NCBI GenBank assembly: GCA_016648135.1
Contig: JADDOH010024930.1
Coordinates: forward strand, 1 to 64,000
Source of the DNA: Agrypnia vestita
Taxonomy: Eukaryota > Arthropoda > Insecta > Trichoptera > Phryganeidae
DNA: 64,000 bases
Reading direction: 5' to 3'
Shown here: in pieces, positions 1 through 64,000 of the stretch
Layout: each line of letters starts with the position of its first letter
Position numbering within the stretch: the stretch's first letter is position 1
Position numbers and translations under genes: made by a program
Notes under the pieces: generated by a model
What the model saw: the letters and a program-made list of their open reading frames with translations, nothing else
Told to the model about the DNA's origin: nothing
Database searches by the model: none

Positions 1-1
1 G

Positions 2-79
2 AAAGAAGGAGAAGTGTATAAGAAACCGAATCCATGGGATAGATTCAGGCCCGAGAAGCCGTGGGAAGTAACTGAATAA
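2..79 (+). CDS. 3' terminal exon (partial) of an unrecognised gene
   Basis: The frame starting at base 2 is open from the window edge to a TAA at 77-79 and encodes 25 residues ending KPNPWDRFRPEKPWEVTE. The peptide is rich in Pro, Trp and charged residues with no repeat character. A canonical AATAAA follows at 188-193, about 110 bases after the stop, which is the normal spacing for a terminal exon. I do not recognise the protein; the short basic/aromatic tail would suit a small mitochondrial or membrane-complex subunit, but that is a guess. The 5' part lies outside the window, so the exon start and splice phase are unknown. It is convergent with the UQCR10 gene on the opposite strand. Confidence 0.55.
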   Translation, partial: KEGEVYKKPNPWDRFRPEKPWEVTE

Positions 80-187
80 ATTACCGATCAAACAATTATA
101 TTTTAAACAAGTTTTGTACACAAGAAACTTTATGGTTTTCTAATAATTAGTCTAGTTAAACTTACATACATATTTATTAATGTTTTG

Positions 188-193
188 AATAAA
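188..193 (+). terminator. polyadenylation signal AATAAA for the gene ending at 79
   Basis: A canonical AATAAA hexamer lies about 110 bases downstream of the stop codon of the partial exon, in AT-rich sequence. Confidence 0.5.
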
Positions 194-199
194 CGAAAG

Positions 200-1645
200 A
201 TAATTCTTTTAACAATTTTATTTTTTTAATGCTCCAATCTTTTGAAAATTAAGTTGCGCAAGAGTTCTGCTACCCAGTTGGTGATACAGTCGCAGAGAGG
301 CAAGGCAGTGACATCTATAGTTGGTCAATGAACTGAAGGCGGGTGTAAGGAATGTGCATGATGAGTGAATAATAGATAATCACTACGCCCGCTAGAATTC
401 GTGGAATCGATGTAGGCATGTAAAGCACTAAATAGGGGTGGCTAGCAGGTAGAGAGACGCGCGCAGGGATGAGATCTCCTCTCACCGCATTTCAGTCCCC
501 GCTCGCCTTTAGCTTGTTGGCTTACTATACATGCGTTTGAATTAATATAATATATAATCAGGGATGCCTCATACCTAGTAGCAAAAACTTCTTCATTCAA
601 ATTTTAATAGAAAATATTTTTTACACTTTGTATGAAATATCATATTGACAGTTACAGAGAAAAGCTACATCAAAATTTTGGATTTTTAAAAATTGTTCCG
701 ACTTGCTTTTTTGTAAAACGTTAAAACTATCATGAAATAAATTTATACAGAATATTAAAAATCCATTCACTTTTGATATAAGTTGAATAAAATTATCAAA
801 ACCTCGCAGAAATTTAAAAAAAAAATGTACGGTTTTTTGTCATTTTATTTAACGTAATAGGCTGAAACCGGTATGATAAAAAAAAAATAGTGGAAAAAAG
901 TTCAAAAGTATTTTAATTTAATCATTAAAATGAAATTCTACCAAAAACTACATACACGTCACTGCAGGACTCAATTATTCTGCAGCCTGACGGTAGTATC
1001 AGGTCTTATTTTGTCCTGTCCGTAAGAGATACTATTCAAATGTTTTAATCTTTTTCTTTGTAAAACATCTTTGTGCAATGTAAGCTTCAATTCGAATAAA
1101 TAAAATTTAAAAAAATATAAATCAAAACTAACAAACCAGAGAAAAAATATTTTAAATATAAATAAATGAAAAGTACATTATTCTAGTTTACATATTTTAG
1201 CGCAGAACTATTCGAGATTGTTGCAGCATAGGCTAGGTCAAGTGAAGTCACATGCTGGACCTTCTCATTAAACAAAATTATTTTTGCAGTGCAATTTTAC
1301 TGTTCCATAATTTTTCCATTCGTAGAGATATTTTAATGGTTCTTTCACATTTTTGTTTCATTTTACTTAAATTTTTATAATCAATCTATTAAAAAAATGG
1401 AGCCTTCTTCATTATGCATCTGGATAAGGCTATTTGCAGAATACAACTGCAGGTTCTAAAGGCTATGCTAATAACTTGCCAAGCGTATTCTTAATCATTT
1501 TCTTAGTATTTTCAATCTAATATAATTGAAATTATTTTGCAACATGTGGACAACAGTTCAAAGCTTCCCAAAGATTAAATCAAGATCCTTAAATCCTCAT
1601 GTGGGGTCTTCCGTGTCAAATATGGTTAAAAAGTTAACAGGTAAT
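200..1645. other. AT-rich intergenic stretch, nothing recognised
   Basis: I see no coding frame, splice-flanked exon, tandem array or inverted repeat here. The slightly GC-richer patch near 410-530 has no recognisable motif. Confidence 0.4.
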
Positions 1646-1649
1646 CGGC

Positions 1650-2290
1650 CCGATTCTGAAAATAACAATGTCTGGATCTTTAAGATCTTTATCCCAACAC
1701 TTAATAGACGATAATAAAAATTAAAAATGTCCAGAGCGGATTTTGGAATTCTACGGCGCAAATACACTGTATTAAAAGATGATATAACAAAAGATTGTTT
1801 CTTACAAACGTATTCATTTCTTCATCCACACCGTCCTGATGAAATATTCGGCGTCACCGCGTATTCAAATCTTCCCATCTTAAAATTTGACAGATAACAA
1901 TTTACATATTTCTCCCTCCCTCTATATCTATCTCACGTAGAAACTTACAGAAACAAACACCGACGTAAAGATATGTCTCGTTTATTTTTAATTTTTATTA
2001 TCGTCTATTAAGTGTTGGGATAAAGATCTTAAAGATCCAGACATAACTGTCAAATGTCAAGATGGGAAGATTTGAATACGCGGTAACGCCGAATATTTCA
2101 TCAGGACGCTGTGGATGAAGAAATGAATACGTTTGTAAGAAACAATCTTTCTTATATCATCTTTTAATACAGTGTATTTGAGCCGTAGAATTCCAAAATC
2201 TGCTCTGGACATTTTTAATTTTTATTATCGTCTATTAAGTGTTGGGATAAAGATCTTAAAGATCCAGACATTGCTATTTTCAGAATACGG
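1650..2290. repeat. Foldback (MITE-like) element, family with CGTATTCTGAAAATAGCAAT ends
   Basis: Bases 1650-1895 and 2045-2290 form a long inverted repeat with a loop of about 150 bases. The outer ends read CCGATTCTGAAAATAACAAT on the left and, reversed, CCGTATTCTGAAAATAGCAA on the right. About 60 bases of the right terminus recur once more inside the loop-proximal part (1986-2045), so the terminal block is present three times. There is no coding capacity. Nearly the same terminus delimits the 5466-5803 element, which marks them as one family. No clear target-site duplication was seen. Confidence 0.75.
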
Positions 2291-2335
2291 ATGATTATCA
2301 GGGAATAAAAAATACATGTAAATTTAAATTACAAT

Positions 2336-2341
2336 TTTATT
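2336..2341 (-). terminator. polyadenylation signal AATAAA for UQCR10
   Basis: On the minus strand AATAAA occurs 43 bases beyond the UQCR10 stop codon, the expected place for its 3' end signal. Confidence 0.6.
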
Positions 2342-2384
2342 AACACGTTTATATCTACAAGAAGAATAATAATTAATTTGCTCT

Positions 2385-5100
2385 TCACTTCTCGTACTTG
2401 GCTTTCATGTGCTTCCACAGTTTCTGAAAAAGAAGAAAAATATAAATGTAATTATGTATTTGTAAATCCACATTTACAAGTTGTACGAGGCAACCCTAAA
2501 ATAATAATATACTACAGTATTTATGGAAATTTTCACCCAGGCAAGACCGCCCTCAAATGTACAGATTGAATGAGTTAAGAAAGTAAATAAATGAGTGAAC
2601 ATTGACATCCAGGATATGAACATGATACAAAAGAATTAGGTTAATCTTAATCTAGAGCAGGGTTTGAAAAAATCAGATTTTTTTACTAAAAAAACAAAAA
2701 TCAGATTTTTGGAAATATATCGAAAATTGGATATACATATATCTCCAAACTTTTTCCTACTTTTTTGCACACGTTGATTGATACAAACTCAAAATGATTG
2801 GTTAATTTATTTTTTTATTTTGTACATGAATTATTATTTATTAAATAAATGAATTGCATACTGAAAAAAGCTGATATATGCAATTATTATTAGTTATAAA
2901 AGTTGCTCTTTCTAATGTAATGTTATGGGTGTTTGTTTCTTTGTGTGAAATAAAAAACAGATTATATGAAACAAATTAAACTTTTACTTCATATTCAAAA
3001 TTCGAACTGCTCTAGTGTCGATGGTTGCCCGTCAAATTGTGAAAAATCAGTTACCACTGATCGACATAATCGGATAAAATCTCAAATATGGTTAGTGTGT
3101 CACCAGCCAAAATACCATCACTAACTTCTGCCAACTCACTAAATCAAGATCCTTATCAAAGTGTGCAGTTTTTTTTTAGTATCATTTACAATACATTACA
3201 ATAACTAAAAAATATACAAGGTATATCAAAATACACATGCAGTAAACACGTGGATATAAGTTATGAAATTTATCAGTTTCTGTACTCAATAAAAAAATAT
3301 GACCATAGCAATGCCCTGTATTAGAAATTATTCAATTGGTATTATGTCGAATTAATGCTCAAGATTTGACACATGCATAACGTTTTTTTGGACTTTCGAC
3401 CGGGGCATTTCCTTGGTTTAATCTAGCTTATAGATCCAAGGCTCTATCTAACGTGGATTCATTTCTTCTTCTTATGGTGCCATCTTTTATCGGAGATCGG
3501 CGATTACGATTTTATTTGCCGCCGCATGGAACAACACAGTCTAATGTTTATCATAAAATGAATTGTTTACTATTTAAATTTCTAAAATAAAAGAGAAAAA
3601 AAAAATGCAACCATCACACCCATTGCCAACGAAGAAACACACTTGTTTTGTGGCAAGAACAGCCCATAGGGGTGAAACGCCAGGGAAGAAGGAGGAGAAG
3701 AGTTACACGTATACCAGTCCCTCAGGTTACGCGCCATGAGATGCGGCGTCTTTCTACGCTTCTTTTACCACTTATTTTTCCCTGAATGATGAGTTGATTT
3801 AGTATTTCTTAACCGTATTGAAAGAATCGCCCCCCTTTTTTTTAAATTGAGATGCGAACACGGAATACGCGTCACATCAATATTCTTACTATTTTCAAAC
3901 TGAGTTAAACGCTTGTTCTATGAAAATAGGACTGGAGTGAGGACCGCGACCTCTGGATCACGAGGCGAGAGTCCGAACCACAAGACCAACAAGCTACTCC
4001 TTTACCACAGTAAAATTATCCAGCCCACACCCCACCCCCCAACAAAAAACGAAATTTAATTTACACTTTACTCTATGTAGGTATGTATTTTATGCAATGA
4101 ATTTCTGACTACAAATAAAAAATGATGAGAAGTATAAATAAAAAAAAGATATTATTTTTAAAAACATTATGTATTTATTGCCTTTTATGTCATATTACTA
4201 TCCCATACACAAAATATCACTTAAAAAAAGAAGTTGAGTATTATGCCTCAGTTAAAATTTTTGTGCGTAAAAGTGTAGTCTATTTGAAAGAAATTAAAAA
4301 ATCAAAGCACCTGAAGAAAGTGTATCAGTGTGCATAGCTTGTGAATGAGCTTATTTTTCTACATTGACACAATGCCCACTCGAACTTTTACAGCGCCCCC
4401 TAAATGCTAAAAGTTTAAAAACGCCCCACTAGACCTCCAAAATACCCTCAAAGGGGCGCTGGCGCCCCGGTTAATAATCTGATTTAGACTATATACTGGT
4501 CCTCTCATATGTCCCAGATACTCCAGCTTTCTTGTCTTGATAGTTCGCAGAACTTCCATACGCCGGAGGACTTCGTCATTCGTTAGTCTGTCCACCCAGG
4601 AAATATTCAATATGCGTCTATAGATCCACATCTCAAAAGCAATTGACTTTGCAGATGCAGTTCTTGGCTATAAAGATAAATTATTCTAATATCACAAACC
4701 AAAACAGATGCTTGAATTTGGTTACCATTTAATACACTATTTTATCATATTATTGAATAAATATAACCTCAACCAAAAATAAACACGTTAGGAATGCTTC
4801 GTAAAAATATATACAACATTGTGCGTCGCATTAATCGAATGTTTCTGGAAATACCGGTCGGTGATTACATTTACGAAATTGAGATAATGCTCGGAATACC
4901 GGGTGGGCAGAAGAATACACTTTTATAAAAATCGGAGTAACATTACATAATGCGAAAACACTCACCCCTTCATTAATTTTATCAAACAAAGCTTCACTTC
5001 CCACGTCGACTGCTCGCTCAAAGAAAAATGCAGAGACCATGACTGTTAGAAAGAACGTAGAAGTTCTTTTAAACAAAAGCGAGTTCAGTTTTCCCAGCAT
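2385..5100 (-). CDS. UQCR10: Cytochrome b-c1 complex subunit 9 (UQCR10/QCR9), two exons
   Basis: CDS is complement(join(2385..2423,4966..5100)), 57 residues and a stop. This small single-pass subunit of mitochondrial complex III sits in the inner membrane next to cytochrome c1. The first exon reads KLNSLLFKRTSTFFLTVMV then SAFFFERAVD and ends KINEG, matching the family signature SLLF+RTSTF...FFERAFD...INEG. It ends at a GGG|GTGAGT donor. The second exon follows a pyrimidine-rich tract and CAG at 2424-2426 and encodes KLWKHMKAKYEK then TGA, the conserved family C-terminus. Phase is 0 on both sides. I chose the ATG at 5098-5100, which fits the usual 55-63 residue length; an in-frame ATG at 5131-5133 would add 11 residues. 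The intron of about 2.54 kb contains a SINE head and a LINE scrap. The 5' flank carries a sequence repeated at 9767-9820. Confidence 0.93.
2640..3930. other. UQCR10 intron, mostly AT-rich, no feature recognised
   Basis: No exon or repeat with clear borders is visible. The cttcttcttatggtgccatc motif near 3466-3485 resembles the tail sequence of insect LINEs but is too short to classify. Confidence 0.35.
3933..4000 (-). repeat. tRNA-derived SINE head (or tRNA pseudogene)
   Basis: Read on the minus strand this is a tRNA-like 5' region: TAGCTTGTTGGTCTTGTGGT resembles an A box, and AGGTCGCGGTCCTCACTCC occupies the B-box position with changes. Ends GGAGT and ACTCC could pair as an acceptor-like stem. 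The anticodon arm is not clean, so a functional tRNA is unlikely. It sits inside the UQCR10 intron. Confidence 0.5.
4494..4631 (-). pseudogene. LINE (RTE-like) reverse-transcriptase C-terminal fragment
   Basis: The minus-strand frame reads MWIYRRILNISWVDRLTNDE, then VLRRM and KTRKLEYLGH. This is the well-known C-terminal block of insect RTE-type endonuclease/reverse-transcriptase proteins (W-x-YRRML+ISW.D..TN+EVL.RM ... KLEYLGH). Only about 45 residues survive, with a short internal deletion. It lies in the UQCR10 intron in the same orientation as the gene. Confidence 0.75.
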
Positions 5101-5248
5101 TTTGATATAATTTTGCTCGACGGGATCTGTCACGAAAAACCCAGCGCAAAAATGGCAAGCAGCTCACAGACAAAACCATAGAAAAACGTCAAAAGCAACA
5201 ATATACCATAGATACGCATTATACATATTACGAAATGTAGGTAGGTAC

Positions 5249-5303
5249 CAGGGCCTGCGCACTCTATCCATAAAGTTTCGATTCCGTTATAATGGCATTG
5301 ATG
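5249..5303 (-). repeat. 55-bp dispersed repeat, copy 1 (UQCR10 5' flank)
   Basis: In reverse complement this segment is nearly identical (about 52 of 55) to 9767-9820. It lies 115-200 bases upstream of the UQCR10 start codon. It may be a leftover of a mobile element or a duplicated upstream segment. Confidence 0.6.
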
Positions 5304-5465
5304 CACCGGAATATGACGCGAACCACAGAATATAGACCAAAATAGAATGGCAACTGTTATTTGCAAAGTGACATCTTGCGACTATGGGAGATATTATTAT
5401 TTATTTATATATTTGTCCTTTTTTTCTTTATTTATTTATTTATTTCAATTAAATGAATATTTAGA

Positions 5466-5803
5466 CCGTATTCTGAAAATAGCAATATTGCTATTTCTGT
5501 ATCTTGACAGTTATTGTATAACATTATAATGCTGTTAATTTTAACGTTTTAAGTTTGACAGGTTTGAAATTAACGAATTCAAATAATCAGATAAGCTCTA
5601 AAACGTAAACAAACGCTAAGTTATTCACATATTATGAATAACTTATTTTACTTTCGTTTATTTACGTTTTAGAGCTTTCTGATTGATTGAATTCATTAAT
5701 TTCAAATCTGTCAAACTTAAAATGTCAAAATTAACTGCATTACAATGTTATAAAATAACTGTCAAGATACAGAAATAGCAATATTACAATTTTCAGAATA
5801 CGG
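5466..5803. repeat. 338-bp near-perfect palindromic foldback element
   Basis: The whole segment is one palindrome centred near 5635: CCGTATTCTGAAAATAGCAA at the left is mirrored by the right end ...TTTTCAGAATACGG. Matching blocks continue inward (TGACAGTTAT, AACATTGTAATGC-like, AAGTTTGACA, GCTCTAAAACGTAAA) with scattered mismatches down to a small self-complementary centre. There is no ORF. The terminal 20 bases match the element at 1650-2290. Confidence 0.85.
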
Positions 5804-5809
5804 CTGTTT

Positions 5810-6485
5810 GTTTCTGAAAATGAAAATAAGGTTTAACAATAAAAGATGGTACATTTAATTAAAAATGTATTATCCGCCAAGAGTCAGAAAAAGAATTGGC
5901 AAAGAAAACTGACAATTATTTTTAAATTAGTCAATATTGTTACAGAATATTTTTTAAATTTTACACACTACCTTTCTGTAAAAGAAAAATCTCATGTTTA
6001 GAGCAGGAATATGTTTACATAATGAACATAATTTCAGATTAAAGTACATGATTTTGTTTTAAAAACAATGTTCATATTTAAAATTCATTCAATTCAAAAA
6101 CATAGAATTAATATTTTTTTAAATACCAAAACTCGCAAAGAAAATAAAAATTCAATATTATATATTTTGAAATTATTAATATTTTAGAAAATAAAATGTA
6201 AAATTGATCGGTAAATAATTTACACCACAAGCTACCATTTTAATAGGTAAAGGAAATCAATGATTTGTGATGATTATACAAAATAAGATTACACTTCGTA
6301 TTCATGTGGTAGTTATTTTTCATTGCCTGTTAATAATATTACTAATATTATTTAAGTGATGTGATAAAAAAATGTAACATTCAAATAATATATTTTTTAG
6401 ATTCAGAATGATTGTTTTAAGTACAAATATACAAAGGAAAAATTCAACGAATATTGATTTAAAAAAAACATTGCAATAAATTCCT
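5810..6485. other. AT-rich stretch, nothing recognised
   Basis: Very AT-rich sequence with homopolymer runs; no supportable gene or repeat. Confidence 0.35.
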
Positions 6486-6489
6486 ACCC

Positions 6490-7150
6490 AATTCGATATA
6501 AAATATTTGGGAGCAATTATAAATCATAAACTAAACTTTACATTGAACACAAAATATGTAACAAAAAATAGCAAAATGAATTTCACCCTTGGAAAGAATC
6601 AGAAGAGATCAAAACAGAATTGGGCAAAAATATATTATATAACGCAATAATTGTCCCCCACATCAACTACTGCGGCAGTATACTATTTCTGGGTTGAAGA
6701 AGAATTGAAAAAATAACAATACTCGAAAAGAAAGCATTAAGAATTATACTAAAAATAAATCAATACACAAGAATTAAAGTGGTGCTAGAAAGTTTACCAA
6801 TAATAGACAAATAATTAAATTTAATTCTATTTCTACTTATGTATAAAATTAATAATGGATACATAAGTAGAAATAGAATTAATAATTAAAATAATTATTA
6901 ATTAATAATTAATTAATTTTTTTCTTAATACATCTTTGAAGTATTAAGAAAAAACAAACACAAACACTGCACTGCACAAGAGAAGATGAAAAGATTACAT
7001 TTAAAAAAAATCACAAATTTTAATCATGCACAGTGCTATATATAAAACTACTACTACAACGAAACTATACATAAAACTACCAGGGACATTAGAGATGTAA
7101 ATAATATAACAACTTTAAGAGGAAACTAAAAAAATATGTGATACTTTAGT
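6490..7150 (+). pseudogene. Decayed LINE reverse transcriptase, C-terminal part
   Basis: Pieces in shifting frames read FDIKYLGAIINHKLNF, then NAIIVPHINYCGS, LEKKALRIILK and finally NNITTFKRKLKKY. In that order they match the thumb/C-terminal part of Jockey/CR1-type LINE proteins (YLGV.ID.KL.F ... I+PH+.YC.S ... LQ.KA+R.IL ... F+.+LK.YL). There are many stops and frameshifts. Two short perfect snap-back hairpins (6823-6880 and 6918-6954) interrupt it. Confidence 0.65.
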
Positions 7151-7154
7151 TAGA

Positions 7155-7720
7155 ATAAAATTTTAAATAATTATATGTAATGCTGTATATATAAAGAAAT
7201 ATAAAATTATTATATTTCCTATTTAAAGAATAAATTTTTAAAATAATAAAAAAAGGTTAGGAATATCATCTAAATGATCAAAAGTGTGAAGATATGATAA
7301 ACAGAGTACATTCTAATGGGTTGACAGTATTTTCAACGATTCTTACATACATATACATTACACATACATAATAATTATTCTGGATACACAAAAAAAAAAG
7401 TATTCTTTTCAATTGTCATTTTACACTTCAATGTTCAGAATAATTATTTTCAATTAAATAAGCGTATACAAGAACAGATATCAATAAGACATCATTTACA
7501 ATGCATTGAAAATAATATAACCGGTCAGTAAGATCAAGCGGTTTGAAACTAAAAAAGTAGAACAAATGATTTAATATTTTTTATGCTTATAGCGTTAAAA
7601 ACCACACATATTTTTTTTAAACGTCTAATGATTTCGATACTGTATTATATCTTCATCAGGACGATCGGACAATAAATTCCATAAGTTTAATTTGTAAGGA
7701 AAAAAGGCAAACAGTGTTAA
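7155..7720. other. AT-rich stretch downstream of the LINE relic
   Basis: No supportable feature; probably LINE 3' UTR and flank. Confidence 0.3.
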
Positions 7721-7724
7721 TGAT

Positions 7725-8210
7725 CGCAAAATTATACGGCTTTCTCAAAATTCACAAAGGAAACAGCCCCATCAGATCAGCAGAATCCCAATGTAATGCA
7801 ATTCCCCAACATTCAAAATAACTTCAATCATTACAAAAATATTAAATAACTCCAACGTATTTAAACCAAAGTATACAATTAAAATTTCATGTAGTCATTA
7901 CCTTAAAAGATATTGAATGAAAAGTTAGTATCATTTGATATTGCAAGATCATTCATTAATGTTCCCATTCAGGAAAGCAAAACACTAATTTTAGATATAC
8001 TAAAAACACCAGATTTGTCGGAAGGTCTAAATGATTTATCTCTTTTATAAAACCTTGTCTCAATCAAAATATAATAAAATAGTTATATTATGCTGTACCC
8101 GTTGATAAACCTTATACGCAAATATAAGGTTTATCGATGGGTGCATGTGAGGCAATCCAAATCCTTGCAATATTCAAAAAATTCTAAAACAAATAATTGA
8201 AAATCAATTT
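7725..8210 (+). pseudogene. Penelope-like element reverse-transcriptase fragment
   Basis: Frames in order read KLYGFLKIHKGNSPIRSAE, later VSIISFDIARSFINVPIQES and then a motif like RFIDGC.  These match Penelope-type reverse transcriptase landmarks (LYGLPKIHK..+PLRPI ... SFDV.SLFTNVP ... DG.AMG.P). There are several stops and deletions, and the GIY-YIG end was not found. A 13-bp perfect hairpin at 8104-8135 lies in it. Confidence 0.6.
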
Positions 8211-8211
8211 G

Positions 8212-8810
8212 ATAAAGAAATTTATAACATCTAACGCCGATATCTCAAAACTGCAATTTTCACTTAATACACTAAAGTACTCATGGTTCGATATTATTAT
8301 GCACATTATTTTTACATTTCTAATAATATTTTACAAAGTCCACTGTCTGTGAAGCCTCTTTGTCGATGATTACATCTGCATGGATTTTTAAGAATGCTGC
8401 TACAGACCGGTTAGGCAGCAACGCTTTCTTTCTTCTTCTTCTTGATTTTAACCTTAAAAATAATACAATCTGTTAAATTTGACAACGCTGGAAAATGACA
8501 GATGAGTGTGTCCATTTTTAACTAAATTTTATTAACAATTAAATTAAATTAATGGGTATTAACAATTAAATTAAATTAACAAGTGTGGGAGAGTGTGTCC
8601 ATCTTTAATTAAATTTTATTAACATAAACATACTTTAACTAAATTATTTATTTTGTAAATTTATTTATGAAATTACTTAGTTTAATATTTTAGTACTGTT
8701 TTATTCATGTTGTAAACATTTATTAATGTATGTATTGTGTATTAAAAAAAATACAACACAAGCAATCATTGTTTAAAAAATATTTAGTTATAGATTATAG
8801 TTGTATATTC
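8212..8810. other. AT-rich stretch, nothing recognised
   Basis: Contains a local duplication around 8530-8580 (TTAACAATTAAATTAAATTAA repeated) but no gene-like feature. Confidence 0.3.
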
Positions 8811-8816
8811 TTACCC

Positions 8817-9477
8817 TCATCTCCTTTGCTGGAGCTGGGTTCTGAGGATTCCATTGAGATATTCATCCGTCACACCAATATTCATCTCCTTGGACTTGAA
8901 TCTGTAGACATAATAATTTTACTTATCATTTACACATGTCAGTGGGAAGTTCTGTTCTTTCTAAAACCAGCAGTGAAATAATAATAACTCTTAATTAATA
9001 ATTGTATGCATGTTATACAAAGATAATGATGTAATAATAATTAACCATAATTTTTTTTTGTATTTTAATCATACGGAAAACTTGGACAAATGAGTCAACA
9101 GTATTGAGATTTTATGGGAAACATAGCCTGTAAATTTATAGGAAACAAGATTTTGGAAGGGATAAAATAATACATAAAATCTAGAATTCGGTTAATTTTA
9201 AATTAGTAATCCTCTGTGACTACATTCAAAACAATTTTTTGGATATTGCTGCCTTCGCTTTTATACCCTATGTAAATTAGTTTTCCTTTGTAAAATAACT
9301 TTTTCTAATAAACTTTCAAACACAATTATAATAAAACATTCCAAATATAATTAATATAAATATAAAATACAATCACTCACGTGTATTTTCGGTTTCAGTA
9401 TGACAGTTCAAAAGGACGATAAAATATTTCGTTTTTGTAGCAGATATCCTTTGTGAAATGTCAATATTCAGTTTCAT
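8817..9477 (-). CDS. Tentative small two-exon gene of unknown function
   Basis: Proposed exon 1 runs from an ATG at 9475-9477 down to about 9377-9381 and reads MKLNIDISQRISATKTKYFI, then VLLNCHTETENT, ending at overlapping GTGAGT/GTGATT donors. Proposed exon 2 is 8901..8817 after a TCTACAG acceptor and reads FKSKEMNIGVTDEYLNGILR then TQLQQRR and TGA. Exon 2 has only one open phase; joining it needs the weaker GTGATT donor (exon ending at 9377), which is a weakness of the model. AATAAA occurs on this strand at 8719-8724, about 95 bases after the stop. The amino-acid use looks like real coding sequence rather than repeat decay. I do not recognise the product. Alternatively the two pieces belong to different transcripts. 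Confidence 0.35.
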
Positions 9478-9766
9478 ATCGAAACAAACATATTATCAGA
9501 GGATGTCAATGTCGGAGGCGGTGACGTGGTAGCGGGATTGTAAAAAAATAAACAAGCAAAATCGCCACAAAATAAAGACATATTTGATATTTGAAAAATT
9601 AAAATGGCGTCGCAAATTGTGAACAGTGTAACCAATTTAAACATTTTGCGAAACCAACATTAATACCACTACAATAATTGTTAAAATAGTTGGCAAGGGT
9701 AGGTAAGTACTGACACCAAATTAGAACCGCCGAAAAATGAAATTTAAAAAAATTCCCATAAAAGAA

Positions 9767-9820
9767 TTGATGCCATTATAACGGAATTGAAACTTTATGG
9801 ATAGAGTGCGCAGGCCCTGA
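9767..9820 (+). repeat. 55-bp dispersed repeat, copy 2
   Basis: Inverse copy of 5249-5303, including ATGCCATTATAACGGAA and GATAGAGTGCGCAGGCCCTG. It ends just before the repeat block starting at 9840. Confidence 0.6.
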
Positions 9821-10064
9821 CGATCCACACTATCCGCAATAGTGATGGGTGCGCTCTGTACTCACTACTACAATGTAGTACTACATTACATTGAAGTGTA
9901 CACTTCACACCTTTTGAAGTGTAGTGCACACTACAAACTACACACACTTCAAAGTTATTGAAAGTATATACTTCAAATAGTAACTTCATTTCAAAGCGAA
10001 CACTACAAAGTTATCGAAAGTACGAGCACATACCTTCAAATAGAACATTTTTTATGTTTTGTAT

Positions 10065-10200
10065 TTTTGGGAAGTTGATGTAGATAAATGAAGAAATTTT
10101 TGGAAATCGAAACAATCCCCCTCCCGGGTTGAAAAATTTTTGGGACCGAACGAAGAAATCTTTGAAAACTGAAACAACCCCCCCCGCCCATGGTTTTAAA
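10065..10200 (-). repeat. Dispersed inverted repeat, left copy
   Basis: In reverse complement this matches 13755-13945: both carry a poly-C/poly-G block next to CCATGG, 'GAAACTGAAACAA', and GATGTAGATAAATGAAGAAA. It is about 3.7 kb from its partner and flanked by TACTAC/GAAGTG-type short repeats. No coding sequence. Confidence 0.65.
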
Positions 10201-10383
10201 AATTTTGGTATTGAATGAAGAAATCTGATTGGCGACCTTTTTTTTTTTTTTAAGTCGTCAAATATTATTTTACCGAAATATTTCGATATATTCATATATA
10301 TTTTCCGGCAACCCTTTTCTTTTTTTTTAGTCGCCAAACTTTTTATTTGGGATAAAATATAATTATTTCACTAGAATGCGACC

Positions 10384-10850
10384 ACTATAAATTGGCGTGC
10401 GAGTGAGGGCGTCCCTGTCGCGTAACAGAAGTTGCCAGGGTGTAAATTTATTACACAATACATAATGTACAGAATGTCCGGTGACCGGTGTCGTAGCCTT
10501 TAACAGAAATTTGGTCGGGCGGCACTAAAGAAACCAAGCCGTAATGGCGACCGTTCTATCTGTCAAACTGTCAGACGGTAATATCGGTCTATTATTTGCT
10601 TTTTCAGCTTCGCAAAACTTTAATACTTCATTGGCAATTGTTCTTGCACCATCCCGCACTGTTTGGGATGTTTTTAACTTAATAATTCAGTGTATATTGG
10701 TCAATTCACATTCACATTCAGTGTATATCAAGATGTCACAGCTCCCGGGCAAATTCAAAATTGTACTGAATTACAGGGCGAGGGATTACCGCCGGGTGCG
10801 GGCGTGGCGGGTTTTAGTTCCAAAGTCGCCGCACGCCAAGTTATTGTGGT
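10384..10850. repeat. Possible inverted-repeat element, unknown family
   Basis: AATTGGCGTGCG at the left is mirrored by CGCACGCCAAGTT at the right, enclosing GC-richer sequence. A 110-codon ATG-led frame (10544-10876) crosses the right end, has no recognisable domain and is not considered a gene. Confidence 0.3.
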
Positions 10851-11055
10851 CAAGCAATAGTACTACAATTATGTAGTACAATTACTTCATTTCATTAGTA
10901 CTACAATTAGTTCAATTCATGTAGTTTTTACTGCAAATGTAGTGTATACACTTTGTAGTCTTTAAACTGGTGAACGTGTGTGTGTTGTAGTCTTCATTTT
11001 GAAATGTAGTTTTTCCCTTCGCTAATCCACAGAAAGAAGCACAGAATAAAGACAT

Positions 11056-11499
11056 TAGAGATGGATAAATGAAAAAAAATCGATATATATCGAATCGATA
11101 TTTTAAAAAGTATCGAAAATAATCGATATAAATTGAGAAAAATATATCGATATATCGATATCTTTTTTCAAAAATGTAAGAGGAATAAGTTTTTGGCGAC
11201 AAAAAAAAGGCACCGGAAAAAATGAAAAAATATATCTTTTATCAGAGAAAAAATATCGATGACCAAACAAAATAAAAAAAAAGGTAACCAAAGAAAGGTC
11301 ACCAAAAAACGTGACCAAAGAAAATAAAAGATAACCAAAAAAGGTCGCCAAGAAAATATCGATCGCAAAAAAAGGTCGCCGGATAAAAATCGATGAACAA
11401 AAAAAAGGTCGCTAAGAAAAAAATATCGATATTTAATATATCGCGACAAAATATATCGACGATAAATATTGATATATCGATATTTTTTACCCATCCCTA
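11056..11499. mobile_element. hAT-type miniature element rich in TATCGATA (copy 1)
   Basis: The 444-bp element has inverted ends TAGAGATGGATAA / ACCCATCCCTA and is flanked by a perfect 8-bp target duplication AAAGACAT (11048-11055 and 11500-11507), diagnostic of hAT superfamily insertion. The subterminal parts are built from overlapping ATCGATAT units; the middle has degenerate repeats of GGTCACC/GGTCGCC separated by A-runs. It encodes nothing; the 154- and 82-codon frames across it are artefacts of the repeats. Confidence 0.9.
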
Positions 11500-11514
11500 A
11501 AAGACATGGCCGGC

Positions 11515-12245
11515 CGCACTTTGGATACGAATTATTACGTATGTACACAGAATAAAGAAGATACGTATGTATTCGTATTACTAATTTCATACGTATTGGA
11601 GCGCGCACACTGATTGCGTCTTGCGTTGTCACGATCAGTTACTTTGCGCATTTCTCCAATGATGTTTGTGCCAAATGAATAATATTTATCTTATGGAAAA
11701 CTCTATTATGGCAGACTTTAAATAATGACAAATTTCATGACTATCTACCTAATAAATTTACAAATGCTGGGGAGAATCGAAGTGCAACGAGAGCTCATAA
11801 CATCGGATAAATATTTAAAAGCTTTTTGTTCGAAGTATGTACATAATTATACCTCACCTTCATTAAAACAAAATATTTAACTTACAGGTATTTTTTAGTT
11901 CTTTAGAGATTCTCCGCCATGATCTGCGCTGATGGTCACGTAGTTGAATCACTTTGGTCCCACAAACATTTGTAGTCGTGTGTCAAATTGACAAAATTTT
12001 CAATAACTATCGTACGAAATCGCAAAAATTTCCGAACAAATCCGGATCGTGTCGGACGTCGCATCTATACGTGCGTAAACGCACTACTAAATCGGGTACA
12101 GTATGCGAGGTTCAATACTACTTCGAAGGTCAGGAATGTACTTGCGTATTCCTACGTATACGTACTATACAATTTCGTACGAAAACGCATCCACTGTGTG
12201 GCTAGCGATAGAAAGTAGCCCTGCTGAAGCAACACCACCTCTGAA
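11515..12245. other. Stretch between hAT miniatures, no gene recognised
   Basis: Contains several short CGTAC-rich palindromic patches (12000-12190), perhaps remains of another inverted-repeat element. Two overlapping ATG frames at 11954-12218 look spurious. Confidence 0.3.
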
Positions 12246-12250
12246 GCCGG

Positions 12251-12279
12251 TGTGTGTGTGTGTGTGTGTGTGTGTGTTG
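12251..12279 (+). repeat. (TG)n microsatellite
   Basis: About 27 bases of TG dinucleotides. It was the insertion target of the hAT miniature that follows. Confidence 0.9.
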
Positions 12280-12661
12280 TAGGGATGGGTAAAAAATATC
12301 GATATATTTTTTTCAAAAATATCAATATTTATCGTCCATACTTTTTTCGAGTATCAAATAAGTATGTTTTTCGATATTTTTTTAGGGAATGTTTTTCTTT
12401 TTCGACGGTGACTTTTTTTTTGGTCACCGATATTTTTTTTTGATATATCGATATTTTTTTCCCGATATATTGATAAATTTTTCCGGGACTTTTTTTTTTG
12501 GTAACCAAAAACATTTTTCCCTTACTTTTGTTACATTTGTGGAAAAAATAATATCGAAAAATATCGATACATTTTTCTCGACATATATCGATTATTTTCG
12601 ATACTTTTTTAAAATATCGATTCGATATATATCGATATTTTTTTTAATTTACCCATCCCTA
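12280..12661. mobile_element. hAT-type miniature element rich in TATCGATA (copy 2)
   Basis: 382 bp, ends TAGGGATGGGTAA / TTACCCATCCCTA, with a perfect 8-bp duplication GTGTGTTG on both sides (12272-12279, 12662-12669). The interior is the same mixture of ATCGATAT units and GGTCACC/GGTAACC blocks as copies 1 and 3. Confidence 0.9.
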
Positions 12662-13059
12662 GTGTGTTGTTTGGTGTTGTTCTAATCTTTTTCTTAAAAA
12701 ACAAAAACAAAAATTCTATGTAGCAAAGGGCAAAATTTCAAATCCGTCCAAAAATTTAATATTATTGAAAGTGGACTGAAGTGTTCATTCGTTCCATTTC
12801 ACTAAAAATCACACTTCACCACGATAGACGTTTTAAAGTTGGAAATTCGATTAAAAACATGTGAAGTGTTAAGTCGAGTACAATTAAGTACTTACTTTTT
12901 AGTTTGAAGTTCGATTATCGGGTACCGGAAGACCGAAAATAGTATCGGGGGCTGGAGAGGGGTAACAAAGTAACCCCAGTCAAATTTACGTTGAAATTAA
13001 GTATAATGGTTTGAAAATTTTCTATAATATTTTTAATTAAATTTCTTATACAATACGAA

Positions 13060-13180
13060 CAAAATTCTACTAAATTTGTCGCAATTTTATAATAAACCGT
13101 AATATTTTGACATCTCATAACTCACGGGCATCCGACTGACAGAAGCTTTGCAAGCAGAATGAAGTAATCGCATCGTATAG
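13060..13180 (-). repeat. Dispersed repeat, inverse copy at 49981-50090
   Basis: Reverse complement matches 49981-50090 over about 110 bases (AATATTTTGACATCTCATAA, CCGACTGACAGAAGC, GCAGAATGAAGTAA), with modest divergence. Origin unknown. Confidence 0.6.
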
Positions 13181-13239
13181 AATATTGCCGATTGTCTATG
13201 GAAAAATATTTTTTCTACTTTTAACTTTCTTACTAGGTA

Positions 13240-13446
13240 CACATTATCATTTTGGGTACGATACGGGCGGTGAGCGGCAGAACTTCAGAGCGTTAATGCA
13301 CCAGAGTAGTAAGAGACGCATTGTCGGCAGAGTAGTGATCTTAGTTATATCGTGGCCGGCACCCATCACTACTCTGGCTTATCGTGGCTCTGATGCTCTG
13401 CCGCCCACCGTTTACCGTATCGTATCCGAGGCATAATGATGGTGTT
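13240..13446. repeat. GC-rich foldback element
   Basis: TACGATACGGGCGGTGAGCG on the left is mirrored by the right-hand CCGCCCACCGTTTACCGTAT; inner blocks (CTTCAGAGC/GCTCTGATG, ACCAGAGTAGT/ACTACTCTGG) also pair. GC content is far above the flanks. No coding sequence. Confidence 0.65.
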
Positions 13447-13754
13447 GTATTCTTTGGGATATTAATAGTTTTAAAAATAATATTTTTGGGGTTTAGTTGT
13501 GCCCAGTTCCGGAAAGACAGGGTTAAAAAAGTCTGAAGTGATTTTTGATTTTCTTCATTCCTTTTGAATGATTTTCATGATCGAATGATGAGTAATCGAT
13601 ACACGAGATATTGGTAATATATAGAGATGCGCGATTACGAGACATTTCCATAATCTTTTGCTTCATCAACTTCAAAAAAATAAAATCTGATGAGGGGATG
13701 GGATTTCAAAAGTTATCTACTACAAGAAGTACTACCTGAAAAGTGTACTACTAG

Positions 13755-13945
13755 AGTAATATTTTCAAAACCATGGGGGGGGGGGGTTTGTTTCAGTTTC
13801 TGACCAATTCTTCATTCGGTTTACAAATTTTGAAAACCATGCATTCTGTCTGTCCTAAAATTTTTCTATTCCATGGGGGAGAGGGGTTGTTTCGGTTTCC
13901 AACAATTTCTTCATTTATCTACATCGACTTCGCAAAACTTTCATC
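13755..13945 (+). repeat. Dispersed inverted repeat, right copy
   Basis: Partner of 10065-10200. It contains two tandem half-units, each with a G-run after CCATGG and TTCTTCATT, and a poly-G run at 13775-13787. Confidence 0.65.
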
Positions 13946-14301
13946 ACTAATCTGACAGTGGGGTAGGATTTCAAAAATTTGTCTTGATTACTACTATTTA
14001 ATATTGGTAGTTGTTGAATTAGTACTCGTTACTAGTTATTCGTTATTCGATGATGACAATATCTCGAGTTATTCGAATGATTTCAATAATCGAATTCGCC
14101 CAGGCCACATTCGCCAATTCACACAGGCGCCAACAATAGAGGCGCCGGATGAAATGCCAGCGCCAACTATTGAAATTATTTTTGTTACACAATAACATAT
14201 TCTTTATAGTTTCTCAATTTAATAATCATAAAAAATGAACAGATTTGTGCCAGTCTCTTAAAAATAAAACAACTATTGATTGTATTTAGTAAAAACTTTT
14301 A

Positions 14302-16715
14302 GACGTTGAAAAGCATCGCTGGTACGATGCAATTAAAATAATAATATATGTGATCCAATTTCTAAGTACACAAAATATGGCTTTTCATGGCCAAAGCCAA
14401 AAATTATACGACCGTAAAAATGGTAATTTTCTAAAATATATTGGAATGCTAGGAAAATTCGATCCTTCAATGATTGAACATATACGGCACGTAACGTATT
14501 ATTCAGATTTCAAGAATATGCTGACTTATCTTGGAGATAAAATCCAAAACGAAATAATTTATTTACTCAGTAACCGAATTCAAAATTTTATTTTGAATTT
14601 ATGTCGAATCATTACATATTTTTCAATAATACTGGATTGTACTTCAGACGTTTCACACGTAGAGTAAATTAGTATCATTATAAAATTTGCCAATTTTAAT
14701 ACAGAAACTAGAAAGTTGAAAATAAGAGAGAATTTTTTAGCGTTTTGTTCAATTATCGATACAACTGGCGCTGGCTGAACGTAATTTATAATAGCAGAAA
14801 TAGACAAATTTATTTGAACATAAAAAAATTAAGGGACAGGGCTATGATAATGCATCAAATATGCATGGTAAGAATAATGGTCTTCAAAAAAGATTGCTGG
14901 ATCAAAATCCCCGCGCTTTCTATGTACCGTGCGCTAGCCATAGTTTAAATTTAATAGTAAACGACGCTGCCAACCTCAATTATTACACGACTGGATTTTT
15001 TTAGTATTTTGCAAGAATTATATAAATATTTTTCGTCGTCTACCAAAATATGGGATTTAATAAAAAAATATATCATAAAAAATCTAACCTTAAAACCATT
15101 GTCCGAAACAAGATAGCCAAGCAGAGTAGATGCTATAAAACCGCTGTTTAAAAATTTACCAGAAATTTATGATGCCTTATATGAGATATCAAATGGTACG
15201 TCATTCGATCAGAAGGAAAAATATGACGCTAAATGTCTATCAGAAAAAATATTAACCTTTTCATTTTATTTGTTCACTAAATGTATGGCATCTTACTAGA
15301 TGCCATACATTTTACTTTAATTTTTATATTATTTTATTTTATATTATTATATTAATTTACATAAATTTACTTTTGTCAATACTTTGACAAAAGTAAATTT
15401 TGTGAGCAAAATTTTATAATCCATCGACATGAATATGCAAGTAGCTTTAGATGCTTTAACTGAATTAAAGAAGTTTTGATAGAAATCAAAACCGGCGAAA
15501 ATTTTGAGAAAAATGATACCATGAAAATTGCCGAAAAATTAAATATCGAGGCTGAATTTAAAATTCCAGATCCAGATACCTAAGACGTCGGAAAACTCCA
15601 TAGAATTTTGATCATGAACACGAAGATCAGACTATTAATATTCCAAAAACCTCTATTATAATTAATGTATTTTTACTCCCTTTATATTAACTCGTGGCGT
15701 CTGCTTGCTTGCTTGCCAGCTTGCCGTCAACAAAAACTTTGGATCGATTTTTGACCCTTTTCCCGTGATCCAATCGAGCTGAAACTTTGCAAGTAGACTC
15801 GTGACGACGATCAAGAAGATCTATCAAATTTTCGTTAAAAAAATGAATAATTATAGTATAATTTCGGATTTTTAGAAATTTTATTGTTTTTTTCAAATTG
15901 GAATCATTAGAAAAGTTTGATTACGACGGCCCGATATCGTCGCGGAATATTTTCTAAACTTGAATTACTCCGTCGGTATGCATAATAGGTACTTCACTAC
16001 GAATGTCGAAAATCTAAATTGACTGACAAATGTTTTTAGAATTTAAACTTCAAAGCATGAAGTGTCTTATCAAAGCTCAAAAAATATGAAATTTTAGAAA
16101 TATATTAAATTACTGTAAGTTTAGTGTCATGTTATATGTTTTAATTCGTATTTATGTTGTTATATTTTACAAAGAAATGGAGTATAATAAAAACTTGGTT
16201 TTTATGGGTTACTTTTTTAATATGTTGGATCAAGCTTTATCCTCCGTAGACGAACGATTTAATTTGTTGAATAATCACAACGACGTGTTTAATTTTTTAT
16301 TTCAACTGAGAGATGACAATATCAAAGTCTATTAAGAACTAGCTGCAATCGTTTGCAGGAAAAACTTTCAGCGAATGATTCATTGGATATTAACGCCGAT
16401 GACTTATGTGAAGAAATTATGTAAAGTCAGTCTTTTTTCAAAAAAAATAATAATGATGTGGTGAAAATTCTCAAATTTATATATTTGAACAATTTTTCAC
16501 CATAGCATTAGGAATTTTGCTGACTATGCCAGTTACAGTAGCAAGCGCAGAAAGGTAAACTAATAAAACAATTTCCTGCTCTCAACAATGAGCCAGGAAA
16601 GATAAGCAAATTTAGCAACAATCTGTGGAGGAGGCCATATTAGACCATATAGGTATACACGAAACTATTAAGGATTTCGCAAACAGAAAAGCGAGAAGAG
16701 TGGAAATAATATAAT
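14302..16715 (+). pseudogene. Dead hAT transposase of the ZMYM1-like type
   Basis: In order, frames give IQFLSTQNMAFHG, GNFLKYIGMLGKFDPSMIEH, NEIIYLLS, YFSIILDCTSDVSHVE, then LFKNLPEIYDALYEISNG, MNMQVALDALTELK, later MLDQALSSVDERFNLLNNH, and finally LLTMPVTVASAER with KARRV at the end. These are the ordered landmarks of the zinc-finger MYM-type-1-like hAT transposases: N-terminal QNLAFRG block, SI..D.T.D.SH catalytic block, and the C-terminal dimerisation domain. More than ten stops or frameshifts and large deletions show it is inactive. The section from about 15687 is embedded in a separate inverted-repeat pair. Two perfect snap-back hairpins (15279-15312, 15363-15400) lie inside it. Confidence 0.8.
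15687..16215. repeat. Left arm of a 1.6-kb inverted-repeat structure
   Basis: Starts TTAACTCGTGGCGTCTG and matches the reverse complement of 16976-17274, whose outer end is CAGACGCCACGAGTTAA. The match includes GATCCAATCGAGCTGAAAC and GATCAAGAAGATCTATCAA; the left arm has an extra segment of roughly 290 bases. Both outer ends abut TTAA, compatible with a piggyBac-type target but not proof. Confidence 0.65.
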
Positions 16716-16975
16716 TATGTTTATATTCTTCCACATTTTCGACTCTTGTTGCTTTTTTTGATAAATATAGCACACGCAATAGTTAAATCAGTATTATTAG
16801 AAAAAAGTCAGCTATTTTGTTAATATCTATACAATTAATATCTCAAATAAAGTATGTAAAAATATAATTCACCTTTTATTTTTCGCAGTAATTGCCAAGC
16901 GGAAGCAAACTGTTTTTACCTATTAGGAAAAAATGAAAGCTATATAAAACTGGAGAACTTCAGGCAAATTTTAAA

Positions 16976-17274
16976 AAATAAAAAAAGTAACCCATAAAAA
17001 AACATGTTTTTTCAATACTCCCTTTCTCATTTTCGGGTTTCGTGTCTACCATATGCGTCGGAATCTCCATACAACTTGTATGAAAAAAAAATTTAAAATT
17101 TGAAAAATCCAAAATTATACTATAATTATTATTATTTTTTAACGAAAACTTGATAGATCTTCTTGATCGTCGCCACGGGTCTACTTGCAAAGTTTCAGCT
17201 CGATTGGATCACGGGAAAGGGGTCAAATATCGATCCAAAGTTTTTTCGTCAAGCAAACAGACGCCACGAGTTAA
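16976..17274. repeat. Right arm of the 1.6-kb inverted-repeat structure
   Basis: Reverse complement of the left arm at 15687-16215; the arms enclose the C-terminal section of the dead hAT transposase. Outer end ...GACGCCACGAGTTAA. Confidence 0.65.
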
Positions 17275-17372
17275 AAGAAAGGAAGTAAAAAAAATATTCG
17301 ACGACAAAAAAAAAGAGACGCTTCATAGGTTTCGCACGCAGGCGCTGCCGCGAGTCGTAGCACATTTCATTC

Positions 17373-17830
17373 TAGGGATGGGTAAAAGAAAAAAAATATC
17401 GATATATATCGAATCGATATTTTTAAAAAGTATCGAAAATAATCGATATATTTCGAGAAAAATATATCGATATATCGATAATTTTCGATATTCTTTTTTT
17501 ATTTTTTCAAAAATGTAACAATTGTAAGGGAAAAACGCTTTTGATGACCGAAAAAAAGGTCGCTGGAAAAAATGAATCGAATATGTTGTCGAAAAAAAAT
17601 ATCGATATATCGAAACAAAATATGTCGATATTTTTCGATATGTAAAAAAGGTCACCCGCAATTTGGTGACTAAAAAAAAGAAACGCTTTTGGTGACCAAA
17701 AAAAAAGATCACTGGAAAAATATATCGTATAGAAACAAACATGTCGACAAAAAATGTCGAAAAAGATACTAATTTGATACTCAAAAAAAATATCGATATT
17801 TGATATATCGATATTTTTTACGCATCCCTA
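17373..17830. mobile_element. hAT-type miniature element rich in TATCGATA (copy 3)
   Basis: 458 bp, ends TAGGGATGGGTAAAAG / TTACGCATCCCTA, with a perfect 8-bp duplication TTTCATTC (17365-17372, 17831-17838). Same internal organisation as the copies at 11056 and 12280, in the same orientation as copy 1. It lies about 110 bases upstream of the likely first exon of the UPF0390 gene. Confidence 0.9.
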
Positions 17831-17939
17831 TTTCATTCGAGTTCACGTGGTAGGTTGTTTTGACAGCTGCTGATTTTTTTTTGTTTTTGAGAATAATATT
17901 TTACAAATCGGTGAAATATATATTTTTAGGGAAAGCGCT

Positions 17940-17999
17940 TTTCATTCTCGTTCTACTACGTCTCATTGCTTTATTAGTCTGCAGTAAGATTTATTGCCT
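17940..17999 (+). other. Probable 5' UTR exon of the UPF0390 gene
   Basis: A pyrimidine-rich start region (CTTTTCATTCTCGTTCTACT) is followed by an exon-like stretch ending at a good donor, CCT|GTAAGTAT, with GT at 18000-18001. The next good acceptor is TTTTTCTTACTCATAG at 18980, eight bases before the UPF0390 ATG. The transcription start is not determined. Confidence 0.4.
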
Positions 18000-18337
18000 G
18001 TAAGTATCGAATATGTTGTAATGCGTTTCATCGTATAATTTTTTTGTTTACGCAACTTTACAAGATCGGCCCTCCTCGATTGTATTCTTGGATGGAATAT
18101 CAGTATATTGTCAGTTTTTATATTTTTTGATCTCGTGAGAATGAAGATTGTGTCCTTTTGTTGTCCCTTGTAGTGTCATCAGTAATACGGAGTCTGACAA
18201 CGAATTTTCATTCATTGTCACAGACATCTTTGTCCATGTCATTTTCAACTACCATGATCAATCTGAGAGGAGAATTTAAAGGAATGGCCTCAAACTCATT
18301 TTCAATTATCGCAGTCATATATTTAACATAAATGGAA

Positions 18338-18680
18338 TAATCCAAGATGATGGTCCCGTTGTTCATACAATGAAAATAAGTATTTCACCATATAATTTAA
18401 CGTCCTGTTAATTTAATCTAACTAAAATAATCGTAATCTAAATTAAACAAACCAAACCTAATAACCTAACTTAACCAAACCTAATAACCTAACCTAACCT
18501 CATATATTGCCTGAGATGTCAAAATATGCAGTGCATTTTTCGGAAATTTAAAGTGTAATATCTTATTTAATACTTACTATTTAAACGTAAATTATCTTTC
18601 ATTTTGTTATTTGTACATTCAATAATATAGTGAAATACTCATTTTCGTTGTATATGCAATGGGACCATTATCTTGGATTT
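18338..18680. repeat. Foldback element with TCCAAGATGATGGTCCCGTT ends
   Basis: The left end TCCAAGATGATGGTCCCGTT continues into GAAAATAAGTATTTCACCAT; the right end carries the same blocks inverted (GTGAAATACTCATTTTC ... GGGACCATTATCTTGGA). A one-sided related copy is at 38320-38392. It lies within the proposed UPF0390 intron and contains AACCTAACC tracts in its centre. Confidence 0.75.
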
Positions 18681-18988
18681 AGCCTCTAGCCCTATTATTT
18701 AAGTGCAATTCTACGAATTACTCAAATACAGTTTCACTTGTGATTTACATTTAATAAATTTGTCAACTTAATCAACTATCCCAGTTTCGAATGTCCATCC
18801 GTAACTTTTTGTAATTACAACAACAGCTAATGAGGCGCGGGCAGCCAAGTGTGACACATCAATCGGCGCTCGGCTCAGGCTACATGCAAGGGTCACGCCG
18901 CCAAACTACATGGTCTTAAAATTTATATTAATTTAATTATATATAGTATAAAATTAATACATGATTTTTCTTACTCATAGGTTTTAAA

Positions 18989-19268
18989 ATGCCTCAAGGA
19001 AAAATGAAAGTTAAAAGCAAATTACCTGACAATGTCAAAATAAAAAAAAAATAAAGGCGGTGCTATATCGAAACGTAGTAATGCACCAATCCAACCCAAG
19101 AAAGCAAAATTTGAAGAGTCGCACAAGTTGAAGAAAATCATTTCTAAAACTGTAAATAAGAAAATGGAAGAAGAGATCAGATCGAGAGCATTAGACAGAA
19201 AAACTACTTTGTCAAAAGCCCAAGAAGCGATGATAGCTCACAACGCAGCTAAAACAGCCGCCTCTTAA
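18989..19268 (+). CDS. UPF0390 family protein (C19orf53-like), frame broken at an A10 run
   Basis: From ATG 18989 the frame reads MPQGKMKVKSKLPDNVKIKK and hits a stop directly after a run of ten A (19042-19051). One base fewer in that run keeps the frame open to TAA at 19266-19268, giving about 92 residues, the family length. The continuation contains SKRSNAPIQPKKAKFEESHK, then LKKIISKTVNKKMEEEIRSR, and a C-terminus ending AQEAMIAHNAAKTAAS. These match the UPF0390 / Leydig-cell-tumour 10-kDa homologue family: very basic, Lys-rich, M-x-QGK start, K+AP..PKK, LKK.I...+NK..E. The family is conserved and poorly characterised. The preceding acceptor and upstream donor argue for a genuine spliced gene rather than a retrocopy. 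The single homopolymer error suggests either an assembly mistake or very recent inactivation. Confidence 0.82.
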
Positions 19269-19673
19269 AATCTATTTACTTCGTTATTTCTCTAATATAA
19301 AATGTTTTGAAACACACCGTTTTATTTATTTTTGTTCCATCATTCGTAAAAAAATTTTGGGCTGAACTGGATATTACCAACAGCATCGATGGGAAAATTT
19401 TTTTTTTGTAACACGTAAAGTCTAGTGTTCTGATTTCAAAAATGATATTTATATGCGACGCAAAAGATTATTAAAAAAATTATCACAGTTAAAAGTTTCA
19501 TAACAGTTAAAAGTTTTCGTTCACACAAATCGTTACAAATCTGATAGTTGCATGTTTTGTCTATGACATGAATGACGCCTTGCCGTAGACAGCAGATAAA
19601 TATTGATTGAATTGTTGACTTAATCTATGGATTCACCTTGTGTGGTGAAGTAAGTACTAAAAGGCAAGAAAAT

Positions 19674-20381
19674 ATTATGCTGCATTACACACACGGTTTT
19701 AATTGAACAAGTAATTATATTAAACAAGTTTTTCACGAAATATTCAATAAATACTTTATTCAGTCAACTACAAAATAAGTCATAAGTACCATCTCCCCGG
19801 GAATTTGGCTCGTTACATGTTTATAAAAAGGTGTAAAGAGTTGTACGTGGATCGAGCCGATGAATTCCTACGATTAGCCGCCAATATGTATAACCCCCTT
19901 TCTTAGGTTAGGTTACGTTTGGTTGTTTAATTTTATTAAAAACTTAATTTTAGGTTACATTTCGTTGTTTAATTTTATTAAAAACTTAAATTTAGGTTAG
20001 GATAGGTTTAGTTTGGTTAGGTTAGGTTAGGTTAGGTTTGGTTTGGTTTGGTTAGTTAGGTTAGGTTAGGTTAGGTTAGCTTCAATATTTAAAATGAGGA
20101 GCAATAATTGATTTCCAAATTATTGCCAATCAATCATTGCTTCTCAATAATCCTCCTCGATGGGATCTCCACCTTGTCGAGGTGAGGTGGCTTGAGTATT
20201 CCAAGGATTATGTGATCTTGACTGGGCTATAGTGCAAATATCAGAAGCCAGATAGGTCACAGATGAGGAATCAGACTAAGAGAGATCCACTTTTAGAAAT
20301 GCTTTAATTACTATCAAGTATCAATAAAGTATTTATTAAATATTTCCGTATATTAAAACCGTGTGTGTAATGCAGCATAAT
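19674..20381. repeat. 708-bp foldback element enclosing TTAGG-type arrays
   Basis: Left end ATTATGCTGCATTACACACA and right end TGTGTGTAATGCAGCATAAT are perfect inverse copies. The arms continue through ACGGTTTTAAT and GAAATATTCAATAAATACTTTA with small differences. The interior includes (TTAGG)n/(TTTGG)n tracts, a hairpin near 20100-20150 and a segment (20158-20300) resembling LINE leader sequence. No intact ORF. Confidence 0.75.
19903..20080 (+). repeat. (TTAGG)n/(TTTGG)n interstitial telomere-like tract
   Basis: Repeated TTAGG and TTTGG pentamers with interruptions, the insect telomere motif. Shorter tracts in the opposite orientation (CCTAA) are at 18470-18500 and 20384-20460. Interspersed single blocks rather than a long pure array argue against a true chromosome end. 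Confidence 0.8.
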
Positions 20382-20383
20382 AA

Positions 20384-20460
20384 CTAACCAAACCAAACCT
20401 AACCTAACCTAACCAAACCTAACCTAACCTAACTAACCAAACCAAACCAAACCTAACCTA
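20384..20460 (-). repeat. (CCTAA)n/(CCAAA)n telomere-like tract
   Basis: Opposite-orientation TTAGG/TTTGG pentamers directly abutting the right end of the 19674-20381 foldback element. Confidence 0.8.
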
Positions 20461-20817
20461 CGGAACACGGAACGGTTTCATGTTGACTTCTTGATGCAAG
20501 TACAGCCCGAGGTGGAGTCCAGGAGAGAGGCGACTAACTCTCCAGCCCTGATGTACCAGTTTAATATTTTTGATTCCAGAACTGGGATCTAGAAATGTTG
20601 GGTCTCCAGCCTATAGCGGCAACGAGGGAGCAGGCAGTGGAGCGCTCTACAGTGATGTGGATATATTCTATCCTGACATCAAGCAGGAGTGCTCGGAGTA
20701 CTCCAGGAGAGCCGACCAGTACCCTGGTGAGCAGGAGTTAATTCCCTTGGATTTTCAATCCGTGTAGTAAATACTGCACTTGGTTTGACCGTTACAGCAT
20801 GATGTATACTTATAAAG

Positions 20818-20850
20818 CTATACTAGCTGTTCGCATGCGGCGTTACTTGG
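20818..20850 (+). repeat. Short motif of a widespread insect repeat
   Basis: TACTAGCTGTTCGCATGCGG resembles the CTAGCTG..GCCCGCGGCTTCGC motif of repeats common in insects; a similar motif is at 63838-63875. Family not assigned. Confidence 0.35.
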
Positions 20851-21004
20851 TTTAAGGATTTAGTTTAAAATGAGTTTGTGGGGACACACAAAGTTTACAT
20901 TGTTTTGCTGTTTCTAATAAAAAAAATCAATTTAATCTAGGGTGGCGTGGGGGGAGCGTCCAGGAGGGTATTATGGCCATGTATTCCGCCGGGACCTAAA
21001 GAAT

Positions 21005-21285
21005 AAGAATGCAAAATTTGGGTCAGACCGGCAAACGGTGTAGATTTGTACAGAAAACATATCAGAGGAAGGGGTGGTTTAAAGAGACAGGGGGAATCGT
21101 CGCCTTTTTACCCGCCGGATCCTGATGAACAAGTATGCAAAATTTGGGTCAGTTCCGTCAAACGGTGTAGATTTGTATGTACATTATATCGGGGGAGGGA
21201 GAAATGTTGCCTACGTTACTCGCCGGGTTCTAAAAAAAAATTATGCAAAATTAGGGTCAGATCGGTCAAACGGTGTAGATTTGTA
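21005..21285 (+). repeat. Three imperfect tandem units of about 105-125 bp
   Basis: The block TGCAAAATTTGGGTCAG...CAAACGGTGTAGATTTGTA occurs at about 21009, 21135 and 21242, each followed by a G-rich GGGGGA-type stretch. It lies in the intron of zinc-finger gene A. Confidence 0.75.
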
Positions 21286-21563
21286 TAAAGAACAGACAGT
21301 CATTGACTTTTATTGGTATAAAAGATGGAATATGTCAAGTCATCTCATATATTTTCTACTACGAAATCGTAATACCAAATTCTCATGTTCGCTCACCATT
21401 GCCCTCGCTTCAGAATACTGAATTTGAGGACATTTAAAGTCAAAACTTCACAACTTTTAGGAAAAACTTGTTGACTTTTATTTGAAAATTATTTGATTTT
21501 TATAGAAAAACATAATTCTGTAACTATCATCTCAACAATAAGCAACTTAACATCTGCACTCAA

Positions 21564-21700
21564 GTGAGCGATCTCAGTGTCATCTTAGATTCTAAATTAA
21601 CATTCATTTCACAAATGGAATCGGAAATTGCTAAAGCCTATCGACTCCTTGGTTTCATTGCCAGAATGACAAGCCCATTCCAATCTCCGTACTTTGTATT
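21564..21700 (+). pseudogene. LINE reverse-transcriptase fragment
   Basis: The frame reads VSDLSVILDSKLTFISQMES, then EIAKAYRLLGFIARMTSPFQ. This is the Jockey/CR1-type block 'DLGV.LDSKL.F..HI...I.KA.+LLGFI.R'. It sits in the intron of gene A. Confidence 0.7.
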
Positions 21701-22517
21701 TTATATAAATACTCGATGTTTTGTTTACTTTTTAAAAGACTTCCAATGTAGTACCTTAGTGTTTGCTCTGTATGTTTCGTGTTATTTTTTTTCTCTATTT
21801 TTAATTTTATTGTTATTATTAGGATGCACAGAGTACCAGAGTAAATATTAAATCATTATTTGAGCTTTATGAAAATAAATCTTCAGAACTGTATTAACAT
21901 TATATTTATACAAAAATTATTAACATTGCAGATATCATGAGAACACAAGATTCTTTTCCGGATGATCCAACAATGACTTCACCTGCCCTTGGAAAGCAGC
22001 CGAAACTGGAGACCATTTCCAACCCTAAAAAATCCTCAGGCGAAAATGCGCTCACTCCCGCTGGTGAGAAGGCATTTACGTGTTCTCAGTCCCCGTACAC
22101 AAGCAAGCAGAAGGCTTTCTTGAGAATTCACCAACTCTCACGTACTCGAAAAAATAGTTTTTCGTGTTCACAGTGCAATTATTCGTGCAGTCATAAATCA
22201 ACCTTACAAAAACATGTGCTTTAAGCACTCTGGAGAAAAACCGTTGTCGTGTTCAGAGTGCAGTTATTTGTGCTGTCAGAAATCAAGCTTAAAAACACAT
22301 ATCCTTATACACACTGGAGAAAAACCGTTTTCATGTTCACAGTGCAATTATTCGTCCAGTCGCAAATCAAGCTTAAAAAGTCATTTGGTTTTACACATTG
22401 GAAAGAAACTATTCTCATGTTTACAGTGCAAATATTCGTGTAATCGTAAATCGGATTTTCATGTTCATGTTCTCAAGCATATTGGAGAAAAACTATTTTC
22501 TTGTTCACAGTGTAATT

Positions 22518-22740
22518 GTCCGCGGCGCTCCGCGCGATTTAAAAATGATTTTATTCCCATCGCGCGAGCTTTCCCTGTATATCAAGACCACGAAACATCA
22601 ATTTTATTCAATATTACATTTACAAATGTCTTATCTAATTCTTAAATATTTCATTCTTAAGATATTTCATTAAATATTTCATCAAACTTAAATATTTCAC
22701 TTTCTTAAGTATTTCAAATATTTCAACACTTTATAAGATA
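22518..22740. repeat. Inserted repeat truncating zinc-finger gene A
   Basis: Sequence changes abruptly to CCGCGGCGCTCCGCGCGATT and contains CATCGCGCGAGCTTTCCCTG, matched at 27896-27922. The tail has several ATATTTCA/AAATATTTCA repeats (22640-22725). Family unknown. Confidence 0.45.
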
Positions 22741-22741
22741 A

Positions 22742-23000
22742 GACCAAAAAATGCAATTTCTTCGTGGAACTTTTCCAACGCCCTCCGTCGGAGATGTCAA
22801 CACATCGCGTCGGTGCAGTATCCTCTCAGCTAGGATCGCAACGCCGGCTCGCTGCCCGCGCCGACTATCCGCTTGGAGGCGAGGTGGGTCCCGCGTACGG
22901 CATTCGCCCGTACAACGGACCTGGGCCCCAGAAAGGGCCAACATTCACGACTTCAGACGGGTCATCATCATCATCATCCCGTCGTCATAATTCTACCTGT
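22742..23000. other. GC-rich island, probably a LINE fragment
   Basis: Abruptly GC-rich with open frames on both strands, ending in (ATC)n near 22965-22980. Insect LINEs often end in such trinucleotide tails, but I do not recognise the translation. Confidence 0.3.
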
Positions 23001-23496
23001 CCGATACACATACAATCATGATCGTAGAACAATGACGGATGTGCAAAAACTTCCATCTTTTGTGAATCGTTAAAAAATGAAAAATAGAAGCCATCTAATG
23101 GTATGTAAAAGTGTAGTTAAATACTGAATTGTAATAAAGATACCCTATTATGTGTTAAAATATTGGACCTCTTGAGCTTTCCGTTATAAAGATATATGCT
23201 TATTGCAATACATTTTAACTCCTCCGGGCACATTTTTAAGAGCTAAAATATTGTATCTCCTTCACAATATATTTATCTTTATTCTAAACGAAGGCCCTTG
23301 CCAAAATATTGTAATTATTTACATCACATGTAAATATATGTATTTTACACACTTATAACACCAGAGAATAACAAATATTGTATAGATCCATGTCTCGGAT
23401 TTAGAGAAATATACCCGTCTGAATGTAGAAAACAAAATTGTACAGTTTGAATTATTTGATAGGGAAATAGTCTGTCATTTTGATGCTCCACACTTA

Positions 23497-23640
23497 GGCC
23501 CGGTTGTTTCAAGTTCGATCAAAGTAAGCGGTCGATAAAAGCATAGATTTTTACGAAAACGGATCGTCTGATTGGTGGAGAACGTAAAATTTCAGTTTAA
23601 ACTCTACGCTTACTTTGATCGAATTTGAAACAACCGGGCC
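23497..23640. mobile_element. PIF/Harbinger-type MITE, 144 bp
   Basis: Inverted ends GGCCCGGTTGTTTCAAGTTC / GAATTTGAAACAACCGGGCC extend about 33 bp and are flanked by a 3-bp TTA duplication (23494-23496, 23641-23643), the TWA target typical of PIF/Harbinger elements. No coding capacity. Confidence 0.8.
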
Positions 23641-24062
23641 TTACTCAAGGATATTAGAAACAACATGTTCACCAAAAATGTCATTTTTTTAACAGCGGGG
23701 TACAGCGCAGAAATGGAAATTTTTTTAGTTCACTGACAAAACTAACCGATTTTCTCATTTTCCCAGATAAATTAAAGAAGATGAAGTTGAAAATGGCAGC
23801 CCAGGTTCTTAGCCGATCTCTAGCAGCATCTCTGAATATGCATGCAGGTGTAAGCATCAACAAGGGGACTTCGGAGACATCGGAGTTTGTTCTTTTTATA
23901 AATGATTTATTTGATAGTGTTAATGGAAATTGTTTAAACCATCATTTTATTATTGATTCTATATTCAAAATATTTTTTTAAATCTAGTGCGGGCAATTAT
24001 TATTTAAAACAGTTTTTATTCGCTTATCTCAGAATGTACTAAACGTCACATAGGATTTATTA

Positions 24063-24608
24063 TACAGGTTTATTTGGAAAACATTAATAACTTCGCAGGA
24101 TTATATTCCTGCCTTAATTATGAGTGGAAAATGTTCAAGCTATTATGACCTGATATTAATAGTTAAGGAGATATGCGACATCAAAGTTTGCATTTTTTTT
24201 TTCAATATTTCTGACTTATTTTTTGTGAAACGTTGGACTATCATTACAGTAACTTATATCAAATATGAGAAATTTATTCCCTTTAATACAAGTCAAATAA
24301 AAAAATAAAAACCTTCGAATTCCAATCGGAAAACATTCCAATTGGAATTTTTTCAGGGTTTTTATCATTTTATTTGGCCTGTATTAAAAAGTGTATGAAT
24401 TATTCGTAATCGATATGAGTTACTTTAATGATAATCCAACGTTTTACAATAAATAAGTCAGAAATATTGAAAAAAATGCAAACTTTGATGTCGCATATCT
24501 CCTTAACTATTGATATTAGGTCATGATAGCTTGTACATTTTCGACTCATAATCAAGGCAGGAATATAGTCCTACGAGGTTTTTAATGTTTTCCAAATAAC
24601 CCTGTATA
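24063..24608. mobile_element. Tc1/mariner-type foldback MITE (copy 1)
   Basis: Ends TACAGGTTTATTTGGAAAAC / GTTTTCCAAATAACCCTGTA with TA on both sides. The arms run for about 250 bp each (ATGCGACATCAAAGTTTGCA is mirrored by TGCAAACTTTGATGTCGCAT). A second copy is at 45566-45906. Confidence 0.8.
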
Positions 24609-25380
24609 TACAGCGACGATTTGTTATAGATAAGAAACATACTCTGCAATTCACTACTATATTTTGGTATAATCACTAAATAATAAGTCATTGTTTTCCT
24701 TTATTTTGATTTGTTCAGTAAATTATTTATCAAATTTTTTTAATGTAACATATACTAAATGTTTTTTATTGTAAAATTTATTATATTCATTATGGAATTG
24801 GCGGATTTGATGTAAATAAATATTTAATTCAAATTTATCGTATTTTATTTTAAAACCTTTACATTTTCAGGAATAAATATTAATTTAAACATAAATATAT
24901 AAATAAATCAAGCTAAATGTATGTGACGGTCGCTAGGTGGCGACTGTTAAAATCATAGAATTCAAGACTTTATGAGTGCGCGTTCTTTATCTTCTTTATT
25001 CTGTGATATGCGCGCGGCGGCAGCGCTGCAGTGGCGAAATTTCGAAATCATTGTCAGGGACACACATATCAAAATATCTATGACAATTTGTCTGTCATAT
25101 CGATATAGTCCGTCCAACTTATCTGGAGAATAAAGGAGGGCGTCCCAATCGTTGTAGTGCTGCCCATAGTCTAAAAATTATCTCATTTTTAGGGAATTTT
25201 TTGCAAATTCGTTTTTTCTTAAACAATTTATTAAGCAGTATATGACACGATAAAAAACAAAAAATGTAAACTAATGTACAAATAAATTTATCAAAATACA
25301 CGTCACCAAATGGCGTTTTTTCAAAATCAAAGAAAAATACAATTTTCAGAAAAAAAAACAAACAATAATAATTCTTTCAG

Positions 25381-25563
25381 GCCGGCGCCACATTACGTAG
25401 ATATTCCGCCGCGTCTTTTCCGTTGCGCCAAATCAGCAAAGCAAATAGATCGACCGATCATCCGCGTAGTGTGTTTAATCAGCGCATACTGTATGGAAAG
25501 AAATGTAGCGATGTTCCGCGACAGAAGAGACGCGGCGGAAGATTCGCGCAGTGTGGCTCCGGT
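25381..25563. mobile_element. Nested MITE inside mariner copy A
   Basis: Ends GCCGGCGCCACATTACGTAG and, inverted, GGAGCCACACTGCGCGAATC, followed by matched CCGCCGCGTC blocks. The same insertion is present in the copy at 47404-48697, so it predates their separation. Confidence 0.65.
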
Positions 25564-25628
25564 TTTATTCGGTGTCTCATACCTAATGATCTGACCTCCA
25601 TGCTTAACTCAGTAACAGGTTTAGGGCC

Positions 25629-25762
25629 GTTGTATCAACTTGGTTTATAGTAATCTTTCGTTCAAAGCATAGGTATTTTGCGTTTTCCACCGATCAAAGA
25701 ACTCGCTCTCGTAAAAATCTATGCTTTAAATGAACTATTGCTATAAAGTAAGTTGATGCAAC
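25629..25762. mobile_element. Second nested MITE inside mariner copy A
   Basis: GTTGTATCAACTTGGTTTAT is mirrored by ATAAAGTAAGTTGATGCAAC, with AAGCATAG/CTATGCTTT inside. Also shared with the copy at 47404-48697. Confidence 0.65.
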
Positions 25763-26575
25763 CAGTCTTTAAGGCGCATAAATAAAAAGTTTATTTTTGA
25801 AAAAAAGATGTTTATACAAATGAACACGTTAGTTTCCCCTCCTGCATTGACAGTTATGAAGCACTGACCTTTAGATACTGGTTTGAATACACCTTCGACA
25901 TCTTCACTTTGCCAACATTTGTCCGCTGTGTGTGAGGTATGTATATATGTTTCATCTAGATATATGACTGGCCGCCGATTCAAAGAAGTTTCATTCTTTC
26001 TTAATTCATACAAGAATTTTGCTCTCGTGGCACATGTTAATTATATCATTGCGTTATATAAGCACCTTACGGTTACTTTTAGTCTTCCGAAAACGAAAAC
26101 CTAGCTTATTCATAAATTTACGTAATATAACCTTGAAAATTTATGTTTTCTTTCAATACCTTTTGCAGTTTACTTAATGTAGGTAACTCTTTCTTAGAAG
26201 TATAAAAATCGTGTACCTTTCGCCTGATGACTCCCAAAGCAAAGTCATCAATATCAATTTTTCCACTTATCCTTTTTCTTTTTTTTCCGGGTGTAGATAT
26301 TTTAATGCCCATTTCCACGGCCGCTTTACCTTCTTTAACTATTTTGTAAATTGCCGATTCAGAAATACCTGAAGAAATTGTATAATAGTAAAATAAAAAA
26401 CTAAGTATGGGAAAATCATTATAACTGCATGGCAGCACTAACATGAAGTGGCGGCAATAAGTCTATGAACAAAATCAAACGGTATAATTGGGGCTTTTAG
26501 ACGTTGTTCCTCTTCAAAAAACGTGTGCATTTTCAAGATTATTTCCCGAACACCGCTTTTAATGGTTTTTGGCAT
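25741..26575 (-). pseudogene. DDE transposase (IS630/Tc1/mariner type), decayed, with an intron
   Basis: Starts MPKTIKSGVREIILKMHTFF and continues to LIAATS, where a GTTAGT...TTTCTTCAG intron of about 80 bases joins to ISESAIYKIVKEGK. Then come ISGKIDIDDFALGVIRRKVH and DFYTSKKELPTLSKLQKVLK, and after a stop and frameshift RKFMNKLGFRFRKT. The first catalytic Asp is in RPVIYLDETYIH. The second and third acidic residues (…D…, …D/E) are lost; the frame ends in the nested repeat. The order fits the family: helix-turn-helix N-terminus then catalytic core. Only a remnant is left, so it cannot transpose itself. Confidence 0.75.
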
Positions 26576-26734
26576 GGTGACAGTCTAAAATTTTCCTAAA
26601 AAACTATCGAAACAGTCGTGAACCCCTCTGTAAACAAAGTCTGTCAAAGGTCTGTCAGCTGTAGATAATCCAATATGGCGTCGTTAGTTCCAAATTTGGC
26701 CATTCTTCAGATAAGTTAGACGGACTATACTAAG

Positions 26735-28280
26735 TGTGATGCTGGCCTGCGTGTGAAATGTTGCTATAAACGTCATAATAAGAATTAAGTTATCCGTGTA
26801 ACGTGCTCCGCCAATCCTGTTATATTTTTTGTTTTAGCTTACGAAAATTCTTTGTTCATCCTTTTTCAAGCAATTAAATTTTAATAGAATCACATTCTGT
26901 ATCTCTTAATAGACATCACTGCAACATGAACAACCAATGCCCAAGAAATCTCAATAGAAAAATTGCAATAAAAAAAATCCATGTGCGTGGTATGATTGCT
27001 TCAATAACGACTGACTCATGGTTTTTGGCTGTTGCAAGTATGATTAGCATTAGCAGAAACAAACATAACCACATATACATTACTATTTGTCGTTGATCTT
27101 TTAATTTGTTGCAAAGATAAACAAGTAATTACCGAAATAATATATTTTATAATAATTGTTGTATTGTTTACTAGGGGATTTGATTATGCAAGAATAAATA
27201 CTTAAACTGGAGTAAAATGTGTCTTAAATAAACGCAAGTGGGACAAACTTCTGCACTGCCCAATGCCCTCATAAAAACGGGGGTTGTTCATCTCTTTACA
27301 ATTTAATACTCTGTGACAGGATATTAATAAAAAAAAGAGCGAGCCTTACACTAGTCGCATATGATGTGTTACATCTGACATCTCACAATTTAAAATATCA
27401 ATGGAGCAGCAACAGAAATGAAATATAAAATTTTAAAAAGCTAATACCTGTATATTTATTAAGTATATACATGTATGTGAATTTATTTATTATTGAATTT
27501 TGCCGGGCTGGGTAGGTATATATATTTACATAAGCATTTTGTTTAGAAACGTGTTTGGTTAATTATATGTTTTTATTTATTTTCATAGATGGCCTTAGTA
27601 TGCCGCCATACATGTTGTATGAAAACTTTGAATAAATATATAAAAATAATCACATAAATTACATAAAATTTGACGAAGTAAATCATTTAGGGTAGTTATT
27701 GTTTACATTAATGTAAAAAAATGTATTTATTTGATAGTTTAGAAGAAATAAGCCAAAATATATCAATGTTACAACATCCGCGCGCTTGACACCAGCCGCG
27801 TAGCATATATACAAAATCTGAAACGTTGGCTGTTGGAAGTGTGCGTCTTCGCTGTGATGACTCTTGCTGGACATTGTAATGTTAATAAATTATGATTTTT
27901 TCCATCGCGCGCGCTTTCCTGTTACGCATTTCCGGCCCTTTTCACGAAATCACTGCCACAGATTGCAGGAAAGCGGGAGGAAAGATGTTACACATCAAAA
28001 ACATATTTTTGCTAAATATACCCCAAATGAGGTGATATGAACAGGTACATTGTGGTGGTAACAATGACACCACAATAGGCTGTGATGGTAAATTGCGGAG
28101 TCACTTTCAATACGTCGTACTGTAACGATATTGGCCTATTTAAATAGACATTGCTGAAAAATTATACGAAAATATCTATCTGCTAAAAGCTCATGATAAG
28201 GAGAAGCACCACAATTCATAAATACTCTATAATTAAATATTTGCCGGATAAGTAGGTGCGGGCGAGCTTTATTATTTCTG
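26735..28280. other. AT-rich intergenic stretch, no gene recognised
   Basis: Nothing convincing apart from a short match to the repeat that truncates zinc-finger gene A (27896-27922) and an isolated minus-strand 63-codon frame without splice support. Confidence 0.3.
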
Positions 28281-28289
28281 CACGCGGGC

Positions 28290-28570
28290 GTGTAAAGCAG
28301 GCTTTATGTTATTTTGTTTTGACGAGATGGACCAATCGCAGATGCGGCCGTTCGCCGCGGATCTAGCCAATGAGAAGCGTTCTGAGAGATAGACCTTTAC
28401 CCTTACACGTAGGTTGGAATCAAAGATGGCGGGAGATAGGGACTATTTTTAGCGATACAAATTGGAGAGCGGACTTGAGTTTTCAGCTTTGAGGTCGGCC
28501 GAAGGCGTTGTCGAAGGAAGAAAAATTAACAGGACCGAGGAAAAAGCCAGAGGTTTTAATAATTCAAAGG
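28290..28570 (+). promoter_or_regulatory. GC-rich promoter-like segment with CCAAT boxes
   Basis: Within an AT-rich region this segment is GC-rich and CpG-containing, with GACCAATCGCA at 28329-28340, AGCCAATGAGAAG at 28366-28379, and AAGATGGCGGG at 28423-28433 (a YY1-like site often near transcription starts). The only ATG there opens a 7-codon frame. It heads the tandem-repeat locus to its right and may start a non-coding transcript. This is inference from composition and motifs only. Confidence 0.35.
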
Positions 28571-28587
28571 AGATTTGGAACAGTGAA

Positions 28588-28805
28588 CACTTGTGAAAAC
28601 AGATAAGCCTTTCCAATATTAATTATTTCTATTGCCTTTTATGCGTATTCTATTTAGAACTTTATATTACTAGGCGCGCATCAGATTTAATATACACACT
28701 TGTGAAAACAGATAAGCCTTTCCAATATTAATTATTTCTATTGCCTTTTATGTGTATTCTATTTAGAACTCTATATTACTATGCGCGCATCAGATTTAAT
28801 ATACA
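28588..28805 (+). repeat. Tandem duplication, two units of 109 bp
   Basis: Units beginning CACTTGTGAAAACAGATAAG at 28588 and 28697 differ at only a few positions. Non-coding. Confidence 0.9.
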
Positions 28806-29299
28806 AGAAATCGTAATTTTGCGGCTGTGGTGGGTCCAGCGGGAGAATTGTTGCATGGCGCTTGTGAAATATTTAAATGCGTCGCGGTCCATATGGACAA
28901 TAATTTAAACTTGATATTCATATATTACCAAAGATATAAAGGCTTTAAAATGGAATATTTTATTGTCGAAGGGTGTTTGTTTTGGATGTATCTTTATGCA
29001 AGGAAATTTTTATGTTATCTATACTGGTGATTGAATACACGAATTTCTATATGATTTGTATTATTTTGGGAATAATTGAGATCGGGGTAATTATGTGTTT
29101 TGATATCACGATTGTAAGGGTGATATAAATTCAAATCGTACGAGAAATTTCCTCCAAATAATATATTTTAAAATGCACCTGGATTTTATACTTATTTTAT
29201 TGTGACATAAATATATAGATTATTAGATACGTTAGATGGTTATATTACGTACCACTAGGCAATCGTTTTAAACACTGCACCTATAAAGACGTATTTTGA

Positions 29300-29705
29300 G
29301 TAGTGTTCCGGACGGGAACGCGCAAAAATATGGGGTGATTCCACCGCCTTACGGTCAGGTCAACCTGATGGCACCGATATCGCAGATTCTCAGACGAAAG
29401 CGAGATCGTATAAAAATTCGCTGAGAATCTTAGAGCGGTTCAAAGGCTGAAGCAGGAGTCGAGTAGAGAAGAAGAGAAAGTCGCAAGTAGATCTGGAGGT
29501 GAACGCAGGAGCAGAATTGAATTCTGGGTTCCTGTGCCACGTAATTTATTTCATCAAAAAATCAGGGCACGCACGCCCAGGCGCATTTTCAACGACCAGT
29601 CAGAGGTCGGCATTTCGGAAACCGACGACACCGACCTCTGTCTGACGGCGGGCGGCAACTCATAATTTGAGTCGCAGCTCTATGAGCAGTGGTCCCGTAT
29701 TCAAA
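29300..29705. other. GC-richer unique segment with a hairpin
   Basis: Contains a hairpin CAGAGGTCGG (29601-29610) / CCGACCTCTG (29631-29640). No coding frame of note; perhaps transcribed non-coding sequence. Confidence 0.3.
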
Positions 29706-29844
29706 ATATTAATAAACATGTAACTAAACATCCTACTATAGTTATAACATACTATTTTTACACATTTATATTTTATCTTTCTTTTGTTTCAATAACAAAT
29801 GTCTCTCAGGTTCATCCTTCATGGAGATAATCGGTAAAAAGGGG

Positions 29845-29905
29845 GCCAGGCTCGCCAAGCTGGGTGCAATAATTTCGTATATTTGGTCTCTCTGGCGAGC
29901 CTGGC
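29845..29905. repeat. Short palindrome (13-bp arms)
   Basis: GCCAGGCTCGCCA is mirrored by TGGCGAGCCTGGC about 35 bases away; possibly a very small MITE. Confidence 0.6.
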
Positions 29906-30009
29906 TACACAAATTCAATATTTTTTTTTACATAAAATTATGTAAAGCCATATACAAGTGATTGCGAACAAAATCATATTAATTTTTACATTTTATAATT
30001 TTTGTATAA

Positions 30010-30160
30010 AAATGGCGACTTCGGCACGGTACCGATGTCGCAAGAGGGTACTGAATTGTGTTTGATAAAAATGGCGACTTTGGCACGGTACCGATAAAAT
30101 GGCGACTTCGGCACGGTACTGATGTCGCTAGAGGGTAAAACCGATGCCGGTGAGGGTAAA
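30010..30160 (+). repeat. Imperfect tandem repeat with AAAATGGCGACTT..GGCACGGTAC
   Basis: AAAATGGCGACTTCGGCACG, GTACCGATGTCGCAAGAGGG and related blocks occur three times at intervals of about 33-58 bases. Open frames across it are repeat artefacts. Confidence 0.75.
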
Positions 30161-31441
30161 ACTGCGGTGATACCGTACTGCAGTCGCCCAATATTACGAT
30201 TTGGGAAGATTAAAATCTTTTTCAAGAATCAAATCATGCCGCCGCGATTTCTTCTTACATCGCTTACAACATACACAAAAACATTTTTAACAACAAAATT
30301 AATCCGATAACGACCTCCCAGTGATGTCAAAAATAAACTTTAAAAAACATACATACAAAAATTACAATAAATAACTTCGGTTATTTTTAATAAAAAATGC
30401 GTCGAGCGCGCTAGGCATACCCAAAGGGTTTTATTTATTCTTGCCCATCTGCGCGCTCGCGCTCACAATTCATGTGATAAAAAATGCAATAATTAATTCT
30501 AAAAAATCAAAATACAAAAAAATCACTTTTTTCTTTAATAAAATGTTCATCAGTGCCAACATATGGAGATTGGTAAAAAAGGCCCGATTAAGGGCCACCG
30601 GTTTTTTCTTGTCCGACACAAGTAGTATATATTGTATCTGTTTAGATTTATTTTTAGGGGGCGGGCGAGAATAGGTTATATTCATAGCACGATTATAATA
30701 GGTATTTTATTGCCGCGTAAGAGGTGGCACTTTGAAAGGTACAATCGCGTTTTATGTTCGTCCCGGATGGAGAAGTTCTGGCGGTATGTAAATAAATAGA
30801 ATTAAAATATTATTGGTTATTTAGAATAGCGTTTTACTTGATAAAATTGCAGGGGATGTTTACGGTGTCGGATTTTAATGTTTGTGCAATATGGTTTGCG
30901 CTAAAATTTATTCTGCTTCGAATGCAATATATTATTTACAGGTCAGCCTGGCATATGAATAAAAATTGTTATACTACCGCCATCTAGCGAACTCAAACAT
31001 GACTGTAATAATAATTATCTTTCGATATATTGCTACGACTTTTTAATAATACATGGTGCATTTTATAGTGATTGTCAGACGTACGTATTTAGGGGGAAGG
31101 GTTTGTTCAGGGGTAGTTAACCTTCGGTCTTCCGTAATCGCGATATTATTCTTATGACATTGTTTAGGTTAGATTCTAGTTTGAAGAAAACACCACAGAG
31201 GGTGCGATATTCTAATTTGATTACGTCCCACACGGGACGGCATCACGTGACCTTGACCGGACGGCGTGCCGCTCCGAGGGACGCATATATCTGGTTTGGT
31301 GGAGATTTGGAACAGTATGAAAATAGATTCCATAGTTATTTACTTATATGACAGATTATTTTGTTTTATTCATTTAATATAAATAATATCATATTTTTAT
31401 GAGTTACCGTAATTATTTATCTATATGATTTTATTATTGTG

Positions 31442-32250
31442 AGTGAAGCAACGAATACTACTTTCGCGAATGCGAGTGTCAAGCTTACTATTCGGTGAAT
31501 ACGAATGCGAATATTTCCACCAAGGTGGGGGAACTTAAACATACTTGTAAATATAATTACCTTGATGCAACGAATACTACTTTCACGAATGCGAATGTCA
31601 GGCCTACTATTCGGTGAATACGAATGCGAATATTTCCACCAATGTGCGGAACTTAAACATACTTGTAAATATAATTACCTTGATGCAACGAATACTACTT
31701 TCACGAATACGAATGTCAGGCCTACTATTCGGTGAATACGAATGCGAATATTTCCACCAAGGTGGGGGAACTTAAACATACTTGTAAATATAATTACCTT
31801 GATGCAACGAATACTACTTTCACGAATACGAATGTCAGGCCTACTATTCGGTGAATACGAATGCGAATATTTCCACCAAGGTGGGGGAACTTAAACATAC
31901 TTGTAAATATAATTACCTTGATGCAACGAATACTACTTTCACGAATACGAATGTCAGGCCTACTATTCGGTGAATACGAATGCGAATATTTCCACCAAGG
32001 TGGGGGAACTTAAACATACTTGTAAATATAATTACCTTGATGCAACGAATACTACTTTCACGAATACGAATGTCAGGCCTACTATTCGGTGAATACGAAT
32101 GCGAATATTTCCACCAAGGTGGGGAACTTGAACATACTTGTAAATATAATTACCTTGATGCAACGAATACTACCTTCACGAATACGAATGTCAGGCCTAC
32201 TATTCGGTGAATACGAATGCGAATATTTCCACCAAGGTGGGGGAGGACGC
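31442..32250 (+). repeat. Minisatellite, about 7 units of 118-119 bp
   Basis: Units such as those starting CTTGATGCAACGAATACTAC at 31561, 31679, 31798, 31917, 32036 and 32154 are nearly identical; a partial unit precedes and a diverged one follows. Each has TTCGGTGAATACGAATGCGA and CCACCAAGGTGGGGGAAC (a CCACC/GGTGG hairpin). Units are not a multiple of three, so the 60-76 codon frames are not genes. Confidence 0.95.
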
Positions 32251-32303
32251 AAGCATACTTGTAATTATATTGTTTATGTCTGCTTGTGATATCACTATAC
32301 GGC

Positions 32304-33400
32304 GTAGATGAACTAGTTTGAAGGGGTTTATGTCCTGCATGTGCTCGGCGTAGAGGGAATGGTCTTTTGTTTCTAGGATCCTATACAGTTTTACAGGCGC
32401 TGATATTGAAATATATATGCAAGGAAAACACTATTTTGGGAATCACTAACTGGATGACAAATATTGAAGCACATATACACACAAGGAGGACGTTATGTTA
32501 AATACATGACTGGAAAGTTGTTATTGGAAAACACAGGCGCCACTAGAGGATGTGGACAGTTTGCAGAGAACTTCAACTTCTGTCAGTTAAGGACCTTTTA
32601 CAATTACTATTCTTCCGCCTTTTTGCATAACCGTGGATGAACTAGATTGAAAGGGCTTATGTTCTGCATGTGCTCGGCGTAGAGGGAATAGTCTTTTTGT
32701 TTTTAGGATCCTATACAGTTTTACAGGCGCTGATATTGAAATATATATGCAAGGAAAACACTATTTTGGGAATCATTAACTGGATGACAGATATTGAAGC
32801 ACACATACACACAAGGAGGACGTTATGTTAAATAAGTTGTTATTGGAAAACACAGGCGATACTAGAGGATATGGACAGTCTGCAGAGAACTTCAACTTCT
32901 GTCAGTTAAGGACCTTTTACTATTACTATTCTTTCGCCTTTTTACATAACCGTGGATGAACTGGATTGAAGGGGTTTATGTTCTGTATGTGCTCGGCGTA
33001 GAGGGAATAGTCTTTTTGTTGTCAGTTAAGGACCTTTTACAATTACTATTCTTCCGCCTTTTTGCATAACCGTGGATGAACTGGATTGAAGGGGTTTATG
33101 TTCTGTATGTGCTCGGCGTAGAGGGAATAGTCTTTTTGTTTCTAGGATCTAATACAGTTTTACAGGTGCTGATATTGAAATATATATATACAAGGAAAAC
33201 ACATTTTTGGGAATCATTAACTGGAAGGCAGATATTGTAGTACACACACACACAAGGATGACGTTACTTTAAATACATGTTATTGGAAAACACATACAAG
33301 GAGAACATCATTTGAAGGCGTTACTAGAGGATATGGACAGTTTGCAGAGAACTTCAACTTCTGTCAGCTAAGGACCTTTTACTATTACTATTCTTCTTGT
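32304..33400 (+). repeat. Tandem array of about 320-330 bp units
   Basis: GATGAACTAG(A/G)TTGAAGGGG-type starts occur at about 32308, 32637, 32954 and 33074; the third unit is deleted to about 120 bp. Each full unit contains GTGCTCGGCGTAGAGGGAAT, ACAGTTTTACAGGCGCTGAT and GAGAACTTCAACTTCTGTCA. No coding potential is shared across units. Confidence 0.9.
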
Positions 33401-33479
33401 CATCTGTTGAACGTGGTGCTTGTATGCAAAACTTAAACATATTTAAAATTACTAATGAAAAGAATCTTAACATTGTAAG

Positions 33480-34060
33480 ATTTGCTAATGGAAGGAGGGA
33501 GGTCGGAATTCATTGACGCTGTGACGATCGATACGTTGTGACACGCCAGGTGGGCGTACCACATGGGCAACTTAACGCATACCATCCTTATAATAGAGAG
33601 GCTACGGCTCAAGAATATGCGGTTGTTTCCTATAGCTCGGCGTCGAGAACTCACCCGTAACACGCTGGTGGGAAGCATCTCAGCGATTGATCGTCGCGGG
33701 GCTATTGATTTCAAACCTCTATGTTCTGAATGCAGGAGTGACAGCTATTTCTCCATCATGTACATTCTAATTTATACTGTACTAAAATAGTTTCACCACC
33801 CATCACCAATTTGATTGTCGTGACTGACAGAATTGATTATGAAAGGAGGGAGATCGGGGTTTCTTCGCATCGTGGCGATCAAAGTGTCGTGACACGCCAG
33901 GTGGGCGTACAACATGGGCAGCTTAACGCCTACCATCCTTATAATAGAGAGGCTACGGCTCAAGAATATGCGGCTGTTTCCTATAGCTCGGCGTCGAGAA
34001 CTCACCCGTAACACACTGGTGGGAAGAATCTCGATGCTTGGTCGTCCTCGGTGTCATCGA
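33480..34060 (+). repeat. Two 355-bp units sharing a conserved 44-codon frame
   Basis: Segments at about 33483-33690 and 33838-34045 are close copies. In both, the same frame reads VTRQVGV, then HGQLNAYHPYNREATAQEYA and SYSSASRTHP followed by TAA. Differences between copies include two replacement and two silent changes. There is no long upstream frame and no recognised domain, so coding status is unclear. Confidence 0.7.
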
Positions 34061-34269
34061 ATCCAGATCTCCATGGTTATATCTTGAATAGAAGCTGATT
34101 TATTTGAACGAGTATCCTGATCGGGAATGCCAGTTGACATCTCACCCTGACACATCATTAATCATCTTTACTATACTGCTGTATACCAGGAGTCTTTCGG
34201 AGCCCTTCTCCTCTGGCACAGGACATACATATCGGGAACCACACAATTAACCATAACATTCACTCTGGA

Positions 34270-34443
34270 ATACTATCTCTTTAATATCTCTAGTCAATTA
34301 GACTACACCGTGGGATCATCCACATCTATACTATCTCTTTAATATCTCTAGTCAATTAGACTACACCGTGGGATCATTCACATCTATACTATCTCTTTAA
34401 TATCTCTAGTCAATTAGACTACACCGTGGGATCAACCACATCA
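34270..34443 (+). repeat. Three tandem units of 58 bp
   Basis: ATACTATCTCTTTAATATCT...GACTACACCGTGGGATCA is repeated at 34270, 34328 and 34386 almost perfectly. A related GTCAATTTGACTGCCCCGCG block is at 34601-34620. Confidence 0.95.
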
Positions 34444-34449
34444 ACTATA

Positions 34450-36350
34450 ATTGGCGATGCTAACATGGCTCTGTCTGACGCACTCAGGGATGAGTCTTTT
34501 CCAGCCAACCAGTTAGTTCATTCAGCCCTTTAATCAGCAGTAAACATAATAATAATCCGGCCCATGTAGCCGCGACGTGGGATCCCCTTCATTATACACC
34601 AGTCAATTTGACTGCCCCGCGGGACAATATACAAACCTTAATATCAGACGCGGGATTACTTCCTGATATGTTTGTCGCCAGGAGGACGAGGACGCTGAAT
34701 GGATCCCAGCAGAGGCGACAGAGTCTCGGGTTGGTTTTGGTCTGTAGCTTAGTGTGGGAGGTTATGTCTAAACAGGAGTTAACCACTGGATGCGGCGATG
34801 ATCTGGGGCCGCATCCCCCTCCCCCCTACAGGAGGGGGGGGGGCATCTGGAATCCACGTTTGAACAGAAGTGGTTAGACACTTCTTGAATTTCACTTACA
34901 AAACTGTATCTTCCATTCCCTTAGAATCTCGGGCTGTGATAATGTCAGACAAAGCTTGCCCTGAGCCTCTGGATGCGTCTTAGTTGTTATAAATATGTTT
35001 GTCTTCCCCCACTATGTACTATGAACAGATTGAGCAGATCGGACAACGTGGGACGCGCTATCGGTAGGTTTCTTACTTGTGTTTTGAATATAACGTATGC
35101 TATTACATCTTGTAAATCTGTCATAAATGGGTACCGCGTGTGGTTATGCTAACACTGTTCTAAGCTGCTATTATGAGGTATTGATAATCAAGGCGGGCGG
35201 AATCTTTAGCGTATGCCGTTAACTTGGCAACGATTGTATTGTTTTATATTTCAGTATTTTAAACCCGGTGGTATTATAGTTATGGCGGTACAATGTAGGG
35301 AAGTTTTGCTATTAGCGTTTATTCCTCAGCTACGCCGCATATAGTTGGCTTTTAGGCTGACTCAGGACGTGGACGATATCGGCTATCTCTCGTAAAGGCG
35401 AAACTGTAGAATTCCGGGACGGTTTCTAGAAGGGCTAAAGTAATTTCGGAAATATGTTTTATGTCTCTGGCATTACGTCTATAAGTGTTCGAAGATTATA
35501 CGTGGATTTCGTGTCGATAACGGTTAGGCGTTCTATCATCTTTAGTAAATAAATCCGTTATGTTAATTACGAGTACGGACTAGTTACGTGCGTTTGTTAT
35601 TTCCATAGTTAGGTAAGAATTCGTTCTATATTAGTCTAGTCGCGTTAATAAGAATACGAATCTCACCACATATCAAAAGAATTTTGGATAGCTACGAACA
35701 CAACGGAGGGGGAATTTTCCTAACCACTAGATAGATCACGACTGGCCAATTTTGAAAATATAGATTCTTAACAAAAAAAAAAATAATATTAGCTTTCATG
35801 TAAATATACTTCTGAAGTTCTAAGTTCGACTTAAGTTTTCATCTAGTAGCTTAAAGCATAAAGTGTGTGCTTAAAAGTCACAAAAGTCGTAATAAAGCTC
35901 AATTCGGTAGCTTAAAGTCTCAAGCTTTGGGCTTTTCGTAAAACTTATATTATTAAACTTTATAGTTAGGTATTTAGCTTAGGTAACCAGGAGGGTTACG
36001 TTACAGTACATCATTTTTTTAAAAGCTGCTTGATCGTGTATGATAGACCGATAAGAGCTCTGCGCTTGTAATGTAACACGCAACGAACAGAATGCTCGCT
36101 CTTTGGGCAGTGTGTGAACATGCGCTGCTCCGCCAACCATTTTGTCGGCGCAGCATTCCCCTTTGACGCGGCACAAATTGTTAAAACCGGGACTGTCCCG
36201 CCAAATCCGCAATGGAGCTGGCGTTGGACGTCGATCCATCTTCCCTTCCCCCTTCTCCCTTCGTGCTACATAAAACAATTGTATTTCACCTTCGAGCTTC
36301 AAATCTTTTTAATACAAGGCCCGAATACAGAGTCAATATTTAAACGATTT
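34450..36350. other. Mixed-composition stretch, no gene recognised
   Basis: GC is higher than in flanks up to about 35.7 kb. A palindromic C-run/G-run is at 34808-34843. A GC-rich patch at 36100-36250 has a 107-codon minus-strand frame (35979-36302) without any recognised motif or splice context. Confidence 0.3.
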
Positions 36351-36780
36351 TAAGGTTAAGGTACCCACCCCCTAAAAGTATAATTTGCAGTCAGATTGAA
36401 ATCTTTCTTCGTTACGACGTCTCACACCTTGAAGCAAATACAGGAAGACTTAAAATTTATAATGAAAATCTATGTACCTTTGATTCTTCATTTCACAGTC
36501 AAAACTTACGCGGCGCGCATTATTGGCATTATCGTTGGGAAAGCGGCGGAATATCTATTTTTTTTGACAGATTTTAAAAGCTGTTCGATAGTTTAATTAA
36601 AAATTTTGTGATTTTTTTTATAATATTGCAGAATATTGACCTGCTGGACAGTTTTATGGACTACATTTAATACCTCTATGAAATGGATCACGACAGGTCG
36701 TAAAAATACGGTGACATCTTGAGAGACTTCGAGAATCCGATTTTCAGGTAGGCATATTTAAATAGATAAGATTCTGTCTC

Positions 36781-37092
36781 TAACTTGGTTCACGACTCGT
36801 ATACAACATACCATGTCCCTCAGGTCTGGAGTCTCAATTTCCTTTCCAGAGATAAGCTTCTTTTTCAAAAAGGCTGATGTTATTCCAAGAATATCAAAGT
36901 GCTGCTAGAAAAAAGTCATAATTTTTTTATTTATTTAATATATGGTACAAATACAATACTTATATATTACGACAAAATAACCAAAATGACATTTTTGTAA
37001 AATACTTTGTAGTCATGTAGACCTCATCAGTGAAGAGAAGCTCTCGAGTCTGATGAGGGAGCCTCAGTTCTTATTATTATATACAGGTACAT
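36781..37092 (+). repeat. Direct duplication, left copy
   Basis: Matches 37379-37674 (TTGGTTCACGACTCGTATAC, GTAGTCATGTAGACCTCATC, GATGAGGGAGCCTCAGTTC), with small indels. The LINE scrap at 37090-37250 lies between the copies. Confidence 0.85.
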
Positions 37093-37255
37093 AATAAGGC
37101 CACAATTAAGATGGAGCGACAACGTCCTCAAAGACATCTCTGCCTTGGAGGTTCTGAACTGGAGAGAGCTGGCACTAGACCGAGATGAGTGGAGGAAGAC
37201 TCTTGAGGAGGCCAAGACCCACCAGGGGATGCCGAGAGTGATGATGATGATGATG
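37090..37255 (+). pseudogene. LINE (RTE-like) C-terminal fragment with ATG-repeat tail
   Basis: Frame reads RWSDNVLKDISALEVLNWRE, then LALDRDEWRKTLEEAKTHQG, the standard C-terminal end of insect RTE-type reverse transcriptases (RW.DD+..DL..L...WR..A.DR..WR..+.EAK.H.G). It is followed by a (GATGAT)n microsatellite, typical of this clade's 3' end. Confidence 0.8.
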
Positions 37256-37378
37256 AATGATGTACTTTTATCGGTATACGGATACTATTGTCTGCGTTGT
37301 TTCACGACTAAAATGCGGTATTATTTTTCGTTTGCAGTGATCAATTTGTTATATTCTTCAGTTAACGCCTCTCCTCGC

Positions 37379-37674
37379 TCTGTAACTTGGTTCACGACTC
37401 GTATACAACATACCATGTCTCTGATAAGCTTCTTTTTCAAAAATGCTAAAATTCCAAGAATATCAAAGTGTTGCTAGAAACAGTCTTCAATATTCTTTTA
37501 TACTTATTTAATATATGCTACAAATACAATTCTTATATATTTACATCAAAATAACCAATTTGACATTTTTTTTAAAACTTTGTAGTCATGTAGACCTCAT
37601 CAGCAAAGAGAAGTTCATGATTCTGATGAGGGAGCCTCAGTTCCTATTATTATATATATAGGTACATATGCCAG
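37379..37674 (+). repeat. Direct duplication, right copy
   Basis: Partner of 36781-37092. Confidence 0.85.
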
Positions 37675-37679
37675 TCGTT

Positions 37680-39100
37680 CAATAATACAGTAATAAAGTT
37701 AATTTGATAATGAAGTGATGAAGTATTTTGAAAAAAGCTATAGGTTTAAATGATTTATGAATTTAAGATTGATTTTAAGAAGATTTTAATTTTTTTGATT
37801 TGCTCTGAGAGGTTACTGATGCAGCGTATCTCGATAGATAACTTATTGTAGTAGTTAATGGCTTTATGAATAAAATGGTTCTACATTTTGTTTGTTTTAA
37901 ATTTGGGCATTATAAATTGTTTCCATTTCTCATAATCTTGTAATATTCCTGGTTTTCTGTAAGGTTTTCTTCTTTGCATATTCTCAATATGGAAACTTGC
38001 TTGAAAATTTCATCCACGTTTGGTACTGGAAACAATTTAAAAAGATCTTTTGTTGAAAGGGTAGATTTTTTTCAGTATTACTTTAATGATGATCCTTAGT
38101 GATATTTTTATTGAGTTTAATTTTTTTTATAACCTCCCCATCGGATATGCATCCGATATACTTTTCAGTTATGTGACTTATCCATAGTCAAAATTTTCCA
38201 TCAGGAGCCATAGTCAAAATTTTCTTCATTTTCTGATTGGCTTCAGAAGAAATTTTTTCGTCGAATAAAGCGAGTGCGATAAGATCTTCGCACTTGTACC
38301 ACAAATGTTCTGAGATCTGGCATAATCCAAGAATATGGTCCCGTTGTTCACACAAGGAAAATGAGTAGTTCACTATATAATTGGATGTCCTGACTACAAA
38401 ATGAAAGATAATTGATAAGTTATAAGAATTAAATTAGATATTCCACTTTAAAGTTTCGAAAATTGTACCATACGTTTTGAATGTCAGTCATTACTTTAAA
38501 AACAATAGAAAAAGATATGTAAATGAAAAAGTACAAACCATAAAGAGAAAAAAATTATGCAATATAAAGTTTGTTTTTCATGGTAATAATACAAAACATT
38601 CATGCAAACCGTTTAGTACAGAAATATAATTATGAATTAATAAATTCTTTGATTTCGTTTAAAAAGTATTTTAATAATTTATTCGTAATAGAAAAAATCC
38701 AAAAATCATCAAAATAATCACATTTCAGTAATCGCTTTGAGTTCCCGCTTTGTCAATTGAAACTGGTCAGTAAAAATGAAAATTGTAACGCCATAAATTA
38801 CCCTCGCCACCCATTGCGCATGACGAGGACCTGATGGAGCCCGGAATGACGATCCCTTGCTAGGCAAGCCTCCCAAAATATAATTGTTTATTTTAACACT
38901 TGCAGGTATCACGACGAGAGTTATTTATTTTATTTATTTCATTGCTTTACTTTTACATTTCATAAGGTTAAATTATACTATACCTGTCTCACTAGAGAGC
39001 TCTGTGTTGAGACAGGCAAAGTTTACAATTATTACAACTTATATGTAAGTAAATTTTACACAAAATACATTTTATACAAAATAGGTTGAAAAAAAGTACA
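37680..39100. other. AT-rich stretch with minor repeat scraps
   Basis: Holds a one-sided relative (38320-38392) of the foldback at 18338-18680 and, at 37700-38000 on the minus strand, translations resembling a LINE C-terminus with many stops. No gene. Confidence 0.35.
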
Positions 39101-39189
39101 TTTTATAAAAATAAGTTAAAAATATTTATCATCGCCTACACTCAGGCACATCTAAATACACCCTAAGACAATCTCAATTTTTCTAATTC

Positions 39190-39470
39190 TCAATTTGTAT
39201 GGACGAGTTTCTCAATAACTGGTAGACTCATCTCTTTAACCCAAATTTTAATTGATGTTTTTACATTTTTCGGATTGTTCAGTTGTGATACCCTTTCCAG
39301 TAATGTATTGTACAGTTTCGGGCCTATGTGTTTAAAGTTTCTTTGTCCATAAGTGGTTCGCGCTCTTGGGACTTGAATAGCATCTTTATTTCTGCGTGTA
39401 TGAATAGTGTTTTGGGTGTGTGTGTGTGTGAAATGTGTTTGTTTGTGTTTGTACATGTAAAGTAGGACAG
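39190..39470 (-). pseudogene. LINE reverse-transcriptase extreme C-terminus
   Basis: The minus-strand frame reads QNTIHTRRNKDAIQVPRART, then TYGQRNFKHIGPKLYNTLLE. This is the standard end of Jockey/CR1-like proteins (HNTR....+.VPR..T..GQRSF...GPKLWN.LP). It is preceded by a TG-rich stretch. Confidence 0.7.
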
Positions 39471-39479
39471 TTTGGTGTA

Positions 39480-40720
39480 TATTTGCCTAACATAAAAAAC
39501 GTCTAATTTATTAAATGTATCGTCTGTACTTGTAATTATCGGTGTTCATAATCGTTCAGTTGTTTAATGTAATTTCAAATGAAATCGTGCTCTATGATTT
39601 ATTTTCCACGCGTCTTAAGCGTCCGGATCTGAAGAAACTATGCTGGACTTGTGCTGACCAATATTAGACCGAGCAGGTCTAAAACATTTAGAAGCCGATA
39701 AGTCAGGCCAAATTGACGGACCAAGAGCCTTAACCACGATTGCTTCTAACATCATTCCCATCACATGGTGGCGACGAGTTAACCAAAGCAAATATTTATT
39801 CATCATTCGCCCCAATAGCACACAGTCTTAAGGCTGGAAATTCACTGCAAATGCATATTTTGGCGGTTTTTTTTTTACGAAAATGTGGGTTTATATTATC
39901 CATTTATATCAGGATTTACACTCTAGACTGAAAATTTTTTAGGGCAACAACTTAGATAGATTCTTTGTTATTATATAAAAATAATAAACTGAAAATTATT
40001 TACAATAATTAGGAAAATATAAGTATTAATCGATAGGCCGCGGCCAAAAAAATCATTTTAGTGTCCTAGGCGAGAAATTTTTTTAATGAATATTTATATT
40101 TATTTATTTATATTCACACGTCAATCGGCTATATACATGGATTTTACAAAAATAATAGAATTCAATAAATGGATTAGAAAATTGCATATATAATATAGAT
40201 ATATAATATATATATATATATGTATATATAATATATATATATCTATATATATATATATAAAGAAAATACTGGCATATAAAAAACATGGTATAATTATATA
40301 GAGTTGAGGGTAGTTTTAATACTGTGATAACAATCTTTTTGTCGCTGATGAGAATGAGACGTATGATTCATCGAAGTTGATATCAACGCAGTGGTTGTTC
40401 ACCAGATTGGCAATCCTATTTTGTGGATTAAGTGGTTTCCAGCAATATACGCACTCTTAGATCCGGCCTAACAGAGATAATGCCAAATTATTATATGTAC
40501 GCATATGTTTCTTTTATAAGTATAAAGCTTACTTCATTATCTTGACTCTGGGGTAAGTAAGAAATGTTCAATATTAATAAAGTTACAATGTTATAATTTG
40601 CAAGAAATTTCAAAGTTTTTTGTTGATTTTAAAATCGCATGGACATAGAATACACACATAAGAACACATATTTGTGTTATCATGTATACAAGAAAAATGT
40701 TTAAATGTTTTGTCTGTAAG
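39480..40720. other. AT-rich stretch downstream of zinc-finger gene B
   Basis: Contains a (TA)n palindromic microsatellite at about 40185-40262. No gene recognised. Confidence 0.4.
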
Positions 40721-40721
40721 C

Positions 40722-41936
40722 ACAGGTTTTTAAGCTTGATTTCTGATTGCACGGATAATTTTACAGTGAAAATGAAAACAGTTTCTCTTCAGTGTGTTTA
40801 AAAACATGTTGTTTGATTTTCCAATTGCAGTAATAATAGTACTGCAAACATGAAAATAATTTTTCCCCAGTGTGTGTAAGCACGTGCAGTTTAAATTGTC
40901 ATTTCTGATTGCAAGAGTAATTACACAACACAACAGTTTATTTTCAGTTTGCTTAAGAACATGTTGTTTAAAATTTGATTTTCCAATTCCAGGAATAATT
41001 GCACTGCAAACAGGAAAATAATTTTTCTCCAGTGTGCTCAAGCGAGTGTAGTTTAAAGTATTTTTTCTGATTGCAGGAATAATCGCACTGCGAACATGAT
41101 AATAATTTCTCTGCAGTGTGCGCAAGCACATGTTGTTTCAAGGCTGATTAGAGGAATAATTGCACTCGAACACGAAAATTGTTTTGCTCCAGAGTGGTTA
41201 AGCATGTGTACTTTTATGCTTGATTTACGAATGCAAGAATAATTACACTGCGTACACGAAAATAATTTCCCTCCAGTGTGCTTAAGCGAATGTAGTTTAA
41301 GGTAATTTTTCTAATTGCAGGAATAACTGCACTGCGAACGTGGAAATAACTTATCTGCAGAGTGCCTAAGCGCATGTTGTTTTAAGTGTGCTTTACGATT
41401 GCAAGAATAATCGCACTGCGAACATGAAAATAATTTCTCTCCAGTGTGCTTCAGCCCATGTTCTTTAAGGTTCTTTTTCTGATAGCAGGAATAATCGCAC
41501 TACGAACGTGAAAATAGCTTTTCTCCAGTGTGCTTAAGCCCAGGTCTTTTTAAGTATGATTTCCGAATGCAGAAATAATCGCACTGCCCACACGTAAACA
41601 ATTTCTGTTCAGTGTGCTTAAACACATGTTGTTTAAATTGTGACTAGTGATTGCAAGAATAATGACACTGCGAACATGAAAATAATTTCTCTCCAATGTG
41701 TTTAAGCGCATGTAGTTTAAAGTATTTTTTCAGATTGCAAGAATAATCGCACTGCGAACATGAAAATAGTTTCTCTCCAGTGTGCCTAAGCGCATGTTGT
41801 TTTAAGTCTGGTTTCCGACTGCAGGAATAATCGCACTGCGACCATGAAAATAATTCCTCTGCCGTAAGCGTAGGCACATGTTGTTTTAAATATGATTTCC
41901 AATTAGAGGAAAAATTGCATGCGAACAAGAAAATTG
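40722..41936 (-). pseudogene. About 15 decayed zinc-finger units after the stop of gene B
   Basis: Immediately beyond the gene B stop the 84-bp finger period continues on the minus strand. Finger signatures are seen at roughly 41900, 41835, 41751, 41667, 41583, 41499, 41416, 41331, 41246, 41160, 41088, 41002, 40921, 40840 and 40758. They have premature stops, indels (for example CAGTGC reduced to CATGC just after the stop) and lost Cys/His codons. One 94-codon open patch (41644-41928) still holds two full fingers of CSQCDYSC..K type. The decay increases away from the gene. Confidence 0.85.
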
Positions 41937-44900
41937 TTATGCTCCAGAGTGGTTAAGCATGTGTACTTTTAAGCTTGATTTACGAATGCAAGAATAATTA
42001 CAATGCGAACACGAAAACAATTTCTCTTCAGTGTGCTTAAGCGAATGTTGTTTAAGGTATTTTTTCTGATTGCAGGAATAATTGCACTGCGAACATGAAA
42101 ATAATTTCTCTGCAGTGTGCTTAAGCGCATGTCGTTTTAAGCTTGATTTCTGATTGCTGGAGTAATCGCACTGCGAACATGAAAATAATTTCTCTCCAGT
42201 GTGCTTAAGCGAATGTTGTTTGAGGTATTTTTTCTGATTGCAGGAATAATTGCACTGCGAACATGAAAATAATTTCTCTGCAGTGTGCTTAAGCGCATGT
42301 TGTTTTAAGCTTGATTTCCGATTGCAGGAATAATCGCACTGCGAACATGAAAATAATTTCTCTCCAGTGTGCTTTAGCGAATGTTGTTTGAGGTATTTTT
42401 TCTGATTGCAGGAATAATTGCACTGCGAACATGAAAATAATTTCTCTGCAGTGTGCTTAAGCGCATGTCGTTTTAAGTTTGATTTCCGATTGCAGGAATA
42501 ATCGCACTGCGAACATGAAAATAATTTCTCTCCAGTGTGCTTAAGTGCATGTCCTTTTAAGCTTGATTTCTCATTGCTGGAATAATCGCACTGCGAACAT
42601 GAAAATAATTTCTCTCCAGTGTGCTTAAGTGCATGTCGTTTTAAGCTTGATTTCTGATTGCTGGAATAATCGCACTGCGAACATGAAAATAATTTCTTTC
42701 CAGTGTGCTTAAGCGCATGTAGTTTTAAGCTTGATTTCCGATTGCAGGAATAATCGCACTGCGAACATGAAAATAATTTCTCTCCAGTGTGCTTAAGTGC
42801 ATGTTGTTTTAAGGTTGATTTCTCATTGCTGGAATAATCGCACTGCGAACATGAAAATAATTTCTCTCCAGTGTGCTTAAGCGAATGTTGTTTAAGGTAT
42901 TTTTTCTGATTGCAGGAATAATTGCACTGCGAACATGAAAATAATTTCTCTGCAGTGTGCTTAAGCGCATGTTGTTTTAAGTATGATTTCCAATTGCAGG
43001 AATAATCGCACTGCGAACATGAAAATAATTTCTCTCCAGTGTGCTTACGCGCATGTTGTTTTAAGTATGATTTCCAATTGCAGGAATAATCGCACTGCGA
43101 ACATGAAAATAATTTCTCTCCAGTGTGCTTACGTACATGTCGTTTTAAGCTTGATTTCTGATTGCTGGAATAATCGCACTGCGAACATGAAAATAATTTC
43201 TCTCCAGTGTGCTTAAGTGCATGTCGTTTTAAGCTTGATTTCTGATTGCAGGAATAATCGCACTGCGAACATGACAATAATTTCTCTCCAGTGTGCTTAA
43301 GTGCATGTCGTTTTAAGCTTGATTTCTGATTGCTGGAATAATCGCACTGCGAACATGAAAATAATTTCTCTCCAGTGTGCTTAAGTGCATGTCGATTTAA
43401 GCTTGATTTCTGATTGCTGGAATAATCGCACTGCGAACATGAAAATAATTTCTCTCCAGTGTGCTTAAGCGCATGTCGTTTTAAGCTTGATTTCAAATTG
43501 CAGGAATAATCGCACTGCGAACATGAAAATAATATCTCCCCAGTGTGCTTAAACGAATGTAGTTTTAAGTATTTTTTCAGATTGCAGGAATAATCGCACT
43601 GGGAACATGAAAATAGCTTCTCTCCAGTGTGCTTACGCGCATGTTGTTTTAAGTCTGATTTCCAATTGCAGGAATAATCGCACTGCGAACATGAAAATAA
43701 TTTATCTGCAGTGTGCGTAAGCACATGTTGTTTCAAGTGTGATTTCCAATTAGAGGAATAATTGCATTGCGAACAAAAAAATTGTTTTTCTCCAGAGTGG
43801 TTAAGTATGTGTACTTTTAAGCTTGATTTACGAATGCAAGAATAATCGCACTGCGAACATGAAAATAATTTATCTGCAGTGTGCGTAAGCACATGTTGTT
43901 TCAAGAGTGATTTCCAATTAGAGGAATAATTGCATTGCGAACAAAAAAATTGTTTTTCTCCAGAGTGGTTAAGTATGTGTACTTTTAAGCTTGATTTACG
44001 AATGCAAGAATAATCGCACTGCGAACATGAAAAAATCTTCTTACCAGCGGGAGATTTTTTGGCATTTGAAATGGTCTCTAAAGTTGGCAGGTTTTCATGG
44101 GCAGGCGAAGACACAGTTGGGCTTTCCGAAAAATAATCTTGTATTCTGAAGATATCTGCAATGAAAATATTTTAGTTAGGTTACGTGCAGTTGGGATCCA
44201 GGATCTTTTCGAGAATTTGTTCAGTAACAATAGTTGAGTGTTCTGATTTAAAAAATTAAATATGATAGGTAGCTTTGATTAAGTAAAAAAGAAAAGCATG
44301 GCTTAAACTTTTGACATTGAAAGGGGAAAGAATATAAGAGAGCAAAATATTTTTATTTTTTATTTATTTATATATCTTTATTTAGTTAATGATACATAGT
44401 TGTTTATCATAAGCTAATATTATAAACGTGTACACTTATTAAATAATATTTCTCTTGTATATCGATTCTGCTCAGCTTCCTCACACCTTCTCGCAGGCTA
44501 TTATACTCATTTATTGCCTTGTAATAAATACAGTTTTGTGTGTTTATCTTTGTTCTATTTGGAATACTTATTTTGTTTGCATTTCTTGTATTATGTCTAT
44601 ATATCTCTGTTATATTTCATCTTATTTTTAAAATATTTTGGCATTTTGTCGTTTAATATTTTGTGAATGAATAACATTGTATTTAATTTTAATTCTTGTT
44701 TTATATTAATCCAAATTAAATTTGAGAGCATCTTTTTAATTTTGGAATATCTATTTCTCTGTAGAATTATCCTCATTGTTCTATTCTGTTAAATTTGAAT
44801 ATTGAAAATGAGGAGCAATACTTGATTTATATATATTTTTATGGCTCTTTCTTTAGTTAATTTTGGTCTTATTCTTCCTAAGAATGGTACTTTTTATGCA

Positions 44901-47900
44901 GTTTTCTTTGTTATGTATTCAGCATGGTTTTTAAATGATAATTTAGAGTCTATAATTATACACAAATATTTTAATGTATCCACTATTTCTATTTCTTCTT
45001 CATCAATCTCTATCTTTATCTCAACATTTGTACAATGCTCTTAAGAAAAGTGTCAAATTTGGTGTGAAGGAAATAACGCCGGAAAAGAGAAGAAGTAAAA
45101 GAATGTTCAAAGAATGTTCAAAGTATTTTAACATGAGGTGTTAAACCCTGATGTGGCGCGGAAAGCAGTAAAATGAACGGTATAAAGTCAATGAACTGAT
45201 AAATATTAATGAGTTGGGACTAAATACAAGAAAAAGGAGTGAAATATTTTCAGGAAATGTGGGAGCACGAGAATACGTAAGTGAAAAATGCGGAGATATT
45301 CAATGAATGACGAAAATGAAGTGAGTGAAAAAAGTATGTTAGAAACAACGAGAATAGAACAAGGGAACTAAAGGGCAACAGGCTATTGAGCTCAGCCGGC
45401 AAACTTTATGAAAGAATTTTTATAGAAAAAGTTCGTTGACCAAAGAAAAGGTATGGGACTTGCAAGGGGCTCCTGTGCGTGAAAGTAGATGCGTGGATCA
45501 GATCTTCTCGAGTGTTGACGGGAAAAGTTTTTAGAGATAATTCAAATTTTTTTTTGTCCCTTTATATACAGGGTTATTTGGAAAATATTAATAACCTCGC
45601 AGGGCTATAATTCTGCCATCAAGAGTTATGGAGATATGCGACATCAAAGTTGGCATTTTTTTTTCAATATTTCTTACTTATTTTTTGTAAAACTTACGTT
45701 AAACTATTTTTGTAAAACTATTTTTTGTAATTACGGTAACTCATATTGATCACGAAAAATTCATTCGTTTCAATGCAAGTTCAATAAAATGATAAAAACC
45801 CCGAAAAAAATTCAATTGGAATAACTAGCTTGATCATTTTCGACTTGTAATCAAGGCAGGAATATAGCCCTGCGAGGTTATTAATGTTTTCCAAATAACC
45901 CTGTATATGTAAAAGGCTTACGATATAGTTATAAGAAGACAGCTAGGTTATGGAAGGTACTCTTTGGTAACAGGGCGAACAGTTAACGTGAACTAGCAAT
46001 ATCATCCATAAGCGGTGGAAATAATGTGTGTAAGAATCAACCATAGTTTGATATTACAAAAAATTTCAGTTAGGGTTGCGTAATGTCTCCACGGCTGTTC
46101 AACTTTTATTTGAATAATTGTGTCGAAGAACTGAAATGCGTGAATATACATTAAAAAATGAGCGATTAGGTTGTATGTCGGATGATGCAGTTATTAATGA
46201 CAAATAGCCAACAAGATTTACAGTGTCAAGTTAGCAAGATGTATGCAAGGAAAGTGACATTATAAGAACAAATGAAGCATGTGTTGACGAGGTCAGAAAG
46301 AGGGGGTGGCCGCGAAGCACAACCAGATACTGGAAGACGCTCCCCATTGGACGCAATTAGGAGCATCAGCAATCGTCGAGCTGCACGCGAGGATGTGTGA
46401 ATGTCGATGAGTCGAGAGGCGTGGGTCAGGACAGAAGTGTGGCGGTCAATCTCCCTGCCTTCGTCCGCGGAGAAACGGCGGGATAGTAAGCAAGTTAGAT
46501 TTAAGTAATAATAGAGTTACATATTAGACTTTCAGTTTTCAAAATTTCACCATGCATGTTGACATTTGATACGTTTCATCTATGGTTAGCTCACGTTACG
46601 CAAACATCGATAAAAGAGAAACATAATAAGTACAGAAACTTTGGATTTTTGCGAAATGCTTGTTTTTAGGTAGTTTCAGATTTTTAAAAATTATAATGCA
46701 TATATACATATACTTACGTATATTAATGATTAAACATGGATGTCACGACCCCTAGGTATTTGAGACCGAATCGGAGGATTATTATTGTTTGTGTTTTTTT
46801 CTGCAGAAAATCGTGATATTTTTCTTAGATTTTTAAATAAACGCCATTTTGCGTCTCTCGGCATGTATATTCTGATAAATTTACATGTGAGTTAGTTTGC
46901 AATTTGTGTTTTTATCTCGCGTTGTATACTTTAATAACTTGATGAAGAAAAGACGAATTGGAATAAATTCCCAAAAAATGAGGAATTTTCTGACTGTGGG
47001 CAATACTATATAGATTGGGGCGCCCTCCTCCATTCTACAGATAAGTTGGACGGACTGTATACTAGGGATGGGCGTTGAATGGACGGACTAGTTGAAATCA
47101 ACCGTTGACGTTGCATCGACGCGTCGACCGTTTACGTTTATCGCATGGACTAGTTGAATTCGTAGACGGTGGACAGCGGACGCCGTGGTCGGTGGACGAT
47201 TCGAGATTAACGCAATGCAAAGCAACGAGCGAGAGCAAGACAAAACGTCTCCGTTTATTTCTCTCTCATCTCTCGCTGTCGACCACAGAATAAAGAAGAT
47301 ACTGTCGACTTGTAGATGCCATAGACGTCATAGACGGCTCGACGGGTAATTTCATTTCAACTCTAAAGTACACTACCACAGAGTGCAGATCTGTGTACAC
47401 GAATCGTGTGGTACTGCCCATAGTGTAAAAATTATCTAATTTGTAGGGAATTTTATGCAAATTCGTTTTTTCTTAAATAAGTTATTAAGCAGTATACGAC
47501 ACGATAAAAAACAAAAAATGTAAACTAACGTACAAATAAATTTATCAAAATATACATTCGTAAAATACACGACGTCACAAAATGGCGTTTTTTCAAAATC
47601 AAAGAAAAATACCATTTTCAGGAAAAAAAAACAAACAATAATAATTCTTTTAGGCTGGCGCCACATTACGCAGATCTTCCGCCGCGTTTTTTCCGTTGCG
47701 CCAAATCGGCAAAGCAAATAGATCGACCGATCATCCACGTAGTGTGTTTAATAAGCGCATATTGTATGGAAAGAAATGTAGCGATGTTCCACGACAGAAG
47801 AGACGCGGCGGAAGATCCGCGCAGTGTGGCGCCGGTTTTATTCGGTGTCTCATACCTAATGATCATGACCACCATGTTTAACTCAGTAACACCTAAGGAT

Positions 47901-50900
47901 ATCAATCGGTTTAGGGCCGTTGTATCAACTTGGTTTATAGTAATCTTTCGTTCAAAGCATAGATATTTTGCATTTTCCACCGATCAAACAACTCGATCTC
48001 GTAAAAATCTATGCTTTAAATGAACTATTGCTATAAAGTAAGTTGATGCAACCAGTCTTTAATGTGCATAAATAAAAAAGTTTATTTTTGAAAAAAGATG
48101 TTTATACAAATGAACTCGTTAATGAATTATGTAATAAAAAGTATAAATAATAAAAATTCTATGTAAAAAATTATCGAATAAAATATGTTCTAAAACTTTT
48201 CTCATATTACGGCTTCTAATTCAATTTTTCCACTTATCCTTGTTCTTTTTTTCCGGGTGTAGATATTTTAATGCCCATTTCCACGGCCACTTTACCTTCT
48301 TTAACTATTTTGTAAATTGCCGATTCAGAAATACCTGAAGAAATTGTATAATAGTAAATAAAAAACTAAGTATGCGAAAATCATTATAATTGCATGGCAG
48401 CATTAACCTGAAGTGGCGGCAATAAGTCTATGAACAAAATCAAACGGTATAATTGGGGCTTTTAGACGTTGTTCCTCTTCAAAAAACGTGTGCATTTTCA
48501 AGATTATTTCCCGAAGACCGCTTTTAATGGTTTTTGGCATGGTGACAATCTAAAATGTTCTTAAAAAACTATCGAAACAGTCGTGAACCTCTCTGTAAAC
48601 AAAGTCTGTCAAAGGTCTGTCAGCTGTAGATAATCCAATATGGCGTCGTTAGTTCCAAATTTGGCCATTCTTCAGATAAGTTAGACGGACTATACATGCT
48701 TAGGGCGAGATAAACTTAATAAGCTATTATCTATTATTTTTTTACTTGATTTTTTGTGATGTCACGTGCGACGATTCGGTGAATTCCCAATTTTACGCTG
48801 TATAAAATAAAACAATTCTGTTTAATTATTTTATTTTTTATTGAACTATTATTAATTAACAGGCCGGCTAGATATTTTTCTAAAATCAATATTTTATTCG
48901 ATCGATCTCGACTTCTTATATCTACCTGAAAAGGGATGCTAAAATTTAATTATTGTGTTATTTCCTTACTTTTCAACTTTAGCATATAAATGATAAACAA
49001 ACTTGTAGGGAATAAAATTTTCTATACCTAACTATGGTCCTTATTCAGGAGTCCAACATTAATTATTATATATGTAATATAATCTTGAATTTAGGTTTAA
49101 TTAATTTTTATTAAAAATTCCCTATTTTCAACTTTATAGATAAAAAAATAAATCTATTATAATTTTGTTTACACCACTTTTTATTGTTTTTTTACATGTT
49201 TCGGGAACAATGTTCCTTTTCTCAGATTGAGCCTTAAACTAAAGTTGACAAATAATACAGATATATTTATTTATTAATAATGTCACCACAAAGTGAAAGC
49301 CTGACTTTGAAAGATGTATTCTTCAATAAATTTCTATATAACATTTCAAATGTAAAGTATTTTTAAATTATGTATTTATTTATAAATTTATAGATAATAT
49401 ATAAATGTAAAGTATTTTTACCGCACCTCATAACTGGTGCCTTTATTACGCAAAATCATTGTTTCCTTCCATTTTATTTACTCATATTTTAATGCTTATA
49501 CCCAATACTTTCACTGCTTATATATATGTAGTTTATATTTATATGTTACTGCTAACACCTGATATTGCTGTGTATACCTACTTTCTTTCTTTGTTATATA
49601 TAGAAAGAAGTATATAAAACAATATGTAAAAGCCTATAATGTGCGTAAACAAATAAATAATAAAATATTTCTTTTTACAAATAAGCACAAGTAGCGGTTT
49701 TACTTTCCCCGAAACTATATTCCTTCGAACTTCTTTAAATTTTAAAAATTAACGTCATAAAAATAGCCAACGGTTGAGCCGTCGAGAAGCGTCGCGTTGA
49801 ACCGTAGACAGTTGACCATCGTCCCGATGTTTAGATAGAACGTCCGCGACGTCCGCGTAACGAAGTTGACGCGTCAACTAGTTGACGAATTCAACTAGTT
49901 GATCGTCTCGTCGATGGATGGACGTGGACGGTCTCGTTTCGTCGATGGTAAATACGTCGACGACCCATCCCTACTGTATACGATAAGTTACTTCATTCTG
50001 ATAGCACGGCTTCTGTCAGTCGGGCGCTTGTGAGTCATGAGATGTCAAAATACTACGGTTTCTTATAAAATGACGACAAAGTTAGTAGAATCTTGAGAAA
50101 TGTAATGGAAAGTTTTATAGAAAATATTAAAAACATTATAATACGGTAATTTAACATTTTATCTATGAAAATATATGAAATAGATTCAGAAAAATAAATT
50201 ATAGTTTTTAACTCAGAATGGGTGGCGTGGGATAGTATTTTCATTGATAATTTTTGTAATAAAAGTCCTAAAAAATACGATCCCATTAAAACGCGACACG
50301 ACGTCACTTTGCAGGAATTAAAGATAAAGCATGTATTCTATGTTTTTTTTTCACTATAACTTGTTTATTTTCTATGGTCACTCTACGTCTTCGCTTTGTT
50401 TTTACTCGTGTATGCTTGGTGTTTATATAGATTTTGCGGGGTTTGTGACCTATTTTAATAGAATAAACTATCTAAGAACACATTTAAAATAATGTAAGAC
50501 GGATTTTCGCAAGGAAATTCCAATTACTTGACGAAAATTGATAACTTAATGTTGGCTTCATTTTTCTCTAACATTATAGGAATTTTCCAGGAATGAATTC
50601 CTACATTTAGGTATCATACAAAATCTACAAACTTTTTACCAGACATTGTGGATGCACTAAACAAAAACGGCGGCATGTTTTGTAAAAAAATTAATGAACG
50701 TCTAAACACGCGAATGTGCTGTTACGTGTTAAACGTCAAATTGACATAAAATTTTATACATGTCGTCCTTCGCGAAAATAAATGTTTTGACGGAAGTTTA
50801 AAATAATGATTTTCAAAATCGTTTTTTAATGTTAATATATGCATCAAAAAAAACTTTTTGATATTTGACGGGCCGGTGTGCCCAGTCATCAGATAACGAA

Positions 50901-51971
50901 GTAACAGATTACTCGAAAGCGAAGATTTTAGAAAAGTTCTTACCGCAGTAATCAAACAAAAACGAAGCGGTTCTTTTAGTTAAAAACAGTATTGCGTTTC
51001 CAGTGAATGTAAAATGTCAGATAAAATGTTTTTAGCGATAATAAAGGTTTATTTTATGAGTGAAAAATTACGAAATAGGTTTTTCATTTCATTTCGACCG
51101 AGTCACGACACGTTACAATAATTAACGTATAAAAATAATTAATTTTTGCTTTCCTAAATGTAAGCGGGAGAGGGGGGAGAGTGGTGTCGGCGGGTCGGTT
51201 GCCATTTAAAAATTGAGTTAATAGTATTAATTCCAAATTGTGGGCCAAACATTTATATCAGGGGGATGGGGTGGAGTAACTGGAGGAAAGGAGATGGCAC
51301 CGCATATGTTAATAATAAGGTCCTCAAGAATAAGTATGCAATATTAGCGTGATGGAATGAAAAAGATTATGGACTTTCATGATTTCTCTTTAATTTATGG
51401 TGTGGATAAACTCACGTTAACCATAGATAAAATGTCTCAAATGTCAAAATGTCTTTCACATAATTTAATGATCATAATGAATAATCTGTACAATATTAAC
51501 GTAAAATCTATCGATAATATGTAAGGTCAAAATTTATAGACTAAAATAAGAATAATCCTTTGATACTTAAAGCTACTAATATGTTGTATTGTTGAAATCA
51601 GGACACTCAATTATCACCAAAAAACCCTCGAAAAGAACTGGATTCAAACCGTAAAGTACAATTTAGCTCATCCATCTTAACGGTCACAACAGGTGCGAAC
51701 ATTTCACACTATTAAGAATGAATCAATAATGAACAAATTCCTCACCAATACGCTGGTCGGCCTTCCTGGAGTACTCCGAGCACTCCTGCTTGATGTCTGG
51801 ATACGATATCTCTATCTCCGTGTAGGGTGCTCCACCGCCTGCTCCTTCATCGCCGCTCCCGGCTGCAGACCCTGGCTCGGCCTTGATGGCAGGAACATCT
51901 TGGTCAGCTCGGTTCATGGTTATAGCTTCTTCCAGGGACGCGTTTAACAAATGGCGACTGTCGAATGACAT
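41937..51971 (-). CDS. C2H2 zinc-finger protein gene B, 25 tandem fingers
   Basis: Proposed CDS is complement(join(41937..44155,51746..51971)), about 814 residues. Exon 1 starts at ATG 51969-51971 and reads MSFDSRHLLNASLEEAITMN, then an acidic/Gly-rich linker and EISYPDIKQECSEYSRKADQ, ending phase 1 at G|GTGAGG. Exon 2 follows TTTCATTGCAG and starts IFRIQDYFSESPTVSSPAHE. It then has 25 fingers of exactly 28 residues, consensus FSCSQCDYSCNxKSSLKRHA then LKHTGEKL (C-x2-C-x12-H-x3-H). Variation is concentrated at helix positions -1 (R, W, Q, L, E, H), +3 and +6, the DNA-contacting sites. The normal Phe of the finger core is replaced by Cys or Ser throughout. Alternating two-finger blocks (fingers 19-24) show recent unequal exchange. 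Predicted nuclear, sequence-specific DNA binding; no KRAB, BTB or ZAD domain visible. The 7.6-kb intron is full of transposons. Confidence 0.82.
44430..44870 (-). pseudogene. LINE C-terminal fragment in the gene B intron
   Basis: The minus-strand frame gives CIYYKAINEYNSLREGVRKL, resembling the K.+..YN.LP..++ block near the end of Jockey/CR1 proteins. Degraded. Confidence 0.45.
45370..46500 (+). pseudogene. Non-LTR reverse transcriptase (RTE/Jockey-like) relic
   Basis: Pieces read LLSSAGKLYERIFIEKV, KAYDIVIRRQL, MSPRLFNFYLNN, then VRKRGWPRSTTRYW and, at the end, LDAIRSISNRRAARED and REAWVRTEVWRS. This is the order of motifs of a LINE polymerase (fingers, palm 'KAYD', 'MSP.LFN.Y+', C-terminal R-rich tail). 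It is interrupted by the MITE at 45566-45906 and by stops. Confidence 0.6.
45566..45906. mobile_element. Tc1/mariner-type foldback MITE (copy 2)
   Basis: Ends TACAGGGTTATTTGGAAAAT / TTTTCCAAATAACCCTGTA, TA targets; shorter relative of 24063-24608. It interrupts the LINE relic at 45370-46500. Confidence 0.8.
46960..47058 (+). mobile_element. Solo end of the mariner element family
   Basis: Ends CAGATAAGTTGGACGGACTG and matches the reverse complement of the left end of copy A (25106-25210), including GGGCGCCCTCC..ATTCT. The rest of that copy appears lost. Confidence 0.6.
47063..49973. mobile_element. 2.9-kb hAT-type element shell carrying a mariner copy
   Basis: Ends TAGGGATGGGCGTTGAATGG / CGACGACCCATCCCTA with a perfect 8-bp duplication CTGTATAC (47055-47062, 49974-49981). 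The subterminal regions are dense in GTCGAC, CGACGAC, ACTAGTTGA and TCAACTAGTTGA words in both orientations. No hAT transposase is visible inside; instead there is a truncated mariner-family element (47404-48697) followed by about 1 kb of AT-rich filler. Non-autonomous. Confidence 0.88.
47404..48697 (-). mobile_element. Mariner-superfamily element, deleted copy nested in the hAT shell
   Basis: Closely follows copy A (25106-26729), including both nested MITEs, but the left terminal inverted repeat is missing and most of the transposase core is deleted. The transposase start (ATG at 48538-48540), its intron and the right end GATAAGTTAGACGGACTATA are kept. Confidence 0.75.
49981..50150 (+). repeat. 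Dispersed repeat, inverse copy at 13060-13180
   Basis: See 13060-13180. Here it directly flanks the right target duplication of the hAT shell. Confidence 0.55.
50150..51745. other. 5' part of the gene B intron, nothing recognised
   Basis: AT-rich. A segment near 51300-51345 (AAGAATAAGTATGCAA) resembles the tandem units at 21005-21285. Confidence 0.3.
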
Positions 51972-51974
51972 CTG

Positions 51975-53020
51975 ACCATAGACACTAGCTGGGCATAGAC
52001 AAATTATCTTAATACTTCAATAAGTAAGACTTTAAAATGTCAAACGCACCTCTCAATCTTGAAATCCATAAAATAGTCTTCAATGTGGGAATTCATCCCT
52101 AATGATGGACCCTGCAATGGGATCTGAAACGTCGGGGAGAGAAGTCAGATATACATGGCAGAATATCTCAAAAAACTACACCCAGAAAATTCTGAATGGC
52201 CGTGTAAACCTGAGAACATTTTTAGAAAGAGTTTTATCTATTGGTCCCGTTTGTGAAAGCAGGTAATAGTATTTATCATTTTAATTCTATTTTCTGCAAC
52301 AGTTGCCAGATTAGGTATTTGTGCATAACAACTGTATTACAATTGTTTCCTTACAGGCCACAATATTTTAACTGCTTTTGAATTCTACTAATGCCATAGT
52401 CTTGACATGGTTATCGCTACCGGAGGAATTAATTCACATAAACTGACGCGAATCCGAAAATAGCTTTGTGACCGGCGGGCCTTTTTATCGGGGCTTTTGC
52501 CCCAGGCTTTTACCTACTGCACAGCTGTGTGACGAACGAACCTTTTTCCTCGGAAAGAACAATGAATGCTTCTGAGCTAGCTAATAAAAGTAATGAAAAA
52601 TAATTTGTTTTCTAGCTTGTATATACTCTAAGGTATATTCGGTTTGGAAATACCGCACTTAGCGACAAGGATTAGGAGTTTACAGGGTAAATTTTATTGC
52701 GGTCTGCTCGGTGCGGCAGTCATCCTCAAAGGATCCGAAAACGAACAATGGCGGTTTTTTTTGGGAAGTTGGGAATTACCGAGAAATAGATGACAATGGA
52801 ATATCTGCACGTACATGTGCGGAACAAACAAAGCGTTCCTCTTCAAGGGTATGCAGAGGTTTATAGACAGAGATATATAACGATAGAGATATATCGAATA
52901 TAATTAGCAATTTCTTCTACAATTTTTTTTTAATAATATAATGCAAGCAAGTACCAAGATAAAAATACAAATCTGCTATATGTTAGAAGCTACATATGTA
53001 TATATATATATATATTGTGA
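51975..53020. other. Upstream region of gene B, no gene recognised
   Basis: Contains GATGGACCCTGCAATGGGAT followed by GAAACGTCGGGGAGAGAAG (52103-52143), a motif seen in dispersed insect repeats. A (TA)n run is at 53000-53015. Confidence 0.3.
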
Positions 53021-53029
53021 CGTAGCAAC

Positions 53030-54215
53030 CTTTGTTCGTCACACCTCTTCGCGAAACCTCTGAAGAAATGAATTTATCGATCCCCGCACCAACGATCTGC
53101 ACCAAAAATTGATTTCTAACCGCGTAGGTACCGCAAACACTCTATGGAACAAAATAATGTCTTTGGTCTATTGCGGATAGTTTCACAGCGGTCGCGAACG
53201 GCGGGGACGATATTACAAAATGGCGCATTCAGAATCTGACACTTCAGCACGCGAGATGTGAACCTTTCTGTGAACCCTCGTGTTAATAGAGGGATTTTCC
53301 ACGGCAGCGCTTCGCGCCATGGCCAGGTGACGCAGCATGGAGTGAAAGGTGAATCCATTGCAACGCCTGGGGGGCAGCTGCAGAGGTGATGTTCCGGTAA
53401 TCATCTGCATCGGCCGCCCAAAGCCTCGGGGCGGGGTTGTTCTCTGGACCCATAAGGGAGCAATCCTCCTCAGATGCGAGGCCAGCAAAATAAAGACCAC
53501 GACTTGCCTGGTATTCAAATTCTCTCTAATAATCAATTTCACATCACGCCTGGAGCGAGCTGCGTGTTATCTGACTCCGTAAATACAAGAACATGTGCAT
53601 CAGGTCGAGCGGTTTTAGAAAAAAGGAACATTGCTAAGCACGTGCGGAAGCGGTGTTTGTGCCAGACTATTGTAGCTTCATTGTTTTAAATGTGATATAG
53701 TAATTTTGCCCAGATGTTCATTAATCTGCAGAATGTGATTACCACGCACCGACACCTGCGCTGCGTCACCGCCAGTAGTATAAAAGTATTTAGTTCCACT
53801 GTTTTTTCCCTCCTTGTATGACGCGGCCGCTAGCGCTGATGTCGAGGCGTGGTAAATCAAATCTTCACCTCAATTTATTGTAAAAAAAGGGTTTCAATGT
53901 GCAAAATTCCCAAAAATACTTCATAAAAAGATTGTCACCTTCTGTGGCATTATTAATTTCTGTTTAAAATTCATTTGAATAAATTCCCCTTCATCTAAAT
54001 AATGTTTCGTTGTATTACCCTAATCATTGAACTGTTGCAACTTAAAATAAGTTAAAGTGAGAGACAGCTGAAGTTCAGCGTACACGACACCGGAAGTACC
54101 CTGAGTTTAAATTGTGGAAGTAAGGTGAGTCCGATTCTTCTCCGACTGAGCGAAGCTGGTGGCGACGAGGAGTTCTGTTGGGAGCAACAGAACTTCACGT
54201 CGTAGATTGGCGCCC
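53030..54215 (+). mobile_element. Possible 5' end of an LTR retrotransposon
   Basis: The region opens with TGTGACGTAGCAACC, contains a TATA-like GTATAAAAG at 53777-53785 and AATAAA at 53978-53983, and ends near a primer-binding-site-like TGGCGCCCAAC at 54208-54218. GC content is well above flanks up to 53.85 kb. A paired LTR was not found; only a 40-bp palindromic block (54163-54205) recurs at 55564-55606. Weak call. Confidence 0.25.
54163..54205. repeat. Palindromic block, copy 1
   Basis: AGTTCTGTTG GGAG CAACAGAACT hairpin within GACGAGG...TTCACGTCGTA, repeated at 55564-55606. Confidence 0.8.
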
Positions 54216-55563
54216 AACTTAGTGGCTGTCGGTAAAGCTGAGGCATAGATTGGCACCCTGTAAAATTTAATTGATCTTTCTGGTGGCGTGTACGTCGATT
54301 TCACTTCAGCCAGGTGTAATATTTTATTGAGAGTCTGGTGAACGGGGAACATATTTCTGGTTTTTCTTAGTGTCCCTGTTCAGTTTGAATTATAATGTAA
54401 AGTGTAAAACCAGTGGCGTCTATTGTATTTGCAACACTTCAATGAAAATGGGGATATGAAGGAGTGTCAAATTTCGAATCGAATTGTTCTAATTATTTTT
54501 TTATATAAGTCTATTACAGAGGAGAGATTGTGTACGTGACTTATGTGTGTAATCTTCTTGTGTAATCTCCTTAAAAGTAAATGCTATGACCAAAAGCAAG
54601 AATGTGAAAATGCTAATTGTTGATAAGTTTTTTCTCAGATATAGTGATTCGGGTGAAAGTAGTCATCTTATAAGTAATCGTAAAACTTGAAATTAAATTC
54701 ATATTTGAAAGTGAAAATTTTGTATGAGAGGAATAACTATTGATAACAATACAAATTGCATAATTGTTGCATTAAAATTTAAAAATTGAACTAAAATTTT
54801 ATGCAAATCATAATGTTCCTAAATGGTAACAAAAATGTTTCTTTCAGTGATTATTGTTATGGGCAAATCACTTAATTACCCACGCGACTACAAAAAGATG
54901 TTGTATAGGATCAGGTAATCCTGAAAATTAATTGTGACAATAAATGATATGGGGTGTGGGTAGAAAACTATTTTTGGACTTCTGAAATGTTGTAAAAAAA
55001 TTAAATTTCTTGTTTTGCAGAATGTAATTAATTAGTTTGATGAAAAGATTATTTAACTTTAAAAGATTATTAGTGAAATTAGATTTAAATAAAAATATTT
55101 TGTTGATCCAATCTGTTAGTGATTTTAGTTTGGTTAATTATAGAGATTGATTTAATGAGGTCCATTGTAATAGTGATTAGCACACCAAATTGAACCTGAT
55201 ATTTTAATAACAAGGACATGTATTTGATGAGAATTAAGTTACTTAATCCTGGTAGGCAAGTGTATTGAAAAATTCTTGCAGTGGCTCGGTATTGAAAGAT
55301 TTTTTTTTGTGAATTTCAGTGAGAACGATGCAAGAAAAGGAGGCATCATGGACAGAATGCTGGCGAAGGACGAAGGCTTTGCGATTCTGCAGGATAATTA
55401 GGCACTTCAGGCAACGGGAAAAGTTATGGTATTTCGATTTTATTTAGCAGTTCAATGTAGACAATTATAGGGCAGTTCTGAAAGTACAAGGGGTAATAAA
55501 AATTGATTTTGTTTTGGGAATTTTAGTTTTGTTTTTTTGGATGCAGATTCTTGAAGAATAAAT

Positions 55564-55606
55564 GACGAGGAGTTCTGTTGGGAGCAACAGAACTTCACAT
55601 CGTAAT
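55564..55606. repeat. Palindromic block, copy 2
   Basis: Nearly identical to 54163-54205; a single internal change (CGTCGTA to CATCGTA). The sequence between the copies is AT-rich with no gene seen. Confidence 0.8.
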
Positions 55607-55649
55607 ATATATATATAATTTTTAACCGTGCTATTTCTTTGGTACAATA

Positions 55650-55935
55650 ATGTTTACATGGTGTTACTATCCATACATATGATTTTTTACATATATTATT
55701 TAACTTTCACTATTGCTTTTATATTATATAATATCTACTGTTTTAATTATCCAAATTTTATATTTATACACAATTAATTGATTAATCTTATGGTTATGTA
55801 GTTTTCTGTTTTATATCTTTATTATTTTGTTTTCACTTAATTGTCAGCTGATCATTTCGGCACAAGTTCTTCCTTGTGAGATGAGCGGGTCCATTTCCTA
55901 TGCTATGTATCAAAATGAAGCTTTATAAATAAATA
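55650..55935 (+). repeat. Probable LINE 3' UTR
   Basis: Shares about 90 bases with 63736-63826 (CTATCCATACATATGATT, CTTTCACTATTGCTTTTATA) and ends in AAATAAATAAATTC-type tail after GCTTTATAAAT, typical of LINE 3' ends. Confidence 0.5.
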
Positions 55936-55939
55936 AATT

Positions 55940-56540
55940 CAATAAAATCCAAGTTGATACAAACGTGATTACTTTCAATGATGAGTCATTTTAATGGTAC
56001 AACATGTTTTATACTTTATGGCATATTACGTTAATGGTACAATAACACATGTTTTTTTTTTTTGGTACATTACATTAATGGTACTTCAGGTTTATAAATG
56101 GTTTATAGTGTAAAGTAGCAAAAATATAATGTTCGATCGATTGCATTTCCAGTGATGCGCTCTGCATCGAAGATTCAAACTAGAGAGTCCTTGAGTGCAA
56201 ATTTTTGCAACAATATCAGGATGATTAAGGTTCTGAAAAATTAGTATGGTGATTTCAAAAAGGGATGGAAGGGTTATGGTACTGATTAAAATATTCTATT
56301 TGCATTATACTTATGATAACAGTGATCTCTATTGTTTATCTTTTCATGTTCGTGTTATCAGCGTACTATTAATGATTTAATGCTGATTATGTACAAAGCA
56401 CGGTAGGATTGATAAAATAGTCAACGTAACAGATACATAGTTACGTGCTATATTGGGATGAACTCACCCTCGGAGAAAACTGTTATCGGCACGTTACAAT
56501 ACGACACGTGTGATACGAGACAATCGCCGTATCTAAGAAG
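55940..56540. other. Upstream region of the Pro/Cys-rich gene
   Basis: AT-rich, with ATGGTAC/AATGGTACA words repeated five or more times at 55995-56100. No gene. Confidence 0.4.
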
Positions 56541-56545
56541 GATGG

Positions 56546-56552
56546 TATAAAA
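56546..56552 (+). promoter_or_regulatory. TATA box of the Pro/Cys-rich gene
   Basis: TATAAAA 53 bases before the start codon, with a plausible initiator around 56577-56582 (ATCAAACATC), 30 bases downstream. A strong TATA promoter is typical of highly, tissue-specifically expressed insect structural genes. Confidence 0.7.
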
Positions 56553-56604
56553 TGAGGAGCAAGCCCGCAATTGCCATCAAACATCGGTGATTCCACTGGA
56601 CACG

Positions 56605-58544
56605 ATGGCGTCTCCGACAGTCTGCGGAATATTCTTCGTGCTAGCCGTACAGGTAATTACAAAATATTCATTTTTAGATATCTTTCTCAGACCTATATGG
56701 TAAAAGAGATATACGCGTAACAAATGATTTGTTCTTAAAAATACGATAAGATATTCTAATAGCGACTCGAGCAGTCAATAAAATATATATTTCTTAACGC
56801 TAAAGAATTTATATGGACATGTGTTTTTATAATTAATCAATACGTCTCGGCATGTACTGCACAGTACATGCACACGCGCGCATTAATAATTCTGAAGCAT
56901 TGATATAATGTATAGATGATTTACTACTAATTAGATTAGGTACTTCATATTATTTTTATAATAAATTATCTTAGTCGTAATTAAAAAAAATTGTTATATC
57001 CAAACAAATCTTGGATGAATATAAAGGAGCCTTATTTGGGGAATGAAACTAACTATAATTCAACTATTTTGATAATTATTTAATTTCTAACATTCTTAAA
57101 TAAAACACATTTACAGGGAGCCCTTTCTGCCTGCATTCGGCCTGAGAATCCTACACTACATATATGTTTAGCATGCCCTGAACGGTGCCCGCAACAGCCT
57201 CTACCACCTGCACCATGCTGTAAGCCATGCCCACTCTCACCATGTCCTGAACCATGCCCGCCACCGCCTCCACCACCTGAACCGTGCTCTAAGGCATGCC
57301 CACCACCACCATGCTCTGAGCCATGCCCGTCAACACCTCCAATACCTGAACCGTGCCCTGAACCATGCCTGCCACTGCCTCCACCACCTGCACCGTGCTC
57401 TAAGCCATGCCCACCACCACCATGCCCTGAACCATGCCCGCCACCACCTCCACCACCTGCAACGTGCTCTAAGGCATGCCCGCCACCACCATGCTCTGAG
57501 CCATGCCTGTCACCATCTCCAGTACCTGCACCGTGCCCTGAACCATGCCCGCCACCGCCTCCACCACCTGCACCGTGCTGTAAGCCATGCCCACTACCGC
57601 CTCCACTACCTGCAACGTTCTCTAAGCCATGCCCACCACCGCCACGCCCTGAACCATTCCCGCAACCACCTCCACCACCTGCAACGTGCTCTAAGGCATG
57701 CCCGCCACCACCATGCTCTGAGCCATGCCTGTCACCACCTCCAGTACCTGCACCGTGCCCTGAACCATGCCCGCCACCGCCTCCACCACCTGCACCGTGC
57801 TCTAAGCCATGCCCACCACCACCATTCCCTGAACCATGCCCACCACCACCTCCACCACCTCCACCACCTCCACCACCTGCAACGTGCTCTGAGGCATGCC
57901 CACCACCACCATTCCCTGAATCATGCCCGCCACCACCTCCACCACCTGCAACGTGCTCTGAGCCATGCCCGTCACCACCTCCAGTACCTGCACCGTGCCC
58001 TGAACCATGCCCGCCACCGCCTCCACCACCCGCACCTTGCTCTAAGCCATGCCCACCACCACCATGCCTTGAACCATGCCCGCCACCACCTCCACCACCT
58101 GCAACGTGCTCTGAGGCATGCCTACCACCACCATGCCCTGAACCATGTCCGCCACCACCTCCACTACCTGCAACGTGCTCTAAGCCATGCCCGTCACCAC
58201 CTCCAGTACCTGCACCGTGCCCTGAACCATGCCCGCCACCGCCTCCACCACCCGCACCGTGCTCTAAGCCATGCCCACCACCACCATGCCCTGAACCATG
58301 CCCGCCACCACCTCCACCACCTGCAACGTGCTCTGAGACATGCCTACCACCACCATGCCCTGAACCATGTCCGCCACCACCTCCACTACCTGTACCATGC
58401 TCTGAGCTATGCCCGTCATCACCTCCAGTACCTGCACCGTGCCCTGAATTATGCCCACCACCGTTTTGCCCCGGACCATGCCCGCCACCGCCTCCGCCTC
58501 ATGCACCGTGCTTCAAACTGTGTTTACCACTTCAATGTCTGTAA
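56605..58544 (+). CDS. Secreted Pro/Cys-rich repetitive protein, two exons, 491 residues
   Basis: CDS is join(56605..56652,57117..58544). Exon 1 encodes MASPTVCGIFFVLAVQ and ends at CAG|GTAATT (phase 0). Exon 2 follows ACATTTACAG and opens GALSACIRPENPTLHICLAC; a signal peptide cleaved near ALSA|C is likely. By hand count exon 2 has about 246 Pro and 74 Cys in 475 residues, almost no Gly or aromatics. It is built from blocks CPPPPPPPA(P/T), CS(K/E)(P/A), CPPPPC(P/S)EP and CLSPPPVPAPCPEP, so Cys spacing alternates x3, x4 and x8-10. The C-terminus differs (FKLCLPLQCL). Exon 2 has no ATG-led ORF in this frame, so ORF finders miss it. The frame is open through all 1.4 kb despite repeats, indicating selection. 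AATAAA signals are at 59066-59071 and 59086-59091. I know no family with this pattern; an extracellular crosslinked structural protein (silk, cement, eggshell or cuticle) is inference. Confidence 0.88.
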
Positions 58545-59400
58545 TCGTGCCCGTGTATTCCTTGACGTGACCTAATTCTATAATTAGCCTTTGAATCATA
58601 AGCTTCACTCTGCCATTCTCACACTCATCTTTTTTACTTTTTCTTACTTATGCACCCTGCTCCATGAGTGAATCTCGTCCATAGAAATCATGTAAAGTAA
58701 TCACGCCCTTACTAAACGCACGTAGTATTCGGATCGTAGTACAGCGGATCCTTTAAGTTTGTTTTCTCCTTGCCAGATTCTAATTCATTTCTCGATTATT
58801 GTTTCCGTGTATTCTTGTGGCGAGTTTGCCCCTTAGTACATTGGTCCACAACCTTAATCATCTCGTTCAACTTCATCACCATCGCCGCAATATTATTTTA
58901 AATTTAAACCCTTTTTTTCAGTAAAAAATATTTTTGACGTATTTTTTCTAAATCATTGTGTAATTTCTTGTTAAGAATTTTACTTTAATGCCAAGTGATA
59001 AGAATATTGTGTTTTCCAAAATTAACAACTTTCGTATAATTTTTTGTAAAGAATTTATTATAATCAATAAACAATTTGGCAATTAAATAAAATTATTATA
59101 TCATTTCATTTCAGGAAATACATTCGTTATAAAATGATATTATATATATATATAATATATTATTTATATATATATATATTCAATGTACCGAAAAAAATTG
59201 TAATGTTTATTTTACAAGGATTTTGTTTTTCTCCGTTCTGAAAATTTTTGGCAGGTCTTAGGCAATAAGCAGAGGTCACTTTGCGCAAATAAACCATTTC
59301 TACAAAGTTCTCAGTTTGGCTGAATTATAACCGATCCTATTATTTTAAACTGTGAACCTAAACAGATTAAATTCAATTTTTCTAGAAATGGCTTCTCTGA
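58545..59400. other. 3' UTR and flank of the Pro/Cys-rich gene
   Basis: AT-rich with two AATAAA signals near 59066 and 59086 and a (TA)n microsatellite at 59143-59182. No other gene. Confidence 0.45.
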
Positions 59401-60480
59401 GACAATCTTTATCAACAGTTCTCTAGATTCTGGGAGCTGGAGGAGCTTCCAAAAAGAACACGCATTAATGACAGCGCGAAAGCTGAGAAATATGAGGAAA
59501 ACCTTAAAAAAACACAACTCGCCTCGAATCGGGTCATTTCACCAGAATGTTTAAGTGAATTATACAATCTAGCCAAAATACAATTAAGTCTAGAAAAAGA
59601 AATTCGAAAACAACCGGATCTGAAAAAAGCCTTTAGTCAGTTTATCAGAGTATCGGTCACTGTTCTGAGTCTTCTATTCAGCGATCAGAACCAGCCTATT
59701 TTTTATGTCATCATGTTGTACTTCGAGACAAAAGCGAGTCCACAAGACTTCGAGTAATTTTGATGATTCCGCTCCAACTTCATCGGGTGTATCCATAAAT
59801 GACCTGCAAATGGTAGGCCCAACCATACAGGATTCCCTTTTTTCAATACTTCTAAAGTTTCGCTATCACAAGTTCGTTCTGAGCAGTGACATAGAAAAAA
59901 ATTTCCGACAAGTAACTCTCAATGACTTGTCAGAGATCTTTAACTCTATCAAAGTCATTGATACTTTTTAGTATCAATAACTTTGGAGTACGAAAACTTT
60001 GGAGAGAATACTTTAGAGAGAAGAAGATGAGTCAATGCCTATCAGAACACTTAGATTAAATACGCTGACGTATGGCTTCGCTAGCGCCGGCTATCTAACA
60101 ACTAATTGTCTAAGTATATCAGCTAGGAGAGGAGTTCAACGATGAGACCATCAAAACTATTATCCAGAAGGATCTATACTGCGATGACCTACTCGCGGGA
60201 ACAGAAGACAGAAGCTGAACTTCTCCATGTTCTAAACTCAGTTTCTTCAATCATGTCATCAGGATGTTTCTGTTTGCGAAAATTCAGATCTAATTTACCC
60301 ACACTACTCGAATCTTCCAATATCAATTTGCAGCGATTCTTCAAGGGCTTTAGGTCTAGGTTGGGACCCAAGATCGTACACCTTACATTTTTCAATCGAA
60401 GTATTGAACTCAAACAATGTCGGTCATTCATTAGTTGAAGAATTAAACAATTGGTTTGTACATTTGGTTAGGTTTTCTCA
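59380..60480 (+). pseudogene. BEL/Pao-type retrotransposon pol fragment
   Basis: Pieces in several frames read TSSNFDDSAPTSSGVSINDL, QMVGPTIQDSLFSILLKFRY, HKFVLSSDIEKNFRQVTLND, then LNTLTYGFASAGYLTTNCLS, QKDLYCDDLLAGTED and the downstream SSGCFCLRKFRSN. These are ordered reverse-transcriptase motifs of BEL/Pao elements (FDAS..TSSG.SLND.L..GP..Q.SL..I...FR....+.+DIEKM+RQ ... LN.+TYG.A.A.YL ... YVDD+L.G ... GF.L+KW.SN). Several frameshifts and stops; no LTRs, integrase or gag were seen. Confidence 0.8.
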
Positions 60481-60489
60481 AGAGCAATC

Positions 60490-61230
60490 GTTTTCAAAAG
60501 AACTTAACGCAGGTGGAAGACTAGATTTGTCTGACTAAGACTAAAAGTCCTCAATTATTTTGCACCCCAATCCATCAGTTTACTTAATTGATTTTTCAAT
60601 TCGACCACAACCGTCATTTGCACGCCAGACCTCAACTGTTAATGTGCACTATAAGGTAAAATGCATGTCCGATTTCTGGTAGAAACCTCACAAGTCCTGT
60701 GCGTAACTGCGTCACGTGCAGATGCCATAAAGGCCAAAATATCACCCATATGATGGGCAACATCAACTTTCAGCGAGTCACACCTACCATCCCATTCCAG
60801 ACCGTAGGTACACATTTCGCGGATCCATTTTCCATATTGAACACGAAAGGGAGAAGTGCTTAATATCAATATTAATGACCCAACATTGTGTAATCAATTT
60901 CTTAAATATGCGAATACTCTATTTACTGCAGGAATATAAGATACATTAGAAAAAATTATGATGTGATTCTGGCTATTCTCGACTCCATACAACATGGATT
61001 CAATACCTTGTCTTTGGAGAGGCGTGGCTTAAAGATGTAGCTAGTATCCCAAGTATTAAGGGATATTCGTCTTAAAATTCGTCCAACAAAAACTTCCACC
61101 GGAGTTGTTGTATATATTCGAAATGATTTAGTAGCGTCTGTCGAAGAAATAGTTATTCCACACGCAAATTGTCTGAAATAACAACTATCCAACAAATTCT
61201 GCTTATAGAGATTTCCTTCTAAATCGGACA
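60490..61230. other. Unassigned stretch between two retroelement relics
   Basis: A 76-codon minus-strand frame (60639-60869) reads REMCTYGLEWDGRCDSLKVD and is unusually non-repetitive, but I recognise no family. Confidence 0.3.
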
Positions 61231-61239
61231 TTGTTGTTT

Positions 61240-63480
61240 TTCTTGACCACCTAAATGTTAACATTCTGGATACTGATAATTGGAATACTAATCAATATCT
61301 TTCACTTATGACGAATCTTCTAAAATCTGAATTGAAAGATGGATCATGGAATACAGTTTTGTCTACGAATGATGTTAATATTGCTACTGATAATTTTATA
61401 ATGTGTTTAAGTAGACACATAATCGCTGCACGTCAATAAAGAGAATACATTGGAGCAAAAAATATTTAAAGCCCTGGATAACTTTCGGATTTGTTGAATG
61501 TCTTATAAAACGAGACAAAATTCATAAAAATTGCCGCATGGAGCCTAATAATATTGAGATGATTGCGTATTACAAAATATATAGGAATTGGTGCACAAAA
61601 ATTATAAAGACATCCAAACAGTAATATTACAGGGAGAAGCTCAGCGAAGTCAGTGGAAATACAAAACAACTATACAAAATTATAAAAAAAGCATTGGATC
61701 TACAGAAGGAGCCTGTAGTTATAAATAGATTGATCACTAACATTAATACTATCTTTACAAATGATAATCCAAGTCTCTTTACTCACCGTGTGATTAATTA
61801 TTTTAGTGATATAAGACACAAATTTGCAGATCTCTTGTGCAGTTCAAATAACACCAGTGAAGGGTATCTAAGTGAAATTTTTAAGCCGATGTATCAGACA
61901 CAAAATGTTTTCTTTTGTATTTAGCCCTACAAACGAACAGAAGTTTTAAAAGTGATTAATAATATCACATCGGGTTTTTCAAATGGAAGTGATGGTATAA
62001 ATGCAATGGAAAATAAAAATCATGGTTCTCAACTGGTTAATTAAACCTATAACACATATTGTAAATATTAGTTTTATCAAAGGTGTGTTTTCTGATCGTT
62101 GTAAAAATGCCAAAGTTATTTTAGGGAGGAGACAATTTAGAAACTAACAATTATAGAGCAATTAGCCTTCTCAATACCTCATCCAAAATAATAGAGAAAT
62201 TATCCAAAATAAAATTGATGAAATATGTACAAAAATATGAAATTCTCTCAGAAAATCAATTTGGCTTCAGAGAGAATTTAATTATAATTGACCCGGGATC
62301 AAAAGTGATAAACAGAGTTGTAGAAACATTGGATGCTGGTCGTAGGACATTGGCAGTTTTTTTGGATCTGTCCAAAGCCTTTTTGATACTGTATCCCATG
62401 GTATACTCCTTATTGGTATTTAAAATAGGGCGCTAAATTGGTTTAGAATATACCTGGAAAATATAATGCAAACAGTAACAATAAAGAAACATGTTAGTTC
62501 CGATAAAATAGTTTTATAAGTCGTACCCCGGGGTAGTGTACTGGGACCCATTTTATTCTGATAATATATTAATGACCTATGTAAATTAAAATTTTCCGGT
62601 ATTTCTGTAGCATTTGCAAATGATACAGTTTTGGTATTTAGTGGTGATACTTGGGAAGAAACCTATGCTAACAGTGATGAAAGTTTATGGACAGCAAAAA
62701 GATGGCTCGATAATAATCTTCTTACACTGAATGCTCAAAAAACTAAATATATTACTTTCAGTATTTTTTCTATAAGCCAACCTTTACACGATGATTTGAC
62801 ATTACATACCTGTGCTTAGGAATGCAATTGTCATTCCTTGGAAAGAGTAGATAATATCAAGTATGATGTGATGATGATATAATATCAAGTTGAAATAAGT
62901 ATCGATAAACACCTGAAGTGGAACAACCATATTACTATGTTAACATTTAAAATTAGAAAACTTACATATATCTTCAAGGAATTAAGGAATATACTGGACA
63001 AAGACACTTTATAAACCGTATATTATGCTATTATATAATCATTACTAACTTATAATATTATTTGCAGGGGAAACTGCTACAAGACTACTCTAGAGCCTTT
63101 AAATAATGCACAAAAATTAATCTTAAGAATTAAAAAAAGTTTTTTATACACTTCACAACTTTTGTTCAATGAAAATAAAATCGTGACTGTCCGCCAGCTT
63201 GCCATTGTTTAGACTCTATGCAAATTGTATCGCTAGCTTGTCATTATTTAGACTCTATATAAATTCTGTACAGTCAAAATTATTGCTAAACGGACCCAGC
63301 AAATACGCTGTATTTTAATGTCTACTTCTTTAATGTATCAGCCAATAAATGCCAAGACAGTGTTTGGACAAGGATTTTTTTTTTACCAGGCTCATTTGTT
63401 CTTTAATGTTCTTTCCGAAAACATTAAGAGTGCCAATACTCTGTAACTTTAAAAAAAATGGTTTAGGATATTATGCTGAC
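61240..63480 (+). pseudogene. LINE (Jockey/CR1-like) reverse-transcriptase relic
   Basis: Ordered motifs: YREKLSEVSGNTKQLYKIIK, then AISLLNTSSKIIEKLSKIKL, ILSENQFGFRENL, TLAVFLDLSKAF, VVPRGSVLGPILF..YINDL, SVAFANDTVLVFSGDTWEET, RWLDNNLLTLNAQKTKYITF. These cover the fingers, palm and thumb of a non-LTR reverse transcriptase. The catalytic YADD box reads FAND, so two key positions are changed, and there are many stops. The 3' part overlaps sequence shared with 55650-55760. Confidence 0.85.
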
Positions 63481-63689
63481 TGATGGAAGTGATATTCAAA
63501 TGTATTTGGTGTCCATTTTATCATAGTCAATGTGGACACCCTACTTTTATCTTTCTACACAACACAATTCGTGAAGACATTATTGTAACCTGCATTTGCA
63601 CAAATACCCAACTGCCAAAAACAGATCATAATTTATTGCTCATTAAACAGTATTTTTTTTATCACTTCTTAATATACCCTAATATTCAT

Positions 63690-63700
63690 TAATTTATATA

Positions 63701-63735
<35 letters not shown>
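63690..63735. repeat. (TA)n microsatellite
   Basis: About 45 bases of alternating AT, followed by the 90-bp match to 55667-55757. Confidence 0.9.
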
Positions 63736-63738
<3 letters not shown>

Positions 63739-63875
63739 CTATCCATACATATGATTCTTTACATATATTATTTTACTTTCACTATTGCTTTTATATTATA
63801 TAATATCTACTGCTTTATTATTCACATTATATATTGACTAGCTGGTTGGCCCGGCTTCGCTCGGGACCATAATTC
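63736..63875 (+). repeat. LINE 3'-UTR-like repeat and insect CTAGCTG motif
   Basis: 63736-63826 repeats 55667-55757. It is followed by GACTAGCTGGTTGGCCCGGC and TTCGCTCGGG (63837-63870), the widespread insect repeat motif also hinted at 20818-20850. The last 120 bases of the window show nothing further. Confidence 0.5.
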
Positions 63876-64000
63876 GGTAAGCATAGAATTGTGTTGACGT
63901 CTCTCTTTTGCTGGTTTGGGCACCTGTGATTGGATTGCTATGCTGGACCGTCTTCGCTTTGCCAAAATATCCACAGATATTTTAGCGCACAATCATAAGG

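Follow-up and report, generated by a model that had tools for sequence, protein, structure and literature searches.

The question raised by positions 56605 to 58544 of this 64,000-nucleotide stretch of the trichopteran Agrypnia vestita (contig JADDOH010024930.1; the whole stretch is hereafter called the window) is whether a GC-rich repeat that stays open in several frames at once is a gene and, if it is, what kind of material its protein could form. The best reading of the sequence appears to be a secreted, spliced, Pro/Cys-rich structural protein. With a probability of roughly 0.6, the two-exon gene on the plus strand is real and encodes a secreted structural protein that would be cross-linked by disulfides after export. 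The parts of this predicted gene are as follows.

56546..56551, plus strand: TATA box TATAAA, a putative promoter element
56577..56579, plus strand: TCA initiator-like site, the probable transcription start to judge from its spacing to the TATA box
56605..56652, plus strand: coding part of exon 1, MASPTVCGIFFVLAVQ, most of the predicted signal peptide
56653..57116, plus strand: intron of 464 bp, phase 0, GTAATT...TTTACAG
57117..58544, plus strand: exon 2, with the leader end GALSA followed by the Pro/Cys repeat protein
59066..59071, plus strand: first AATAAA past the stop, a candidate polyadenylation signal that would give a 3'UTR of about 0.5 kb

The TATAAA at 56546 and the A of the TCA site are separated by 33 bp, and the ATG stands 26 nt beyond the TCA site, giving a predicted 5'UTR of about 26 nt; the context of the start codon is ACGATGG, with A at -3 and G at +4. 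The intron is bounded by a CAG/GTAATT donor and a TTTACAG/GG acceptor, and it holds a branch-site match, CTAAC at 57087-57091, whose second A lies 26 nt from the intron 3' end. Exon 2 contributes 475 codons and closes with a TAA at 58542-58544. Joined in phase 0 after codon 16, the two exons remain open for 491 codons and would yield a preprotein of 491 aa. A preliminary description of the locus had given these exon coordinates, this frame, the phase 0 junction, the TAA, and a TATA box with an initiator, all of which are confirmed here from the sequence. The joined leader reaches a Kyte-Doolittle mean of 3.04 over its best 10 residues and, judged by eye and by this hydrophobicity, is a predicted signal peptide; with cleavage placed by eye before Cys22, the mature part is predicted to have 470 aa.

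The chance of such an arrangement was estimated by dinucleotide shuffling of the upstream 626 bases, in which the last 40 bases, carrying the acceptor and the branch site, were kept fixed. An ATG, an in-phase AGGTRA donor and an open leader averaging at least 2.5 over ten residues arose together in 2 of 3000 shuffles, both of which also contained TATAWA somewhere. On both strands of the window, CTAAC lies 15-45 nt upstream of 37 of the 2845 YAG sites, and CAGGTAA[GT] sites number 5 in all. The GC content of exon 2 is 62%, while its 2-kb flanks have 31% and 35% and the whole window 34%.

About 1.4 kb of the repeat is open in three of the six frames. Besides the Pro/Cys frame, these are a His-rich +1 frame of 467 aa, which opens only at 57172, and a Gly/His-rich minus frame of 472 aa (57080-58498); the only Met of each of these two lies close to the C-terminus, and neither yielded a credible acceptor. 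The +1 frame has five acceptor-like sites with 80% pyrimidine (threshold 75%), none of them with a branch-like CTRAY motif upstream. A true gene on the minus strand, encoding a cuticle-type Gly/His-rich protein of which the Pro/Cys frame would be a shadow, is more troublesome to separate by codon statistics, because the 472-codon minus frame shares its third codon positions with the Pro/Cys frame, and codon-position statistics therefore tell the two apart poorly. Indeed, A or G closes 69 of the 74 codons preceding a TG-codon, which is what His in the minus frame requires. The endings within the plus-strand codons point the other way: codons starting with TG end in C or T in 74/74 cases, those starting with GA end in A or G in 27/27, and those starting with AA end in A or G in 12/13, of which the TG and GA endings are unneeded by the minus frame. 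These endings favour the plus frame, with the caveat that the repeat copies are not independent; the third positions of the Pro codons are A in 138, T in 63, G in 42 and C in 3. The minus frame also has no start codon before the repeat, its sole ATG lying near the frame end, and from 3 nt before the frame opening onward the minus strand showed no AG whose preceding 15 nt exceeded 60% pyrimidine. A minus-strand gene is thus highly improbable.

Substitutions between the repeat units were examined for selection. In the Pro/Cys frame 8 of 32 inter-module changes are synonymous, against 9.3 expected, a count that covers 29 of the 34 modules; the five diverged, odd-length or terminal modules that were dropped account for four of the five knot cysteines that are lost. 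In a cruder nearest-neighbour count 10 of 43 changes are synonymous where 17.1 would be expected. Assuming independent changes, the probability of 8 or fewer synonymous ones would be about 1e-6 at a dN/dS of 0.2 and 0.016 at 0.5, and strong purifying selection within the Pro/Cys array is unlikely. In none of the three open frames (Pro/Cys, +1 and minus) did the synonymous counts speak for selection. A synonymous excess in frame +2 (14 vs 6.7 in the nearest-neighbour count) was rejected as a coding signal: that frame gains stops, and the excess fades to 10 vs 9.1 in the 29-module count. As a control, a zinc-finger array in the same window was put through the same test and gave 12 of 44 synonymous changes, against 10.1 expected, with 0 stops in its own frame against 3.3 expected (22 fingers, found by motif). 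Since this control is likewise without synonymous excess, the synonymous test has little power here. Young arrays in the window need not carry a synonymous signal, and the most apt description of the Pro/Cys array is that it evolves fast or drifts.

These results bear directly on an alternative in which a GC-rich minisatellite has its frames held open by composition, the upstream exon is coincidental and no stable protein is made. It would account for the three open frames of about 1.4 kb and for inter-unit substitutions that look neutral. It would also account for the intact Pro/Cys frame, in which 0 stops are seen and 0.69 expected: no stop among 32 changes has a probability of 0.473, and openness alone proves little because zero stops are expected about half the time. 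Since the repeat substitutions look neutral, the coding case rests on gene anatomy, and here a minisatellite fares badly: the TATA box, initiator, leader, donor, branch-site match and acceptor all agree in one phase, the non-repeat N-terminal lead-in shares the Pro/Cys frame, 34 modules are read through without a frame-shifting length change, and the zinc-finger array of the same window shows that the lack of synonymous excess is not peculiar to this repeat. Such a minisatellite is judged unlikely.

The predicted mature protein, as read from the plus-strand gene, is extreme in composition. Its 470 residues comprise 246 Pro (52.3%), 74 Cys (15.7%), 27 Glu, 27 Ser (5.7%), 26 Ala, 21 Leu, 12 Lys and 11 Thr (2.3%), with 4 Gln, 2 His, 1 Gly and no Tyr, Trp, Met or Asp; its mass is 47.5 kDa and its net charge -12. 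It had been described as consisting nearly only of Pro, Cys, Ser, Ala, Glu, Lys and Thr, which holds for 423 of the 470 residues but omits Leu (4.5%). The arrangement of the repeat is given by the following segments, with the module letters explained below.

57132..57215, plus strand: non-repeat lead-in CIRPENPTLHICLACPERCPQQPLPPAP, start of the predicted mature protein, with the cleavage site placed by eye
57216..57533, plus strand: higher-order repeats 1 (partial, B-C-D-E, 46 aa) and 2 (A-B-C-D-E, 60 aa)
57534..57995, plus strand: higher-order repeats 3 and 4, of 74 and 80 aa, with diverged modules and five lost knot cysteines
57996..58439, plus strand: higher-order repeats 5 and 6, A-B-C-D-C'-E, of 74 aa each
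58440..58541, plus strand: diverged terminal module, ending CFKLCLPLQCL

Each module consists of a CX3C knot and a linker, and the typical forms are A, CPEPC-PPPPPPPAP; B, CSKPC-PPPP; C, CPEPC-PPPPPPPAT; D, CSKAC-PPPP; and E, CSEPC-LSPPPVPAP. There are 34 module starts, 9 or 14 residues apart except for a single interval of 20. CX3C motifs number 33, where 2000 shuffles averaged 11.5 and never exceeded 21, and Glu or Lys lies inside 32 of the 33 knots (21 acidic, 11 basic), the acidic and basic knots being intermixed along the chain. This bears out the earlier remark that charged residues stand between the cysteines. Distances from Cys to Cys are 4 in 31 of 73 cases, 10 in 20, 5 in 11 and other in 11, while linkers between whole knots have 9 residues in 17 of 30 cases, 4 in 9 and more in 4. 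The spacing had been called strictly patterned, with gaps of x3, x4 and x8-10; the first two stand and the third is nearly always x9, but "strictly" is too strong, as 5 of the 68 knot positions in the 34 modules read Phe or Arg (modules starting at exon-2 residues 167, 176, with two losses, 236 and 265). Similarly, what had been taken for a distinct C-terminal cap reads as a diverged last module and not as a separate domain. Taken modulo 3, the cysteines fall into registers of 23, 25 and 26, so that an ideal polyproline II helix would carry them on each of its three faces.

Higher-order repeats 5 and 6 are identical at 213 of 222 nt. Every tandem-repeat period reported for the array is a multiple of 3, and so is the length of each of the five higher-order copies measured; no frame-shifting length change occurs across the 34 modules. 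The 9- and 14-residue modules have been amplified as higher-order repeats of 60 aa and, later, of 74-80 aa.

Other repeats were seen elsewhere in the window. A C2H2 zinc-finger array at 41937-44171 on the minus strand forms a single 744-codon open frame, with 84-bp units in 37 copies over 40945-44041 that are 82% alike, and a smaller zinc-finger array lies at 22124-22645 on the plus strand. Young satellite-type arrays occupy 31444-33140 (a 119-bp unit x6.9 at 96%, a 319-bp unit x2.2 at 91% and a 120-bp unit x2 at 97%). Two short interstitial arrays resemble telomeres, TTAGG x17.8 (19992-20079) and, about 0.3 kb away and oppositely oriented, CTAAC x15.6 (20384-20460); arthropod telomeres are usually built of TTAGG. 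The plus-strand ORFs at 25286-25591 and 47529-48020 have in common a nearly identical peptide, RPII-VVCLISAYCMERNVAMF-DRRDAAED-RSVAPVLFGVSYLMI, probably from a dispersed repeat.

Relatives of the Pro/Cys protein were sought in several collections. The preprotein and exon 2 gave no match in a large protein collection at E 0.001 or E 10, scored among the 7971 and 7976 candidates sharing most words with them, and residues 1-48 drew 2 candidates, none at E 10. Pattern matches were found in IMG/VR (29) and in bacterial and archaeal genomes (260), of which 0 were confirmed in either set. The PDB gave no match for exon 2 at E 0.01 nor for the 60-aa repeat string at E 10; Pfam, arthropod cuticular families included, gave 0 families at E 0.01, where low complexity may mask a match; and Rfam gave no match over the whole window. 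Within the window, an unmasked tblastn search for paralogues, with hits starting in 57000-58600 set aside, returned exon 1 and some weak fragments (best E 3.3), and among its stop-to-stop frames of at least 40 aa, exon 2 is the sole one with more than 25% Pro+Cys. Because the protein searches depend on 5-residue words in common, HMMER adjusts for composition and the insect content of the protein collection is uncertain, absence of relatives is weak evidence. The protein may be called an orphan in the sense that relatives were not found in the collections searched, none of which is known to include insect genomes. No described insect protein of this Pro/Cys pattern was found in the literature searched, which was thin in subscription journals; the literal string PCPPPCP was matched in macaque IgG literature, as excerpted. 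AlphaFold, given exon 2 alone, predicted no fold (best model with mean pLDDT 43.2 and pTM 0.14), which would be expected for a non-globular chain and equally for any low-complexity sequence without relatives.

The Pfam search of the window's 113 ORFs also matched QCR9, a ubiquinol-cytochrome c reductase subunit (E 7.6e-15), in one ORF, which by its sequence we take to be that at 4834-5163 on the minus strand. One ORF each matched a TNP-like GTP-binding insertion and a reverse transcriptase; by reading of the ORFs these were placed at about 59300-62820 on the plus strand, just downstream of the Pro/Cys gene, where they are probably the remains of a decayed mobile element.

The materials of insect glues, silks and egg coats are generally understood as built on Gly, Ala, Ser, Thr or Tyr. 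The Pro/Cys protein appears to be a repetitive secreted structural protein of unusual design, and a chain that is two-thirds Pro and Cys, with a defined grammar of knots and linkers, would be a neat natural way to build a network that reductants can reverse. It would also exemplify a type of gene that start-codon ORF listing and composition-corrected homology searches can miss. The locus had been called hidden from ORF callers, which is true of those based on start codons, as in-frame ATG, GTG and TTG are absent from exon 2, whereas a stop-to-stop list does show the exon.

How such a chain would harden can be proposed from its composition. The proline-rich linkers would form polyproline II segments, and the whole chain would measure about 146 nm if fully extended. 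With 74 Cys, one Gly and no Tyr, Trp, Met or Asp, disulfides would be the main covalent cross-link open to it: dityrosine is excluded because there is no Tyr, transglutaminase linkage is limited by the four Gln, and catechol tanning could act via the 12 Lys and 2 His only. On an ideal polyproline II helix, cysteines four residues apart are separated by about 12 Angstrom (4 x 3.1), which is too far for the cysteines of one knot to pair. Either the knot bends to form a local disulfide, or its cysteines pair between chains, and the sequence allows both. Pairing between chains would yield a three-dimensional network, and because the cysteines occupy all three rod faces, a network is likelier than a paired ladder. 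Before oxidation, salt bridges of neighbouring acidic and basic knots could place the chains. The earlier proposal of polyproline II rods linked by disulfides thus fits the composition, but side-by-side pairing of the rods is less likely given the three-face cysteines. The material may be stiff, as had been proposed, but the disulfide-linked polyproline hinge of IgG3 is, in the part of that source drawn on, extended but not rigid (PMC8371214).

If the knots closed locally with CX3C disulfides, the product could be a disordered secreted spacer or lubricant, that is, a soluble kinked chain and not a network. CX3C permits small loops if its central residues turn, and in minicollagen CX3C domains, according to the available extract of PMC4863159, a conserved proline is cis or trans by fold and the connectivity differs. 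The Pro/Cys sequence itself does not decide between local and inter-chain pairing, and a spacer or lubricant is considered quite unlikely. A soluble, non-structural Cys-rich protein, serving metal binding, redox buffering, defence or host-directed secretion, is likewise unlikely. Its attraction lies in 74 Cys per 470 residues behind a leader, but metallothioneins typically carry CXC, CC or CXXC, in place of which CX3C with proline linkers is found here; moreover, 33 similar knots with long proline linkers suit a material better, and no Pfam family was matched. For the structural protein preferred here, the likely use to judge from composition would be a hardened extracellular material, namely a gland adhesive, an egg coat, or a silk or cuticle component, of which glue or egg coat is ranked first as a guess. 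A wider claim can be advanced tentatively, that the protein represents an undescribed class of material, a long chain of polyproline segments and charged CX3C knots, with almost no Gly or aromatics, that hardens through disulfides alone; its cysteines, pointing to all three rod faces, would make the network three-dimensional, and fast amplification of the 60- and 74-residue units would renew it. This is held to be possible but doubtful.

Several known systems share parts of this design. The human IgG3 hinge is alike in its extended polyproline and its repeated inter-chain cysteines, with 62 residues and 11 disulfides, and its 11 Cys, at positions 228-276, are spaced all in multiples of 3, as given in the portion of the source available (PMC8371214). 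In our reading, this spacing puts them on one rod face, as in a two-chain ladder, whereas the Pro/Cys chain, over seven times as long as that hinge, carries its cysteines on three faces in the 23/25/26 register. Mammalian SPRR and LELP1 have short Pro/Cys/Glu/Lys repeats reminiscent of PEPC, and SPRR is cytoplasmic and leaderless, with ends rich in Gln and Lys for transglutaminase. Both are described, in the extract consulted, as cross-linked barrier proteins, and SPRR as transglutaminase substrates (PMC5222828). The Pro/Cys protein resembles them in its Pro/Cys repeats but starts with a hydrophobic leader (mean 3.04 over 10 residues) and has no more than 4 Gln and 12 Lys in its 470 residues. 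The Cys-rich chorion proteins of Lepidoptera are Gly-rich, which sets them apart from a protein with 1 Gly in 470. The likeness lies in the curing: the eggshell of Hyalophora is hardened by disulfides among Cys-rich proteins, as far as the source's excerpt goes (PMC13409908).

Closer still are the Pro- and Cys-rich glue proteins of Drosophila, for which disulfide curing in air has been proposed in the sections of the literature available (PMC6352337, PMC9409817). As described there in part, Sgs1, Sgs3, Sgs4 and Eig71Ee have a signal peptide, long Pro-rich repeats with Cys and a variable repeat number; a leader, identified by its hydrophobicity, and long Pro-rich repeats with Cys are found in the Pro/Cys protein too. 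By the same partial accounts, however, the glue repeats are Ser/Thr-rich and glycosylated, whereas Thr makes up 2.3% and Ser 5.7% here, too little for a mucin-type repeat; the intron shared by Sgs1, Sgs3, Sgs7, Sgs8 and Eig71Ee interrupts the signal peptide at about codon 10, in phase 1, against phase 0 after codon 16 here; and Eig71Ee has 8% Cys, against 15.7%. The minicollagens of the cnidarian nematocyst wall are alike in having CX3C cysteines beside polyproline and in polymerising by disulfides into a tough wall, and their CX3C domains, in the extract at hand, pair internally and then reshuffle between chains into the wall (PMC4863159). Their CX3CX3CX3CX3CC domain is absent from the Pro/Cys protein, in which there are never two consecutive Cys gaps of 4, and so is their Gly-X-Y collagen segment (1 Gly). 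By analogy, the Pro/Cys protein would thus work most like the Drosophila glue proteins and the minicollagens, while lacking a defining feature of each.
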